From Mermis nigrescens (Eukaryota; Nematoda; Enoplea; Mermithida; Mermithidae), in assembly GCA_036768485.1 (NCBI GenBank), contig JAVLUZ010000143.1, forward strand, positions 1,173,633 through 1,237,632: a DNA stretch of 64,000 nt. The letters run 5' to 3'. The notes beneath the pieces were generated by a model, which was given only the letters and a program-made list of their open reading frames with translations, was not told where the DNA came from and did no database searches. Position numbers and translations under genes: made by a program. Below, in pieces: positions 1-64,000 of the stretch (its first letter is position 1; every line of letters starts with the position of its first letter).

Positions 1-253
1 ATTAATATTCCCCGCTCAGTTCGTTGCACTTTACCAGGTGGGACCCTGAGCAAGCCGATTAAGAAAAATGTTACTGTTTTTATCTTTCGCATTAGACCTA
101 AAAATTCTCAGGCTATAAAATGTATGATAGTTTCGCGAGTCGTATGCACTAATGTTAGGTTTTTGGCTCAAAAGGAATAATTTCTGATCAAACTTCGATT
201 ACACCTACGTTTCATATGAATCTTGTAAAGATGCTTATGATAAAAAAGACTAT
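1..253. other. No recognisable gene
   Basis: AT-rich sequence ahead of the first retroelement. I see no long frame, RNA gene or terminal repeat. It may be the leader or LTR-proximal part of the degenerate Gypsy element that follows, but no LTR boundary can be placed. Confidence 0.4.
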
Positions 254-1816
254 ATGAATCATAAATTAATTACAGACCCCCATGGATTTTTGACCACTGA
301 TCTACATTTATATATTCATTTTTATGGTGCTGCAAAGATATTTGTAGCTCAGTGTGAAATTTGTATTGAAGAAGGCCAAGCAGCTGAATTGGGATGGGGA
401 CAACCTCTATCTGATCTAGGTGATTTTAGTTCCTGTGAACATTTACGGAAAATGTAAAAATCTAGAAAGCACTTTTATTTGGAATCGTGAAATATTTCAT
501 GAAATCTGCCCCTATACTCCCCATGGCACTTATAATGGACTAATTAGTTATCAGTAATAGTGGTAGACGAGTTACAGAGTGCTTTTATAATAAAAGGAAA
601 ATACACAAAGTGTAGTGACTTGATAGACACATATAGTCAGAGCAAGGAGTAGTGGTTCAAATAGCCAAATGGAACCCCCACTGAAACTAACCTCAAAATT
701 TACAAAAGTTGCTAATTGATTTTGATCCCGTTAATTTGAAGCTTAATTATTCAGAACTAAGACTTCTCCAAGAAGAAATTTCTAGTTTTCGAAGAATTTG
801 GATCGAACTTTGTCAAAGTCTTCAGAAACACGATGATGTTATTTGGCAATTACTTTATATAGACCCAACAGTGGGAGCTAGAGCCTTCTTTCAACGCACT
901 GATATTGTGGCCGATTTTACTGGCCAGGCTTTAACCTTATGGGGATGTAAAAAAGTTAATGTGACTAAAGTTTATATGGACCATAAAATTAATGACATGC
1001 ATGTATAATGTCTCGGTGGTGAAAAACGAAGTTTGGTTTGTTTTACCTGGGAGGATATGACTTAGTCCATTTTTCTGAAACAGTGAACTGCTTGCATAAA
1101 AAAGATAGAAATTTTCGCTATAAGGATAAATGGGTGACGAATATGGGAATAATTCGCATTATTGCTAATTGAAATTCCTATCGAATTAAGCTGGAAAATA
1201 GCACATCCTTTTTCAATTTAACACTTACAGCTCTTTTCCACGATTGTTGTTCTTTAATTAGCCCACTTTGGCCTTTTCGAGATTACTTGTATAAACTCAA
1301 TTTTTGGAGAAATTATAAACCGTGTAATACAGTATACTACAGATGTGTCACTTTTTCCAGACGTGTCGATACACTTGCAGGAGTTGGGACTGGAATCAAG
1401 AATACTTTAGAAGGAGGCTGGAAATACCCTTGAACATTTACTCACCGGAACTTAAATGCAATTTTACATCTAATTTCAGGGCCTTATTAAAAAGGACCTA
1501 TTCAGCTTTTGATTAATTTAGATCCTACTAATTGTTGTATTTTCGATAATCGGCTATTTCTTAGTACTTATATATATTACGAAAGCGTTCGAGAGTTTAT
1601 ACATCAATTTTGCCAACTACTTCTAGTACACTGCCCACAGAGTCCCTTGGAAATACTCTAAGGAACCTTTTAAACTTAAAGAAAGCAAAAAGCGACGTAA
1701 TATTTCTAAGCAAAAGGAAAATACTTCCAAGAAATTCAATTCGAGGAAAAGTTTCATGGACTAAAAATTCAAAAAATCAAAATAGGATAATTCGAATGTC
1801 ACTATTTCAGCGATAA
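254..1816 (+). pseudogene. Gag-like region of the degenerate Gypsy element
   Basis: Broken frames at 254-457, 709-1008 and 1610-1816 precede the protease, so by position this is gag, the structural capsid polyprotein. I do not recognise the capsid fold and see no CCHC zinc knuckle. Two segments resemble each other: one near 715 begins LIDFDPVNL and one near 1510 begins LINLDPTN, each followed by a leucine-rich helix-like stretch. That suggests an internal duplication. The end near 1670-1800 is Lys/Arg-rich, as in nucleocapsids without a zinc finger. Assignment is by position only. Confidence 0.45.
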
Positions 1817-1829
1817 GTCAAAAATATTA

Positions 1830-2130
1830 AACGAACGCCCCATATTAAAGTAATCATTAATGAATGTGTAGAAATAATGGCTCTTATCGATACTGGCGCA
1901 GTATTTTCTTTATTAGATAGGAAAATTGCTGAAAAAATTCCGAATTTACATGTTTATGGAACTTTTATACGTCCAATAGCAGCAAATGGAGGAGAGATAC
2001 CTTATTATAGGATCTGCCTTGTATTAATAGCAACATGATGTAAATGAAACAATTCTAGTATATATTCAAGAAAATTGTTCTTCCAAACTTATTTTAGGTA
2101 CAAATTTTCTGTCAAAGGTTTAATAATATA
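1830..2130 (+). pseudogene. Retropepsin (aspartic protease) remnant
   Basis: The frame at about 1877 reads MALIDTGAVFSLL, the catalytic D-T-G-A loop of retropepsins, followed by a hydrophobic stretch. Near 2090 an I-L-G-T-N-F-L-like string matches the conserved second motif of Gypsy proteases. It would cleave the Gag-Pol polyprotein. Frameshifts are present, so it is a relic. Confidence 0.75.
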
Positions 2131-2769
2131 CACCTAGAACAGGTAAATCATCTATCAAACTCCGTGAATTAAATATTCCATGTGAAGGAATGTATTTTAA
2201 TCCTCCAGAAAAACGAAATAGTGTAATAATCATTGAAAACGACACGATATCCCCACGATCCACACAAACGGTGTTTGGAAAACTTTCTAAAAATTACAAA
2301 CCGACAGACAGGGTTGTATTCAGACCAAGTGAGGCGCAAAATAAGGACAACCTTTATGTAGCTCATTCAATATGTATGGTGTTGCCAAAATAGCACTATC
2401 CCTATTCAGATAATGAACCCTAATTTATTTGGACTGCATTTATATGCTAACATGAGAATAATTATGGTTAATATCGTTAGAAAATAGTAATGATACCTGG
2501 CCAAGATCAATTGACCAACATGTGTCAGCTGTAGAAGATATAAAACAGTGGATACATAAAAATGCCGGCATCTCTCAAAGTTAAATGAAAAAGACGCAAA
2601 CAAATCGTAAAAGCACTCATAAAATGCCGTCTCTATGCTTCAGACGACATGGACACAGGACAAACAGAACTAGTACAGCATGAAATAGACACGGCGAAAG
2701 TAAACCTATCCGAAAGCACCCTTTTTGAACATCTCCCAAAGAAAAAGAAATAATTATAGAAGAAGGTGA

Positions 2770-3330
2770 AAAACTCAAATAAAGGAATAATACGACCAAG
2801 CAATTCTCCATGGTCAACTAATGTTGTTTAGTGCGTAAAAAAGACGGTAAACACAGAGTATGCATAGATTACTGGCATAAATGAAATCACTAAAAATAAC
2901 GTCTACCCATTACCAAGAATCGACGATGTCTTAGATACCTAGAATGGCATGAAATATTTTACTACACTAGATAATCGAATGCATACTATTCAATTCCGAT
3001 AAAAGAATCGGACAAGAAAAGAATGCGTTTAATACACCTATAGGCCTTTATGAATATAATTATTTGCCTTTTGGTCTATGCGTAGCTCCAGCTTCTTTTC
3101 GCACGTCTTATGGATATTATTTTGTCGAACTTTAACATTAGATTTGTGTTTAGTGTATTTAGATGACATACTAATTTTGCTCTCCACAAAATGGTTCAAA
3201 AGAGCGACATCACTTCTGAACAATTAAATAAGAGGAAAATGAAGCTTAAATTATCAGGCTGATTTTCATATGAAGAAACAACTTATCTCGGATACAATGT
3301 ATCAAGTAATGGAATCACCGGACGAAAAGA
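2770..3330 (+). pseudogene. Reverse transcriptase remnant (Ty3/Gypsy)
   Basis: Broken frames carry the RT signatures in order: VRKKDGKHRVCIDY (about 2836), YPLPRIDD (about 2911), a LPFGLCVAPASF string (about 3066) and the catalytic box VYLDDI at 3155-3172. These bind primer-template and the two metal ions for cDNA synthesis. At least three frame changes interrupt the domain. Spacing between motifs is normal, so losses are small indels rather than large deletions. Confidence 0.85.
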
Positions 3331-3379
3331 AAGTGTAATCCGTCAAAAATATGCCACAACCAAAAAATGTAAAAGAAAT

Positions 3380-3780
3380 AAAATCCTTCATTGGCTTAAT
3401 CTCATATTATCGTAAATTTATCCCAAACTCTTTAGAAATTGCAGAAACCCTGATTAAACTGCTCAGAAAAGGAAATGGACTTTAAATGGAATGAAGATCA
3501 AGATAATGCGTGTGCAAATTTAAAAGACAAATTAGTCAATGCCCCAATTTTAAGTCACCCAGATTTTAAAAAAACCCCTTTTTTCTACAAACAGATGCAT
3601 CATACACTGGAATCATTTGCCAGTTTTATCACAGGTTAAAGAGGATGGTAAGGAAAATCCAATAGCGTTTGCACGCCTGAACACTGAAAAACGCGTAGAA
3701 AAATTATTCAGTAACAGAACTAAAGAGGTATATGATAGTGAATTTGTGAAATATTTTCTTATATTTATATCAGCAAGAAG
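3380..3780 (+). pseudogene. RT connection and RNase H remnant
   Basis: KSFIGLISYYRKFIP (about 3385) is the conserved Gypsy connection motif after RT. A FLQTDASYTG-like string follows at about 3585, the first catalytic Asp region of RNase H, which removes RNA from the RNA:DNA hybrid. A frame through 3617-3826 continues the domain. Broken by frameshifts. Confidence 0.75.
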
Positions 3781-4059
3781 TTACAATAGAAACAAGTGTA
3801 GCAGTTATTCTTTTGGAGAAACCTAATCCATTGTCACAAATAGCTCGCTGGGGTATTGACCTAGCCGGAACAAAAATCACTGTTGTACCCCAAGGTATAA
3901 AGAACCAAAATGCTGATATGATTATCCAGATTACCAAATCCGCAAGAAGGTGTTTACTATGATGTTGATGCAAATGAGTTGAAAGTGAATGATGAAATCG
4001 TAGTGCCAGAAATAAATACAGTACAACTTGCATTAGAACAAGCAGTTTGTGGTTATCCA

Positions 4060-4450
4060 AATACTGATATACAGCAATTACAAAATGAAGATCTAGAACT
4101 GCAAAATATTTCTTACCAGATAATCCAATTGACGGTTTTCTTATAGAAAATGGCACGTTATACAAAAGAGATGGAAATGTTAAAAGTTTGTTATACCTAA
4201 CAGCTTGAAAAAGCTTATAAAGTATGTCCATCACGATGGCGGATTCTCCGGACACTTTGGGGTGAGCTATCAAGTTAATCTCAAAAAAGTATTTTTGGAA
4301 AAATATGAGCCGAGATATTACTGAATATTGTAAAACATGTGACTTATGCCAGAAAAATAAACCAACGCATATGAAAATAGCTGCAAATATTCAGCCTATT
4401 CCTTGTTCTGGTCACGTTCAACAGGAATCGCAATCAGATTGACCATGTGC
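4060..4450 (+). pseudogene. Integrase N-terminal zinc-binding remnant
   Basis: HHDGGFSGHFG at about 4229 and CKTCDLC at 4329-4349 supply the two histidines and two cysteines of the HHCC integrase finger. The catalytic D,D-35-E core should follow but the sequence runs into the gap at 4451, and the bases after the gap belong to another element in the opposite orientation. Confidence 0.75.
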
Positions 4451-5168
4451 NNNNNNNNNNNNNNNNNNNNNNNNNNNNNNNNNNNNNNNNNNNNNNNNNN
4501 NNNNNNNNNNNNNNNNNNNNNNNNNNNNNNNNNNNNNNNNNNNNNNNNNNNNNNNNNNNNNNNNNNNNNNNNNNNNNNNNNNNNNNNNNNNNNNNNNNNN
4601 NNNNNNNNNNNNNNNNNNNNNNNNNNNNNNNNNNNNNNNNNNNNNNNNNNNNNNNNNNNNNNNNNNNNNNNNNNNNNNNNNNNNNNNNNNNNNNNNNNNN
4701 NNNNNNNNNNNNNNNNNNNNNNNNNNNNNNNNNNNNNNNNNNNNNNNNNNNNNNNNNNNNNNNNNNNNNNNNNNNNNNNNNNNNNNNNNNNNNNNNNNNN
4801 NNNNNNNNNNNNNNNNNNNNNNNNNNNNNNNNNNNNNNNNNNNNNNNNNNNNNNNNNNNNNNNNNNNNNNNNNNNNNNNNNNNNNNNNNNNNNNNNNNNN
4901 NNNNNNNNNNNNNNNNNNNNNNNNNNNNNNNNNNNNNNNNNNNNNNNNNNNNNNNNNNNNNNNNNNNNNNNNNNNNNNNNNNNNNNNNNNNNNNNNNNNN
5001 NNNNNNNNNNNNNNNNNNNNNNNNNNNNNNNNNNNNNNNNNNNNNNNNNNNNNNNNNNNNNNNNNNNNNNNNNNNNNNNNNNNNNNNNNNNNNNNNNNNN
5101 NNNNNNNNNNNNNNNNNNNNNNNNNNNNNNNNNNNNNNNNNNNNNNNNNNNNNNNNNNNNNNNNNNNN
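4451..5168. other. Assembly gap (718 N)
   Basis: An unbroken run of N. The plus-strand Gypsy relic ends on its left and minus-strand family G copy A begins on its right, so the gap hides the junction and whatever remains of copy A's RT, integrase and third ORF. Frames drawn through the N run are artefacts. Confidence 0.99.
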
Positions 5169-5191
5169 ACGGGGACAGTGTGACTTTGGCG

Positions 5192-6019
5192 TCAGAGGTT
5201 AGAGAACCTGGCTATTTTGCCAGAGTCGATGCGAATTGGCGCTTTAGAGATGTTACAAATGCGAACAGGAATTACAGGTTGCGAAGCATCGACTATAGAT
5301 GGAGCAACAAAAAGTGAAGTTTTTTCCATAAAATCAGGATTTGGTTCGAATAACGCAACATCAAAATCGCAAGAACCATGACTGATATAGCCAGGTGTGA
5401 TTAATTCATGACGAGGTTGTATAATTGCGAGTTCAGGCAAAGTGAAACATGCACACACACAACACCAGAGGTAGTCATGTTGGGTTTTGTGCGAAATTGC
5501 AATTTTTCATATGATGACAATAGATTGATTTTTATGCCATTTATAAAAGCACAACGCTCAATAGGATTAACCCACATGAGTGCGGATTCACAGAAATCAT
5601 ATCCCAAGAGCATGTCTTCTGGCAAATGATCTATTATAGCTACTGTGGTAGAGATAGATTGCTCAGCGATAGTGAGAGTCATATTTACTTTATATATCGA
5701 ACGACTGCAGTTATTTCGCCTACGCCATGAACAACTTGCGAGACTTGTTTAGGCGGTAAGTTAAAACCAAGATGCAAAATGCAGACGTGGTCATTATGGT
5801 GACCTGTGAACCCATATCGATGAGAGCGGGTACGTCTTTGCCATGAACTTTAACAAGAATAGTGGGCAAATTTGTCCCAGCATGGCTTACGATTGGAATA
5901 TTCGGATCGATGGTTTTAACTGAGGCAAATTTATTTTTTTCATAAATCGCAAGACGACGCTGTAAGCGCTTGTACTCTTCAACAAATTCTTGTGACGCGA
6001 ATAAGTTAGAACGCGGCAC
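5192..6019 (-). pseudogene. Protease and protease-RT linker of copy A
   Basis: Three overlapping frames (6019-5720, 5682-5401, 5458-5192) match copy 1 at 46300-45460. The catalytic loop reads ALIDMGSQVT (about 5815) where copy 1 has ALIDTGSQVT, so the usual Thr is Met, which should impair the protease. The second frame holds the LPEDMLLGYDF string, the conserved C-terminal protease motif. The product would have processed Gag-Pol. Frameshifts separate all three pieces. Confidence 0.8.
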
Positions 6020-6196
6020 TAGTTTCTAGGCCTTTTGCAGTAACCGTGTTTACATCATTAGGGAGATACAAGGGGCGGCTTTGTAAAGGAATTTACGGTG
6101 GGTTGGTTATCCGCAGTATTTGTGATGTATGGGCAATTAGAACCGTTATCATTGCGATAGTTCGAATTATAATATGTTCCACGCTTTTGTTAGAAA

Positions 6197-6820
6197 CTAA
6201 ACAAAAGGTGCATTTTGTCGCGATTGATTTGCATAGTGATTATCGTAACGCTGAATTTTGATAATTAGCATGCAAATTTTGATGGTAATCATTACGATTT
6301 GGCCTAAAATTTGGTTGTGCTTGCTTAGATTCAAAGCGATTATCATTATTTGCATAATTAGATGAGCAATGTTGACTAGAGTTGGCAAAATCGTGATTGA
6401 GAACGATGTTGATTTTGTGAATTCGAACGCGATGGTGAAGAATTTTGGCGCAAAAAGGAACGTGCGACTCAAGGCGGTTGCGAGCCATGGAACTGTTATT
6501 ATTTCGATCAAACTGAATATTATTATTATTATTAGACGCTCTTGTCATTGACGTAAAACATTCGTCATAGATATGACCAATGCGCTTGCAAAAGGTGCAA
6601 TATGTACGAGAGGAATTTTCTGGCTTTTCAGCACGCGATGAGCAATAAAACCTTTTTTGTTGTGAGCGATCTGGCTCATTTTGGTTAGACGCCGCTGAAA
6701 TGTATCTTTAGGTCTTGCGCCTCCTACAGAGCGGCTGTTACCGATACATACGGTGTTACTGCTTTTTTTGTCATCCTCAAATTCCTTATTCGCGAATTCA
6801 GCATTTAAAGCATTATCCAA
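6197..6820 (-). pseudogene. Nucleocapsid part of gag, copy A
   Basis: Frames at 6820-6545, 6548-6240 and 6511-6197 are pieces of one region. On the minus strand around 6610-6560 a CTFCKRIGHIYDEC string gives one C-X2-C-X4-H-X4-C zinc knuckle, the RNA-binding signature of retroelement nucleocapsid. Downstream is an Asn/Arg-rich low-complexity stretch. It would package the element RNA. Broken by indels. Confidence 0.8.
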
Positions 6821-6955
6821 AAATTCAGCCAGTGATGCTCTAGGTTTTTGTGATATGCTTCTTTTGATATGTGCGTAATAAGCCTTGTTTCAATTGATGT
6901 CACAATAAATAATTGAAATGATGTGAGTCTACTTCAAGATAAGGGTCAGCTTTTA

Positions 6956-7959
6956 TTAACTCTTTGCAAAGCGCGAGATAATAAGCTTAACCAATTTGTT
7001 AGGCTGCTGTTTATGTGTCAAAAAGGTTTGAAAAGCGTTTCGGCTACGCCCAAAGGACAAAATTCCACTATTAACGCTTGTTTCGATTTGGAATAAGATT
7101 GTTTTATCGCAGCAGGTAACAAACGGAATAACCGTGAAGCATAGGGATCGAGAAATGATGACATAAATTTCACGCAATCCGCTTTATCAATATTATAGGT
7201 ATTGGCAAGCGACTCAAATTCTGCAAGATATGCTCGTATATCTGTTTTATCGGCATTAAAAAATTTTTTATTTGCAATTGCGACTTGCATTTGTGCTATA
7301 AAAGGTCCGCAATTTAAAGAATCAGCGAGGTGCAATTTGCTGTACAAGCCTCCGGATGAAGAATCCGAATTATGACGATGACGACATTGGCGCTGATGCA
7401 TTTTGCGAAGGAGCGACGACTATGTGGACGATCGTAGCTACTCGTCAAGCTTTTTGTCAGAAAATTTTACGTGACTTCTCCTAGTAGGTGACTCAGGTAA
7501 AGGCGCGGATTCATTTTGCAAGTTTACGGGTTCTCGTTATTTATGCCAGATAAGCTTATTTCCAAAGGTTGCATTTCGATGTTTGAGGAATGCAAAATAG
7601 GGTTAATAGGCGGTATTTCGAGATTTGCAGGATTTGGTACATAATTATTCAGAAATGTCTCGCCTTGAGAAGGAAAATATTGCAGCGGTGGAGGATGTAG
7701 GCACTGCTGCGAGTTCGCATTCAAAGAATTAGGTGCGAAAGAAGGCGCATTACAATTTAAAGACAGCAACGGCCGAGATTGTGACGTCTGCAAAATCGAT
7801 ACCGACGGCTGCAAAATCGTAGGTATATTTTCCGAAAAACCCAAGTTTTACCTGTTGCAACCCAGTTAAAAGATTTTGCGGTAACTCAGATATTTCAGGC
7901 GTGCGATTTGTGGCCAACTTTTGTGCGGAAAAGCTTGAACAATTTCCGAAGGTGACCAA
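6956..7959 (-). pseudogene. Capsid and N-terminal gag region, copy A
   Basis: The frame 7401-7018 resembles the retrotransposon Gag capsid family: a helix-rich stretch with a DIRAYLAEFESLANTYNI string and a Phe/Leu-rich end. Upstream frames at 7844-7524 and 7959-7750 are Pro/Asn/Ser-rich and match the usual disordered Gag N terminus. This copy keeps longer open pieces of capsid than copy 1. The capsid would form the virus-like particle. Assignment rests on position and general character. Confidence 0.6.
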
Positions 7960-8249
7960 GAATTAGATGCACGGTTGCCAGTGGACAGCATAGAAGATGC
8001 GCAAAGTGTACTTTCTGCATGATTGCCTGCATTTCGCACATTAAATTCAGAAAAATTTCACATCGATAGAGTGGTTAACGCAATCAGAGTGGTTAATGCG
8101 CTCAGACGGATTACTTTCAGTGATTCAAAAACTGATTGTGATTTAATCAATTTGCCTAATTCCACACGCAGTTTATGCATTTCATCCAAAATTTCTTTTA
8201 TCTTGACTTACTACAGAAAGGTCCGAAAATTGCAAATGAATAGCTTGTA

Positions 8250-9177
8250 AAGCTTCCAAAATAAGGTTATTAGTCACATCAGCATTAGCCCGAGCATTGT
8301 TGGCATTTGCTTGAACTATTATTACTCTCTACGTCAGAATCAGTTATAAGGCTCCAAACTAGTTTCACAATTATTTGCTGTTAAGTAGAAATGACATGAT
8401 AATTGTATCATTTGATGAATTATCGGCATTAGGATTCACAATTTATTGGTGCGTGATTGCGTATTACCCAGTATTAATTCGTCTTTCAGACTGTGTAGTA
8501 CGTGCAGCATTTAACGATGGGGGTAATCGATCATTATTCACATTACTATTTGCATCCTTCTTATTCGCATCGTCGTTACTTGTGTTTTTACTCGCGCTAT
8601 ATTCGAGCTCTATTATGTGCTGTATTTAATTGGCGAGACAAAGTAGATGGCGTAGAAGGTTTTTTTCAATTTAGCAGGCGGTATTCGCAAAACTTTTCCC
8701 TGCCATTTTTGGGTATCAAAAACGACCAAAAATATAGGCTTGGGTAAGAAAAATTTCAGTACATCAAAATTTTGCCAAAAATAAATGTTTCGAATTTGAC
8801 CTTTTTGTCGTTTTGAAAACAGGTTTTTTCACGTGAATAGTATTTGCTTATGTGCAGCAAGGTATACCTGACGTGAGAAAACGAAAAGATGTAGGACTAA
8901 GCCTAAGGCGTAAAGAACGTACGTTGGGCTATAAAAAGACGTAGGTAAAACCTAGGTGGCAAAAATTTGTCATCGAGAGCGAAAATGATGAATCGTCGCC
9001 AGAGGGTCGACGTTTATAGAAAAATGTGAGCGTGAAAGCTGCCTTCGTCGCCAGAGGGTTGATGGAAATAGAAAAATAACGATGACTTTACCATGATACA
9101 CAAATCTTTACCACGGACGCTTACTTAAATGCACACTGCCACAATTGCGGTCGATACTACAACAAAGGCGAATAAAA
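8250..9177 (-). other. Start of gag and untranslated leader of copy A
   Basis: No long frame of good quality. Bases near 8640-9175 match copy 1 at about 48895-49430 and 52760-52815, in the order expected between gag and the 5' LTR. The plus-strand frame at 8375-8629 is hydrophobic by composition and lies inside this antisense leader/gag region; I regard it as spurious. Confidence 0.6.
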
Positions 9178-9217
9178 TCATAGGTAGCAAGGTTAGCGCG
9201 TACCTATAATATACTTG
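9178..9217. repeat. Terminal hairpin of the Helitron-like element
   Basis: The start of the element holds an inverted repeat that is imperfect here. Copies B and C read AGGTAGCGCG then TTA then GCGCGTACCT. Copy D (26293-26312) has a perfect GGTAGCGC-GATA-GCGCTACC stem. Its persistence in diverged copies suggests a function at the end of the element. Confidence 0.65.
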
Positions 9218-10229
9218 GGTAAATTTCAACACCTGGGCACCCCTACAGCTATAACGGACACTTCTGGAAGGTGCGGTTTTTTTTTAAAGAAAGATAATTA
9301 AAAAATTCGCTGCCCGTGTTTTTTTGTTTTTCTTGAAACTCAAAATTGACTGTGTAAAGAAGGTGTGTTTTTTGTGTACGTTATAACATAGGCCAAATTT
9401 TGGGACCTTTTTACTGCGGCATGTGGACAACTGAGTATTAATGACTCGAAGGATTGAACAGAATAGGATAATAGAGGGATGAATTCTACAGATGACACTT
9501 TTTTTGTTTTTTGAAATTCGCATTATTTATCGAACGGCAGTGTAAAGAGTGCGAAAATCTGGGGGTGAAAAAGCACTTTTTGGTCGAGTTTTCAACCTTC
9601 CTATGTCCGATACTAACTCCGGTTATGAGGTTTTTAAAATGTTTTCTGACAGAAATGTAGAGCGGATCAAGGGCTACATTCTGCATATAAGCAAAGTCTT
9701 GTATGCTCTATGGTGAGTTAGATCCTGGGGTTTAAAGTTTACACTCTAGTGGATGGTGTAAAAAAACGGATTTTAACTAAGATTTCTCTGCCAAATTTTT
9801 CCGCTTATGAGTCAGTGCAAATCGAAGACAGCTTTAATAAAGTGCCTCACAGGGGCTAAACATCGCAGCAAACCGCATTTAAAAAAACGCAATATTGAGT
9901 TATTTATGGGGGTTTAAAGTTCGAAATCAGAGGTAAAAAATGGGCTAAAAAACACGTTTTTTCCGAAGTTTGATCGATAAATCATGCCAAATAATTTTTG
10001 CAACAGAATTTTGGCACACAGGAATGTACTACGATTTAAAAGCTACAAATTGTACCAAACCGAATTTCTTTAAACTCAATGGGGAGTTCGGTACGGAATT
10101 TTAAAGTTTACAGTGTTCTAAATGATGGAAAAAACGTTTTTGTTGCGTTTTTTGTTCACCACTTTCTCCGTCCAGAAGTCGGGATAAGTCTAATAGAATA
10201 AAAATAAAGTGCTTTATATCGGGTGCATG

Positions 10230-11280
10230 TCAAAGCAAATTGTCTATACATTTATATTTAGCGAGTGTAAAGTCAAAAATTTGGAGTTTTAAATGCGTTT
10301 CTGTCTTGTTTTTTCTGCCTGCTTCTCCGGTTACGAGTCAGGGACACGTTTATCAAGTCTAGAAATGGACCAGGAATCAAATTTGATATGTCAGTCTGGC
10401 GCATATGTTTACACTCTACGGTGTTGTAAAGTAGTTTACACCAATTGTTAGTTTGCCCATAGAACATTATATAGACTTAATTTTTTCATAAATATTAATC
10501 GTAATATCGGAACAATATCAAAATTACGAATCTGACTGAAATCTTCTTTACACTAGGTGTTTACATGAAGTTTACACTACATATATATTTATCTTCGTTT
10601 TTGAGCATTCCTGAAACCTAATTTTTTCTTGGAGCCTAGAAGTTTTCAAAGGATCAAATGTGAGACGTCACGTAGGCGCGTTTGTTTACATTCAACAGTG
10701 ATGTAAAGTAGTTTACATTCATTGTTTATATGTCCTCAGACCATTGTAGAGACATAATTTTTTCATGAATGTTGATCATAATATCCGAGTAATTTTTTAC
10801 ACTGCATGTTAGCCTTTGTTCTAGAGCATTGCAAAAATCGAAATTTTTTCCTGAGATATAAAAATTTACAGGGAATGAAATATATACGTCAATTGGGCGC
10901 GCTTGCTTACACTCAGCAGTATTGCAAAGTGGTTTAAACCTAATGTTTATTGTCTTTAAAACATTATGGAGACTCATTTTTCCATAAATGTTGAAAGAAA
11001 TATCGGAGCAATATCAAAATTACGAATCCGACTAAAATATTCTTTACGCTATGTGTTTGTGTAAAGTTTACGTTACGTGTTAACCCTAATTCGATAGACT
11101 TGCAGTGACTTTGTAACTGAAGTCAAGAAATTTTCAAGGATTCATATGTGAGACATCAATTAAGTGAGTTTGTTTACCCTCAAAAGTAATCTAAAGTGAT
11201 TTAAAAATTATGTTCAAGTGTCCTTAGATCATTGAAGAGATGTAATTTTGTCTTAAATGGGTTGCATTAATGTTAAATCT
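10230..11280. repeat. Degenerate tandem repeats of about 200-290 bp in the Helitron-like element
   Basis: Similar blocks recur around 10380, 10670, 10890 and 11150. Each has a GTTTACAC-type string, a TGTAAAGT string about 20 bases later, a CATTRTAGAGAC-like string and a CATAAATGTTGATC-like string. The same array occurs in copies B (about 20950-21990) and C (about 24980-26010). Spacing varies from 200 to 290 bp, so units have diverged by indels. No protein is encoded. Confidence 0.6.
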
Positions 11281-11884
11281 TTCTTAGCCGTGTTTATAAT
11301 ATGTTTCACAAAATCTTGCACATGGAGAGCTATCGTTTAATTGATGTAAATTGCCTGCAAAAGTGGTTTAAAATGAACCAGCAATCACACTACTGTGCAC
11401 AGAAGTCGACAAAGATATACAGCTTTATTGTAATCATGTACATTAATAAGCCGTAAACTGTTAGTATTCTCTACACCTAGTAGTTGTGTAAAGTTTGCAC
11501 TATTCATTTGTTGTTAATATGTAGTCTATACTACAAATTTATTTTACTACCAAATCAAAGCGTTAGTGTTCCTTACATTTGATATTTGCGTGAAGTTTTT
11601 GAATTTTTGCCCAAAATCTTTGCCTTCTAATTTGCCAACATCCCGCCTTTTCCATTTTCTTGAAGTTTAAAATCTTTTATAATTCTCTCATAATTTAATG
11701 GTAGGTTTTAACTTTAAGTTTCTCTTGGTTTACAACTCTCGCTTAGCAAGCTCATTTTTCAAAACTTTTTCATAGTGATCAGATTAGTTGCGTTTAGTTT
11801 GGAATTGGTGGACGGTCGTTATTTTATTACTCGGCTTAAATAAACCAAGTGACTATCTTTTGATTATTTTCTTCATCGCAAATT

Positions 11885-11975
11885 CAAACACCCAATTTTC
11901 AATTTGAAAATTGACCCAATTTTCAATTTGAAAATTATCCAATTTTCAATTTGAAAATTGAAAATTGGGTGTTTT
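11885..11975. repeat. Array of palindromes (CAATTTTCAATTTGAAAATTG type)
   Basis: Three consecutive near-perfect palindromes built on CAATTTTCAATTTGAAAATT, bounded by ACACCCAATTTT on the left and AAAATTGGGTGTT on the right, so the whole block can also fold as one stem. Copy B has the same block at about 22588-22680. In D (about 28630) only a decayed first unit remains. Confidence 0.8.
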
Positions 11976-12280
11976 CAATTTCAAAAGTCACAACACATTG
12001 TGCTTGTGTATTGATTGAGTGAGGATTTGCAATGTGAATTCGTTGGTTAAATTTTTGTGCTTGATTATAAGTGAACTGCACATTAAGAAGAAATAACTTA
12101 ATGCAGTTTTAATTTGAAAATGGATGGTGTCAATAAGGTTGTCTTGTTTAAAAAGGATAATGCTGATGTTAAGAACAATATTGTTTTCCGCGTTCTTGGA
12201 CTGTTGTCATTATTGTGGCATGTTACTGATTGTGTTTACTGACTGATGTACTGAAATCACGCTTATTAAAAGTGGTGTAC

Positions 12281-13039
12281 TAGCAAAGAAAAATGCTCCG
12301 ATGGAACAAAAAAGATGAATATACTTGGAATTGTGGATTATTATGGATGTAAAAGGAGGGGACTAGGAAAAATCTACCTAAAGTCGGAAAATCTGCTAAA
12401 AATCACACTTTCTCTAAGCAACGCAAAAAATCGATGTATATTCTGCGGCCTCTAAAAAAGTGTCTTTTTTAAATAATGTTCGAAGTTTCAGATAAGAGTG
12501 TATAAACGAAATCTATCAAGGTTACTTTTTTAAATTGCTGGCACCTGATCGATAGAAAAGTAAGAGGTATTGTATTTAAAGTTGTTTTGTTTTATGAGCA
12601 TTATAGCAAGCAAAGCAGGAGCCGATTGATTAGTGCACACAATCGTTTCGGGCATGCTAGTGTATCTACATTAAGTCTGTTTCAAGTCAACTACGTGTTT
12701 CCTACTGTTTTTAACCAACCATGTCTTCAATTGTCTTCGATGTTTGCTATTTCATTCAATTGGCTTGGAAGACTGTTAGTTTACTTAATATCATTTCCCA
12801 TAGCTACTGCATAGCTAACGTGCTGCTGTTTCAATCATTGTTATGGTTGAATATTTATTTTAATCTGTTGGCCGCAGAATATACATCGATTTTTTGCGTT
12901 GCTTAGAGAAAGTGTGATTTTTAGCAGATTTTCCGACTTTAGGTAGATTTTTCCTAGTCCCCTCCTTTTACATCCATAATAATCCACAATTCCAAGTATA
13001 TTCATCTTTTTTGTTCCATCGGAGCATTTTTCTTTGCTA
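12281..13039. repeat. Long inverted repeats at the right end of copy A
   Basis: Arms of about 165 bp (12281-12449 and about 12873-13039) are near-perfect reverse complements, beginning TAGCAAAGAAAAATGC and ending GCATTTTTCTTTGCTA. They bound an interior of about 430 bp. Alone, TA plus GCAAAG termini would fit a Tc1/mariner-type MITE, but the block sits at the same place in copies A, B and D with the same left flank, so it has travelled as part of the larger element. Frames at 12587-12906 have no recognised product. Confidence 0.85.
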
Positions 13040-13149
13040 TGTAATACATATTTAGAAGGCCAAAAATTATGATTTTTGGATCGAAAAATAAATTTTAGAT
13101 GACTGATCAGTTCGGCTGTAGCTAGCAGCCTCGAAGAGGGATGTTCCAA
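13040..13149 (-). other. Leader segment next to the 5' LTR of copy A
   Basis: Matches 52818-52926 of copy 1: TTTTTGGATCGAAAAATAA, then TGATCAG, then GGCTGTAGCTAGCAGCC. It lies directly inside the LTR, where a primer binding site is expected. On the minus strand the bases after the LTR begin TTGGAACATCCC here but TTGGATGTTCCC in copy 1. TGG is the right start for a tRNA primer site, but I cannot match either to a particular tRNA. Confidence 0.6.
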
Positions 13150-13745
13150 TGTAAATACAGAGCCGCCCTATGTCTACGGAATTGACGTAGGAACGGGTGT
13201 ATTTGCCTTCGGGACTTACTTAGGTACTTAAGTACTTAAGAGTCAGTTTCTGTAAGGACCACCTTAACCTTACATAAGCAAAAAATTAATTTTTCTCAAT
13301 TTTAACATATATTACACAAATTTTTACGCTGATTTCAAATCTGAAAACCGTTTCACACAAAAATGATTTTTTGCTGACTTATAGGGGTGTAAAGTGTGAA
13401 AAATCGGAATATGTGCCGAATTTCATTTGTTGATTAATATTTTCCAGAATAATTAACATTTTTCCAGAATAATTAACATTTTTCAATGCAGTTTTTTTAA
13501 ATTACAGAAGATCGAATGGGCTTTACAAAAAGTATAAAAAGTTTGTTTACCGGATCATCCCACGGGATACAGCAGTCAATAAAGGTCAAAAATATGAATT
13601 TTTGCACTTTCAACATTTTTACTTTGTAAGCCATAAGTCCAGAGTGGTCATACAGAATCGGTCCTTATTTCACCACAATATGTGTCACCTATGTATCCGT
13701 TTCTGTGCAAAAAATGAAGGATATGTGATGGATAGTTACCACTTT

Positions 13746-14525
13746 TGACAAACGTTAAATTAACTCATGTGTTCAAATTTCAAAAATGATACATTTGTGC
13801 TATAAATAATTTAACGTTTCGATCTATAACTACAGAACTGTGAAACATTGTGCGACTGCATTATACCACAGCTTGTACCATCTATGTGCCTAAGTGCTTG
13901 CAAAAGATCATGCGTATACCTGAACTGGTTGTTGACCATTTCTGACAAACGGTAATTGAACTCAATTGGTCAAAGTCGAAAAAATCATATATGTGTGGTA
14001 CAAATAACTTTCCTTTTGGAGCTGTAATTCGGAAAATAAAATTCATCTTGTGGCCACATTGCACCACAATTTGCACTATCTATTTGCCTAATTATATGCA
14101 AAAATCCATCTATACATGTTTGACATTTATTGACCATTTGTGGACAACGTAAACTTAGCTCCATTGGTCAAAATCAAAATGTCACACATTGGTGCTTCAA
14201 AAAATTTTTCTTTCGGCTCTGTAACTCAAGAATTAGGACACGTTTTTTAACCGCATTACACCACAGTCTCTACCATATATGTACCTAATTGCACACAAAA
14301 AAATCATCTGCATGTTCTACGTACTTATCTATCAGCCATATTTCACAAGTGTGAACTTAACTAAATTGGTCAAAGTGAAAAAATGCATGCTTTTGTTTCA
14401 AATAATTTTATTTTCTATTTCTAACGAGAAATAAAATCTATCTGGTGACCATACTACGCCACGGTTCGCACTATCTATTTGCCTAATTGCATGCAAAAAA
14501 TTCATACATATATGTTGGATTATAT
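13746..14525. repeat. Four tandem units of about 197 bp
   Basis: The string around TGACAAACGT recurs at 13746, 13942, 14142 and 14340, each followed by ATTGGTCAAA-like, GGAGCTGTAATTC-like, CATTGCACCACA-like and CTATTTGCCTAATTGCATGC-like strings in the same order. Units are diverged by substitutions and short indels. They lie inside the TTAA element between its left arm and a unique segment. Confidence 0.75.
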
Positions 14526-14559
14526 TTATTTATTATTTTTACCTGTAGAAACTCCTAAC

Positions 14560-14999
14560 ATAAAGGAATATGTTTTATATCTTCAAAATTCAATTGTCAA
14601 AACATTCTGAATGAATCAATGTGTCTTCAACGTCATCTGCCTCATCATCTAGATTTGGGTCTGGTTGGAAAAAATCTTCTAAGCAGTCATCTTCATCAGT
14701 TTCAGTTGGGACAATTGCTTCTCTTTTTCGTGCTTCCCGCGACGAAAATCCTACAATTTTCTGCCATGATAAACAACTCAGATCGCTTGAATTGGGGCAA
14801 TCTTCGCATTTCAGTTGCAGTCACCCTTGGATCGCACTTTCTTCGAGCCTTAATCCCATCATAGATGGTACAAGCTGTGGTATGATGCAGTCGCACAGTG
14901 TTTTACAGTTCTAGATTTATAGATCGAAACGTTAAATTATTTATAGCACAAATGTATCATTTTTGTAATTTGAACACATGAGTTAATTTCACGTTTGTC
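14560..14999. other. Unique interior of the TTAA element
   Basis: Small frames on both strands (plus 14621-14914, minus 14896-14702) cross this part. The minus frame has a Cys/Arg/Lys-rich sequence of 64 residues without a motif I recognise. It could be a relic of a transposase C terminus or be meaningless. No start or splice context favours either. Confidence 0.3.
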
Positions 15000-15462
15000 A
15001 AAAGTGGTCAATAACTATACATCACATATCCTTCATTTTTTGCACAGAAACGGATACATAGGTGACACATATTGTGGTGAAATAAGGTTCGATTCTGTGT
15101 GACCACTCTGGACTTATGGCTAAAAAAGTAAAAATGTTGCAAGTGCAAAAATTCATATTTTTGACATTTATTGACTGCTGTATCCTGTGGGTTGATCCGG
15201 TAAACAAACTTTTTATACTTTTTGTAACGCCCATTTAATCTTCTGTAATTTAAAAAAAACTGCATTGAAAAATGTTAATTATTCCGGAAAATATTATTCA
15301 ACATATGAAATTCGGCACAGATTATGATTTTTCACACTTTACACCCCTATAAGTCAGCAAAAAGTCATTTTTGTGTGAAACGGTTTTCAGATTCGTAATC
15401 AGCGTAAAAAGTTGTGTAATATATGTTAAAACAAAGAAAAATTATTTTTTTGCTTATGTAAG

Positions 15463-16511
15463 TGTAACTGCGAGAGTTACACGTTTAGGCGAACCTGCCT
15501 TAGCAGTTCGCAATAGCCATAACATAGCCAATACTAGTAGCTATCTATGATAGTGCACTGTGGGCTATGCCTTCGGTCTTCCCATTATTTTCCCAAATTT
15601 TCAATAATAAAAAACATTTAGATACTTGTCCGGTAGCATAGAGCTAAGTGTATGATAATAGTAATTGTTTAATGCATACCGCTTCACGTGAATCGAGAAC
15701 TTTCGATCTGAGATAAAAGTGATTCAGTATTATGTTAAATTGATCGTTCTTTAATTTACTGTAATGGCCCTTGAGGCCAGTGAACGTAACGTTGTAGTTA
15801 GAGTCTGGCTTTTTGGTTTTTCGGTTGGCCGGTTATTTCGACTGTACATTGTCGTTTTTCTTTCGCGTATTTTGTTTCCCGGCTATAGGCCGTGTGTTCT
15901 TCGTCGAATAAAAGCATAGAAAACCAACCCAGTGGTTTTGGTTATACCGAGGGTTAGGTCGGCCACCATCCCTACGTCGAGGACTTCCACCTTCTAGTGG
16001 ACTGATAGGTAAATTCCGTATGATAGCCTTTTCTATTCGAAAACCATAATTTATAAATCAAGCCAAAAATTGATCAAAATTATTATCTAATCTTTAAGGA
16101 TGATTGATCAGCATAGAGCTCGTTGTTGTTGTTTTCATAGTTCAGCGTGCTACACAAATTAGGAACCAAAACATTTCGAATCAGGCACTGATTGAAAATA
16201 AGTTAAATTACAACTTGAGCTTGAGATAGGTCAACTGACCTCCGCGGCAATTACCGAGACTAGGTAGGTAGCCTTAGGTCTTAGGGCGTAGCTGCTGAGA
16301 TCACCCGACGTAAAAGCGGCCAGCAATATTAGGGCTGAGGGGATCGAAGCCGTAGGGTCTGTAAGGGTCCAAAGATCGAAAGCCTTAGAGCCGCGCGATC
16401 GGGGCCAGCACTAAGCGTAGACTTAAGTATCTACGTACCTAGGTAAATCTCGAAGGTAATGTATCCGTCCTATGCTGATTCCTAGTAGGTATAGACGGCT
16501 CTACATTTACA
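15463..16511 (+). repeat. Solo LTR of family G (about 1049 bp)
   Basis: Starts TGTAACTGCGAGAGTTACAC and ends CTACATTTACA (TG...CA). It is flanked by TAAG at 15459-15462 and 16512-16515, a 4-bp target duplication normal for Gypsy integrase. It lies inside the right arm of the TTAA element; removing it with one TAAG restores the inverted repeat. No internal sequence is attached, so it arose by LTR-LTR recombination. It contains AATAAA at 15907-15912, a possible poly(A) signal, and the inverted AGGTCA repeat at 16228-16241. Confidence 0.92.
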
Positions 16512-17510
16512 TAAGTCACTATTACAGCAAGGTGATTCTTACAGACATTGACTCTTAAATCTGCTCTCAGCGCTGGCCCCAATCGCATAGTTAAATACAA
16601 CTTCGATCTTCTGGACCCTTGTAGACCTACGGCTTTGACTCCCTCAGTCCAAATATTGCTGACTGCTTTTGGTCGGGAGTCTCAGCAGCTACGCCCTAGA
16701 TCCTACAAGTACCTACCTATCCCGGAATGGCCGCAAGGTCAGTTGACGTGTCTCAACCCCACTCAAGTTGATAAATTAACTTCTTTTCGACGTTCGAATC
16801 AAGCAGAAATGTTTTGGTTCCTAATTCGTTAAGCACAATGAAGTTTGAAAACAACACCAACGAGCTCTAAGCTGATCAGTCATCATAAATAATTAAATAA
16901 TATTTTTGACCAATTTTGGGATTGAGAAAAGAATATTGAATTTTTGAACGAAATAAATAATCACACGGAATTTACCTATTCCTTTCCACCAAAGCTCAGA
17001 AGTCCTCGACGTTCCTATCTATCCGACCTCATCCTCGATATACAACACCCCTGGGTGGGTTTTATCTTTTATTTCGACTATCTACACATGGCCTTATGCC
17101 GGGAAAGCAAAAACAAAATACAACAATGAATAAAACGAGCAAGCGATAAAATCGTCAAATGCCAACTAGACTAATATCCCATCAGGGGATCGCTACAGTA
17201 AAACATAAGTTTTAGCTAAACTAACGTCAAACAAGAATACTCTCAAATCGAGTCTTTTACGATAATACGATAAGTAAAACAATTACTATTAGCATATCCT
17301 TAATTCTATTTTACCGGACAAGTATCTTATTGATTTTTATAATGAAAATTGGGGAATATATGAGAAACTGAGGGCATAGCCACAAGTACACACATCGCGC
17401 AATGGCTACTCGTGTTTGGCTATGTTAACCGATACAGAACCAAGCTGTTTTCGGTATGGCTTATGCGAACTGCTAAAACTAGTTCGCCACATGCAACTCT
17501 CATAGTTACA

Positions 17511-17690
17511 CAGTGATAAGCTACAGCGAGGGTTGGTCGGGCGACAGCGACAAATTATTTTATATTGGATTTCGACTGAGTGAAAAGGTTAAATAATTTA
17601 TGGTCTTATCTTTTATTTGTTTTGTGGAAATTCTCTTATCTTTTCTCAACCCAAAAATAGCTAAAATTATATTTAATATTTTATGACTGT
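17511..17690. other. Flank of copy A
   Basis: Sequence beyond the 5' LTR of copy A. No gene seen. The matching flank at the other end of copy A is not in the window, so a target duplication cannot be tested. Confidence 0.4.
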
Positions 17691-18090
17691 TCAGTTGAGA
17701 ACCCGCTGATGTTGTAGTCGAAATTTAGAGTGCTACACAAATTAGAAACCAAAAACATTTTCGAATAACTCGGACCTCTGAAAATAAGTTAAATTATCAA
17801 CTTGAGTTGGGTTGAGATAGGTCAACTGACCTTGCGAGTATTGCGGGATTTAGGTAGGTACGAGTGTTAGGATATAGGGCGTAGCTGCTGAAACTCCCGA
17901 CAAGAAGCGGTCGGCAATATTAGGACCGAGGGAGTTGAAGCCGTAGGTCTACAAGGGTCAACGGGTTCAGAGTCGCCTAGCGATCTTGCGAACCTGACCA
18001 GCGCTGAGAGCAATTCAGGTACCTATGTAAGTAAGTCCCGAAGGTATTTACTAGGACGTGTCCGTTTCGCATTAGTAAACACGGACCGGC
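17690..18090 (+). repeat. Diverged family G LTR fragment
   Basis: Shares with the LTRs the order GTGCTACACAAATTAG, AGGTCAACTGACCT (17819-17832), GGGCGTAGCTGCTGA and GTAAGTCCCGAAGGT. Both LTR ends are missing or unrecognisable. An old partial copy. Confidence 0.75.
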
Positions 18091-19659
18091 CCAGTAATTA
18101 CAATATTTTGCCGCAAAAATGTAATTGAAAAACCCTTGGCTACAGTGAGATCTAGCAATCTACAGTAAATAAGAAAGAAGGGGTTACTGTAGCTTTCGAA
18201 AGCATTAACTGAAAAAGCTCTCGTATAAATGGAACAGACTATAGACTCCCCCAGAATTTAGTTGCTGTCATGTATGTAATGGTCTACTATAAAAAAGTAG
18301 TCCCTCCCGTAGAATCTGAAAGAAATTTAGAATTACTCAAATTTTGTTTGACCAACCATATCACAGCACCGACCGTCCAGTTTAGCCGGCTAAACTAAAG
18401 TTTTTGTAGCATAAAACTGACGATGACTATAGCCCGTTTCACGCTAGTTCAGGTATAAATTTTAAAAACTATGCCCGACAAGTCGACGAATTGCGATTAT
18501 AGCATTGATTTAATATAAAATTATCGTGATCCGTCGGCTTACTTTCGAAAAATTCTTAAAATTTATGCCCGAACTTATATGTATGTGTCAGGTCGATCAA
18601 ATTCTTGGAATGTTTTAGAATAGGGGTGGTCCGCACACGTCGTTTTTCACACTTTTTTGATGCCAGGTGTTTTCGCCATACCACCATTTTTAATCCCATT
18701 TTTTGACCTTCGAAATATCTTGCACTCTCCCCCACAATTTCGGTGCTGCCTACCTACGGCGGTCCGCCGGAACCCCGTCAATTTAAATCCTACCGGATCC
18801 CCCGTCTGCTTGTACTTTTATATTGCCCTGAAATGTAGTTCGGCAATTTTCGGACCCAAGTTTCGGCTCTTTCTGTGGCCAAAAGCTTGGAAAAAGGGAA
18901 GGTTCCAAAAAACTCACGGGAAATACCAAAACCGAATATAAATTAATTGCCTCTGCATAGCTATCGAAATAAATGAAAAATTATAAAGATGGCCTTATGC
19001 ATTTTTTTCAGCATTTTATAGGCTCGTTGAGCACCGAAGTGAGCCTATTGTACCTTTGAAAAGGTCACAATCTATGTCACCATACATGGGCAGCAGCCAA
19101 ATTCTGGTAGGTCCGGTGGGGAGAAATCGCTAAAGAATATATATGTAACCAAAAATTCAAGGAATGTGTATCAATTAGGGGGATCCGCCGGATTATGTGG
19201 ATCCAGACCCCCAAGTCCATGCGTTGCGTGATGTGTCTGTGTGTGTTGTCAGTGATTATAACAGGTATGTATCGTATTATTTATATTTTCCTGTAGCCCC
19301 TTTATTTATTCAAAAGCCATTGATATCAATAAATTCAACAAAGTAAGATCGAAAGAGCTATTATTGTGATGTTCTGCCGCATTTTGGCACTGAGAACCAG
19401 CGTTTATCCAACCCTAATTAAGTCTTAAATTTATGTACCAAAATCGTTATATTTACCTAAATAACTTATGTTCAATTGTACGTAATTAATTTTCTTTTAA
19501 GAGGCTTAAACTTATAGATATATGGGAGGTTGCAGTCGAATCCTTTTATTCTTGAAACGTAGTCACTTTCCGTATTAGTAGTTAACTGTGTAGGGTCGAA
19601 CTGTACAATTAAGTATCAAACTCCTTTAAAAGAAAAATTTCATAGAAAGAAAACGACGA
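18091..19659. other. Intergenic stretch with short foldbacks
   Basis: No gene recognised. It holds a perfect palindrome AGTTTAGCCGGCTAAACT at about 18378-18395, an imperfect foldback with arms at 18447-18465 and 18556-18574, and a piece of the hAT-like MITE family at about 18640-18775 (CATACCACCATTTTTAA, TTTTTTGACCTTCGAAA, GGTGCTGCC). Another short piece with ATACATGGGCAGCAGCC lies at about 19083. The frame at 18657-18941 crosses the MITE piece and is not credible. Confidence 0.5.
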
Positions 19660-19907
19660 AGACATGGCCCGGAGCTACAGCTTCATCGTCGGCCGGTGCT
19701 ACAGGTGCGGCCTGTGCTGCAGGCGCAACGGGTGCCACGGGGGAGCGGGCGCGAGGAGAGGAGCCGGTACGACATGCGCAGGTGTTGGCACGGGAGCGGT
19801 AGCCACTGGGTGGATTATCACAAAAGTCCCGTCACGGTTGAACTTAATCTTCGGTTCAACATCCGGCTGTTTAGACAATTTGAAGATCCGCCAGAACACA
19901 AATGCAA
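19660..19907 (-). pseudogene. Candidate host-gene exon, split by Helitron-like copy B
   Basis: Minus strand. The frame entering at 19907 codes for a hydrophobic stretch (IAFVFWRIFKL), then a charged segment (DVEPKIKFNRDG), then Pro/Ala-rich sequence. If copy B (19908-23716) is left out, the frame continues upstream into 23745-23717, which begins directly after TTTTTTTCCAG, a good 3' splice site. The product would be a single-pass membrane protein with a short Pro/Ala-rich tail. A one-base change near 19740 alters frame: the present frame stops at 19699, while the neighbouring frame continues the Ala/Pro pattern to about 19660. Family unknown. The exon idea is inference; the open frame across the removed insertion is what supports it. 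Confidence 0.4.
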
Positions 19908-22900
19908 TCATAGGTAGCGCGTTAGCGCGTACCTATAATATACTTGGGTACCCCCAACACCTGGGCACCCCCCCCTACAGCTATAACGGGACACTTCTGG
20001 AAGGTGCGATTTTTTTAAAAGAAAGATAATAAAAAAATTCGCTGCCCGTGTTTTTTTGTTTTTCTTGAAACTCAAAATTGACTGTGTAAAGAAGGTGTAA
20101 AGTTTTTGTGTAACGTTATAACATAGGACAAATTTTGGGACCTTTTTACTGCGGCATGTGGACAACTGAGTATTGATGACTCGAAGGATTGAACAGAATA
20201 GGATAATAGAGGGATGAATTCTACAGATGACACTTTTTTTGTTTTTTGAAATTCGCATTATTTATCGAACGGCAGTGTAAAGAGTGCGAAAATCTGGGGT
20301 GAAAAAGCACTTTTTGGTCGAGTTTTCAACCTTCCTATGTCCGATACTAACTCCGGTTATGAGGTTTTTAAAATGTTTTCTGAGAGAAATGTAGAGCGGA
20401 TCAAGGGCTACATTCTGCATATAAGCAAAGTCTTCTATGCTCTATGGTGAGTTAGATCCTGGGGTTTAAAGTTTACACTCTAGTGGATGGTGTAAAAAAA
20501 CGGATTTTAACTAAGATTTCTCTGCCAAATTTTTCCGCTTATGAGTCAGTGCAAATCGAAGACAGCATTAATAAAGTGCCTCACAGGGGCTAAACATCGC
20601 AGCAAACCGCATTTAAAAAACGCAATATTGATTTATTTATGGGGGTGTAAAGTTCGAAATCAGAGGTAAAAATGGGCGAAAAAACACGTTTTTTCCGAAG
20701 TTTGATTGATAAATCATGCCAAATAATTTTTGCAACAGAATTTTGGCACACAGGAATGTACTACGATTTAAAAGCTACAAATTGTACCAAACCGAATTTC
20801 TTTAAACTCAATGGGGAGTTCGGTACGGAATTTTAAAGTTTACAGTGTTCTAAATGATGGAAAATACGTTTTTGTTGCGTTTTTTGTTCGCCACTTTCTC
20901 CGTCCAGAAGTCGGGATAAGTCTAATAGAATAAAAATAAAGTGCTTTATATCGGGTGCATGTCAAAGCAAATTGTCTATATATTAATATTTAGCGAGTGT
21001 AAAGTCAAAAATTTGGAGTTTTAAATGCGTTTCTGTCTTGTTTTTTCTGCCTGCTTCTCCGGTTACGAGTCAGGGACACGTTTATCAAGTCTAGAAATGG
21101 ACCAGAATCAAATTTGATATGCCAGTCTGGCGCATATGTTTACACTCTACGGTGTTGTAAAGTAGTTTACACCAATTGTTAGTTTGCCCATAGAACATTA
21201 TGTAGACTTAATTTTTTCATAAATATTAATCGTAATATCGAACAATATCAAAATTACGAATCTGACTAAAATCTTCTTTACACTAGGTGTTTACATGAAG
21301 TTTACACTACATATATATTTATCTTCGTTTTTGAGCATTCCTGAAACCTAATTTTTTCTTGGAGCCTAGAAGTTTTCAAAGGATCAAATGTGAGACGTCA
21401 CGTAGGCGCGTTTGTTTACATCCAACAGTGATGTAAAGTAGTTTACATTCATTGTTTATATGTCCTCAGACCATTGTAGAGACATAATTTTTTCATGAAT
21501 GTTGTTTTTTTACACTGCATGTTAGCCTTTGTTCTAGAGCATTGCAAAAATCGAAATTTTTTCCTGAGATATAAAAATTTACAGGGAATGAAATATATAC
21601 GTCAATTGGGCGCGCTTGCTTACACTCAGCAGTATTGCAAAGTGGTTTAAACCTAATGTTTATTGTCTTTAAAACATTATGGAGACTCATTTTTCCATAA
21701 ATGTTGAAAGAAATATCGGAGCAATATCAAAATTACGAATCCGACTAAAATATTCTTTACGCTATGTGTTTGTGTAAAGTTTACGTTACGTGTTAACCCT
21801 AATTCGATAGACTTGCAGAGACTTTGTAACTGAAGTCAAGAAATTTTCAAGGATTCATATGTGAGACATCAATTAAGTGAGTTTGTTTACCCTCAAAAGT
21901 AATCTAAAGTGATTTAAAAATTATGTTCAAGTGTCCTTAGATCATTGAAGAGATGTAATTTTGTCTTAAATGGGTTGCATTAAAGTTAAATCTTTCTTAG
22001 CCGTGTTTATAATATGTTTCACAAAATCTTGCACATGGAGAGCTATCGTTTAATTGATGTAAATTGCCTGCAAAAGTGGTTTAAAATGAACCAGCAATCA
22101 CACTACTGTGCACAGAAGTCGACAAAGATATACAGCTTTATTGTAATCATGTACATTAATAAGCCGTAAACTGTTAGTATTCTCTACTGTGTGTAGAGTT
22201 GCACTATTCATTTGTTGTTAATATGTAGTCTATACTACAAATTTATTTTACTACCAAATCAAAGCGTTAGTGTTCCTTACATTTGATATTTGCGTGAAGT
22301 TTTTGAATTTTTGCCGAAAATCTTTTAATTTACCAACATCCCGCCTTTTCCATTTTCTTGAAGTTTAAAATCTTTTATAATTCTCTCATAATTTAATGGT
22401 AGGTTTTAACTTTAAGTTTCTCTTGATTTACAACTCTCGCTTAGCAAGCTCATTTTTCAAAACTTTTTCATAGTGATCAGATTAGTTGCGTTTAGTTTGG
22501 AATTGGTGGACGGTCGTTATTTTATTACTCGGCTTAAATAAACCAAGTGACTATCTTTTGATAATTTTCTTCATCGCAAATTCAAACACCCAATTTTCAA
22601 TTTGAAAATTGACCCAATTTTCAATTTGAAAATTGATCCAATTTTCAATTTGAAATTTGAAAATTGGTGTTTTCAATTTCAAAAGTCACAACACATTGTG
22701 CTTGTGTATTGATTGAGTGAGGATTTGCGATGTGAATTCGTTGGTTAAATTTTTGTGCTTGATTATAACTGAACTGCACATTAAGAAGAAATAACTTAAT
22801 GCAGTTTTAATTTGAAAATGGATGGTGTCAATAAGGTTGTCTTGTTTAAAAAGGATAATGCTGATGTTAAGAACAATATTGTTTTCCGCGTTCTTGGACT

Positions 22901-23716
22901 GTTGTCATTATTGTGGCATGTTACTGATTGTGTTTACTGACTGATGTACTGAAATCACGCTAATTAAAAGTAGTGTACTAGCAAAGAAAAATGCTCCGAT
23001 GGAACAAAAAAGATGAATATACTTGGAATTGTGGATTATTATGGATGTAAAAGGAGGGGACTAGGAAAAATCTACCTAAAGTCGGAAAATCTGCTAAAAA
23101 TCACACTTTCTCTAAGCAACGCAAAAAATCGATGTATATTCTGCGGCCTCTAAAAAAGTGTCTTTTTTAAATAATGTTCGAAGTTTCAGATAAGAGTGTA
23201 TAAACGAAATCTATCAAGGTACTTTTTGAATTGCTGGCTCCTGATTGATAGAAAACTAAATTCTATTTAAAGTTGTTTTGTTTTATGAGCACTATAGCAG
23301 CAGAGCAGGAGCCGATTGATTAGTGCACACAATCGTTTCGGGCTTGCTAGTGTATCTACATTAAGTCTGTTTCAAGTCCTTGACACTGTTTTTAACCAAC
23401 CATGTCTTCAATTGTCTTCGATGTTTGCTATTTCATTCAATTGGCTTGGAAGACTGTTAGTTTACTTAATATCATTTCCCATAGCTACTGCATATGCTAA
23501 CGTGCTGCTGTTTCAATCATTGTTATGGTTGAATATTTATTTTAATCTGTTGGCCGCAGAATATACATCGATTTTTTGCGTTGCTTAGAGAAAGTGTGAT
23601 TTTTAGCAGATTTTCCGACTTTAGGTAGATTTTTCCTATCCCCCACATCCATAATAATCCACAATTCCAAGTATATTCATCTTTTTTGTTCCATCGGAGC
23701 ATTTTTCCTTGCTTAA
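19908..23716 (+). mobile_element. Helitron-like element, copy B
   Basis: Nearly identical to copy A in order and sequence: TCATAGGTAGCGCG start after A (19907), terminal hairpin, GTGTAAAG-rich body with tandem array (about 20950-21990), palindrome array (22588-22680) and long inverted repeats (22979-23715). The interior between the inverted repeats has the same orientation as copy A (frame at 23316-23588). The right end reads CTTGCTTAA before T. Small frames inside are shared with copy A but show no domain. High similarity to A implies recent activity. Confidence 0.6.
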
Positions 23717-23938
23717 TAATATACTGCAGTATTGTGGATTTTGATCTGGAAAAAAACGTTTAGTTTTCAAATTTTTTACATTGCATTCAATTCAAATGCG
23801 TTCTTTCTGCTTTTATCACATGTAAGTAGGTATGATGATAATAAATCAATTAATGATGCACTGGTGTTAGTGAGTTTCCAGTTAAACTAATATGCTGGCC
23901 ATAATAGTTGGCGTGCTAAAGAATGAATGTGTATTTTA
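23717..23938 (-). other. Flank of copy B with the 5' piece of the candidate exon
   Basis: On the minus strand TTTTTTTCCAG ends at 23746, and 29 bases of possible exon (23745-23717) run to the Helitron-like boundary. The rest up to copy C is AT-rich and would be intron. No other feature seen. Confidence 0.4.
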
Positions 23939-26224
23939 TCTTAGGTAGCGCGTTAGCGCGTACCTATAATATACTTGGGTACCCCTAACACCTGTGCACC
24001 CCCTACAGCTATAACGGGACACTTCTGGAAGGTGCGGTTTTTTTAAAAGAAAGATAATAAAAAAATTCGCTGCCCGTGTTTTTTTGTTTTTCTTGAAACT
24101 CAAAACTGACTGTGTAAAGAAGGTGTAAAGTTTTTGTGTAACGGTATAACATAGGACAAATTTTGGGACCCTTTTACTGCGGCATGTGGACAACTGAGTA
24201 TTGATAGACTCGAAGAATTGAACAGCATAGGATAATAGAGGGATGAATTCTACAGATGGCACTTTCTTTGTTTTTTGAAATTCGCATTAGTTATCGAATG
24301 GCAGTGTAAAGAGTGCGAAAATCTGGGGGTGAAAAAGCACTTTTTGGTCGAGTTTTCAACCTGCTTATGTCCGATACTAACTCCGGTTATGAGTTTTTTA
24401 AAATGTTTTCTGACAGAAATGTAGAGCGGATCAAGGGCTACATTCTGCATATAAGCAAATTCTTCTATGCTCTATGGTGAGTTAGATCCTGGGGTTTAAA
24501 GTTTACACTCTAGTGGATGGTGTAAAAAAACGGATTTTAACTAAGATTTCTCTGCCAAATTTTCCCGCTTATGCGTCAGGGTGAATTGAATCCAGCAGTA
24601 ATAAAGTGCCTCTCAGGGACTACACATCGCAGCAAACCGCATTTAAAAAAACGCAATATTGAGTTATTTATGAGGGTGTAAAGTTCGAAATCAGAGGTAA
24701 AAAATGGGCGAAAAAACACGTTTTTTCCGAATTTTGATTAATAAATCATACCAAATAATTTTTGCAAGATAATTTTGGCACACAGGAATGTACTACGATT
24801 TAAAAGCTACAAATTGTACCAAACCGAATTTCTTTAAACTCAATGGGGAGTTCGGTACGGAATTTTAAAGTTTACAGTGTTCTAAATGATGGAAAATACG
24901 TTTTTGTTGCGTTTTTTGTTCGCCACTTTCTCCGTCCAGAAGTCGGGATAAGTCCAATAGAATGAAAATAAAGTGCTTTATATCGGGTGCATGTCAAAGC
25001 AAATTGTCTATACATTAATATTTAGCGAGTGTAAAGTCAAAAATTTGGTGTTTAAAATGCGTTTCTGTCTTGTTTTTTCTGCCTGCTTCTCCGGTTATGA
25101 GTCAGGGACACGATTATCAAGTCTAGAAATGGACCAGGAACCAAATTTGATATGCCAGTCTGGCGCATATGTTTACACTCTACAGTGTTGTAAAGTGCTT
25201 TACACCAATTGTTAGTTTGCCCATAGAACATTATGGAGACTTAATTTTTTTCATAAATATTAATCGTAATATCGGAACAATATCAAAATTACGAATCTGA
25301 CCAAAATTTTCTTTACACTAGGTGTTTACATGAAGTTTACACTACATATGTATTTATCTTCGTTTTTGAGCATTCCAGAAACCTAATTTTTTCCTGGAGT
25401 CTAAAAATTTTCAAAGGATCAAATGTGAGACGTCACGTAGGTGCGTTTGTTTACATCCAACAGTGATGTAAAGTAGTTTACACTCATTGTTTATTTGTCC
25501 TCAGGCCATTGTAGAGACATAATTTTTTCATGAATGTTGATCATAATATCCGAGTAACTTTTTACACTGCATGTTAGCCTTTGTTCTAGAGCATTGCGAA
25601 AACCGAAATTTTTTCCTGAGATCTAAAAATTTACAGGGAATGAAATATATACGTCAGTTGGGCGCGCTTGCTTACACTCAGCAGTATTGCAAAGTGGTTT
25701 AAACCTAATGTTTATTTGTCTTTATAACATTATGGAGACTCATTTTTCCATAAATGTTGAAAGTAATATCGGAGCAATATCAAAATTACGAATCCGACTA
25801 AAATATTCTTTACGCTATGTGTTTGTGTAAAGTTTACATTACGTGTTAACCTTAATTCGATAGACTTGCAGAGACTTTGTAACTGAAGTCAAGAAATTTT
25901 CAAGGATTCATATGTGAGACATCAATTAAGTGAGTTTGTTTACCCTCAAAAGTAATCTAAAGTGATTTAAAAATTATGTTCAAGTGTCCTTAGATCATTG
26001 AAGAGATGTAATTTTGTCTTAAATGGGTTGCATTAAAGTTAAATCCTTCTTAGCCGTGTTTATAATATGTTTCACAAAATCTTGCACATGGAGAGCAATC
26101 GTTTAATTGATGTAAATTGCCTGCAAAAGTGGTTTAAAATGAACCAGCAATCACACTACTGTGCACAAGAAGTCGACAAAGATATGCAGCTTTATTGTAA
26201 TCATGTACATTAATAAGCCGTAAA
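23939..26224 (+). mobile_element. Helitron-like element, copy C (left part)
   Basis: Begins TCTTAGGTAGCGCG after A at 23938 and follows copies A and B closely up to AATAAGCCGTAAA at about 26224, which is position 11455 of copy A. There it breaks off into unrelated bases and then copy D. Either copy D inserted into C, or C is truncated and the sequence after 28203 belongs to D. The more diverged right part favours the second view. Confidence 0.6.
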
Positions 26225-27302
26225 TCGGAAATACACCATTTGGAATGGAAAAGACTGCAGTTAATGAATACATATGTTAAACTTATTATCATAGGTAGCG
26301 CGATAGCGCTACCTATAATATACTTGGCCATCCTTTTTCTTATATTTTTATCACAGCGAGTGCGAAATTTGTGTCCCCCCTCACAGCAACAACGGCACAC
26401 ACCTGGGAGGTGCGGTTTTTTTAATCGATGGATAATTAAAAAATTCGATGCCCGTGTTTTTTCTTTTGTTTACACTCAATACTGAGTTAGCAATGAGCGT
26501 GTAAAGTGTAAAGCAAAAAATCAAATAATTTGCGGAGGGCCAATGTTTTTTTAAAAATGTTGTCCCCCAGCTGTAGATTACGAATCTGACCTTAAAATTA
26601 CTTTACACTCAATGGTTGTTGCACAAAAGTGTAAAGTATACGTGTTTTTTACTCTTTGCGTGTCCTTCAGCTTATCTAACTCAATTTTGGTTTCTGTGCA
26701 GTCCAATCGGTTCTATAATGTAGAGGGTTGCAAAATCTCAAATCAATTTTTTTTCTTTCTTATAACGCAATATTTCTTGATCTGTGATCGTTTTAGTGTA
26801 AAGGGTTCGAGACGAAAAACGATATCTCTTCAACTACTCCGCTAAGTAGGCGGAACATGCTAATTATGCTTAAAAGGTGCCCTGACCTTAGCGTTACAGA
26901 TCCCAGTTTATTTTGTTTTATACACCCAATATTGCGGTATTAGCACAAGTGTAAAGTTTACACCGAGAAGCATTTATGCGCCCAGAGCGTCGTGGATGAT
27001 GAATTTTTTAAAAATGTTCTCCGTAAGGTCAGAATAACGAATCTGACCTTTAAACTTTTCTACAGCCAGTGTTTGTTGAGGTATAAAGAGGTGAACTTTG
27101 AATTATACCTACATCTATTTTCTAATGCCGATAGATAACTCCGTATTGCATATTTTTGATCAGATTTTTCGTATTTCAGAGGTTTTTGACTCGTCTTTAA
27201 TAAATAATTATTTTTATCATCATAAATGCACTATTCTTAAACTTCAGTAGAATGATGAATATCTTTCAAAATAGGATAATCAAGCTGAAATCTGCTGATA
27301 TG

Positions 27303-27390
27303 TCGAGTTGGCGCAGTGGTTGACAACTCCGTTCTCGGATGCAGTATTAAACAAAGAATGATGGGTTCGAATCTTCTGAATGCTGACTTT
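27303..27390 (+). other. tRNA-like sequence (possible SINE head)
   Basis: TTGGCGCAGTGG at about 27308 fits an RNA polymerase III A box and GGTTCGAATC at about 27364 fits a B box, about 55 bases apart. The flanking bases do not pair into a good acceptor stem, so it is not scored as a functional tRNA. A decayed tRNA gene or a tRNA-derived SINE inserted in copy D are both possible. Confidence 0.4.
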
Positions 27391-28659
27391 TTTCATTTTT
27401 TAATTCTTTTGGCAAAACCATGTACTTCATTTGACTCATATATCTATTTAGGTTCTGCAGATAACACTTTTTTGTTCTTTGAATTTCGCCTCAGTTCTCG
27501 AATGAGAGTGTAAAGAGTGCGAAAATCTGGGGGCGAAAAGACACATTTTGGCCGAGTTTTCGACATGTTTATGTCTGCCAACAACTCCAGTTATAGTTTT
27601 AGGAAATTTTTTCTGACAGAAATGTACTTCGGATCAAGGGCTATCTTGTGCTTACCAGCAAACTTTTCTACAATCAATACGCAGTTAGTACCAGGGTTTT
27701 AAACTTTACTCTCTAGTGGATGAGTAAAAAAACAGATTTTGTCCAAGATTTCTCTGCCAAAAGTCGGGCTTAATCAAATAAAATAGAAATAAAGTAACTC
27801 CTAATGGCTACACGTCGAAGCGAGCCGCGTTCAAGAAAACGTTATATTGAGTTGTTTATGGGGTGTAAAGTTCGAAATCTGAGGTGTAAAGTGGGCGAAA
27901 AAACAGGTTTTTTCGTATTTTGATTGATAAATCATATCAAATATTATGCGGAACATAAGTTTGGCACATACAAACCTACTACAATCAAAGGGCAACAAAC
28001 CGGCCCGAACCGAATTTATTTACATTCAATGGGCGTTAGGTTCAGATTTTTAAAGTTTACAATGTGGTGGACAGTGGAAAATACGTGTTTGTTCATTTTT
28101 TGTTCGCCACTTTCTCTGTTCAGAAGTCGGGCGAGGTCGAATAGGATAAAAATAAAGTAAAATTCTAGTTTTTTTTCTACGTAAAATCAGAATTGGGAAT
28201 CTGACTGTTAGTATTCTCTACACTTAGTAGTTTTGAAAAGTTTGCACAATTCATTTGTTGTTAATATGTAGTTTATACTACAAATTTATTTTACTACCAA
28301 ATCTGAGCGTTAGTGTTCCTTACACTTGATATTTGCGTGAAATTTTGGAATTTTTGCCGAAAAACTTTGTTTTTCAATTTACCAACATACTACCTTTTCA
28401 ATTTTCTTAAAGTGTAAAATCTTTTACAATGCTCTTCATAATTTAATGGTAGGTTTAAACTTTAAGTTTCTCTTGGTTTACAACTCTCACTTAGCAAGCT
28501 CATTTTTCAAAACTTTTTCATAGTGATCAATCGCGTTTAGTTCTGAATTGGTGGACGGCCCTTATTTTATTACTCGGCTTAAATAATCCAAGTGACTGTC
28601 TTTTGATTATTTTCTTTATCGCGAATTCAAACACCCAAATTTCAATTTAAAAATCATAA

Positions 28660-29290
28660 AAATTATTTCATAATTTTTATGTAAGATGACTGGCTGGTTG
28701 AGAGCTCTTTTTTGTTGTTTTCATTGTTCATTGTGCTCGTAGGAAGCAGAAAAGAAATAGTTTTTCGCCATAGGTATTCTCTGGCGAAAGCAAGTTAACA
28801 AAGCTTTTTGCGTTAATTATTATTTTGGTCCAAAATAGGTCAACTGACCTAGGGCAAAATTCCGGGGTTACTTAATTACTACTGCGTTAGGTTTTTAGGG
28901 CATAGCTGCCAATAGCTCCGTAGGTACGGACGAATTTAGGTCCAAGGAGTTTGAGACCGTAGTTATTGAGGGTCGTGTGGTTGAGTCCGGCGTTTCGCCC
29001 TAGCAACCTGATCAGCGCTAAGTGTAGCCAGGTACTTAAGTAAGTCCCGTAGGTACGTTATATGTCGTTTCCAAGTTAATTTAAATGTGGAACGACCTCT
29101 ATAACTTACAGGACTGTTTAGAATGTAACATATATTTACTATTGCTAATAAAAAATAGTTAACTTTATACTTCCAACAATCAAGAGCATATCTAACTCAG
29201 TTTTAAATTCTATGCAGTCTGATTGATTTCAAAAAGTAGACGGTTATAAAATCTAGGGAGTCTTTTTTTAAAACAATATTCTTTAAATTT
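28660..29290 (+). repeat. Diverged LTR-related fragment inside copy D
   Basis: Carries AGGTCAACTGACCT at 28837-28850, TTAGGGCATAGCTGCC, and AAGTAAGTCCCGTAGGTA in the same order as the family G LTRs, but is much more diverged. It separates the palindrome block from the GTTAAGAACAATATTG string that adjoins it in copies A and B. Confidence 0.65.
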
Positions 29291-29420
29291 AGAGGCAATT
29301 AATTTATGTTAAGAACAATATTGTTTTCCGCGTTCTTGGACTGCTGTCATTATTGTGGTATGTTACTGTATATGTTTGCTGACAGATGCACTGAAATCAT
29401 GCTAATTAAAAGTAGGGTAC

Positions 29421-30204
29421 TAGCAAAGAAAAATGCTCCGATGGAACAAAAAAGATGAATATACTTGGAATTGTGGATTATTAAGGATGTAAAAGGAGGG
29501 GACTAGGAAGAATCTACCTAAAGTCGCAAAATCTGCTAAAAATAACACTTTCTCTAAACAACGCAAAAAATCAAAGTATATTCTGCGGTCAACACATTAG
29601 AATGAATATTTAACCATAAAAATGATCGAAAAAGCAGCACGTTAGCTATGCAGCAGCTATGGGAATGATATCGAGTAGCAGTCTTTCTAAGCCAATTGAA
29701 TGAAATAGCAAACATCGATGCATCCAAAACAATTGCAAGAATTGTTGGTTCAAAACAGTAGGAAACGCGTGAGTTGACTTGAAACAGACTTAATGTAGGT
29801 ACACTAGCATGCCCGTAACGATTGTGTGCACTAATCAATCGGCCCCTGCTTTGCTTGCTGTAATGCTCATAGCAAAATAAAACAACTTTAAATACAGTTC
29901 CACTAAGTTTTCTTTCAATCAGGATACGAAGCTAGTCAGTGTTGCTACTTGCCAGCAATTTAAAAAAGGAAACATTATAGATTTCGTTTATCATCTGAAA
30001 TTTTGAAAATTATTTAAAAAAGACACTTTTTAGAGGCCGCCGAATATACTTCGATTTTTTGCGTTGCCTAGAGAAAGTGTGATTTTTAGCAGATTTTGCG
30101 ACTTTAGGTAGATTCTTCCTAGTCCCCTCCTTTTACATCCTTAATAATCCACAATTCCAAGTATATTCATCTTTTTTGTTCCATCGGAGCATTTTTCTTT
30201 GCTA
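29421..30204. repeat. Long inverted repeats of copy D with inverted interior
   Basis: The arms match 12281-13039 of copy A in the same orientation, and the left flank (AATTAAAAGTAGGGTAC) is the same, but the interior between them is reversed: the frame found on the plus strand in A and B (LISAHNRF...) appears here on the minus strand (29838-29554, ISAHNRYG...). See findings. Confidence 0.85.
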
Positions 30205-30799
30205 GTTATAATTCTAGCTGTCTTATTTTCCCAAAATTATGCCATTCCCGACTTTTGTCACTCTAAAAATATTATTTTTTCGTCAGAAGATTACCTAGTT
30301 TATGCGCACAACAAACATTTTATCGTTCTAAGAAAGTTTATTGTAACTTTGTAAATAAGACTAAAAGCGTAACAAAAATTATATATTTTTATACGCTCGC
30401 ATGCATTTTTAATCTATAGCATAGACGGGAGCATAGGTGCAAATTGAAACAATTTAAAAAAATTCGAGTATAAAGACCCCATAATTTTCACCATGCTCAC
30501 GATGCGAAATGAACAGGTCCGTAGAAAACGCCTTAGATAGTTGTGTCTTAATCAGACATTTGAATTTTGTCATCAAATTACACAAAAACAGTTGCGCCAA
30601 AATGACTGCGCCAAAACGGCTGCGCCAAAACTGTTTTGTCTCTATGCTAATTTATCCATTAATCAGTCGAGTAGTAAATTTATTTCCCGTTAGTCGGTAG
30701 AAACTCTCGACCAGGCACGCGCTAAATTTTTAAGTGTTCTGCTCTGAACTGCCTTTGACTTTAATTTAGCTCCATCTGCTGATAGTTTGCAATATAAAC
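30205..30799. other. No gene; short tandem repeat
   Basis: AT-rich unique sequence. At 30591-30640 the string GCGCCAAAA occurs three times at about 14-base spacing, bounded by an inverted ACAAAACAGT-like pair. No frame of interest. Confidence 0.5.
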
Positions 30800-30802
30800 T
30801 AA

Positions 30803-31434
30803 AGCCTGATTTATACTTCACGCGGCGAGCGAAGCGGCGAGAAATTGCCGCAACGGCCGCCGCAGAAATTCCGTGCAAACCCATTTATACTTCGGGCTGC
30901 GGCGCGGCAGCCGGCGAATTATTCGCTGCCGCAATTTCATTTATACTTCACGCGGCCGCCGCGCCGCGGACTGATTCGCAAAAGTCAAGATTTTTTCGCC
31001 GCTTTCCAATTTATACTTCTGCCGCGCCGCAAGGAGTCAAAATTGTTATTTTTAGCTTTTTCGGCCATTTTTTCGCCGCGCCGCAAAAGTCAGAAAGCCC
31101 ATTGCTCTTGCGAATGCTAATGAGGTTTCGAGCCGAGTGTCGACGTCGAATCATTTTGAATTTTAATGAGGTATTGATTTACGCAATATTCTGCGGCAGT
31201 TCGCAAGAAGTATAAACGCATTGCGCGAAGCGGCTGCGAAGGGGCGGTGAGGTGCCACCTTGTCGCTGGTTTTTTTGTCCACGCGGCTAGCTCGCCGCGT
31301 GAAGTATAAATGCACAACGCGGCGCGGCAAGCGGATTTTGCCGCAGAATATTCGCGCAGGGTCGACTAATTTTTGGGCATTCTGTGGCCGCAAAACCCTT
31401 TGCGGCGCGGTTCGCGTGAAGTATAAATCAGGCT
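30803..31434. mobile_element. PIF/Harbinger-like MITE with subterminal repeats
   Basis: Terminal inverted repeats AGCCTGATTTATACTTCACG at both ends, flanked by TAA at 30800-30802 and 31435-31437. A 3-bp TWA duplication is typical of PIF/Harbinger. Inside, TTTATACTTC followed by GC-rich GCGGCGCGG strings recurs several times near the left end and in reverse near the right end, which are candidate subterminal transposase binding sites. The GC-rich repeats create long open frames on both strands (30787-31215, 31549-31163) that I regard as artefacts. Confidence 0.75.
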
Positions 31435-31559
31435 TAACAGCATTCAGATTGTTATTCATCGTCGCTGAGTATCTCCTCAGATTGAGAGACAATTTTGAAA
31501 AGTGGATTGCCCTTTTTATATTACCTTTTCGAAAGAATTTATTTATCAATTTTTCTTAC

Positions 31560-31990
31560 CTAAAAATATTCAAAATTATATGCAATTAATTTTTAATGAT
31601 GACTGGTTGGCCTAGGGCTCTTTTTTGTGGAACTCAAAGTTCAGTTCGCTTGTGCGGTTAGGAATCAGAAACATTTCGAAACCATCTAGATAAATCGAAG
31701 ACAAGATAATTTATCAACTTGAGATTTTCCGGGGTTTTGGGAAAAGATCAACTGATCTTGCGTGTATTTGCCAGGTTTACATAAGTAATTAAGTGTTAGG
31801 AAACTAGGGCATAGCTGCTTAGATCTCCAACCAGAAGCGGTCAGCAATTTAGGACCAAGGAGGCTGTAGGATTTGAGGATCATCCGGGTTGGTGCATGAC
31901 TTTTCTGTCTCTAGCAACTTGACCAGCGCTGAGAATTAGCCTAGGTACATATGTAAGCCCCGAAGGTAACAACCACAATTATTTACAGAT
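31560..31990 (+). repeat. Diverged LTR-related fragment
   Basis: Same order of motifs as the family G LTRs: GGTTAGGAATCAGAAACATTTC, an inverted repeat AGATCAACTGATCT (31745-31758), GGGCATAGCTGCTTAGATCTCC, AGAAGCGGTCAGCAATTTAGG and GTAAGCCCCGAAGGT. Both half-sites of the inverted repeat carry the same complementary change relative to AGGTCA...TGACCT. Confidence 0.7.
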
Positions 31991-31999
31991 CGTCCATCC

Positions 32000-32330
32000 G
32001 TCTATTTTTTTTTGAACCCCTCATTTCTAAAATACTACTTTACCTTTGACTTATTCTTCAATGTCTTAGGAGACGACGTTGGGCTGGAAAGGGGTGACAA
32101 ATCCGTGACTTTGCTGCGGATCTAGGCGCCCACAGTTCGAGGCTTGAGTACCTTGGACTGAAAGCAAAGCTCGCAATGCAAGTTGGATTCAAAATTGTTT
32201 TAGGATACATAGTGTAAGGTAGCCATTTTCCACTAGTTCCGCCCAGTCCCACTGTGCAAAGAGTGCCTTACCTTGCTTAACTAATTAGCATTTTAAGCGT
32301 TGGGTCCCCCTCAATCGTTGTTTTGTAGTT
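32000..32330. other. No recognised feature
   Basis: A short plus-strand open stretch near 32100-32210 follows a CTTAG that could be a splice acceptor, but it shows no motif and is too short to call. Otherwise unremarkable. Confidence 0.35.
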
Positions 32331-32339
32331 TCAATTGTA

Positions 32340-32560
32340 CTCCCCGGAAACCAATATACACCGCAGAATTCAATTTTTGAAAATTTTTTTCGCAGTTCTT
32401 CGATGCTAATGGATCGTGCTCGATGTAAACGTTGAAAAATTGTGTTTTTTCGCTATACAACCATTTTAGGACAATTTTTGACCTTTGAAAAATCTTACAG
32501 TTCTCAGAATTTTGGTGCTGCCCACCTATGATCGCAGTCCCTGTTAAAGCCGCAGTTGAT
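32340..32560 (+). repeat. hAT-like MITE fragment
   Basis: Matches the family defined at 57069-57332 (same orientation as 33284-33565): AGAATTCAATTTTTGAAAATTTTTT, ATGGATCGTGCTCGATG, TTTTTCGC-ATACAACCATTTTAGG, TTTTTGACCTTTGAAAAATCTT, GGTGCTGCCCACCTATG. Left end missing. Confidence 0.65.
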
Positions 32561-32592
32561 AATATTGCCCTGATATTCATGTTTGAAATATG

Positions 32593-32783
32593 GGATCTAG
32601 TATACAATTTAACCCCCGCCGTTTTTTAGCCGATCCATATAAGCTACAGTGACCAAACTTTACACAAAAATTATTAAACACGTTCTGACTCACATCAATA
32701 AAAATAGTGATTGTAAAGTTTTGTTACTGTAGCTTATATGGATCGGCTAGAAAACGCTGGGGGGTACATTGTATGCTAGATCC
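32593..32783. mobile_element. Foldback MITE, 191 bp
   Basis: Arms of about 75 bp (32593-about 32670 and about 32708-32783) are near-perfect inverted repeats beginning GGATCTAG and containing AGCCGATCCATATAAGCTAC. Flanks GAAATATG at 32585-32592 and 32784-32791 form an 8-bp target duplication. It has no coding capacity. A transcript would form a long hairpin. Confidence 0.85.
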
Positions 32784-32894
32784 GAAATATGTACTTACCA
32801 GTAAACTCCATTAATGCATTACCACAGGTTAAGTGATTATCAAATTTACCTCATCGTTTCTGTTAGCCCTTCGTAAGGTTAACATAGATGTATT

Positions 32895-33180
32895 GCCAGC
32901 ACACATGGGCGTGGGGGGTTGGGGTATGCACTCCCCAGAAGTTGGAATACCCCCAGAAATCAAAATATTCCCCCCCCGCCCGATAATTCAATTTTTGAAA
33001 TTTTTTTTGCTTTTTTAGCGATTTTTTGATGCCATTGGATAGTGCTCGATGAGAAACGTCAAAAAATGGTGTTTTTTCACCATACGACCACTTTTAAGAC
33101 CATTTTTTGACCTTTAAAAATTTTTTCAACCCCAGAAATTCTTTCATCCCCCAAAATTGCGGTGCTGCTCACCTATGGTG
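32895..33180 (+). repeat. hAT-like MITE copy
   Basis: From CACATGGGCGTGGGG to GCTGCTCACCTATG, the same family as 33284-33565. No clear target duplication is seen, so one end may have decayed. Contains runs of G and C. Confidence 0.7.
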
Positions 33181-33283
33181 GACACTGGGTACGCTCTTTT
33201 CGCCCTTACGCTTTTCTTTTGTCATTCGTTTAAGTACGCCTCTGAGCGTACCAATTGTATTGTTTTTGGATGGGCTTTGCGCC

Positions 33284-33565
33284 CACACCTGGGCGTGGGG
33301 GTTTGGGTGGGGGGATATGCACCTCTCAGAAACCAAAATACCCCCCAGAAATCAAAATACCCCCCCCCAGAAATCAAAATACCCCCCCAGAATTCAATTT
33401 TTGAAAATTTTTTTCGTTTTATTCGCAATTTTTTATTGCCAATGGATAGTGCTCGATAGGAAACGTCGAAAAATGGTGTTTTTTCGCCATACCACCATTT
33501 TTAGGGCCATTTCTTGACCTTCAAAAAATCTTGCACCCCCAGAGTTTTCTTGCTGTCCACGCATG
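33284..33565 (+). mobile_element. hAT-like MITE, 282 bp, with target duplication
   Basis: Starts CACACCTGGGCGTGGGG and ends TGTCCACGCATG; flanks TTTGCGCC (33276-33283) and TTTACGCC (33566-33573) match at 7 of 8 positions. An 8-bp duplication with CA...TG termini fits hAT transposons. No transposase. Open frames across it (33107-33517) come from its low-complexity arms. Confidence 0.75.
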
Positions 33566-33709
33566 TTTACGCCCCTGTAAAATATATTGTTTGTTTATAC
33601 CCTTCAGCGTAAATCGACAGGCAAAAGCATGTATCCTCCATGCTTTCGTATTTATTTTATCTTCACAATTTTCTGTCCAAAAATATTGTAGAAATTATTA
33701 ATTTTCTTA

Positions 33710-34090
33710 ACGATGTTGGGCTCAGTTGAATTTCCGTGCTGTTGAATTCTGTCCTTTGTGCTACACTATGTTAGGAACCAAAAACATTTTCAAGCTCCGG
33801 AGTCTGGATAGAAAACTGAGCCCTCTTTTACTTCCTTAGGGTTTACTTACTTTATCTCTCTAAGTGGAGCGTAGGTAAGTACTAAATCTCAAGAGAGGTT
33901 AAGTAAGTAAGTTTGCTTAGGTGTGTGCGAAGGCCGGGTAACCCTGTTTTGGTCGGGCCACCTACCCCAGAGTCCGCCCAGCGGTGAGCGACCCCAAGCC
34001 AGGGCGCGAATCCCCGGACGTGCGCATAAGCTTAAGATTCGTGTTAAGTAGGTGAACATAGGCTCGCCCTACGTTTACACCTGTTATGCC
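33710..34090 (+). repeat. Weak LTR-related fragment
   Basis: GTGCTACACTATGTTAGGAACCAAAAACATTTTC near 33770 matches the family G LTRs. Beyond that, a GTAAGTA-rich and GC-rich stretch has no clear counterpart, and the inverted AGGTCA repeat is absent. Confidence 0.45.
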
Positions 34091-34710
34091 CAGTATCATG
34101 ATCGCTGCTTCAGTTTAAACCGCTTCTGTAATTGATTTACATTGACTCCAGAATTGTGATCCATGCACAAGATTCGTGAAACTTTATGCATGGATGACAA
34201 TTTTTCAGTCAAGGTAAATCAGATACAGGGGAAATTTAAACTTAAGCAAAAATCACAATATTGTTCATAAAAATCATAAGCATAGGAAGCTCCACTTTGC
34301 AAAGCTGTGCTACTGTACACTGCCTTGAAAGCACTTTTTCAGCTGGTTGATTGAACGCTTCAAATTGATTTTCATGCACAAGGTTTTGCGAAATAGACTA
34401 ACATGTATGTATATTACTACCTACCTATTCATTTCAACTTGCCAAACTAATACACTTACCCTCGATTGGCCCTCCACGTTATTCGGAGGCTTCGGTATGC
34501 TGTACGGAGGGAGAGTGAGCTATATAAATAAACATCAAAATATTTACGAAGCAAAGAAATTTTCTTATAAAATTTGGCAAAAGAGGACATTCTTTGCAAA
34601 ATGCATATTTAATATTTTAACCCGTGAACTTAATGTTATTTTCTTTAATTATATTGAAAATTAGCACAGAAAATTAAAAAGCCCAAGTGGACGCTTGTCC
34701 CACACATCCG
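34091..34710. other. No recognised gene
   Basis: The frame at 34347-34664 (105 codons) has no motif. A TATATAAATAAA string occurs at about 34522 but nothing downstream supports a promoter. Confidence 0.4.
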
Positions 34711-34714
34711 GTTA

Positions 34715-35020
34715 AGAATCATAGGTGGGCGGCAATAAAGTTCTGAGTGGGTGAAAGATTTTTCCAAAGGTCAACAAGTGGCCCTAAAAATGGTGGTATG
34801 CCGAAAAACACCATTTTTCAACGTTCCTCATAAAGCACTATCCATTGGCAAAAATTGCGAAAAAACAAAAAAAAATTCAAAAATTGAATTCTGGGGGGTA
34901 TTTTGGTTTCTAGGAGGGTGTATTTTGGTTTCTGGAGGGGGTGCATACTCCCCCGAACCCCCTCCCCCACGCCCAGGCGTGGTGCATACCCTCCAAAGCC
35001 CCCACGCTCACGTGTGCTTG
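34715..35020 (-). repeat. hAT-like MITE copy, reverse orientation
   Basis: Reverse complement of the 33284-33565 type: ATAGGTGGGCGGCAATAAAG, CCTAAAAATGGTGGTATG, AAGCACTATCCATTGG, AAAATTGAATTCTGGGGG, and CCCCACGCTCACGTGTG at the end. No target duplication seen. Confidence 0.7.
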
Positions 35021-35067
35021 CCATCCTGAGTGTCCCTATGGTCTACAACAGTGTGCCGTACAGGACG

Positions 35068-35418
35068 TCAAGACATTAACACGATCAGAAGATAAGCTAA
35101 GCTACCGGGATTGCGCATATATAACATATCTATTAATATTGTATCTAATGATGAACCTACCGGCAGCGAGTCCTTATGTTTTTGGCGCGCAGATCGATTG
35201 TCTATCGGCAATGACGAACATTTCGTTGGTCGCCAAAGGTACCGGTATATTGCATAGCAGATCCCCAATATAACAACCAAGAGTGTTGTTATTGAGACAA
35301 GTGAAATGGCAAGCACCTTAAACAGAATGATTGGAAATAATGGGGGGTTGCTGGTAAACAATATAGGCTTTTGTAGAGAGTAACAAACTTTATAGGCACT
35401 TATAGGTATATCACACAA
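35068..35418 (-). CDS. Candidate exon of a single-pass membrane protein
   Basis: Open minus-strand frame of 116 codons. The middle codes for one strong membrane segment (VLAISLVSITTLLVVILGIC), followed by an aromatic/basic border (YAIYRYLWRP) and a polar, basic tail (NRSARQKHKDS). A TTTAAG precedes the segment at about 35312 and CCG-GTAGGT follows the tail near 35160, so splice sites could trim the frame to an internal exon. The layout resembles the candidate exon at 19660. No family recognised; a chance open frame is possible. Confidence 0.35.
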   Translation of the reverse strand: MCDIPISAYKVCYSLQKPILFTSNPPLFPIILFKVLAISLVSITTLLVVILGICYAIYRYLWRPTKCSSLPIDNRSARQKHKDSLPVGSSLDTILIDMLYMRNPGSLAYLLIVLMS

Positions 35419-35740
35419 ACCTCCCTAGTAGCTACTAAATTACATAAGAGGGTTAAGATTTATTTAGGTAGATGTAGTTTATATGTAGGTATACATACAC
35501 TTTTATTAATCGACGACTGAGCAGAATTCCTGTCAGTACAATTATCGTAGGTTATATTGGAATCAATGACGCTGGTAATATTGGACATCTCTGCTAATTC
35601 CAAATCAAGTGATTCTCCCTAAAAGTTTTGCAAAATGAGTTTGCTAAGCGATAGTTGTAAACCAAGAGAAACTTAAAGTTTAAACCTACCATTAAATTAT
35701 GAAAAGAATTATAAAAAATTTCAAAGTTCAACCCTTAATT
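35380..35740 (-). repeat. Fragments shared with 55915-56275, partly Helitron-like
   Basis: AACCTCCCTAGTAGCTACT and ATTTATTTAGGTAGATG strings recur at 55913-55990. GCGATAGTTGTAAACCAAG and CCATTAAATTATGAA (35640-35720) are the reverse complement of copy A at about 11690-11770. Confidence 0.6.
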
Positions 35741-35744
35741 ATGG

Positions 35745-36222
35745 GCCGTCCAGAAAACCGGATGCAAGTTTTACAAATAACTGTTCTAATATTAAATCTA
35801 AAGTCGCGTTCATAAATGCTATAAATACCTTGCATCATAGGGATGAAAATTTTTCAAAATTACGTGCTCGTCCCGACTTATCCTTTTTACAGCGTAAACG
35901 TGGCCGTGAATTGCGTGCTGAGTTACAAGTTCGTGTGAATGCAGGCGAAATTGGCCTATTTATCGATTATAAGTCCGAATGTATTAAAGCTGGTAATCGT
36001 AAGAATGCTACTAGATCCATTGATGTTTCAGGTTGAGACAGAAAGCCCCTGATCAGATGTTTATATTTAAATGCTAGAAGTTTATGTAATAAAATACCGG
36101 AATTCCAGTTATTATCAAAAACATGTATCTATGACCTATAGTCTGTTTCACATAAGTTTGTGCTTTTATGTTCACGATTCTTTGATGTTGTAAACCAGAA
36201 ATTTCTGCAATTGCGTTCAATT
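35745..36222 (+). pseudogene. CR1/jockey-type LINE fragment (ORF1 end and endonuclease start)
   Basis: The frame ending at 36036 holds a KLRARPDLSFLQRKRGRELR string and a Glu/Arg-rich helix, as at the C terminus of ORF1 proteins in such LINEs. About 50 bases later CLYLNARSLCNKIPEFQLL begins a new frame (about 36060-36120), matching the usual start of the AP endonuclease domain (LNARSL.NK). The rest is cut by the LTR at 36223. It would have bound RNA and nicked the target; now a relic. Confidence 0.65.
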
Positions 36223-37278
36223 TGTAAATACAGAGGTGCCCTATGTGTACAAAGACGACATAGGACACGTGTATTTGCCTTCGAGATTTACCTAGGTACG
36301 TAGGTACTTAAGTCTACGCTTAGTGCTGGCCCCGATCGCGCGGCTCTGATGGCTTTCGATCTTTGGACCCTTACAGACCTTACGGCTTCGATCCCCTCAG
36401 CCCTAATATTGCTGGCCGCTTTTATGTCGGGTGATCTCAGCAGCTACGCCCTAAGACCTAAGGCTACCTACCTAGTCTCGGAATTTGCCGCGGAGGTCAG
36501 TTGACCTATCTCAAGCTCAAGTTGTTATTTAACTTATTTTCAATCAGTGCCTGATCAGAAATGTTTTCGGTTCCTAATTTGTGTAGCACGCTGAACAATG
36601 AAAACAACAACAACGAGCTCTATGCTGATCAATCATCCTTAAAGATTAAATAATAATTTTGATCAATTTTTGGCTTGAGAAATAAATTATGATTTCCGAA
36701 TAAAATAAACTATCATACGAAATTTACCTATCAGTCCACTAGATGGGTGGAAATCCTCGACGTAGGGATGGTGGCCGACCTAACCCTCGGTATAACCAAA
36801 AACCACTGGGTAGGTTTTCTCTATTTTTATTCGACGCAGAATTCACGGCCTATAGCCGGACAACAAAATACGCAAAAGAAAAACGACAATGTACAGATTA
36901 TACAGTCGAACAACCGGCCAACGAAAAAACCAAAAGCCAGACTAAACTACAACGTTACGTACACTGGCCTCAAGGACCATTACAGTAAATTAAAGAAAGA
37001 TCAATTTAACGTAATACTGATAAGCTTTTATCTCAGATCGAATATTCTCGATTGCACAAGCGGTATGCATGAAACAATTACTATTATCATACACTTAACT
37101 CTATGCTACCGGACAAGTATCTAAATGTTTTTTATTATTGAAAATTTGGGGAAATAATGGGAAGACCGAAGGCATAGCCCACAGTGCACTATCATAGATA
37201 GCTACTAGTATTGGCTATGTTATGGCTATCGCGAACTGCTAAGGCAAGTTCGCCTACCGTGTAACTCTCGCAGTTACA
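36223..37278 (-). repeat. 3' LTR of copy 1 (1056 bp)
   Basis: TGTAACT at 37278 to TTTACA at 36223 on the minus strand. It is nearly identical to the LTR at 57461-58523, and more different from the LTR at 52927-53978 (compare 36743-36775 with 53450-53480). It holds the inverted AGGTCA repeat at 36494-36507. Confidence 0.92.
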
Positions 37279-37287
37279 CTCCCCCAC
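37279..37287 (-). promoter_or_regulatory. Polypurine tract of copy 1
   Basis: GTGGGGGAG on the minus strand abuts the LTR start TGTAACT. This purine run would prime plus-strand DNA synthesis. The same nine bases occupy 58532-58524 in copy B. Confidence 0.85.
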
Positions 37288-38069
37288 GTATAGAAAAAAA
37301 TTTGAAACGTAGTGGAGAATTTTTTCGGGGGTACAAACAACGCCACTAGCGTCGGCGACGCTCTATAACTCGGCTCTCTGGCGTTCGCAACGCCTCAACT
37401 CCGGCGTCCGCAACGCCTCATCCTGAGCGAACGTGAAAAACGAAAATAAAAAGAACGAAAAAAATAACAAATATCGATAACCGGTAACGGTCAACGCATG
37501 ACCTCGTTCGCACTCAGGAAAACTCTCGAGCAACACTCACAATGGCGCTAGGGATAACTATATTGTTGCCCGAGTAATGATGAACTCCGGTCTTGGACAG
37601 TTCATCCGCTGTCTCATCAGCCTCCTTCAGTCCCCGGGTAATGAGAAAAATTTTGAATTGAAAAAATTTGTAGATTGGGTATAAATTAACCCCTTGTCCG
37701 TTAAAGAGTTAAGGTACCATAATAGTAACACCGCTAATTGAGCAAAAGACAAATTAAAATACGGAATGATAAGGCAAAATTATGCTGAGCAAAAAATTAA
37801 AGACACTGACGAGTTAAAACACGAGGTAACGATAAAAACGAGAAAAATGGCAATTATGCGAGATAACGAGGAAAAATACGAGCACCGTCAAAGAAAAATT
37901 TTTACAGCAAGAGAAAAATGACGAGAGAAAAAATACACATGAAATAAACGATACACGAAGTCCTGGAATCCACATCAGGACGAAAAACGAAAAAAATTGA
38001 CAAAAAGCTGCTGGTCGAAGTCGACGCCGTCGCAGAGTTCCAAAAGTTCAGTACGTCGAACTTTGTAAA
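37288..38069 (-). other. 3' untranslated region of copy 1 with three hairpins
   Basis: Between the third ORF and the polypurine tract. Three short perfect stems follow each other: GCGTC-GGC-GACGC (37349-37361), GGCGTT-CGC-AACGCC (37380-37394) and GGCGT-CCGCA-ACGCC (37403-37417). The remainder is A-rich. No protein seen. Confidence 0.65.
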
Positions 38070-41000
38070 TTAATATCGATCGCGATAATTGGCCTTCGAG
38101 CCATACGATTTTCCGCGACGTCGTTGCCGTTGAAAATATTCCTGATCCGATTCCGGTTCGCGACGCGTATTCGAACGGTCACGATACTGATATGGCGATT
38201 GCCTACGCCCGTACATATGCTGGCGTAAGCGTCGATGTGGATCGACGGGTCGATCATCGTCCTCAAAATCGTCGTCGTCCTCGTAGTCGTCCGCGTAACG
38301 ACGCGGTATGGGTGGCGTCGGAGTAAATAATTGCTCCGGCGTAAAACCGTAAGTTCGTTCGCGAGAAGGTTCGCGTGGACGCTGTTGTTGTTGAGTAACA
38401 GGCCACGGTTTTGGCAAAAGTGGACCGGGTCGAGGTTGTGGCTGATAGCCCCCGGTGGCTGGTTGACTTTGTTCCAACGGTGATCGATACGACTGGTCCC
38501 ATTGTTGACGTTGACGGGATTGTGACCGGCCCCGATGAGTTCCGCGGTTTGACTGTGGCGGACGGCGGTATTCATAAGGCTGCTGCTGTCGCGAGCGCGA
38601 CAGATGACCAGCATCGGCCTGAGAATACGCCTCGGAACGCTCACGCGATTCCGTGAATTGCTGCTGTTGCCGCGGTTGGGTCTGCGGTCTTGTGTATTGC
38701 TGTACATGTGGTTTTACTTGTGTCTGCGGTTGTGCTTGTGATTGTGAACGGTGATGCGTTTGTGCATAGCGTTGCCGGGATGATTGCGGTTCTTGCCGCC
38801 TCGATCCTCTTTGGCCTAAACGCGCTTTTAATTTAGCTGCAACTTCAGCTTGAACGAGTCTTCTGACTCGTTGTTTTTCCAAATTCTTTAACCGACGCAA
38901 AGTGTGCTCGGATTTAGTATCGTAAAAACGATTCAATTTGGCCTTGTGTTCGTCTTCTGACATATGACGAACTTCTGAAGACTCAGCAAGAGAACCGGCG
39001 GCGCGTAACTTCGTCGCACGCCGTGGCATTTCCGTAGCCAAATTCTCACGATCGCGTTGCTCGATCGTCATGCGTGTTCTACGCATTGCAATTTGTGCTT
39101 CCAAAGAAAGATCGACTTCGGGCATATCAAGGCTCGCTGCGGATCCGCTCGGGTCCTGCGAGGATGCCTGTCGCCTTTCTCTACGAATTTTCTCTAATTC
39201 GCCTTGAATTCTGTGTTTGAGATAAAACACAGATTTTTGACGACCTCGAAAACGATCGAATTGAGCCGGAACTTCAAGCGGCGGGTCGGTTGCTAACCGA
39301 ATTTGCCGAATCATGTTGTGTAAAACATGAGGACTTTCAATTCGTGCCGTTAAGTCCGGGAATTCCGGAAAAGCCTCACGTGGCGATGGTGTGTAAGATT
39401 CACCAAGGAATGCTACGCGCAACATGCGACGTAACTGCTCCACCATGCGCCAACCTATTCCGGGATTACCGTAGGCGTACGCAAAGAAGTGGAATTTCCT
39501 ATCCAAGAATTCCAAAAGCGCTGTAGCGCGCATGACGTCTATGGAAGAAAAGATCGTCATGTGTCGATACTCCGAATCATATAATGACTGAAATTCTCGG
39601 AAAGTATCGAAAATGTCAACCATCTGACGCGCCGATATTAAAATGGGCGCTAGGTGATCTGGCGCTGGAGACATCCTGTGCGGATATAAGTCCGGACAAA
39701 TCTGATGTGCAACGCCGTCAATCACCTCGCTTGGTGCGTCAAGGTGTGGGTGTACGACCAAATACTCGAGCGGAACCTCGTACAACATCATTCCGGTTGT
39801 GATAAAGAACCGTATGCGCACGAAGTATTGGTCTGGATAAAATAATCGGTTAAACACGCTCAATTTGCTAATAAACCGAGGTGCGGGCTCACGATTGGCA
39901 TCAGCCAAAGGCTGTGCGATTGTAGACCACACTAATGGACGCGAGGGCGAGTCAGTCGAAGTCGCGTACTGCAAATGAATTGCATACACTCGATCGAAGT
40001 ACACTTGAGCAGCTTCGACCAACTGATCGTACAAACGCGATCCTGCGACCTCACCCAAATAGGAACGTAACTCGTGCAAAACGACTGGCGCGATAGTGCA
40101 CGGTGGTTCGCGCGTCAGATTTTCCATCATGGTGAAAAAATGCTGTACGTAGCGCGAGCGATTTTGTACCTCTGGCGCTTTCGTTCGCGGACATATGTTC
40201 GCGAACTAGCTTGAATGTGCGCAGGTATTGCGACTTCCATATTTGATGATTGGCTGTTGCAGTAACCTGTGGTTGAATAGTTCGCCACGGTACTAGACAC
40301 ACCCGTCATGGCCATAGAAGCCGTAAAACGAGTATCAGGTGCCAACATACCTTGTGACACGGACTGAGACGCGACTTGCGTGTATAATGCTACTTGTGGT
40401 ACTTCGTGTGCAGCTAGTGTACGTTGTGGTTGCGGCGGAAAACCAATAATCTCAGTCATGATGACATCAGGGTCAGCTTGACGCTCTGCCCCATCCGGCT
40501 GAGGAGTCGGTAAAGGTCCGAGCAAACTGATACCCAAGGGTGCTTGTTGAGCCGCCGCAAGCGATTGGGAGACAATCGGTTGCGAAACGGTAACAGCCCC
40601 TTTTCTAGCCATTGCCGCATGTGTTACACGCGGTGGCGTCACGTTAGCTTGTCTTTCCGCCTCGGCGTCAGATAACGCCATCACTAAACGTTTGGGAGAT
40701 AAATCATCATCTTCAGTGGAGATGGATGGTTCTACATCAACCATAGGCGAATTGTAGGGAATATCGGTTTGCGAAGAAAACACAGATGCTGGTGTACTCG
40801 AGCTAGTTGGTTTTGACTTAGGTTCTGTGTCAGGCGCATTGACCGGGCCCAAAACTGGGTCGGCAACGGTCTGCGAAGCCTGCACTTGTGAGTCAGGATT
40901 GTCAAACACATTAGCGTGAGCCATCGCTTCCGTTACTGAGGCAACGGTGGTGGCTGCCGCTATAGCTGCTGGCAGTTGCGGAGCTGGGGCATAAAAGTCC

Positions 41001-42225
41001 TCAGCTAAGATTAACTCTTCGCCATTCGAATCGACTTCAGCGTCAGCAGCTGTGCTGGTCGACTGCCCTTGTGGTGGCTTACTAGTCGACAACGGTATAC
41101 GCACTTTGGCTTTCGGGCCGCTAGCCCTAATGTACAACTCATCGCCTACGAATGAAACCGACATGGGTTTTCTATCGTCAGTAATGCGATTATCTTGCAT
41201 GCACCCTTCTATCAATATAAAAACATCGATAGTTATGAGGGCGTCCATCGCTAAATAATGCTGCATGTCCTGAGTTAAGGGTAAGCTCCATGCCTGTCCG
41301 AAGTTATCAGACGCGTTCGGATCAATATACATGTCAAAAAAGAATTCGGCCAAGCGCTTTAACGAGTGTGACTGCGCTTTAATGCGTAAACGACACGTAA
41401 ACGCTCTTGCCAATGGCTGAATATCAATGAAATTTGCAATGAATGGATCTTTCCAGTGCAGTTTATTACAAATTTCTGCATCCGGAATAGCCAAAATTTC
41501 CTCAAAAGTTGGCCCGTAAACATGGAAATACGCAAGTCGATCTTGCGTCGGGTCATAACAAACCATATACACATTAGGTAAGCGCTGTTTCGAGCAACTG
41601 GTGAAGCCCGAACGGAGGTTGCGGGAACTTCGCTAGATCCCAACAGAACACATGGCCGTTCGCGCTTGCAACTTGGACGTAGCGTACGAATGGGCCATGG
41701 AGGTCCTGGTAAGTGGGACATAGTTGCTGAAAACACAAGTCCCAGGTCTTATAATGCCTGCCTTTTCTGTCATTCACAAATTCGGAGTCATAGCCTAAGA
41801 ATAAAGTGCCATTTGTCATATTCGATGGCTGAATTAACGCCAAAATGGCGCCAAACTACTTCTGGTCATTGGAGACTATGACGGTGGGTAGAAGTCTGTT
41901 CTTTGGTACGCGAGGGTTACCAAAGGAAATCTACCAAGCCAATTCTCCCACCAGAGTTGTTGGTCGTTAATACGCTTTTTATGATTTGTGATTTTATGTG
42001 CTGCTTTATGCTTTATCCATTTTGCGGTAAGTGATTCTAGACCGCCAACACGACTATTATCGTTTTGGGGCAGCGGGTCTGGTACAACCAAGCCCCGCTC
42101 CAAAGCCATACTGGTCAATGCCGAACGAAACTCATCTAGGGACGCGGGATCATGCCCTCAAATTTGCATCAGCGACCAGCTGCCTCCAGCAATGCCTCCT
42201 TGCTTGGGGTACCTTGTGCAGCCAT
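38070..42225 (-). pseudogene. Third ORF of copy 1 (exonuclease-domain protein), frameshifted
   Basis: Colinear with the intact frame 63471-59320. The ATG is at 42225, directly after the same TTTTTCCTTTTGCAG. Compared with copy B, single-base losses near 42157 and 41910, an extra base near 41583, and changes near 40170-40280 split it into pieces (42118-41876, 41843-41574, 41572-40127, 40130-38070). All five DEDDy residues survive (DSE, Asp of YDPTQD, YLAMD). Several indels are in short homopolymers, so sequencing error cannot be excluded for some. Confidence 0.85.
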
Positions 42226-42660
42226 GGGTCTGCAAAAGGAAAAACATTAGATAATGGTACGGCATGTGCTGTTTTAGAACCATTTAATAAACGTACAGGC
42301 GCGCAGTCCTTAGCTTTTTGTTCCCTGCCCGGTAAATCCTCAAAACTTATGACTACTGCCGGGGCAAGAGGGCGATGTGGTAATTTTACCAACACAAAAT
42401 CGCCAGGGACATACGCGTGTTTTTCCACAATTAAATCAGAATAAGGTAGTTTAGGTTCAGGCAGAAGTCTATTCCTGTGAACGTGATGAATGATGAGAGG
42501 GTTATAGACATATGCGATTTTCGCAGTTTCAGGCGTAGGTAAATCAATAATTCGGTATGGACCAACACGCTTGGGTGATAGTTTACCGATTTCTGGTTGA
42601 ATGACTGAGGTATTATTAAGATAGACTATATCCGAGAGATTAAAATTTGTGTGCGTTACG
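42150..42660 (-). pseudogene. Integrase C-terminal module with GPY/F motif, copy 1
   Basis: On the minus strand near 42580 the frame reads KLSPKRVGPYRIIDLP, the GPY/F motif found at the C terminus of many Gypsy integrases. It continues to a HVHRNRLLPEP string and then a short beta-rich tail (YVPGDFVLVKLPH) ending at 42150. The tail overlaps the start of the third ORF in another frame. It likely aids DNA binding or target choice. Copy B has the same module at 63381-64000. Confidence 0.8.
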
Positions 42661-43660
42661 GACTTGTCATATTACGATTTTTGCTGCTTACGCGCTTGAG
42701 TTAAATTTTGAGACGCGATTTCATGCAGATCTTGTAAAGTCAGCTTTAAATCAATGACATATTTTTCCGCAACAGATGGTAAATTCGGATTTATTACGAA
42801 GTCATTTATAAGTAAGGTGTCAAGAGGAAATGCTGGTTCACGACCATAAAGCATTTCAAAAGGAGATATATTAGTCGATGATTGCGGAGTCGCGCGGTAT
42901 GCAAATAATGCGAAAGGTAGAAATTGCTCCCAATCATACTGGGATCGCGCACTCAGCTTAGACAAACAATCAATCAAGGTGCGATTATAACGTTCGACCA
43001 ACCCATCACACTGGGGGTGATATGGGGTTGTAAATATTTTCTGAACGTTTAATAGTTTGCAAACTTCCGAAATAAGGGTAGATGTAAAATTTGACCCTGA
43101 TCTGTCAAAAATTTCTTGGGAACTCCATAACGTGGTATAATTTCTCTTAGTAATAAATTTGCAATAGTTGTTGCTTTTATGTCAGAAACAGCAAAAGCTT
43201 CCACGTATTTTGTAAAATAATCCATAAAAACTACAATTTGGTCATTTCCGGAGGGAGATCGCGGCATATGCAAGCAATCGCACGCAATGAGTTCAAAGGG
43301 CGCGGATACTTCGATTGGTTGCAACGGAACGGATGTGGAATTTAATGCGACCTTACGTTGTAAGCACACATCACAATTCCGACACCACGCGATCACATCA
43401 TTTTCCATGCGCGGCCACCAATAACGCATTTGTATGGCGGGCAAGATTTTGCGCGATGAAAAATGAGCTCCGAAAATAGAGTCATGAAATTCCGTTAATA
43501 TAAAACGACGCAAAGATTTGGGTATGACTATTTGATGAACGACAGTTGGTGAACGCTTAGGTTGAAAACGACGAAAAAGTACATCGTTTACGAGAAAAAA
43601 TTCGTCACGATATTTTTTCGTTGTTAAGTCATTCAATGCGATGCGAATTTTATGCAATTC
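42660..43660 (-). pseudogene. Integrase core of copy 1
   Basis: The frame 43657-43049 holds the zinc finger (HDSIFGAHF ... CRNCDVCLQ, about 43490-43360), the first catalytic Asp (ELIACDCLHMPR, about 43280) and the second (KFLTDQG, about 43095). The frame 43001-42672 holds the catalytic Glu (MVERYNRTL, about 42995) and the FEMLYGREP string. One frame break lies between, at about 43050-43005. All D,D,E residues are present. The enzyme would insert the cDNA with a 4-bp stagger, as at the solo LTR. Confidence 0.88.
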
Positions 43661-43676
43661 GTCATCTGCACGTTGC

Positions 43677-44084
43677 TCAGCGAGTAAACGCTGCAGGTGT
43701 TAGCATTTCAGCTTTTTCGGCATCGGTAAGTAACAAGCGTTCACGAAATGTAGGTGGTTTAGAATTAGTAGGATCGGTTTGCGCAGTAGGATTATTATTT
43801 TGCGCATTTGGATGATTAATTGGTGCAGTAGGCGCATTATTGCGCGATCGGTCAGGTGGAGCCGATTCATCATCTGACTCAGAATCTTCCGATTCTAAAT
43901 TTGCGATGTTAACGACATTTTTGCGCTCTACTTTATATTTGCGTTCTGCATGATCATATTTAGGATGTCGTGAAAGAAGATCAGCTGCGCAGTTATATGC
44001 ACCAGGAACGTAAACAATATCATATTCGTATTCCTGTAATTTGAGACTCCCAACGGCGTAATCGACTCGATGGGTCTTTAACAT
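43677..44084 (-). pseudogene. RNase H end and acidic/proline-rich linker, copy 1
   Basis: Starts with the end of RNase H (VDYAVGSLKLQEYEYDIVYVPG, about 44060-44000; YVPGAYNCAADLLSR is the usual closing motif) and runs into a low-complexity acidic and Asn/Pro-rich linker before integrase. Separated from the RT frame by a one-base shift near 44060. Confidence 0.75.
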
Positions 44085-45245
44085 TTACTAGCCAGGTTAA
44101 CGCTTGATGATCAGTTTCGACAATAAATTTTTTACCGTAAAGATAATGTCGATAATGCTTGATGGCCCACACTACCGCTAACGCTTCTTTTTCCGAAGTA
44201 GCATAGTTACATTCGGCAGAATTTAGCACGCGACTAGCGTAGCTAAGAATAAAACGATTTTTGGATGGTAAATGTTTTTGTATCAAAATAGCACCTAACG
44301 CATAATTACTTGCGTCAGTTGTTAAAATAAATTGGTGCTCATCATCGAATTTTGGTAATTGCAAAATAGGTGGGGACGTAAATGCTTTCTTCAGAAGCTC
44401 AAAGGCGGTTTGGTGTTCAGCCTTCCAGCAAAATTCGACATCTTTACGAAGAAGATGGAATAGCGGTTTAGCGATTTTAGCGAGATCTTTAACGAATTTC
44501 TTAAACCATTGGACTAAGCCAAGGAATTTCTGCAAGGATTTAACGGTTTTTGGTACGGGAAACGAGATTAAATCTGCAACTTTTGACATGTCAGGAGCGA
44601 TGCCCATTGCACTTATACTGTGGCCAAGAAATTTTACCTCTGCATGCGCAAGATGGCATTTATCAGGCTTTACACGTAAGTTTGCCTTTTTAAGAGCAAT
44701 GAAGACATTTTCAAGATCTTTTAAATGTTCTTCGAAAGTACGTGAAAAAATAATTATGTCATCGATGTAAACGAGACAAGATTTCCAATTTAGACCTGCG
44801 AGCACAAGCTCCATTAGTCTTTGAAAATCTGCGGGCGCATTTTTAAACCAAAAGGTAAAACTTCAAATTCGTAATGACCAACAGGACATATAAATGCTGT
44901 TTTTTCGCGAGATTTATTATCGAGTGGAATTTGCCAGTATCCAGATTTCAAATCTAGTGTGCTAAAATATGCAGCACTGCCTAAAGTATCGAAATAATCG
45001 TCTAATTGTGGAAGAGGATAAACTTGCGTTTTAGTAACGTCATTTAACCGTCGATAATCGACGACTGGCCTAAGGGAACCGTCCTTTTTTCCAATGAGAA
45101 ATAATGGACTTGCCCATGGGCTAGTTGTAGGTCGAATAATTTTATCCGCAAGCATTTCATTTATAATTTTCTGCATAGGATTCTCTTCTAGAATGTTCAA
45201 CACGATAAGTTTTTCCAACAACGGGTGGATTATCCCCTGTGTCAA
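44020..45245 (-). pseudogene. Reverse transcriptase and RNase H, copy 1
   Basis: The frame 45245-44814 contains SPWASPLFLIGKKDGSLRP, VVDYRRLN, YPLPQLDD and LPFGLK; the frame 44814-44020 contains the catalytic VYIDDIIIF box (44775-44758), FLGLVQWFKKFV, TTDASNYALG of RNase H (about 44330) and ATSEKEALAVVWAIKHYRHY. These are the standard Ty3/Gypsy RT and RNase H motifs with intact catalytic Asp residues. A frame break at about 44815 falls within the normally conserved FGL-APQ-FQ motif. Synthesises cDNA and degrades the RNA strand. Only one or two indels prevent full reading. Confidence 0.92.
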
Positions 45246-46603
45246 TATGATGTTTCATCAAGGGGGTACGTCCGAGAGGTTCATTTTTTAATGCAAAAAT
45301 TGAGTCGTATTTTAAGCAAAGTTCACGAATTTGTTGCTGCTGTCTAGAATCAACGGCGGAGCCGTTTAGAGCTTTATTTATTGATGCAAAAAGTTCTGGT
45401 GTCCTATCATCAAAGGATGAAACATGTGACACGACTTCGGCATCAGAGGTTAAAGAACCTATTATTTCACCAGAGTCAATGCGAATTGGCGCTTTGGAGA
45501 TATTACAAACGCGAACAGGTATTAGAGGTTGTGAAGCATCGACTATAGATGGAGCAACAAAAAGTGAAGTTTTTTCCATAAAATCGGGATTTGGTTCGAA
45601 TAATGCGAAATCAAAATTGCAAGAACCGTGACTTATATAGCCAGGTGTAATTAATTCATGCCTAGGTTGTATAATAACAGGCTCAGGTAACGAAACATGC
45701 ACACACACAACACCAGAGGTAGTTGCGTTGGGTTTCGCACGAAATTGCAATTTTTCATGAGATGAGAGTAAATTGATCTTTATGCCGTTTATAAAAGCAC
45801 AGCGCTCAATAGGATTAACCCACATGAGTGCGGATTCGCAAAAATCATATCCTAAGAGCATGTCTTCCGGCAAGTGATCAATTATAGATACTGAGGTAGA
45901 GATAGATTGTTCCGCGATGGTTAAAGTCATATTTACTCTGATAACGAACTACTGCAGTGATTTCGCCTACACCATGTACGACTTGTGAAACTTGTTTAGG
46001 TGGTAAATTAAAACCAAGACGTAAGAATGCAGACGTGGTCATCATGGTGACCTGTGAACCCGTATCTATGAGAGCAGGTACGTCAACGCCATGAACCTTA
46101 ACTAGGATGGTGGGTAAGTTTGTCCCAGCATGGCTTACAATAGGAATATTAGGATCTAAAGTCTTAGATGGAGGTAGATTAATTTTCTCATAGGTTGCAA
46201 GACGACGTTGTAGACGTTCGTACTCTTCAAGAAATTCTTGCGATGCGAATAAATTAGGACGCGCGCTAGATTCTGGCCCTTTCGCAGTAACCGTGTTTAC
46301 ATCATGAGGAGATGTAAGGGTTGGCTGCGGTGGGGGCACATTCATGGCGGGTTGGTTGTCTGCAGTATATGTGACATACGGGCGATTGAAATTGTTATCG
46401 CTGCGATAATTAGAATTATAGTATGTCCCACGCTGTTCATTTGGGAATTGCACAAAAGGTGTATTTTGGCGCGGTTGATTATTATAACGATTATCGTAAC
46501 GCGAATTTTGATAATTAGCACGCGAATTTTGGTAATAATCATTACGATTTTGCCAAAAATTCGATCGTGATTGCTTTGATTCAAAGCGATTATCATTATT
46601 CAC
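45157..46603 (-). pseudogene. Protease and RT linker, copy 1
   Basis: The frame 46603-45878 begins in an Asn/Arg-rich gag-pol linker and includes the protease active site ALIDTGSQVTMM (about 46070-46045). The frame 45930-45157 carries LPEDMLLGYDF (about 45870) and a long spacer before RT, including HHIDTGDNPPV (about 45250), the conserved pre-RT motif. A frame change near 45900 separates them. It would cut Gag-Pol. Confidence 0.85.
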
Positions 46604-48870
46604 ATAGTTAGATGAGCGATGTTGACTAGAGGTACGATATCGTGATTGAGATCGATGTCTATTCTGTGAATTCGAACGCGATGGCGAGCAATTTCGACGC
46701 GAAAAGAACGCAATTGACTGCGATTGCGCACCATAGAATTAGTATTTTGATCAGTTTGGGTATTATGATTAGCATTATTAGACGTTTCTTGCCTTTGACG
46801 CGTGAAACATTCCTCATAAATGTGACCTATGCGCTTGCAAAAGGTGCAATATTTACGAGAAGAATTTTCTGGTTTCTCAGCACGCAATGAGCGATGAAAC
46901 GTTCGATGACGTGAACGATTTGGATCATTTTGGTTAGATGCGCGAGGAGTATCTTTAGGTACTACGCTGCCTACTGGAGCAGCTGTTACCAATACGTAAG
47001 GCGTTACTGCCTTTTTATCCTCAAATTCTTTATTAGCAAATTCAGCGCTTAGCGCATTGTCCGAAAATTCAGCTAATGATGCTCTAGGTTTTTTATGATA
47101 TGCCTCTTTCGAAATGTGTGGTAATAAACCTTGTTTTAGTTGATGTCGCATTAAATTATTGAAATGTGGCGAGTCAACTTCAAGGTAAGGATCAGATTTA
47201 ATTAACTCTTCGCGAATGAGAGATAATAAGCTTTAACCGATTCGTTAGGCTGCTGTTTGTGTGACAAAAAACGATTAAAGAGCGCACCGGTGTCCATAGG
47301 ACAAAATTCGGCTTATTAGCGCTTGGTTCCAGCTTTGAGCAAGATTGTTGTAGTATCAGCAGGTAACAAATGGGGTAGAACGCAAAACATAAGGGTCAAG
47401 AAATCCAGTAGCGAATTTTAAACGATCAGCTTTGTCAATATCATAGGTATTGGCAAAGTCTATCTCAAATTCTGCAAAATATGCCTTTATATCTGATTTA
47501 TCGCATGCTGTGTACTTTTTATTGCAATTGCAAATTGCATCTGCTGCAAAAATGGGTCCGCGTTATCTAGCTGAATCCAGTGAGACGCGAGTCACTGCGC
47601 TAAGCTTTCAGATGAAGAACCTGAACTATGCCGATGACGTCAGTCTCGCGCGATCGAGATCATGCCGACGCGAGCGACGACTGTGCGGGCGATCATAACG
47701 ATGAGATGAGCTTTCGTCAGAAAATTCGACATGTTTTCTCCTACTAGATGATTCAGGTAGGGATGCAGATTCATTTGCAAATTTGCAGATTCGTTGTTAG
47801 ATGCCAGATAAATTTATCTCAACCGGTTGCATTCTCAGGTACTAGAAGAATGCAAAATAGGATTACTAGGTGGTAATTTCACGTTCATGGGATGTAGTAC
47901 ATAATTATTGGCCAAAGATTTCTCCTTGAGGTGGAAAATACTGCAGCAGTGTGGATTTAATTGCTACTGCGAATTCGTAGTGAAGGATTAGGTACGAAAA
48001 GAAGGCGCGTTACTGATTTACATGACAGCGTAGCGCTGAGATCGCGACGTTTGCGAAATCGGTACCGACGGCTAAGTCGGAATCAAGAGGGTATATTTTC
48101 TGAAAACCCGAGTTTAAATGATTGCAAACCAAGCCGTCATAGAATCAGTGACATAATATAGAGATTCTAGGTACGCATCGACATGCAACCTTGAGAGATA
48201 TTGTAATGCTTCACAGAGAGCATGACCGACGCTCTGTTGCTAGTAGACAATAGTGGAAGATGGCACGATGCGTATTTTGCAGCAATTGTACTTCGACCCC
48301 GAAAACATTAAATTTACTGATCGATTGATTGTATAACGTGTCAGATGATTATTTTCAGTGCGATTCAAAACTGTTGTGGTTCACATACGTTTCAGCTCCA
48401 GATGTGTTTATATTTCATCCGCAGTTTCTTGATCTTGATCAACGCGCTATAGGGTCCGAAAGGTCAGCGAACCAATAGGCTTGTAGCGCTTAAAATAAGA
48501 TCATTAGTCAGCATTAGCATTAGCGTTGCTCTTTGTCGGTGATTTCATGCACACGATCTATGATTACTTTCACGTCAGAATCGGATTTTGCGCTCCGCAC
48601 TGGTTTCAGGATTATTTGCCGTGTTAACGGGTATGTCGTGACTATCAATCATTGTGTGACTTGATTAATTCGTCAATATTAGGTCCGACCCAGCCGAATC
48701 GAAAATTGATTAATGCGCGCATGTACCTAGTCGTCAACAACAGTTCATCTTCAGACTGTGATTGCTCGTCGGCATGTAGTGACGCGGGTAATTTATCATT
48801 ATTCGCCTTAGTAGTTACTGTCTTCGTAATCGTGTCATTACCCGCAGGAATTACACCGCTATTAGAGGTC
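46600..48870 (-). pseudogene. Gag of copy 1
   Basis: The frame 47151-46600 holds a CTFCKRIGHIYEEC zinc knuckle (C-X2-C-X4-H-X4-C, about 46855-46815) after a Lys/Arg-rich stretch. Upstream, 47151-48870 aligns with copy A gag but is full of stops and indels, so the capsid cannot be read. The decay is much heavier than in the third ORF of the same copy. Confidence 0.75.
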
Positions 48871-49430
48871 AACAGGCGCAGTAGGTAATTGGCGAGCTGA
48901 AGCAGGTGGCACGGAAGGTTTTTTTCAATTTAGCGCGGTGTCCGCAAAACCTTTTTCCTGCCATTTTAGGTATCAAAAAATGTCGAAAAATGGACTTTGG
49001 AAAATAAATTCAGTGACGTTGAAATTTTTCCCAAAATAAATGTTTCGAATCGAACTTTGTCGATCCGGAAAACAGGTCTTTCCACGCAGAATAGTACTCT
49101 CCTTCACGTGAAGGTAAGACATACCTAGACGCAGAAACGATTCGCAAGCAAGATAGGACCAAGCCTCGAAGCGCAAGAACGTGCAGCACGCGGGTTTGTA
49201 GTGAAAAGAGGTAGGGGAAGAAACCCGAAACGACTAGGAAATTCGTTCCGTCGGGCTTAGGGGGGGAGCGTTCATCGGTCACGTCTGAGGGTCAGACACA
49301 GGCGGTGTAGTGGGGTCGCGAGCTGCGGAGGAGCCGCCGCCGTCCGAAGAAGAGATCCGACGGAAATAGAAAAGGCTCAATGACTCTACCACTCTGACAC
49401 ATCAAAATCTTTCACCACGGACGCTTCACT
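48871..49430 (-). other. Leader of copy 1, inner part
   Basis: Aligns with copy A at about 8640-9115, including the ACCACGGACGCTT string next to the LINE. Frames here (49176-48973, 49282-49010) are not conserved in copy A and are not credible. Confidence 0.55.
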
Positions 49431-52400
49431 GGGGTTGCACCACTGCAGCTGTTCCAGACCACCAGAGCTGAGTGGCACGCGCCCCCGGGTGGCGGATAGG
49501 AAAGCTCCTACGAGTAGCATTTATGCTATTATGGCTAACGGAGTAGTGTCTTCGGACACCGCGGACCACTGGTGGACCCTTGGGTGTGGCGAGCCCTTGT
49601 GGTATTCAAGCTGAAAAACATCATGAAATGGCACAGTACAATCTCCGCAGTCGAAATGCTACGGCGTACCCGGTAGGCGACGCAAAGTTATATGATGTTG
49701 TAAAAAGTGTCGAACATGGCTTTACTAGCTTAAATCCCAACGGGCCCTTTCAAGGCCAATGAGTTCTAGCACACTTAATGTGCGTACCTTGCTTCAAACA
49801 GGCCAGCAATCACTACTGGCAAAGACCTTCATGATAGAAAGGCTGACGTATGTTGTCTGACTGAAACACGACTACTAAATAATGGAACAACTGTATTAAA
49901 GCGGTTCCCTCAGCCAAGGATAGCTTTTAAAATGTATTATAGTGGACCAGTGGGTACTGGTCAACATAGGTGATGTCAATGTCCTTTATCCACATAGAAT
50001 CACGACTAGCTCATACATGCAGCTGGAACCCAATCAGTGAACGTCTGCAGTGCATGCGCTTTACAGCAATAAAATGTTTACAACAGTTATTGCACATATG
50101 CTCCAACAAATGCTGCTGCAGACAATGATGCTGAAGCCTTCTGCTGCAGCTCAAAGATGAAATAGTGTAAAAGCCAAAAGAATACCTCTCATATTAGAAG
50201 GAGATTTCAATGCTTTCAGCTATTGTCCGAGTTCAATAGAAATGTTGTCGGGCAACATTCTGTTGGTCGCAAATGCAGAAATGGCTCACTTCTGTTCAAA
50301 CTCGCCACAACTTACAGCTTAATGATTACAACCACATTCTTTATCATAAACTGAGACACTTAGACAGACCTGGATCAGCCTTGATGTTCAACACAAAACA
50401 AATCGATTACGTCCTAATCAAGCAGAAATATAGGAATCCCAGTCATTGATAGCCGAGCTTCTGGGATTAAACGTAGTCACTGACCACGCTATGGTTGGCT
50501 CAGAGGTAAACCCTAAACCGGTTTTCCCTAAAAAAGTAGAAACTGTCCAACGCTTTGATGTTGCTCAACTAAAATGCCCCGTGATAATGGAAAAATTCAA
50601 AAGATCATGCTCATTTAACCTCGATAAAGGGAACTCCAGCCCAAGTACAAGACTCTCCCGAGAACTACTGTGTCAAAAATAAAGGAAGCTGTATCTGAGG
50701 ACTGCAAAAACGACATTGGCTACACGAAACCTGCACGTAACGACTGGATCAGCGCAGATACCATCAATCTCTCTAATGAGCGTAAGCTTGCAGTGGCCAA
50801 TCAAAAACATGATACAGCAAAAGTACTTGCTAGAAAAATTAAACAACAGGCACGCAAGGATAAAGAGGTTCATTGGAATCAAAAAAGCCTTTGGAACTTG
50901 AAAGAGCTAGAGATACAGGTGATTCCAAGAAGCTATTCCAGTTGATGAAGGACCTGCGAGGAAATACACTCAACCAATCAGTAGATGCAATCTCTGACAT
51001 GAAGTGGTAATTTAATTTGCAACAAAAGCGCCAAAGCTCAATCAATGGGTTCAACATTTTCTGGAGTTACTCAACAATGCACCTCTTTCCTGCTATTCAA
51101 CATCACATTGTATTGCCAGCACCGACAATGTATAATGTCCAAGAAGGACCACCAAATCAGATGGAAATTACCAAGGTAATTAAAAGTTTTCGAAGTGGAA
51201 AAGCCCCAGGTGCCGATGGTATCAATCCAGAAATCTATAAATGTTGCAAAGAGATACTAGTAGCCTTACCTTGAGCAACTCTTCAAAGGTATCTGGACAA
51301 CAGAGAGCATACCATCCGATTGGGAAACGGCAATATTAATACCAATACGCAGTAAGAAAGGCGATAGGATTAAATGTAAAAACTACAGAGGTATTTCCCG
51401 GTTAAACATTGCCTATAAAATCATGGAACGAATCCTACTTAACAGGCTTGTTACCGAAAGGACATGAGAACTAGAGAAAATCAGGCCGGATTTAGACCAG
51501 GAAGAGGTTGTATTGACGCAGACTTTTTCGCTCTAGCGTCAGTTATTGGAACTTAGGCATGAATTTCGTCAAGAATCACATGTTGCCTTCATTGACTTCA
51601 CAGCCGCATTTGACAGCATAGACCGATCTAGTATATGGTTCCAACTCGAATCTGATGGAGTTCCACCAAAGTTATGCTCAGCTTATAGCTGCCCTTTATA
51701 AAAGGACAATATGCAAAGTCCGTGCCTATGGAAGCTTTAGTGTATGAATTTGAAGTTTCAACTGGGGTCAGACAAGGAGGAATTCTCTCTCCTCTTCTAT
51801 TCAACTATTGTCTAGATCATATTCTAGAAACAGCATTCACAGAGTCACCGTATGGTATTATTTTGCAATCCTTCAGGCAAAAGTTTATCAGATCTTACTT
51901 TTGCTGATGATATTGCCCTTCTAGCAGAATCACAAGCCGATCTACAAGCCATGCTGAATACTATCCAAAGAGAAGCCCGCAAACATCGGACTAAAAATAA
52001 ATCCTGCAAAGACCAAGTATTTGACATCTGGTAGCCCTGACCATGCACTCAAAATTAGGTGACGAAAGTATTAAGTTAGTCAATTCCTTCACTTACCTAG
52101 GATCTCAAATAACAACAACAGGAGGAGACTCCCGAAGAAACAATAGCTAGAGTCAGGAAGGCTGCAAATACTTTTAGTGTACTACGAAGCTTGTTGAAAA
52201 GAAAGGACGTGGCATCAAACAAAGATCCGCATATATTGTGCAACAGTTAGAGCCACCCTGCTATATGGATCAGAAACATGGCCAGTAAGAGTCGAAGACA
52301 CAAAAAGACTTGAAACATTTGACTACAGATGCCTTAGACGTATCCTTGGAATTCATTTCCCAATGCTTATTAAGAACAAAGTAATCCTTGAACAGGCAAA

Positions 52401-52759
52401 AATTCCAAACATATCAGAAACCATAAAATGCGGCGCTGGAAATGGTTCGGACATGTCCTAAGGATGCCAGAAGAACGTATGCCAGCTCTAACATTCATAA
52501 GTACAAACCATGCAACATGGAAAAGACCCAAAGGAGGTGTAAGACAAACAATGCATCGATTACTGCATAAAGAAGCCGAAGAGATTATTCTGAAACCGTT
52601 CAACCTGAGTCGAAAAGAAAACAACAAAAGCTGGATCAAACATCTGACCACGCTAGCCTCAGACAGACTGCAATGGAAAGAACATTATCCAACGACTGTA
52701 GTCAACATGATGTCCCGAACAGAGCAATGCTGTCCTGTGAATCGGATTAAGCAAGTAAG
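49431..52759 (+). mobile_element. Non-LTR retrotransposon (LINE) inserted in the leader of copy 1
   Basis: The empty site in copy A (about 9115-9135, GACGCTTACTTAAATG) shows that this 3.3-kb block is an insertion. CACT stands on both sides (49427-49430 and 52760-52763), a short target duplication. The order endonuclease (about 50100-50560), RT (about 51150-52060), C-terminal segment (to about 52760) is that of an APE-type LINE. The 3' end is TAAGCAAGTAAG, not poly(A). The C-terminal MRRWKWFGHVLRMPEER string is common in RTE-like and related endonuclease/RT elements; the clade is not fixed. Confidence 0.85.
49580..50680 (+). pseudogene. LINE AP endonuclease remnant
   Basis: Broken frames. LNVRTL near 49775 matches the opening motif, LILEGDFNAF near 50200 contains the catalytic GDFNA, and VVTDHAMVGSE near 50480 gives the terminal S/T-D-H motif. 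The endonuclease would nick target DNA to prime reverse transcription. Many stops lie between. Confidence 0.75.
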
Positions 52760-52770
52760 CACTTAAATTG
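50670..52770 (+). pseudogene. LINE reverse transcriptase remnant
   Basis: Motifs in order: KSFRSGKAPGADGINPEIYK (about 51183), ENQAGFRPGRGCIDA (about 51475), GVRQGGILSPLLFN (about 51762), LTFADDIALLAES (about 51892, catalytic FADD) and RRWKWFGHVLRMPEERMPAL (about 52430). Frames change at least four times. The frame at 52428-52766 is the C-terminal piece. Copies RNA at the nicked target. Confidence 0.88.
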
Positions 52771-52926
52771 CGCACTGCCACGATCGCTGGTCGATACAAC
52801 AACAAAGGTGAACGAAATGTTACACATTTTTAGATGGCCAAAATGATAATTTTTGGATCGAAAAATAATTTTACGATGATTGATCAGCTCGGCTGTAGCT
52901 AGCAGCCTAAAGGAGGGAACATCCAA
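52764..52926 (-). other. Leader of copy 1, outer part
   Basis: Uninterrupted here, and therefore the empty site for the Helitron-like insertion of copy A (A-T junction at 52817/52818). Includes GGCTGTAGCTAGCAGCC, a near-palindrome next to the expected primer site. Confidence 0.7.
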
Positions 52927-53978
52927 TGTAAATGTAGAGCCGCCTTATGTCTACAGAGAATCGACATAGGACGGATACATTACCTTCGAGATTTACCTAG
53001 GTACGTAGGTACTTAAGTCTGCGCTTAGTGCTGGCCCCGATCGCGCGGCTCTGAATGGCTTTCGATCTTTGGACCCTTAGAGACCTTACGGCTTCGATCC
53101 CCTCAGCCCTAATATTGCTGGCTGCTTCTATGTCGGGTGATCTCAGCAGCTACGCCCTAAGACCTAAGGCTACTTACCTAGTCTCGGAATTTGCCGCGGA
53201 GGTCAGTTGACCTATCTCAAGCTCAAGTTGTTTATTTAACTTATTTTCAATCAGTGCCTGATTCGAAATGTTTTGGTTCCTAATATGTGTAGCACGCTGA
53301 ACTATGAAAACAACAACAACGAGCTCTATGCTGATCAATCATCCTTAAAGATTAAATAATAATTTTGATCAATTTTTGGCTTGAGAGATAAATTATGATT
53401 TCCAAATGAAATAAACTATCATACGAAATTTACCTATCAGTCCACTAAGACTGGGAAGAAATCCTTGACGAGTAGATGCCCGACCTAACCCTCGGTATAA
53501 CCAGGAACCACTGGGTAGGTTTTCTCTATTTTAATTCAACGATGAATTCACGGCCTGAAGCCGGACAACAAGCAAAAGAAAAACGAAAACGTACGGACTA
53601 TGTCAACGTACGACTGGCAAACGAAAAGCAAAAACGCCAGACTAAACTACAACGTTAAGTACACTGGCCTCAAGGACCATTACAGTAAATTAAACAAAGA
53701 TCAATTTAACGTAATACTGATAAGCTTTTATCTCAGATCAATTGTTATCGATTACACAAGCGGTATGCATGAAACAATTACTATTATCATACACTTAACT
53801 CTATGCTACCGGACAAGTATCTAAATGTTTTTTATTATTGAAAATTTGGGGAAATAATGGGAAGACCGAAGGCATAGCCCACAGTGCACTATCATCGATA
53901 GCTACTAGTATTGGCTATGTTATGGCTATCGCGAACTGCTAAGGCAGGTTCGCCTACCGTGTAACTCTCGCAGTTACA
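52927..53978 (-). repeat. 5' LTR of copy 1 (about 1052 bp)
   Basis: TGTAACT at 53978 to TTTACA at 52927. Motif order as in the other LTRs, inverted AGGTCA repeat at 53200-53213. Several small differences from the 3' LTR at 36223, including a changed segment at about 53450-53480 and a shorter stretch near 53560. Confidence 0.9.
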
Positions 53979-54130
53979 CGAGTTAGAAATGAGTGTGTGA
54001 AGTGTAAACCGAAAAATCAAATAATTTGCAGAGGACTAATTTTTTTGAAGTGTTGCCCCCAAACTGTAGATTACGAAGCTGACCTTAAAATTTCTTTACA
54101 CTCAATGGTTGTTGCACAAAAATGTAAAGT
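53979..54130 (+). repeat. Fragment of Helitron-like subfamily D
   Basis: GAGTTAG-AATGAG, GTGTAAACCGAAAAATCAAATAATTTGC and CTTTACACTCAATGGTTGTTGCAC match 26480-26640 of copy D in order. The LTR junction at 53978 falls inside this match. Confidence 0.7.
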
Positions 54131-54300
54131 ATACGGGTCAATATTTGAAAATTTTTCCGCAAAATTTTTGATGCCAATGGATAGTACTATGAGAAACGTT
54201 GAAAATAATGTTTTTTCGCCATACCACCGTTTTAAGGCTATTTTTTGACCTTTGAAAATGTTGCACCCCAAAAATTTTGGTGCTGCCCAAGTATGGTCAG
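54130..54300 (+). repeat. hAT-like MITE fragment
   Basis: ATGCCAATGGATAGT, TTTTTTCGCCATACCACC and TTTTGGTGCTGCCCAAGTATGG, in the orientation of 33284-33565. The left G-rich half is missing. Confidence 0.65.
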
Positions 54301-54410
54301 AATAAGCAAATTGCTGAAAATTTTACTAAAATTTGAACCCCGGAGGATCTACAGTAATCTGAGGGGTTTAACTTCTGGGGGTACACATGGACAACCCCTA
54401 CGCCCATGTG

Positions 54411-54669
54411 CATACGTGGGCAGCAAGAAAATTCTGGGGGGTGCAAGATTTTTTCGAAGGTCGAAAAATGGCCTTAAAAATGGTGGTATTGCGATAAAAA
54501 CACCATTTTTTGACGTTTCTCATCGAGCACTATCCATTGGCATCAAAAAATTGCGAAGAAAAAACGAAAAAAATTTTCAAAAATTGAATTCTGGGGGGTA
54601 TTTTGATTTCTGGGGGGGTATTTTGTTTCGGGGGGTGCATACCCCCCAAACCCCCCACGCCCAGGTGTG
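54411..54669 (-). mobile_element. hAT-like MITE, 259 bp
   Basis: CATACGTGGGCAGCAAG to CGCCCAGGTGTG, the same layout as 57069-57332. No matching 8-base flanks. Both ends keep the terminal inverted repeat. Confidence 0.75.
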
Positions 54670-55220
54670 CATATTACATTTCCTAATCCCACTATGGGTT
54701 CGATCGAAATGCGGCCGCCCCCCGTATCATTAAGTCCGCTCTTAAGTCAACTTGAACAGTTTAACTCAATCCACGAGTATCTGTGCCTGCTACCCTATCT
54801 CTGCTACTGTTACATAGCTTACATACAAATAAATATCAATAACTCAGATCGTGTATATCCGCCTTGATAAACCAGACACTAAAATTGCGTTTTTGACTGA
54901 TTCAAGCAGAATTCACCTTTCAAAATGCTTTGAGTTTTATCCCAATTTTTGAAAAAATGACATCTGTAATCGAACGGAAAACAGTCTTTCTTTGACTGAT
55001 TCCGATTCTCGATAAATCAAGAATGCCTATTCCGACGCTGATTCCTCAAATTTCGTGGAGTAACTTAAGAAATGGTACTTTCAGAATACTAAAAAATAAA
55101 CATCAGAAGAGCGGATTTTTTCGCTCAGTACTTAGAACATGTTGAAAGAAAGCGCGGAAAAATATTCATCCGTTTAGGATCAATATTACAAAAGCTATGG
55201 GTTTCGCTAATTAACCTCTT
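54670..55220. other. No recognised gene
   Basis: AT-rich sequence with no frame, repeat or RNA motif that I recognise. Confidence 0.4.
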
Positions 55221-55425
55221 TTCGACCTAAGCATGCATCTTCTCGACCTAAGTATTTGAAGATTCAAAGAGCTGAATGCAGAATCGCATGTAGATACCCA
55301 ACCTACGTCGACTCTAAGCATCTACACATCAACCTATGCATCTATACATCGACCTAAGCATCTATATACATCGATCTGCAACTGTACATCGACCTGCACG
55401 TGGAGCGACCTCGACCTGAGCAGCT
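55221..55425. repeat. Minisatellite of about 20 bp units
   Basis: Variants of CATCGACCTAAGCATCTATA recur about eight times, more regular at 55305-55400 and decayed at both ends. Confidence 0.75.
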
Positions 55426-55912
55426 TAAAACACCTTTTCAGATATACTAAGCCTAAGCCTAAGTATAATAGAAGCAAAAACTTAGATTTTCCTATATCTT
55501 ATTAAGTAAAACCGAAAAAAACATGCAAAAAATATGAAAATTTTTTTAACTTTTTAAAATTTCAAACAGCTTTCTGCGCCTTTTTTTTTTTTTCTCCTTA
55601 ATTTCAGCCCATGTTATTTATTTCTGACAAACGTGTTAGTCCTTGGATCGAGCCGTTTAATCGTCCCACCCAACACTCAAATCGAGAGTTGCCTGCAACT
55701 TTGCAAGTATGGCTCCAGATTTTCACTAAATTTTTTTCCGCGCTTCAATTTATCAAGTTCACCAGTTTGCCAAAAAAAAATTTGGCATTCCGTATTCGTT
55801 TTACTTTTTTCTAAAAGTACCATATTCTTAAGTTTAGCCAAATTTCGTAATCACCGATTTCGATTCGATTCCATGAAAAATGACTGATTCTGTCCGAATT
55901 CGATTAATCGAA
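55426..55912. other. No recognised gene
   Basis: A poly(T) run at about 55582-55594 and AT-rich sequence. Two short overlapping plus frames (55611-55887) show no motif. Confidence 0.4.
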
Positions 55913-56275
55913 CCTCCCTAGTAGCTACTCATTTACATAAGAAGGCTAAGATTTATTTAGGTAGATGTTGTTTATATGTGGGTATACATACTCTGTTATC
56001 ATACGACGATTGTTCGTAAATTCTTTTAGTGTCGCTTTGCCAAAGTAATATTGTCGTTCGTGAAATTAGCAAAGAAGGTTGCAACATCGATCAAGTCAGA
56101 CATTTTAGTATATATATTAACCGACCGATCGTTGCTAAAAGTTTTGGAAAATGAGTTTCCTAAGCGAGAGTTGTAAACCAAGAGAAACTTACCTACTATT
56201 AAATTATGAAGAGAATTATAAAAGATTTAAACTTTAAGAAAATGTAGAAAGGTGGGATGTTGGTAAATTAAAACA
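55913..56275 (-). repeat. Fragments shared with 35380-35740 and the Helitron-like family
   Basis: AACCTCCCTAGTAGCTACT and ATTTATTTAGGTAGATGT match 35419-35480. CTAAGCGAGAGTTGTAAACC through GGTGGGATGTTGGTAAATTA (56155-56270) is the reverse complement of about 11630-11770 of copy A. Confidence 0.7.
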
Positions 56276-57455
56276 AATTTAGAGGATATGATGAAACATT
56301 ATTGTTGAGGATAGCGATCGATCATGTTATGTATAATGACTCCTTGATTAAAAGATCAAAAGAGTTGAATGATGTTTGCGTTGATGACACATTTGTCGTG
56401 TTTTCGGACAGAGTTCTGTGACTACATGAATCAGCAACATCACATTTGAAACTGAATGTGATAAGAAATTAAACTTCCTTGATGTGCTTGTTGAAAGCGA
56501 AGTCCGATGATATTGTGACATCTTCATATCATAAACCCACATTTTCTGGCCTTTATGCCAAATTGTCTTGCTTCATTCCTTTTGCCTATAAAGTTGGTTT
56601 AATAAGGACACTTGTGAGTCGTATTTACATGATTTGTAACTCATATCAGACTTTTGTTCATGATATTGACAAAGCTTGATTGATAAGGTCATATCTGACT
56701 TTATGACGAAGATTTATAATAAGAGTGATGACATAAACGTCGGATGTGATAAACTATGCTATTCTCTTGTTTTGCCTTACACTGGTGTGCATGGCTACAA
56801 TGTACGCAGCAGAATTCAAGAGCTTATATCTGTATTTTACCCTCAGATTAGAGCAAGGTTTGTTTTCAAACCTGTCATGTGTATCAGCCGGTTTTTCAAG
56901 AACAAGGATGCTGTACCTGCTTAGCTACTCTCAAATTTAGTATATAAGTATACGTGTTCTAGTTGTATGGCTAGTTACATTGGTGAAACTCGCCGACATT
57001 TTACGAGTAGAGTTGCAGAGCATACTGGCATCTCATTTGCTACAGGAAAGCCAATTCAGGGTGATAGCCATACGTGGGCAGCAAGAAATTTCTAGGGGGG
57101 TGCAAGATTTTTTTGAAGGTCAAAAAATGGCCTTAAAAATGGTGGTATGGTGATAAAAACACCATTTTTCGACGTTTCTCATCAAGCACTATCCATTGGC
57201 ATCAAAAAATTTGCGAAAAAAGTGAAAAAAAATTTTCAAAAATTGAATTCTGGGGGGTATTTTGATTTCTGGGGGTGGTATTTTGGTTTCTGGGGGGTGC
57301 ATACCTCCCCAAACCCCCCACGCCCAGATGTGGTGATAGCTTATCTTCTATTCACAAACATATCTCAAATAGCAATCATTCAATTACATCAGATTGCTTC
57401 AAGGTTATTAGTCGAGCTCTCCAACTCTCTTTGATCTTTTAATCAAGAAGTTATT
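56276..57455 (+). pseudogene. Penelope-like element remnant: RT end and GIY-YIG endonuclease
   Basis: The RT catalytic box appears as VDDTFVVF at 56380-56403, followed in broken frames by KLNFLDVLVESE, SYHKPTFSGLYAKL and PFAYKVGLIRTLVSRIY, the typical Penelope RT C terminus. Near 56940 YKYTCSSC and ASYIGETRRHFTSRVAEH begin a GIY-YIG-type endonuclease, whose remainder (SSIHKHISNSNHSI) resumes at about 57341 after a MITE. Such elements copy themselves at nicked DNA or telomere-like ends. The 5' part is missing and the gene is broken by indels and the MITE. Confidence 0.85.
57069..57332 (-). mobile_element. hAT-like MITE, 264 bp, inside the Penelope-like endonuclease
   Basis: Terminal inverted repeats CATACGTGGGC and GCCCAGATGTG, with GTGATAGC at 57061-57068 and 57333-57340 as a perfect 8-bp target duplication. 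The interior holds an ATTTTTTTGAAGG part, a GTTTCTCATCAAGCACTATCC part and G-rich runs. No transposase. This is the best defined member of the family and the reference for the others. Confidence 0.92.
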
Positions 57456-57460
57456 ATACA

Positions 57461-58523
57461 TGTAAATGTAGCCGGTTCTGATCTGGGTCTACAGAATCAT
57501 CACAGATACGAACCGTACTAACATTCACCCTCGAGATTTACCTAGGTACATAGGTACTTAAGTCTACGCTTAGTGCTGGCCCCGATCGCGCGGCTCTAAT
57601 GGCTTTCGATCTTTGGACCCTTAGAGACCTTACGGCTTCGATCCCCTCAGCCCTAATATTGCTGGCCGCTTTTATGTCGGGTGATCTCAGCAGCTACGCC
57701 CTAAGACCTAAGGCTACCTACCTAGTCTCGGAATTTGCCGCGGAGGTCAGTTGACCTATCTCAAGCTCAAGTTGTTATTTAACTTATTTTCAATCAGTGC
57801 CTGATTCGAAATGTTTTTGGTTCCTAATTTGTGTAGCACGCTGAACTATGAAAACAACAACAACGAGCTCTATGCTGATCAATCATCCTTAAAGATTAGA
57901 TAATAATTTTGATCAATTTTTTGGCTTGAGAGATAAATTATGATTTTCGAATAAAATAGACTATCATACGAAATTTACCTATCAGTCCACTAGATGGGTG
58001 GAAATCCTCGACGTAGGGATGGTGGCCGACCTAACCCTCGGTATAACCAAAACCACTGGGCAGGTTTTTCTATATTTTTATTCGACGCAGAATTCACGGC
58101 CTATAGCCGGACAACAAAATACGCAAAAGAAAAACGATAATGTACAGTCGAACAACCGGCCAACGAAAAAACCAAAACGCCAGACTAAACTACAACGTTA
58201 CGTACACTGGCCTCAAGGACCATTACAGTAAATTAAAGAAAGATCAATTTAACGTAATACTGAATCACTTTTATCTCAGATCGAAAGTTCTCGATTTACG
58301 TAAGCGGTATGCATTAAACAATTACTATTATCATACACTTAACTCTATGCTACCGGACAAGTATCTAAATGTTTTTAATTATTGAAAATTTGGGGAAATA
58401 ATGGGAAGACCGAAGGCATAGCCCACAGTGCACTATCATAGATAGCTACTAGTATTGGCTATGTTATGGCTATCGCGAACTGCTAAGGCAGGTTCGCCTA
58501 CACGTGTAACTCTCGCAGTTACA
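57461..58523 (-). repeat. 3' LTR of copy B (1063 bp)
   Basis: TGTAACT at 58523 to TTTACA at 57461, nearly identical to 36223-37278. The inverted AGGTCA repeat is at 57744-57757. The segment 57470-57530 differs from other copies. Confidence 0.92.
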
Positions 58524-58532
58524 CTCCCCCAC
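58524..58532 (-). promoter_or_regulatory. Polypurine tract of copy B
   Basis: GTGGGGGAG on the minus strand, directly before the LTR, identical to copy 1. Confidence 0.85.
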
Positions 58533-59319
58533 GTATAGAAAAAAAATTTGACACGAAGTGGAGAATTTTTCGGGGGTACCAACAACACAAATAGCGTCGG
58601 CGATGCTCTACAACTCGGCTCTCTGGCGTTCGCAACGCCTCTACTCTGGCGTCCGCAACGCCTCATCCTGAGCGAACGTGAAAAACGAAAATAAAAAGAA
58701 CGAAAAAATAACAAATATCGATAACCGGTAATGGTCAACGCATGACCTTGTTCGCACTCAGGAAAACTCTCGAGCAACACTCACAATGGCGCTAGGGATA
58801 ACTATATTGTTGCCCGAGTAATGATGAACTCCGGTCTTGGACAACATAGCATAATATTCGATTATGCTGTCCCATTAGCCTCCTTCAGTCCCCGGGTAAT
58901 GAGAAAAATTTTGAATTGAAAAATTTGTAGATTGGGTATAAATTAACCCCTTGTCCGTTAAAGAGTTAAGGTACCATAATAGTAACACCGCTAATTGAGC
59001 ACAAGAAAAATTAAGACACGGAATGATAAGGCAAAATTATGCTGAGCAAAAAATTAAAGTCACTGACGAATTAAAACACGAGGTAAAATGAGAAAAAATG
59101 GCAAATTATGCGAGATAACGGGGAAAAATACGAGCACCGTCAAAGAAAAAATTTACAGCAAGAGAAAAATGACAAGAGAAAAAATACACAAGAAATAAAC
59201 AATACACAAAGTCCTGGAATCCACATCAGGACGAAAAACGAAAAAATGGACAAAAAGCTGCTGGTCGAAGTCGACGCCGTCGCAGAGTTCCAAAAGTTCA
59301 GTACGTCGAACTTTGTAAA
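58533..59319 (-). other. 3' untranslated region of copy B with three hairpins
   Basis: The same three short stems as in copy 1 at 58594-58606 (one G-U pair), 58625-58639 and 58648-58662. The rest is A-rich and aligns with 37288-38069 apart from a short insertion near 58845-58870. Confidence 0.65.
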
Positions 59320-62300
59320 TTAATATTGATCGCGGTAATTGGCCTTCGAGCCATACGATTTTCCGCGACGTCGTTGCCGTTGAAAATATTCCTGATCCGA
59401 TTCCGGTTCGCGACGCGTATTCGAACGCTCACGATACTGATATGGCAATTGCCTACGCCCGTACATATGCTGGCGTAAGCGTCGATGTGGATCGACGGGT
59501 CGATCATCGTCCTCAAAATCGTCGTCGTCCTCGTAGTCGTCCGCGTAACGACGCGGTATAGGTGGCGTCGGAGTAAATAATTGCTCCGGCGTAAAACCGT
59601 AAGTTCGTTGGCGAGAAGGTTTGCGTGGACGCTGTTGTTGTTGAGTAACAGGCCACGGTTTGGGCAAAAGTGGACCCGGTCGAGGTTGTGGCTGATAGCC
59701 CCCGGTGGCTGGTTGACTTTGTTCCAACGGTGAGCGATACGACTGGTCCCATTGTTGACGTTGACGGGATTGTGACCGGCCCCGATGAGTTCCGCGGTTC
59801 GACTGTGGCGGACGGCGATATTCATAAGGCTGCTGCTGTCGCGAGCGCGACAGATGACCAGCATCGGCCTGAGAATACGCCTCGGAACGCTCACGCGATT
59901 CCGTGAATTGCTGCTGTTGCCGCGGTTGGGTCTGCGGTCTTGTGTGTTGCTGTACATGCGGTTTTACTTGTGTCTGTTGCTGTGCTTGTGATTGTGAACG
60001 GTGGTGCGTTTGCGCATAGCGCTGCCGGGATGACTGCGGGTCTTGCCGCCTCGATCCTCTTTGGCCTAAACGCGCTTTTAACTTAGCTGCAACTTCAGCT
60101 TGAACGAGTCTTCTAACTCGTTGTTTTTCCAAATTCTTCAACCGACGCAAAGTGTGCTCGGATTTAGTATCGTAAAAACGATTCAATTTGGCCTTGTGTT
60201 TGTCTTCTGACATGTGACGAACTTCTGAAGACTCAGCAAGAGAACCGGCGGCGCGTAACTTTGTCGCACGCCGTGGCATTTCCGTTGCCAAATTCTCACA
60301 ATCGCGTTGCTCGATCGTCATGCGTGTTCTACGCATTGCAATTTGTGCTTCCAAGGAAAGATCGACTTCGGGCATATCAAGGCTTGCTGCGGATCCGCTC
60401 GGGTCCTGCGAGGATGCCTGTTGCCTTTCTTTACGAATTTTTTCTAATTCGCCTTGTATTCGATGTTTGAGGTAAAATACAGATTTTTGCTGACCTCTGA
60501 AACGATCGAATTGAACAGGAACTTCGAGTGGCGGGTCGGTAGCTAACCGAATTTGCCTAATCATGTTATGTAAAACATGAGGACTTTCAATTCGTGCTGT
60601 TAAGTCCGGGAATTCCGGAAAAGCCTCACGTGGCGATGGCGTGTAAGATTCGCCAAGAAATGCTACGCGCAACATGCGACGCAGCTGTTCCGCCATGCGC
60701 CAACCTATTGCGGCATTGCCGTAGGCGTACGCAAAGAAATGGAATTTCCTATCCAAGAATTCCAAAAGCGCTGTAGCGCGCATGACGTCTATTGAAGAAA
60801 AGATCGTCATGTGTCGATACTCCGACTCGTATAATGACTGAAATTCTCGGAAAGTATCGAAAATATCGACCATTTGACGTGTCGATATTAAAATGGGTGC
60901 GAGGTGATCCGGCGCTGGAGACATTCTGTGCGGATATAGATCCGGACGAATCTGATGTGTAACGCCGTCGATCACCTCGCTTGGTGCGTCAAGGTGTGGG
61001 TGTACGACCAAATACTCGAGCGGAACCTCGTATAACATCATTCCGGTTGTGATAAAAAACCGTATGCGCACGAAGTATTGGTTGGGGTAAAATAATCGGT
61101 TAAACACGCTCATTTTGCTAATAAACCAAGGTGCGGGCTCACGATCGGCTTCAGCCAAGGGCTGTGCGAGTGTAGACCACACTAATGGACGCGAGGGCGA
61201 GTCAGTCAAAGTCGCGTACTGCAAATGAATTGCGTACACTCGATCGAAGTACACTTGAGCAGCTTCGACCAACTGATCGTACAAACGCGATCCTGCGACC
61301 TCACCCAAATAGGAACGTAAATTGTGCAAAACGACTGGCGCAATAATGCACGGTGGTTCGCGCGTCATATTTTCCATCATGGTGAAAAAATGCTGTACGT
61401 AGCGTGAGCGATTTTGTACTCGAGCGTTTTCATTCGCGGACATCTGGTCGCGAATAGCTTGAACGTGCGCAGGTATTGCGACTTCCATATTTGATGATTG
61501 GCTTTGCATAGCCTGTGGTTGCAAATTTGCCACGGTACTAGACACACCCGTCATGGCCATAGGAGCCGTGAAACGAGTATCCGGTGCCGACGTACCTTGT
61601 GGCACGGGCTGAGTCGTGACTTGCGTGTATAATGCTACTTGTGGTACTTCGTGTGCAGCTAGAGTACGTTGTGTTTGCGGCGGAAAACCAATAATCTCGG
61701 TCATGATGACGTCAGGGTCAGTTTGACGCTCTGCCCCAACCGGCTGAGGAGTCGGTAAAGGTCCAAGCGAACTGATACCCAAGGGTGCTTGTTGAGCCGC
61801 CGCAAGCGATTGCGAGACAATCGGTTGCGAAACGGTAACAATCCCTTTTCGAGCCATTGCTCCGCGTGTTACACGCGGTGGCAACACGTTAGCCTGTCTT
61901 TCCGCCTCGGCGTCAGATAACGCCATCACTAAACGTTTGGGAGATAAATCATCGTCTTCAGTGGAGATCGATGGTTCTACACCAACCATAGGCGAATCGT
62001 AGGGAATATCGGTTTGCGAAGAAAACACAGAAGCTGGTGTACTCGAGCTAGTCGGTTTTGACTTAGGTTCCGTGTCAGGCGCATTGACCGGGCCCGAAAC
62101 TGTGTCGGCAACGGTCTGCAAAGCCTGCACTTGTAAGTCAGGATTGTCAAACACGTTAGCGTGAGCCAACGCTTCCGTTACTGAGGCAATGGTGGTGGCT
62201 GCCGCTATAGCTACTGGCGGTTGCGGAGCTGGGCAATAAAAGTCCTCAGCTAGGATTAACTCTTCGCCATTCGAATCAACTTCAGCGTCAGCAGCTGCGC

Positions 62301-63471
62301 TGGTCGACTGTCCTTGTGGTGGCTTACTAGTCGACAATGGTATACGTACTTTGGCTTTCGGGCCGCTAGCCTTAATGTACAACTCATCGCCTACGAAAGA
62401 AACCGACATGGGCTTTCTATCGTCAGTAATGCGATTATCTTGCGAGCACCCTTCTATCAATATAAAAACATCGATAGTTATGAGGGCGTCCATCGCTAGA
62501 TAATGCTGCATGTCCCGAGTTAAGGGTAAGCTCCACGCCTGTCCGAAGTTACCAGGCGCGTTCGGATCAATATACATGTCAAAAAAGAATTCGGCCAAGC
62601 GCTTTAACGAGTGTGACTGCGCTTTAATGCGTAAACAACGAGTAAATGCTCTCGCCAATGGCTGAATGTCAATGAAATTTGCAATAAATGGATCTTTCCA
62701 GTGCAGTTTATTGCGAATTTCTGCATCCGGAATTGCCACAATTTCCTCGAAGGTTGGCCCGTAAACATGGAAATACGCAAGTCGATCTTGCGTCGGGTCA
62801 TAACAAACCATATATACGTTAGGTAAGCGCGTTTCAAGCAACTGGTGAAGCCCGAACGGAGGTTGCGGGAACTTCGCTAGATCCCAACAGAACACATGGC
62901 CGTTCGCGCTCGCAACTTGGACGTAGCGTACGAATGGGCCATGGAGGTCCTGGTAAGTGGGACATAGTTGCTGAAAACGCAAGTCCCAGGTCTTATAATG
63001 CCTGCCTTTTCTGTCATTCACAAATTCAGAGTCGTAGCCTAAAAATAAAGTGCCATTTGTCATATTCGATGGTTGAATTAACGCCAAAATGGCGTCAAAC
63101 GACTTCTGGTCGTTGGAGACTATGACGGTGGGTAGAAGTCTATTCTTTGGTACGCGAGGGGTTACCAAAGGACATCTACCAAGCCGATTCTCCCACCAGA
63201 GTTGTTGGTCGTTTATACGCTTAGTATGATTTTTGACTTTATGTGCTGCTTTATGCTTTATCCATTTTGCGGTAAGTGATTCTAGACCGCCAACACGACT
63301 ATTATCGTTTTGGGGCAGCGGGTCTGGTACGACCAAGCCCCGCTCCAAAGCCATACTGGTCAATGCCGAACGAAACTCATCTAGGGACGCGGGATCACGC
63401 CCCTCGAATTTGCATCGGCGACCAGCTGCTTCCAACAATGCCTCCTTGCTAGGGGTACCTTGTGCAGCCAT
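59320..63471 (-). CDS. Third ORF of family G: DEDDy 3'-5' exonuclease-domain protein (1383 aa)
   Basis: Residues about 120-345 match the RNase D/WRN exonuclease layout: Exo I FLGYDSEFV (D147, E149), Exo II VCYDPTQDRLAYF (D229), FIDIQPLAR, a SLKRLAEFF helix, W-SLPLT, and Exo III HYLAMDALITID (Y324, D328). Such enzymes remove nucleotides from 3' ends using two metal ions. Residues about 360-670 are Pro/Ser/Thr-rich and probably disordered. Residues about 670-1010 look folded and helical but match nothing I know. The end (about 1100-1383) is Gln/Arg-rich with an acidic cluster (about 1310-1323), suggesting RNA binding. No signal peptide or membrane segment is evident, so it is not a typical Env. 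The start is favoured by the splice site four bases upstream; the frame has a stop just before it. The function in the element is unknown. Confidence 0.9.
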   Translation of the reverse strand: MAAQGTPSKEALLEAAGRRCKFEGRDPASLDEFRSALTSMALERGLVVPDPLPQNDNSRVGGLESLTAKWIKHKAAHKVKNHTKRINDQQLWWENRLGRCPLVTPRVPKNRLLPTVIVSNDQKSFDAILALIQPSNMTNGTLFLGYDSEFVNDRKGRHYKTWDLRFQQLCPTYQDLHGPFVRYVQVASANGHVFCWDLAKFPQPPFGLHQLLETRLPNVYMVCYDPTQDRLAYFHVYGPTFEEIVAIPDAEIRNKLHWKDPFIANFIDIQPLARAFTRCLRIKAQSHSLKRLAEFFFDMYIDPNAPGNFGQAWSLPLTRDMQHYLAMDALITIDVFILIEGCSQDNRITDDRKPMSVSFVGDELYIKASGPKAKVRIPLSTSKPPQGQSTSAAADAEVDSNGEELILAEDFYCPAPQPPVAIAAATTIASVTEALAHANVFDNPDLQVQALQTVADTVSGPVNAPDTEPKSKPTSSSTPASVFSSQTDIPYDSPMVGVEPSISTEDDDLSPKRLVMALSDAEAERQANVLPPRVTRGAMARKGIVTVSQPIVSQSLAAAQQAPLGISSLGPLPTPQPVGAERQTDPDVIMTEIIGFPPQTQRTLAAHEVPQVALYTQVTTQPVPQGTSAPDTRFTAPMAMTGVSSTVANLQPQAMQSQSSNMEVAIPAHVQAIRDQMSANENARVQNRSRYVQHFFTMMENMTREPPCIIAPVVLHNLRSYLGEVAGSRLYDQLVEAAQVYFDRVYAIHLQYATLTDSPSRPLVWSTLAQPLAEADREPAPWFISKMSVFNRLFYPNQYFVRIRFFITTGMMLYEVPLEYLVVHPHLDAPSEVIDGVTHQIRPDLYPHRMSPAPDHLAPILISTRQMVDIFDTFREFQSLYESEYRHMTIFSSIDVMRATALLEFLDRKFHFFAYAYGNAAIGWRMAEQLRRMLRVAFLGESYTPSPREAFPEFPDLTARIESPHVLHNMIRQIRLATDPPLEVPVQFDRFRGQQKSVFYLKHRIQGELEKIRKERQQASSQDPSGSAASLDMPEVDLSLEAQIAMRRTRMTIEQRDCENLATEMPRRATKLRAAGSLAESSEVRHMSEDKHKAKLNRFYDTKSEHTLRRLKNLEKQRVRRLVQAEVAAKLKARLGQRGSRRQDPQSSRQRYAQTHHRSQSQAQQQTQVKPHVQQHTRPQTQPRQQQQFTESRERSEAYSQADAGHLSRSRQQQPYEYRRPPQSNRGTHRGRSQSRQRQQWDQSYRSPLEQSQPATGGYQPQPRPGPLLPKPWPVTQQQQRPRKPSRQRTYGFTPEQLFTPTPPIPRRYADDYEDDDDFEDDDRPVDPHRRLRQHMYGRRQLPYQYRERSNTRREPESDQEYFQRQRRRGKSYGSKANYRDQY

Positions 63472-64000
63472 GGGTCTGCAAAAGGAAAAACATTAGATAA
63501 TGGTACGGCATGTGCTGTTTTAGAACCATTTAATAAACGTACAGGCGCGCAGTCCTTAGCTTTTTGTTCCCTGCCCGGTAAATCCTCAAAACTTATGACA
63601 ACTGCCGGGGCAAGAGGGCGATGTGGTAATTTTACCAACACAAAATCGCCAGGGACATACGCGTGTTTTTCCACAATTAAGTCAGAATAAGGTAATTTAG
63701 GTTCAGGCAAAAGTCTATTCCTGTGAACATGATGAATGATGAGAGGGTTATAGACATATGCGATTTTCGCAGTTTCAGGCGTAGGTAAGTCAATAATTCG
63801 GTATGGACCAACACGCTTGGGTGATAGTTTACCGATTTCAGGTTGAATGACTGAGGTATTATTGAGGTAGACTATATCCGAGAGATTAAAATTTGTGTGT
63901 GTTACGGATTTGTCATATTGCGATTTTTGCTGCTTACGCGCTTGAGTTAAATTCTGAGACGCGATTTCATGCAGATCTTGTAAAGTCAGCTTTAAATCAA
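63381..64000 (-). CDS. C-terminal part of pol (integrase tail with GPY/F), copy B, partial
   Basis: Open on the minus strand from the window edge to a stop at 63381. It contains KLSPKRVGPYRIIDLP (about 63820), the GPY/F module, then HVHRNRLLPEPKLPY and a compact tail (YVPGDFVLVKLPH ... ADPWLHKVPL). The last 91 bases overlap the beginning of the third ORF in a different frame. Catalytic integrase residues lie outside the window. No frame break is seen, unlike copy 1. Confidence 0.85.
   Translation of the reverse strand, partial: DLKLTLQDLHEIASQNLTQARKQQKSQYDKSVTHTNFNLSDIVYLNNTSVIQPEIGKLSPKRVGPYRIIDLPTPETAKIAYVYNPLIIHHVHRNRLLPEPKLPYSDLIVEKHAYVPGDFVLVKLPHRPLAPAVVISFEDLPGREQKAKDCAPVRLLNGSKTAHAVPLSNVFPFADPWLHKVPLARRHCWKQLVADANSRGVIPRP
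63472..63490 (-). promoter_or_regulatory. Putative 3' splice site before the third ORF
   Basis: On the minus strand TTTTTCCTTTTGCAG ends at 63476, four bases (ACCC) before the ATG at 63471. A pyrimidine tract followed by CAG is a good acceptor. It is identical in copy 1 (AG at 42231-42230). It lies within the pol frame, so the unspliced RNA would read through it as pol. Confidence 0.6.

What the first reader, a model, noticed from the sequence alone, without database searches (positions are those of the whole stretch)
59320..63471. Gypsy retrotransposon with its own RNase D/WRN-type exonuclease
A 1383-codon frame in the env position carries every DEDDy residue in correct order and spacing: D147 and E149 (DSE), D229, Y324 and D328 (YLAMD), plus the supporting SLKRLAEFF and W-SLPLT strings. 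Seen: the motifs. Known: DEDDy enzymes are host RNA/DNA nucleases, and MUT-7-like members act in small-RNA silencing; viral DEDD exonucleases elsewhere serve proofreading or immune evasion. Inference: the element may use it to trim cDNA or RNA ends, proofread, or blunt small-RNA defence. I do not know of a described Gypsy lineage with this arrangement.
Basis: partly seen in the sequence, partly recalled or inferred. Interest (0 to 1): 0.93.

Follow-up and report, generated by a model that had tools for sequence, protein, structure and literature searches.

The report
Jumping gene with RNA/DNA-trimming enzyme
A retrovirus-like jumping gene in what is probably a parasitic roundworm carries, where a virus would keep its envelope gene, its own member of a well-known family of enzymes that chew the 3' ends of RNA or DNA, an arrangement already described in bdelloid rotifers.

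The parts
59320..63471 (-). ORF3 of copy B, 1383 aa: DEDDy exonuclease + long linker + second folded-looking region + basic Q/R-rich tail
   Evidence: ORF; 34 scored copies, this one included; dN/dS; composition
62350..63183 (-). DEDDy 3'-5' exonuclease domain (ORF3 residues 97-374), the segment folded by AlphaFold2
63025..63033 (-). ExoI motif D147-S-E149
62785..62787 (-). ExoII D229
   Evidence: the profile position is aligned with WRN
62488..62502 (-). ExoIII Y324-L-A-M-D328
   Evidence: the profile position is aligned with WRN YAATD
59320..60174 (-). basic, Q-rich C-terminal tail of ORF3 (residues about 1100-1383); nucleic-acid binding inferred from composition
63381..63998 (-). C-terminal end of pol (integrase tail with GPY motif; runs off the window), overlaps the start of ORF3 by 91 bases in another frame
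63477..63650 (-). degenerate PWWP-like segment at the integrase C-terminus (18.5 bits, E = 0.003, below cut-off 25.6)
   Evidence: PWWP over the cut-off in sister lineages
63476..63492 (-). splice-acceptor-like TTTTTCCTTTTGCAG, 4 nt before the ORF3 ATG; suggests that ORF3 is made from a spliced RNA (inference)
58524..58532 (-). polypurine tract GTGGGGGAG directly before the 3' LTR
   Evidence: sequence
57461..58523 (-). 3' LTR of copy B (1063 bp, TG...CA); the matching LTR outside the window at C49:1244417-1245477 is 98% identical, so the element is about 14.4 kb (pairing inferred from strand and spacing)
36223..53979 (-). copy A: older, interrupted copy of the same family with both LTRs (36223-37279 and 52927-53979, 92.1% identical) and gag, pol and ORF3 remains
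41577..41855 (-). copy A: N-terminal half of its exonuclease domain, in a separate frame
40130..41632 (-). copy A: C-terminal half of its exonuclease domain and linker

Best explanation
ORF3 is an accessory gene of a large (about 14.4 kb) Ty3/Gypsy LTR retrotransposon and encodes a catalytically competent two-metal-ion 3'-5' exonuclease of the WRN/RNase D (DEDDy) family. Shown by sequence and modelling: the domain, its catalytic residues, its fold class, its constraint, and related frames in four deep Gypsy lineages of one genome. Inferred: activity itself; the protein is made from a spliced RNA (acceptor-like tract just before the ATG); its basic tail binds the element's RNA or cDNA; the exonuclease trims 3' ends in the element's replication (RNA ends, primer remnants or cDNA overhangs before integration). 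It is not an envelope protein.
Against: No activity, expression or splicing datum. The window ORF alone is below the Pfam cut-off. Four of the five residues look invariant partly by construction, because one search kept only frames with the ExoI and ExoIII motifs; copies with a changed ExoI exist (L018, L022). The printed WRN alignments cover ExoII and ExoIII, not ExoI. In six of 15 copy pairs exonuclease dS is 0.006 or less and the ratio is 0.28 or undefined; L002 and L003 are almost the same copy. Three recent pairs of other families give 0.40, 0.44 and 0.91. The model is of medium confidence, residues 144-167 under pLDDT 50. Acceptor-like tracts directly before the ATG were seen in 6 of 18 loci, five of them of the window's family. 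A replication role is argued from position and company only.
Confidence: 0.6

Rival explanations
1. Counter-defence: the enzyme acts in trans on host small RNAs or their templates, a mimic or competitor of host MUT-7/Nibbler, and blunts silencing of the element.
Against: No sign of small-RNA specificity in any call; no MUT7-C row in the Pfam scans of the window ORF3, the copy A fragment or ten related ORF3s.
Confidence: 0.17
2. Proofreading partner of the reverse transcriptase: removes mismatched 3' ends of the growing cDNA, which would help a 14 kb element.
Against: It is a separate frame behind pol, not fused to RT.
Confidence: 0.1
3. Non-enzymatic nucleic-acid-binding protein built on a dead exonuclease, like Egalitarian, EXD1 or Maelstrom.
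For: Egalitarian and EXD1 are among the matches; EXD1 and Maelstrom are described as inactive in a passage of PMC5408684; for Egalitarian this is recalled. Long basic tail.
Against: All five catalytic residues are kept at 20-25% identity in four deep lineages; ExoII D229 was not part of the selection filter and is still the same in 13 of 13 aligned rows.
Confidence: 0.1
4. An unrelated env-like or structural ORF in which the motif string is a coincidence.
For: The Pfam score of the single sequence is below cut-off; none of 5974 candidates scored E <= 0.01, none of 2905 scored E <= 0.001 with the alignment.
Against: no membrane-spanning segment in the window ORF3.
Confidence: 0.02

Closest known systems
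DEDDy-type ORF3 of Juno and Vesta LTR retrotransposons of bdelloid rotifers (Rodriguez, Kenefick and Arkhipova 2017, PMC5408684; abstract, passages and section 3.1 read)
   Same: LTR element with gag, pol and a third frame in the env position that encodes an RNase D-like DEDDy exonuclease without membrane domains; found in more than one pol lineage.
   Different: Host here is apparently a nematode; the catalytic set is D-E-D-Y-D (the paper says that DEDD is changed to DEED); ORF3 is 1383 aa with a second region and a basic tail; two sister lineages carry PWWP on integrase (the paper reports no chromodomain). Kinship of the two ORF3 groups was not tested, as the rotifer sequences were not in hand.
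Terminons / Athena Penelope-like elements of rotifers (passages of PMC6431247 and PMC5408684)
   Same: Retroelements with a DEDDy exonuclease frame.
   Different: Penelope-like RT, no LTR-integrase system.
WRN exonuclease domain, EXD2, MUT-7/Nibbler, RNase D (cellular DEDDy enzymes)
   Same: Fold and catalytic residues.
   Different: Cellular genes; identity to the model 16-20% in the WRN rows.
Chromoviruses (Ty3/Gypsy with a chromodomain on integrase)
   Same: Chromatin-reader type domain at the integrase C-terminus in two sister lineages.
   Different: The domain is PWWP, not chromodomain; degenerate in the window's own family.

Membership tests
DEDDy 3'-5' exonucleases (WRN/RNase D, PF01612) | D-x-E (ExoI), D (ExoII), Y-x3-D (ExoIII) in order | tested here: met
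   residues 147, 149, 229, 324, 328
DEDDy 3'-5' exonucleases (WRN/RNase D, PF01612) | Curated Pfam score reached by the window ORF itself | tested here: not met
   12.6 against 23.6 bits; reached by 6 of 10 related ORF3s, not by the two of the window's own family among them
DEDDy 3'-5' exonucleases (WRN/RNase D, PF01612) | Statistical kinship through a family profile | tested here: met
DEDDy 3'-5' exonucleases (WRN/RNase D, PF01612) | DnaQ-like fold | tested here: met
DEDDy 3'-5' exonucleases (WRN/RNase D, PF01612) | Metal-dependent 3'-5' activity | not testable with these tools
   needs protein
Ty3/Gypsy LTR retrotransposon | PR-RT-RNase H-IN order, LTRs TG...CA, purine tract | tested here: met
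   copy A; LTRs and tract
Ty3/Gypsy LTR retrotransposon | Target-site duplication and tRNA primer site | not tested
   flanks of copy A were read but not judged
LTR retrotransposons with DEDDy ORF3 (rotifer Juno/Vesta kind) | DEDDy frame behind pol in the env position | tested here: met
LTR retrotransposons with DEDDy ORF3 (rotifer Juno/Vesta kind) | dUTPase between protease and RT | tested here: inconclusive
   no dUTPase row among Pfam matches of copy A's 45157-45948; copy A is decayed
LTR retrotransposons with DEDDy ORF3 (rotifer Juno/Vesta kind) | ORF3 sequence groups with rotifer retroelement DEDDy | not tested
   rotifer sequences not in hand
Retroviral-type env | Signal peptide and membrane anchor | tested here: not met
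   highest 19-residue hydropathy of the window ORF3 is 1.68, and that stretch is the ExoIII helix; in L055 a stretch of 2.37 lies before the first Met, in L046 one of 2.06 lies in the exonuclease domain

The most novel reading that the evidence does not exclude
A whole guild of nematode Gypsy elements pairs an integrase that reads chromatin through its own PWWP domain with a trans-acting DEDDy exonuclease that edits host small RNAs or their templates, so that the elements carry both their own chromatin tether and their own counter-silencing nuclease.
Probability: 0.12. Interest if true: 0.88.

Novelty: new variant of a known kind. Interest (0 to 1): 0.52.

Why it matters
It moves DEDDy-bearing LTR elements beyond rotifers to a second phylum (if the host is the nematode Mermis), in at least four deep Gypsy lineages, with the catalytic set unchanged and, in the window's family, the codons under strong constraint. 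That makes the open question of the 2017 paper, whether the enzyme is active and useful to the element, directly testable with well-preserved proteins.

Tried and rejected
Single-sequence searches were too weak: PDB phmmer gave only unrelated rows; NCBIfam nothing and PHROGs only weak unrelated rows; the large protein database none at E <= 0.01 with residues 1-400 and none at 0.001 with alignment A1; viral contigs none.

A shared C-terminal helical module in the smaller ORF3s: four helices are predicted (residues 376-478 of the L040 frame) and a few columns are shared, but the profile comparison of two families failed (probability 0.7%, E = 0.081) and Pfam gave only sub-threshold rows. Left open.

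CpG decay as the reason why all 19 stops listed are TGA: CpG is not depleted (observed/expected 1.31-1.36 in ORF3) and CpG-site transitions are about twice as frequent (48 of 766 against 119 of 3999). Not explained.

Copy numbers of the sister families were asked for and never answered.

Env hypothesis rejected on hydropathy.

Full report
WHAT IS THERE. The 1383-aa frame is real and lies on the minus strand at 59320-63471. Directly upstream on the same strand a frame that runs off the window (63381-63998) is the end of pol: a weak Tf2-1-like SH3 hit, a GPY motif and a weak PWWP hit. It overlaps the start of ORF3 by 91 bases in another frame. Downstream come a purine tract (GTGGGGGAG) and a 1063-bp LTR, 57461-58523. 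A matching LTR lies 12.3 kb further on the same contig and strand (C49:1244417-1245477, 98% identical); three other contigs show LTR pairs at nearly the same start-to-start spacing (13,310-13,330 bases against 13,324 here), so I take the element to be about 14.4 kb (40 of 2634 candidates scored). A second, older copy of the same family is also in the window (36223-53979, LTRs 92.1% identical), broken into several frames and with LINE-like fragments next to its 5' LTR, and shows the pol order protease, RT, RNase H, integrase.

IS IT USED? The genome search scored 34 of 3971 candidates with the whole ORF3, the window's own included; all 34 match over nearly the full length at 93-100% identity, 23 have no stop, 11 have one to three. 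Among six intact copies (15 pairs) dN/dS of the exonuclease domain is 0.05-0.15 in the nine pairs with exonuclease dS above 0.05, and 0.12-0.27 over the whole frame in those nine; in the other six pairs dS is too low to tell (ratio 0.28 or undefined), and L002 and L003 are almost the same copy. In other families 11 pairs were tried: six gave no dS value, with dN 0.22-0.48, one had no difference at all, one distant pair gave 0.20, and three recent pairs gave 0.40, 0.44 and 0.91, as decaying copies would. ORF3 of the window's family therefore evolved as a protein under selection. A splice-acceptor-like tract ends 4 nt before its ATG in five of six window-family loci looked at (in the sixth, L052, the frame starts elsewhere and a similar tract lies upstream), and one abuts the ATG in L039; in all that is 6 of 18 loci.

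HOW WIDE? Of 20 related loci fetched I scanned the frame upstream of the exonuclease in ten, two of them of the window's family: 10 of 10 carry integrase domains, several also RT or RNase H, and all 10 ORF3s return PF01612 at E <= 0.011, six over the cut-off. In one fetched locus (L058) one search showed no frame with the motifs. Integrase and exonuclease identities both sort nine elements into four deep groups (window; L039/L040/L046/L057; L043/L044; L054/L055); the exonuclease diverges faster, and the two trees do not agree on the order of the groups. Whether this is one old capture or several is not settled; no outgroup without ORF3 could be fetched.

HOST. Mermis nigrescens is published as 524,220,005 bases in 867 scaffolds (passages of PMC10989877). 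The DB module, which I recall as nematode-specific, has 16 matches and rings in 0 of 14 control genomes, but the seven of these named are prokaryotes, so that control says little. I take the host to be this mermithid nematode; that is inference.

MECHANISM. Most likely an active DEDDy exonuclease that trims 3' ends of the element's RNA or cDNA. The basic Q-rich tail would hold it on nucleic acid. Rivals are counter-silencing, proofreading, and a dead binding domain. No call separates the substrates.

WHAT IS KNOWN. Rodriguez and others 2017 (PMC5408684; abstract, passages, section 3.1 read) report RNase D-like DEDDy ORF3s in Juno and Vesta LTR elements and in Terminons of bdelloid rotifers, gained at least twice, with DEDD changed to DEED and activity unproven; they already discuss 3'-end processing and a MUT-7-like silencing role. 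Two later texts name it as a rotifer feature (passages of PMC6431247 and PMC5718144); a third calls a DnaQ-like exonuclease domain a well-known accessory of LTR elements in general (a passage of PMC6338049), citing among others a 2017 paper by Ustyantsev and others, which I take to be the oomycete paper PMC5348765, where a term search found no mention of it. My searches for a nematode case listed none by title and abstract start; they cover open-licence PMC only. So this is a new variant of a known kind, not a new kind.

Noticed in passing
L043:808-2706, L044:1-2538, L055:4112-7201 (minus); degenerate in window 63477-63650: A PWWP domain at the integrase C-terminus of two sister Gypsy lineages (E = 1.6e-10, 9.3e-10, 3.6e-11, over the curated cut-off; strings such as GYPYWPAKV), with no PWWP row at E <= 0.05 in the L039, L040, L041, L046, L057 frames scanned. 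Paper search listed 3 papers, none of this kind; one search found 143 papers, of which I saw the 12 listed, none of this kind. An integrase with its own H3K36-type reader would be a built-in analogue of the LEDGF tether (recalled, inference).
   Followed up: partly
G000, 34 ORF3 copies: All 19 in-frame stops listed in 11 copies are TGA, none TAA or TAG; three rows share one score and may be one duplicated copy. CpG decay does not obviously explain it.
   Followed up: partly
window 59298-59957 and 38048-38713, minus strand: A second frame of 219-221 aa is open inside the ORF3 tail in both copies, although copy A is decayed elsewhere.
   Followed up: no
window 60442-61404, minus strand: ORF3 residues about 690-1010, a hydrophobic, probably folded region without a Pfam match; the smaller ORF3s of the other families (285-547 aa) are too short to hold it, but it was not searched on its own.
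   Followed up: no
window 5182-8842: An older relative of the gag-pol part of copy A (79% and 69% identity), same strand.
   Followed up: no
window 15461-16462 and 16554-17427: LTR-like copies in opposite orientations that form a large inverted repeat.
   Followed up: no
window 50434-52766, plus strand: LINE-like reverse transcriptase fragments next to the 5' LTR of copy A (assignment from reading the translation).
   Followed up: no
window about 4450-5180: A run of N (gap or withheld stretch).
   Followed up: no
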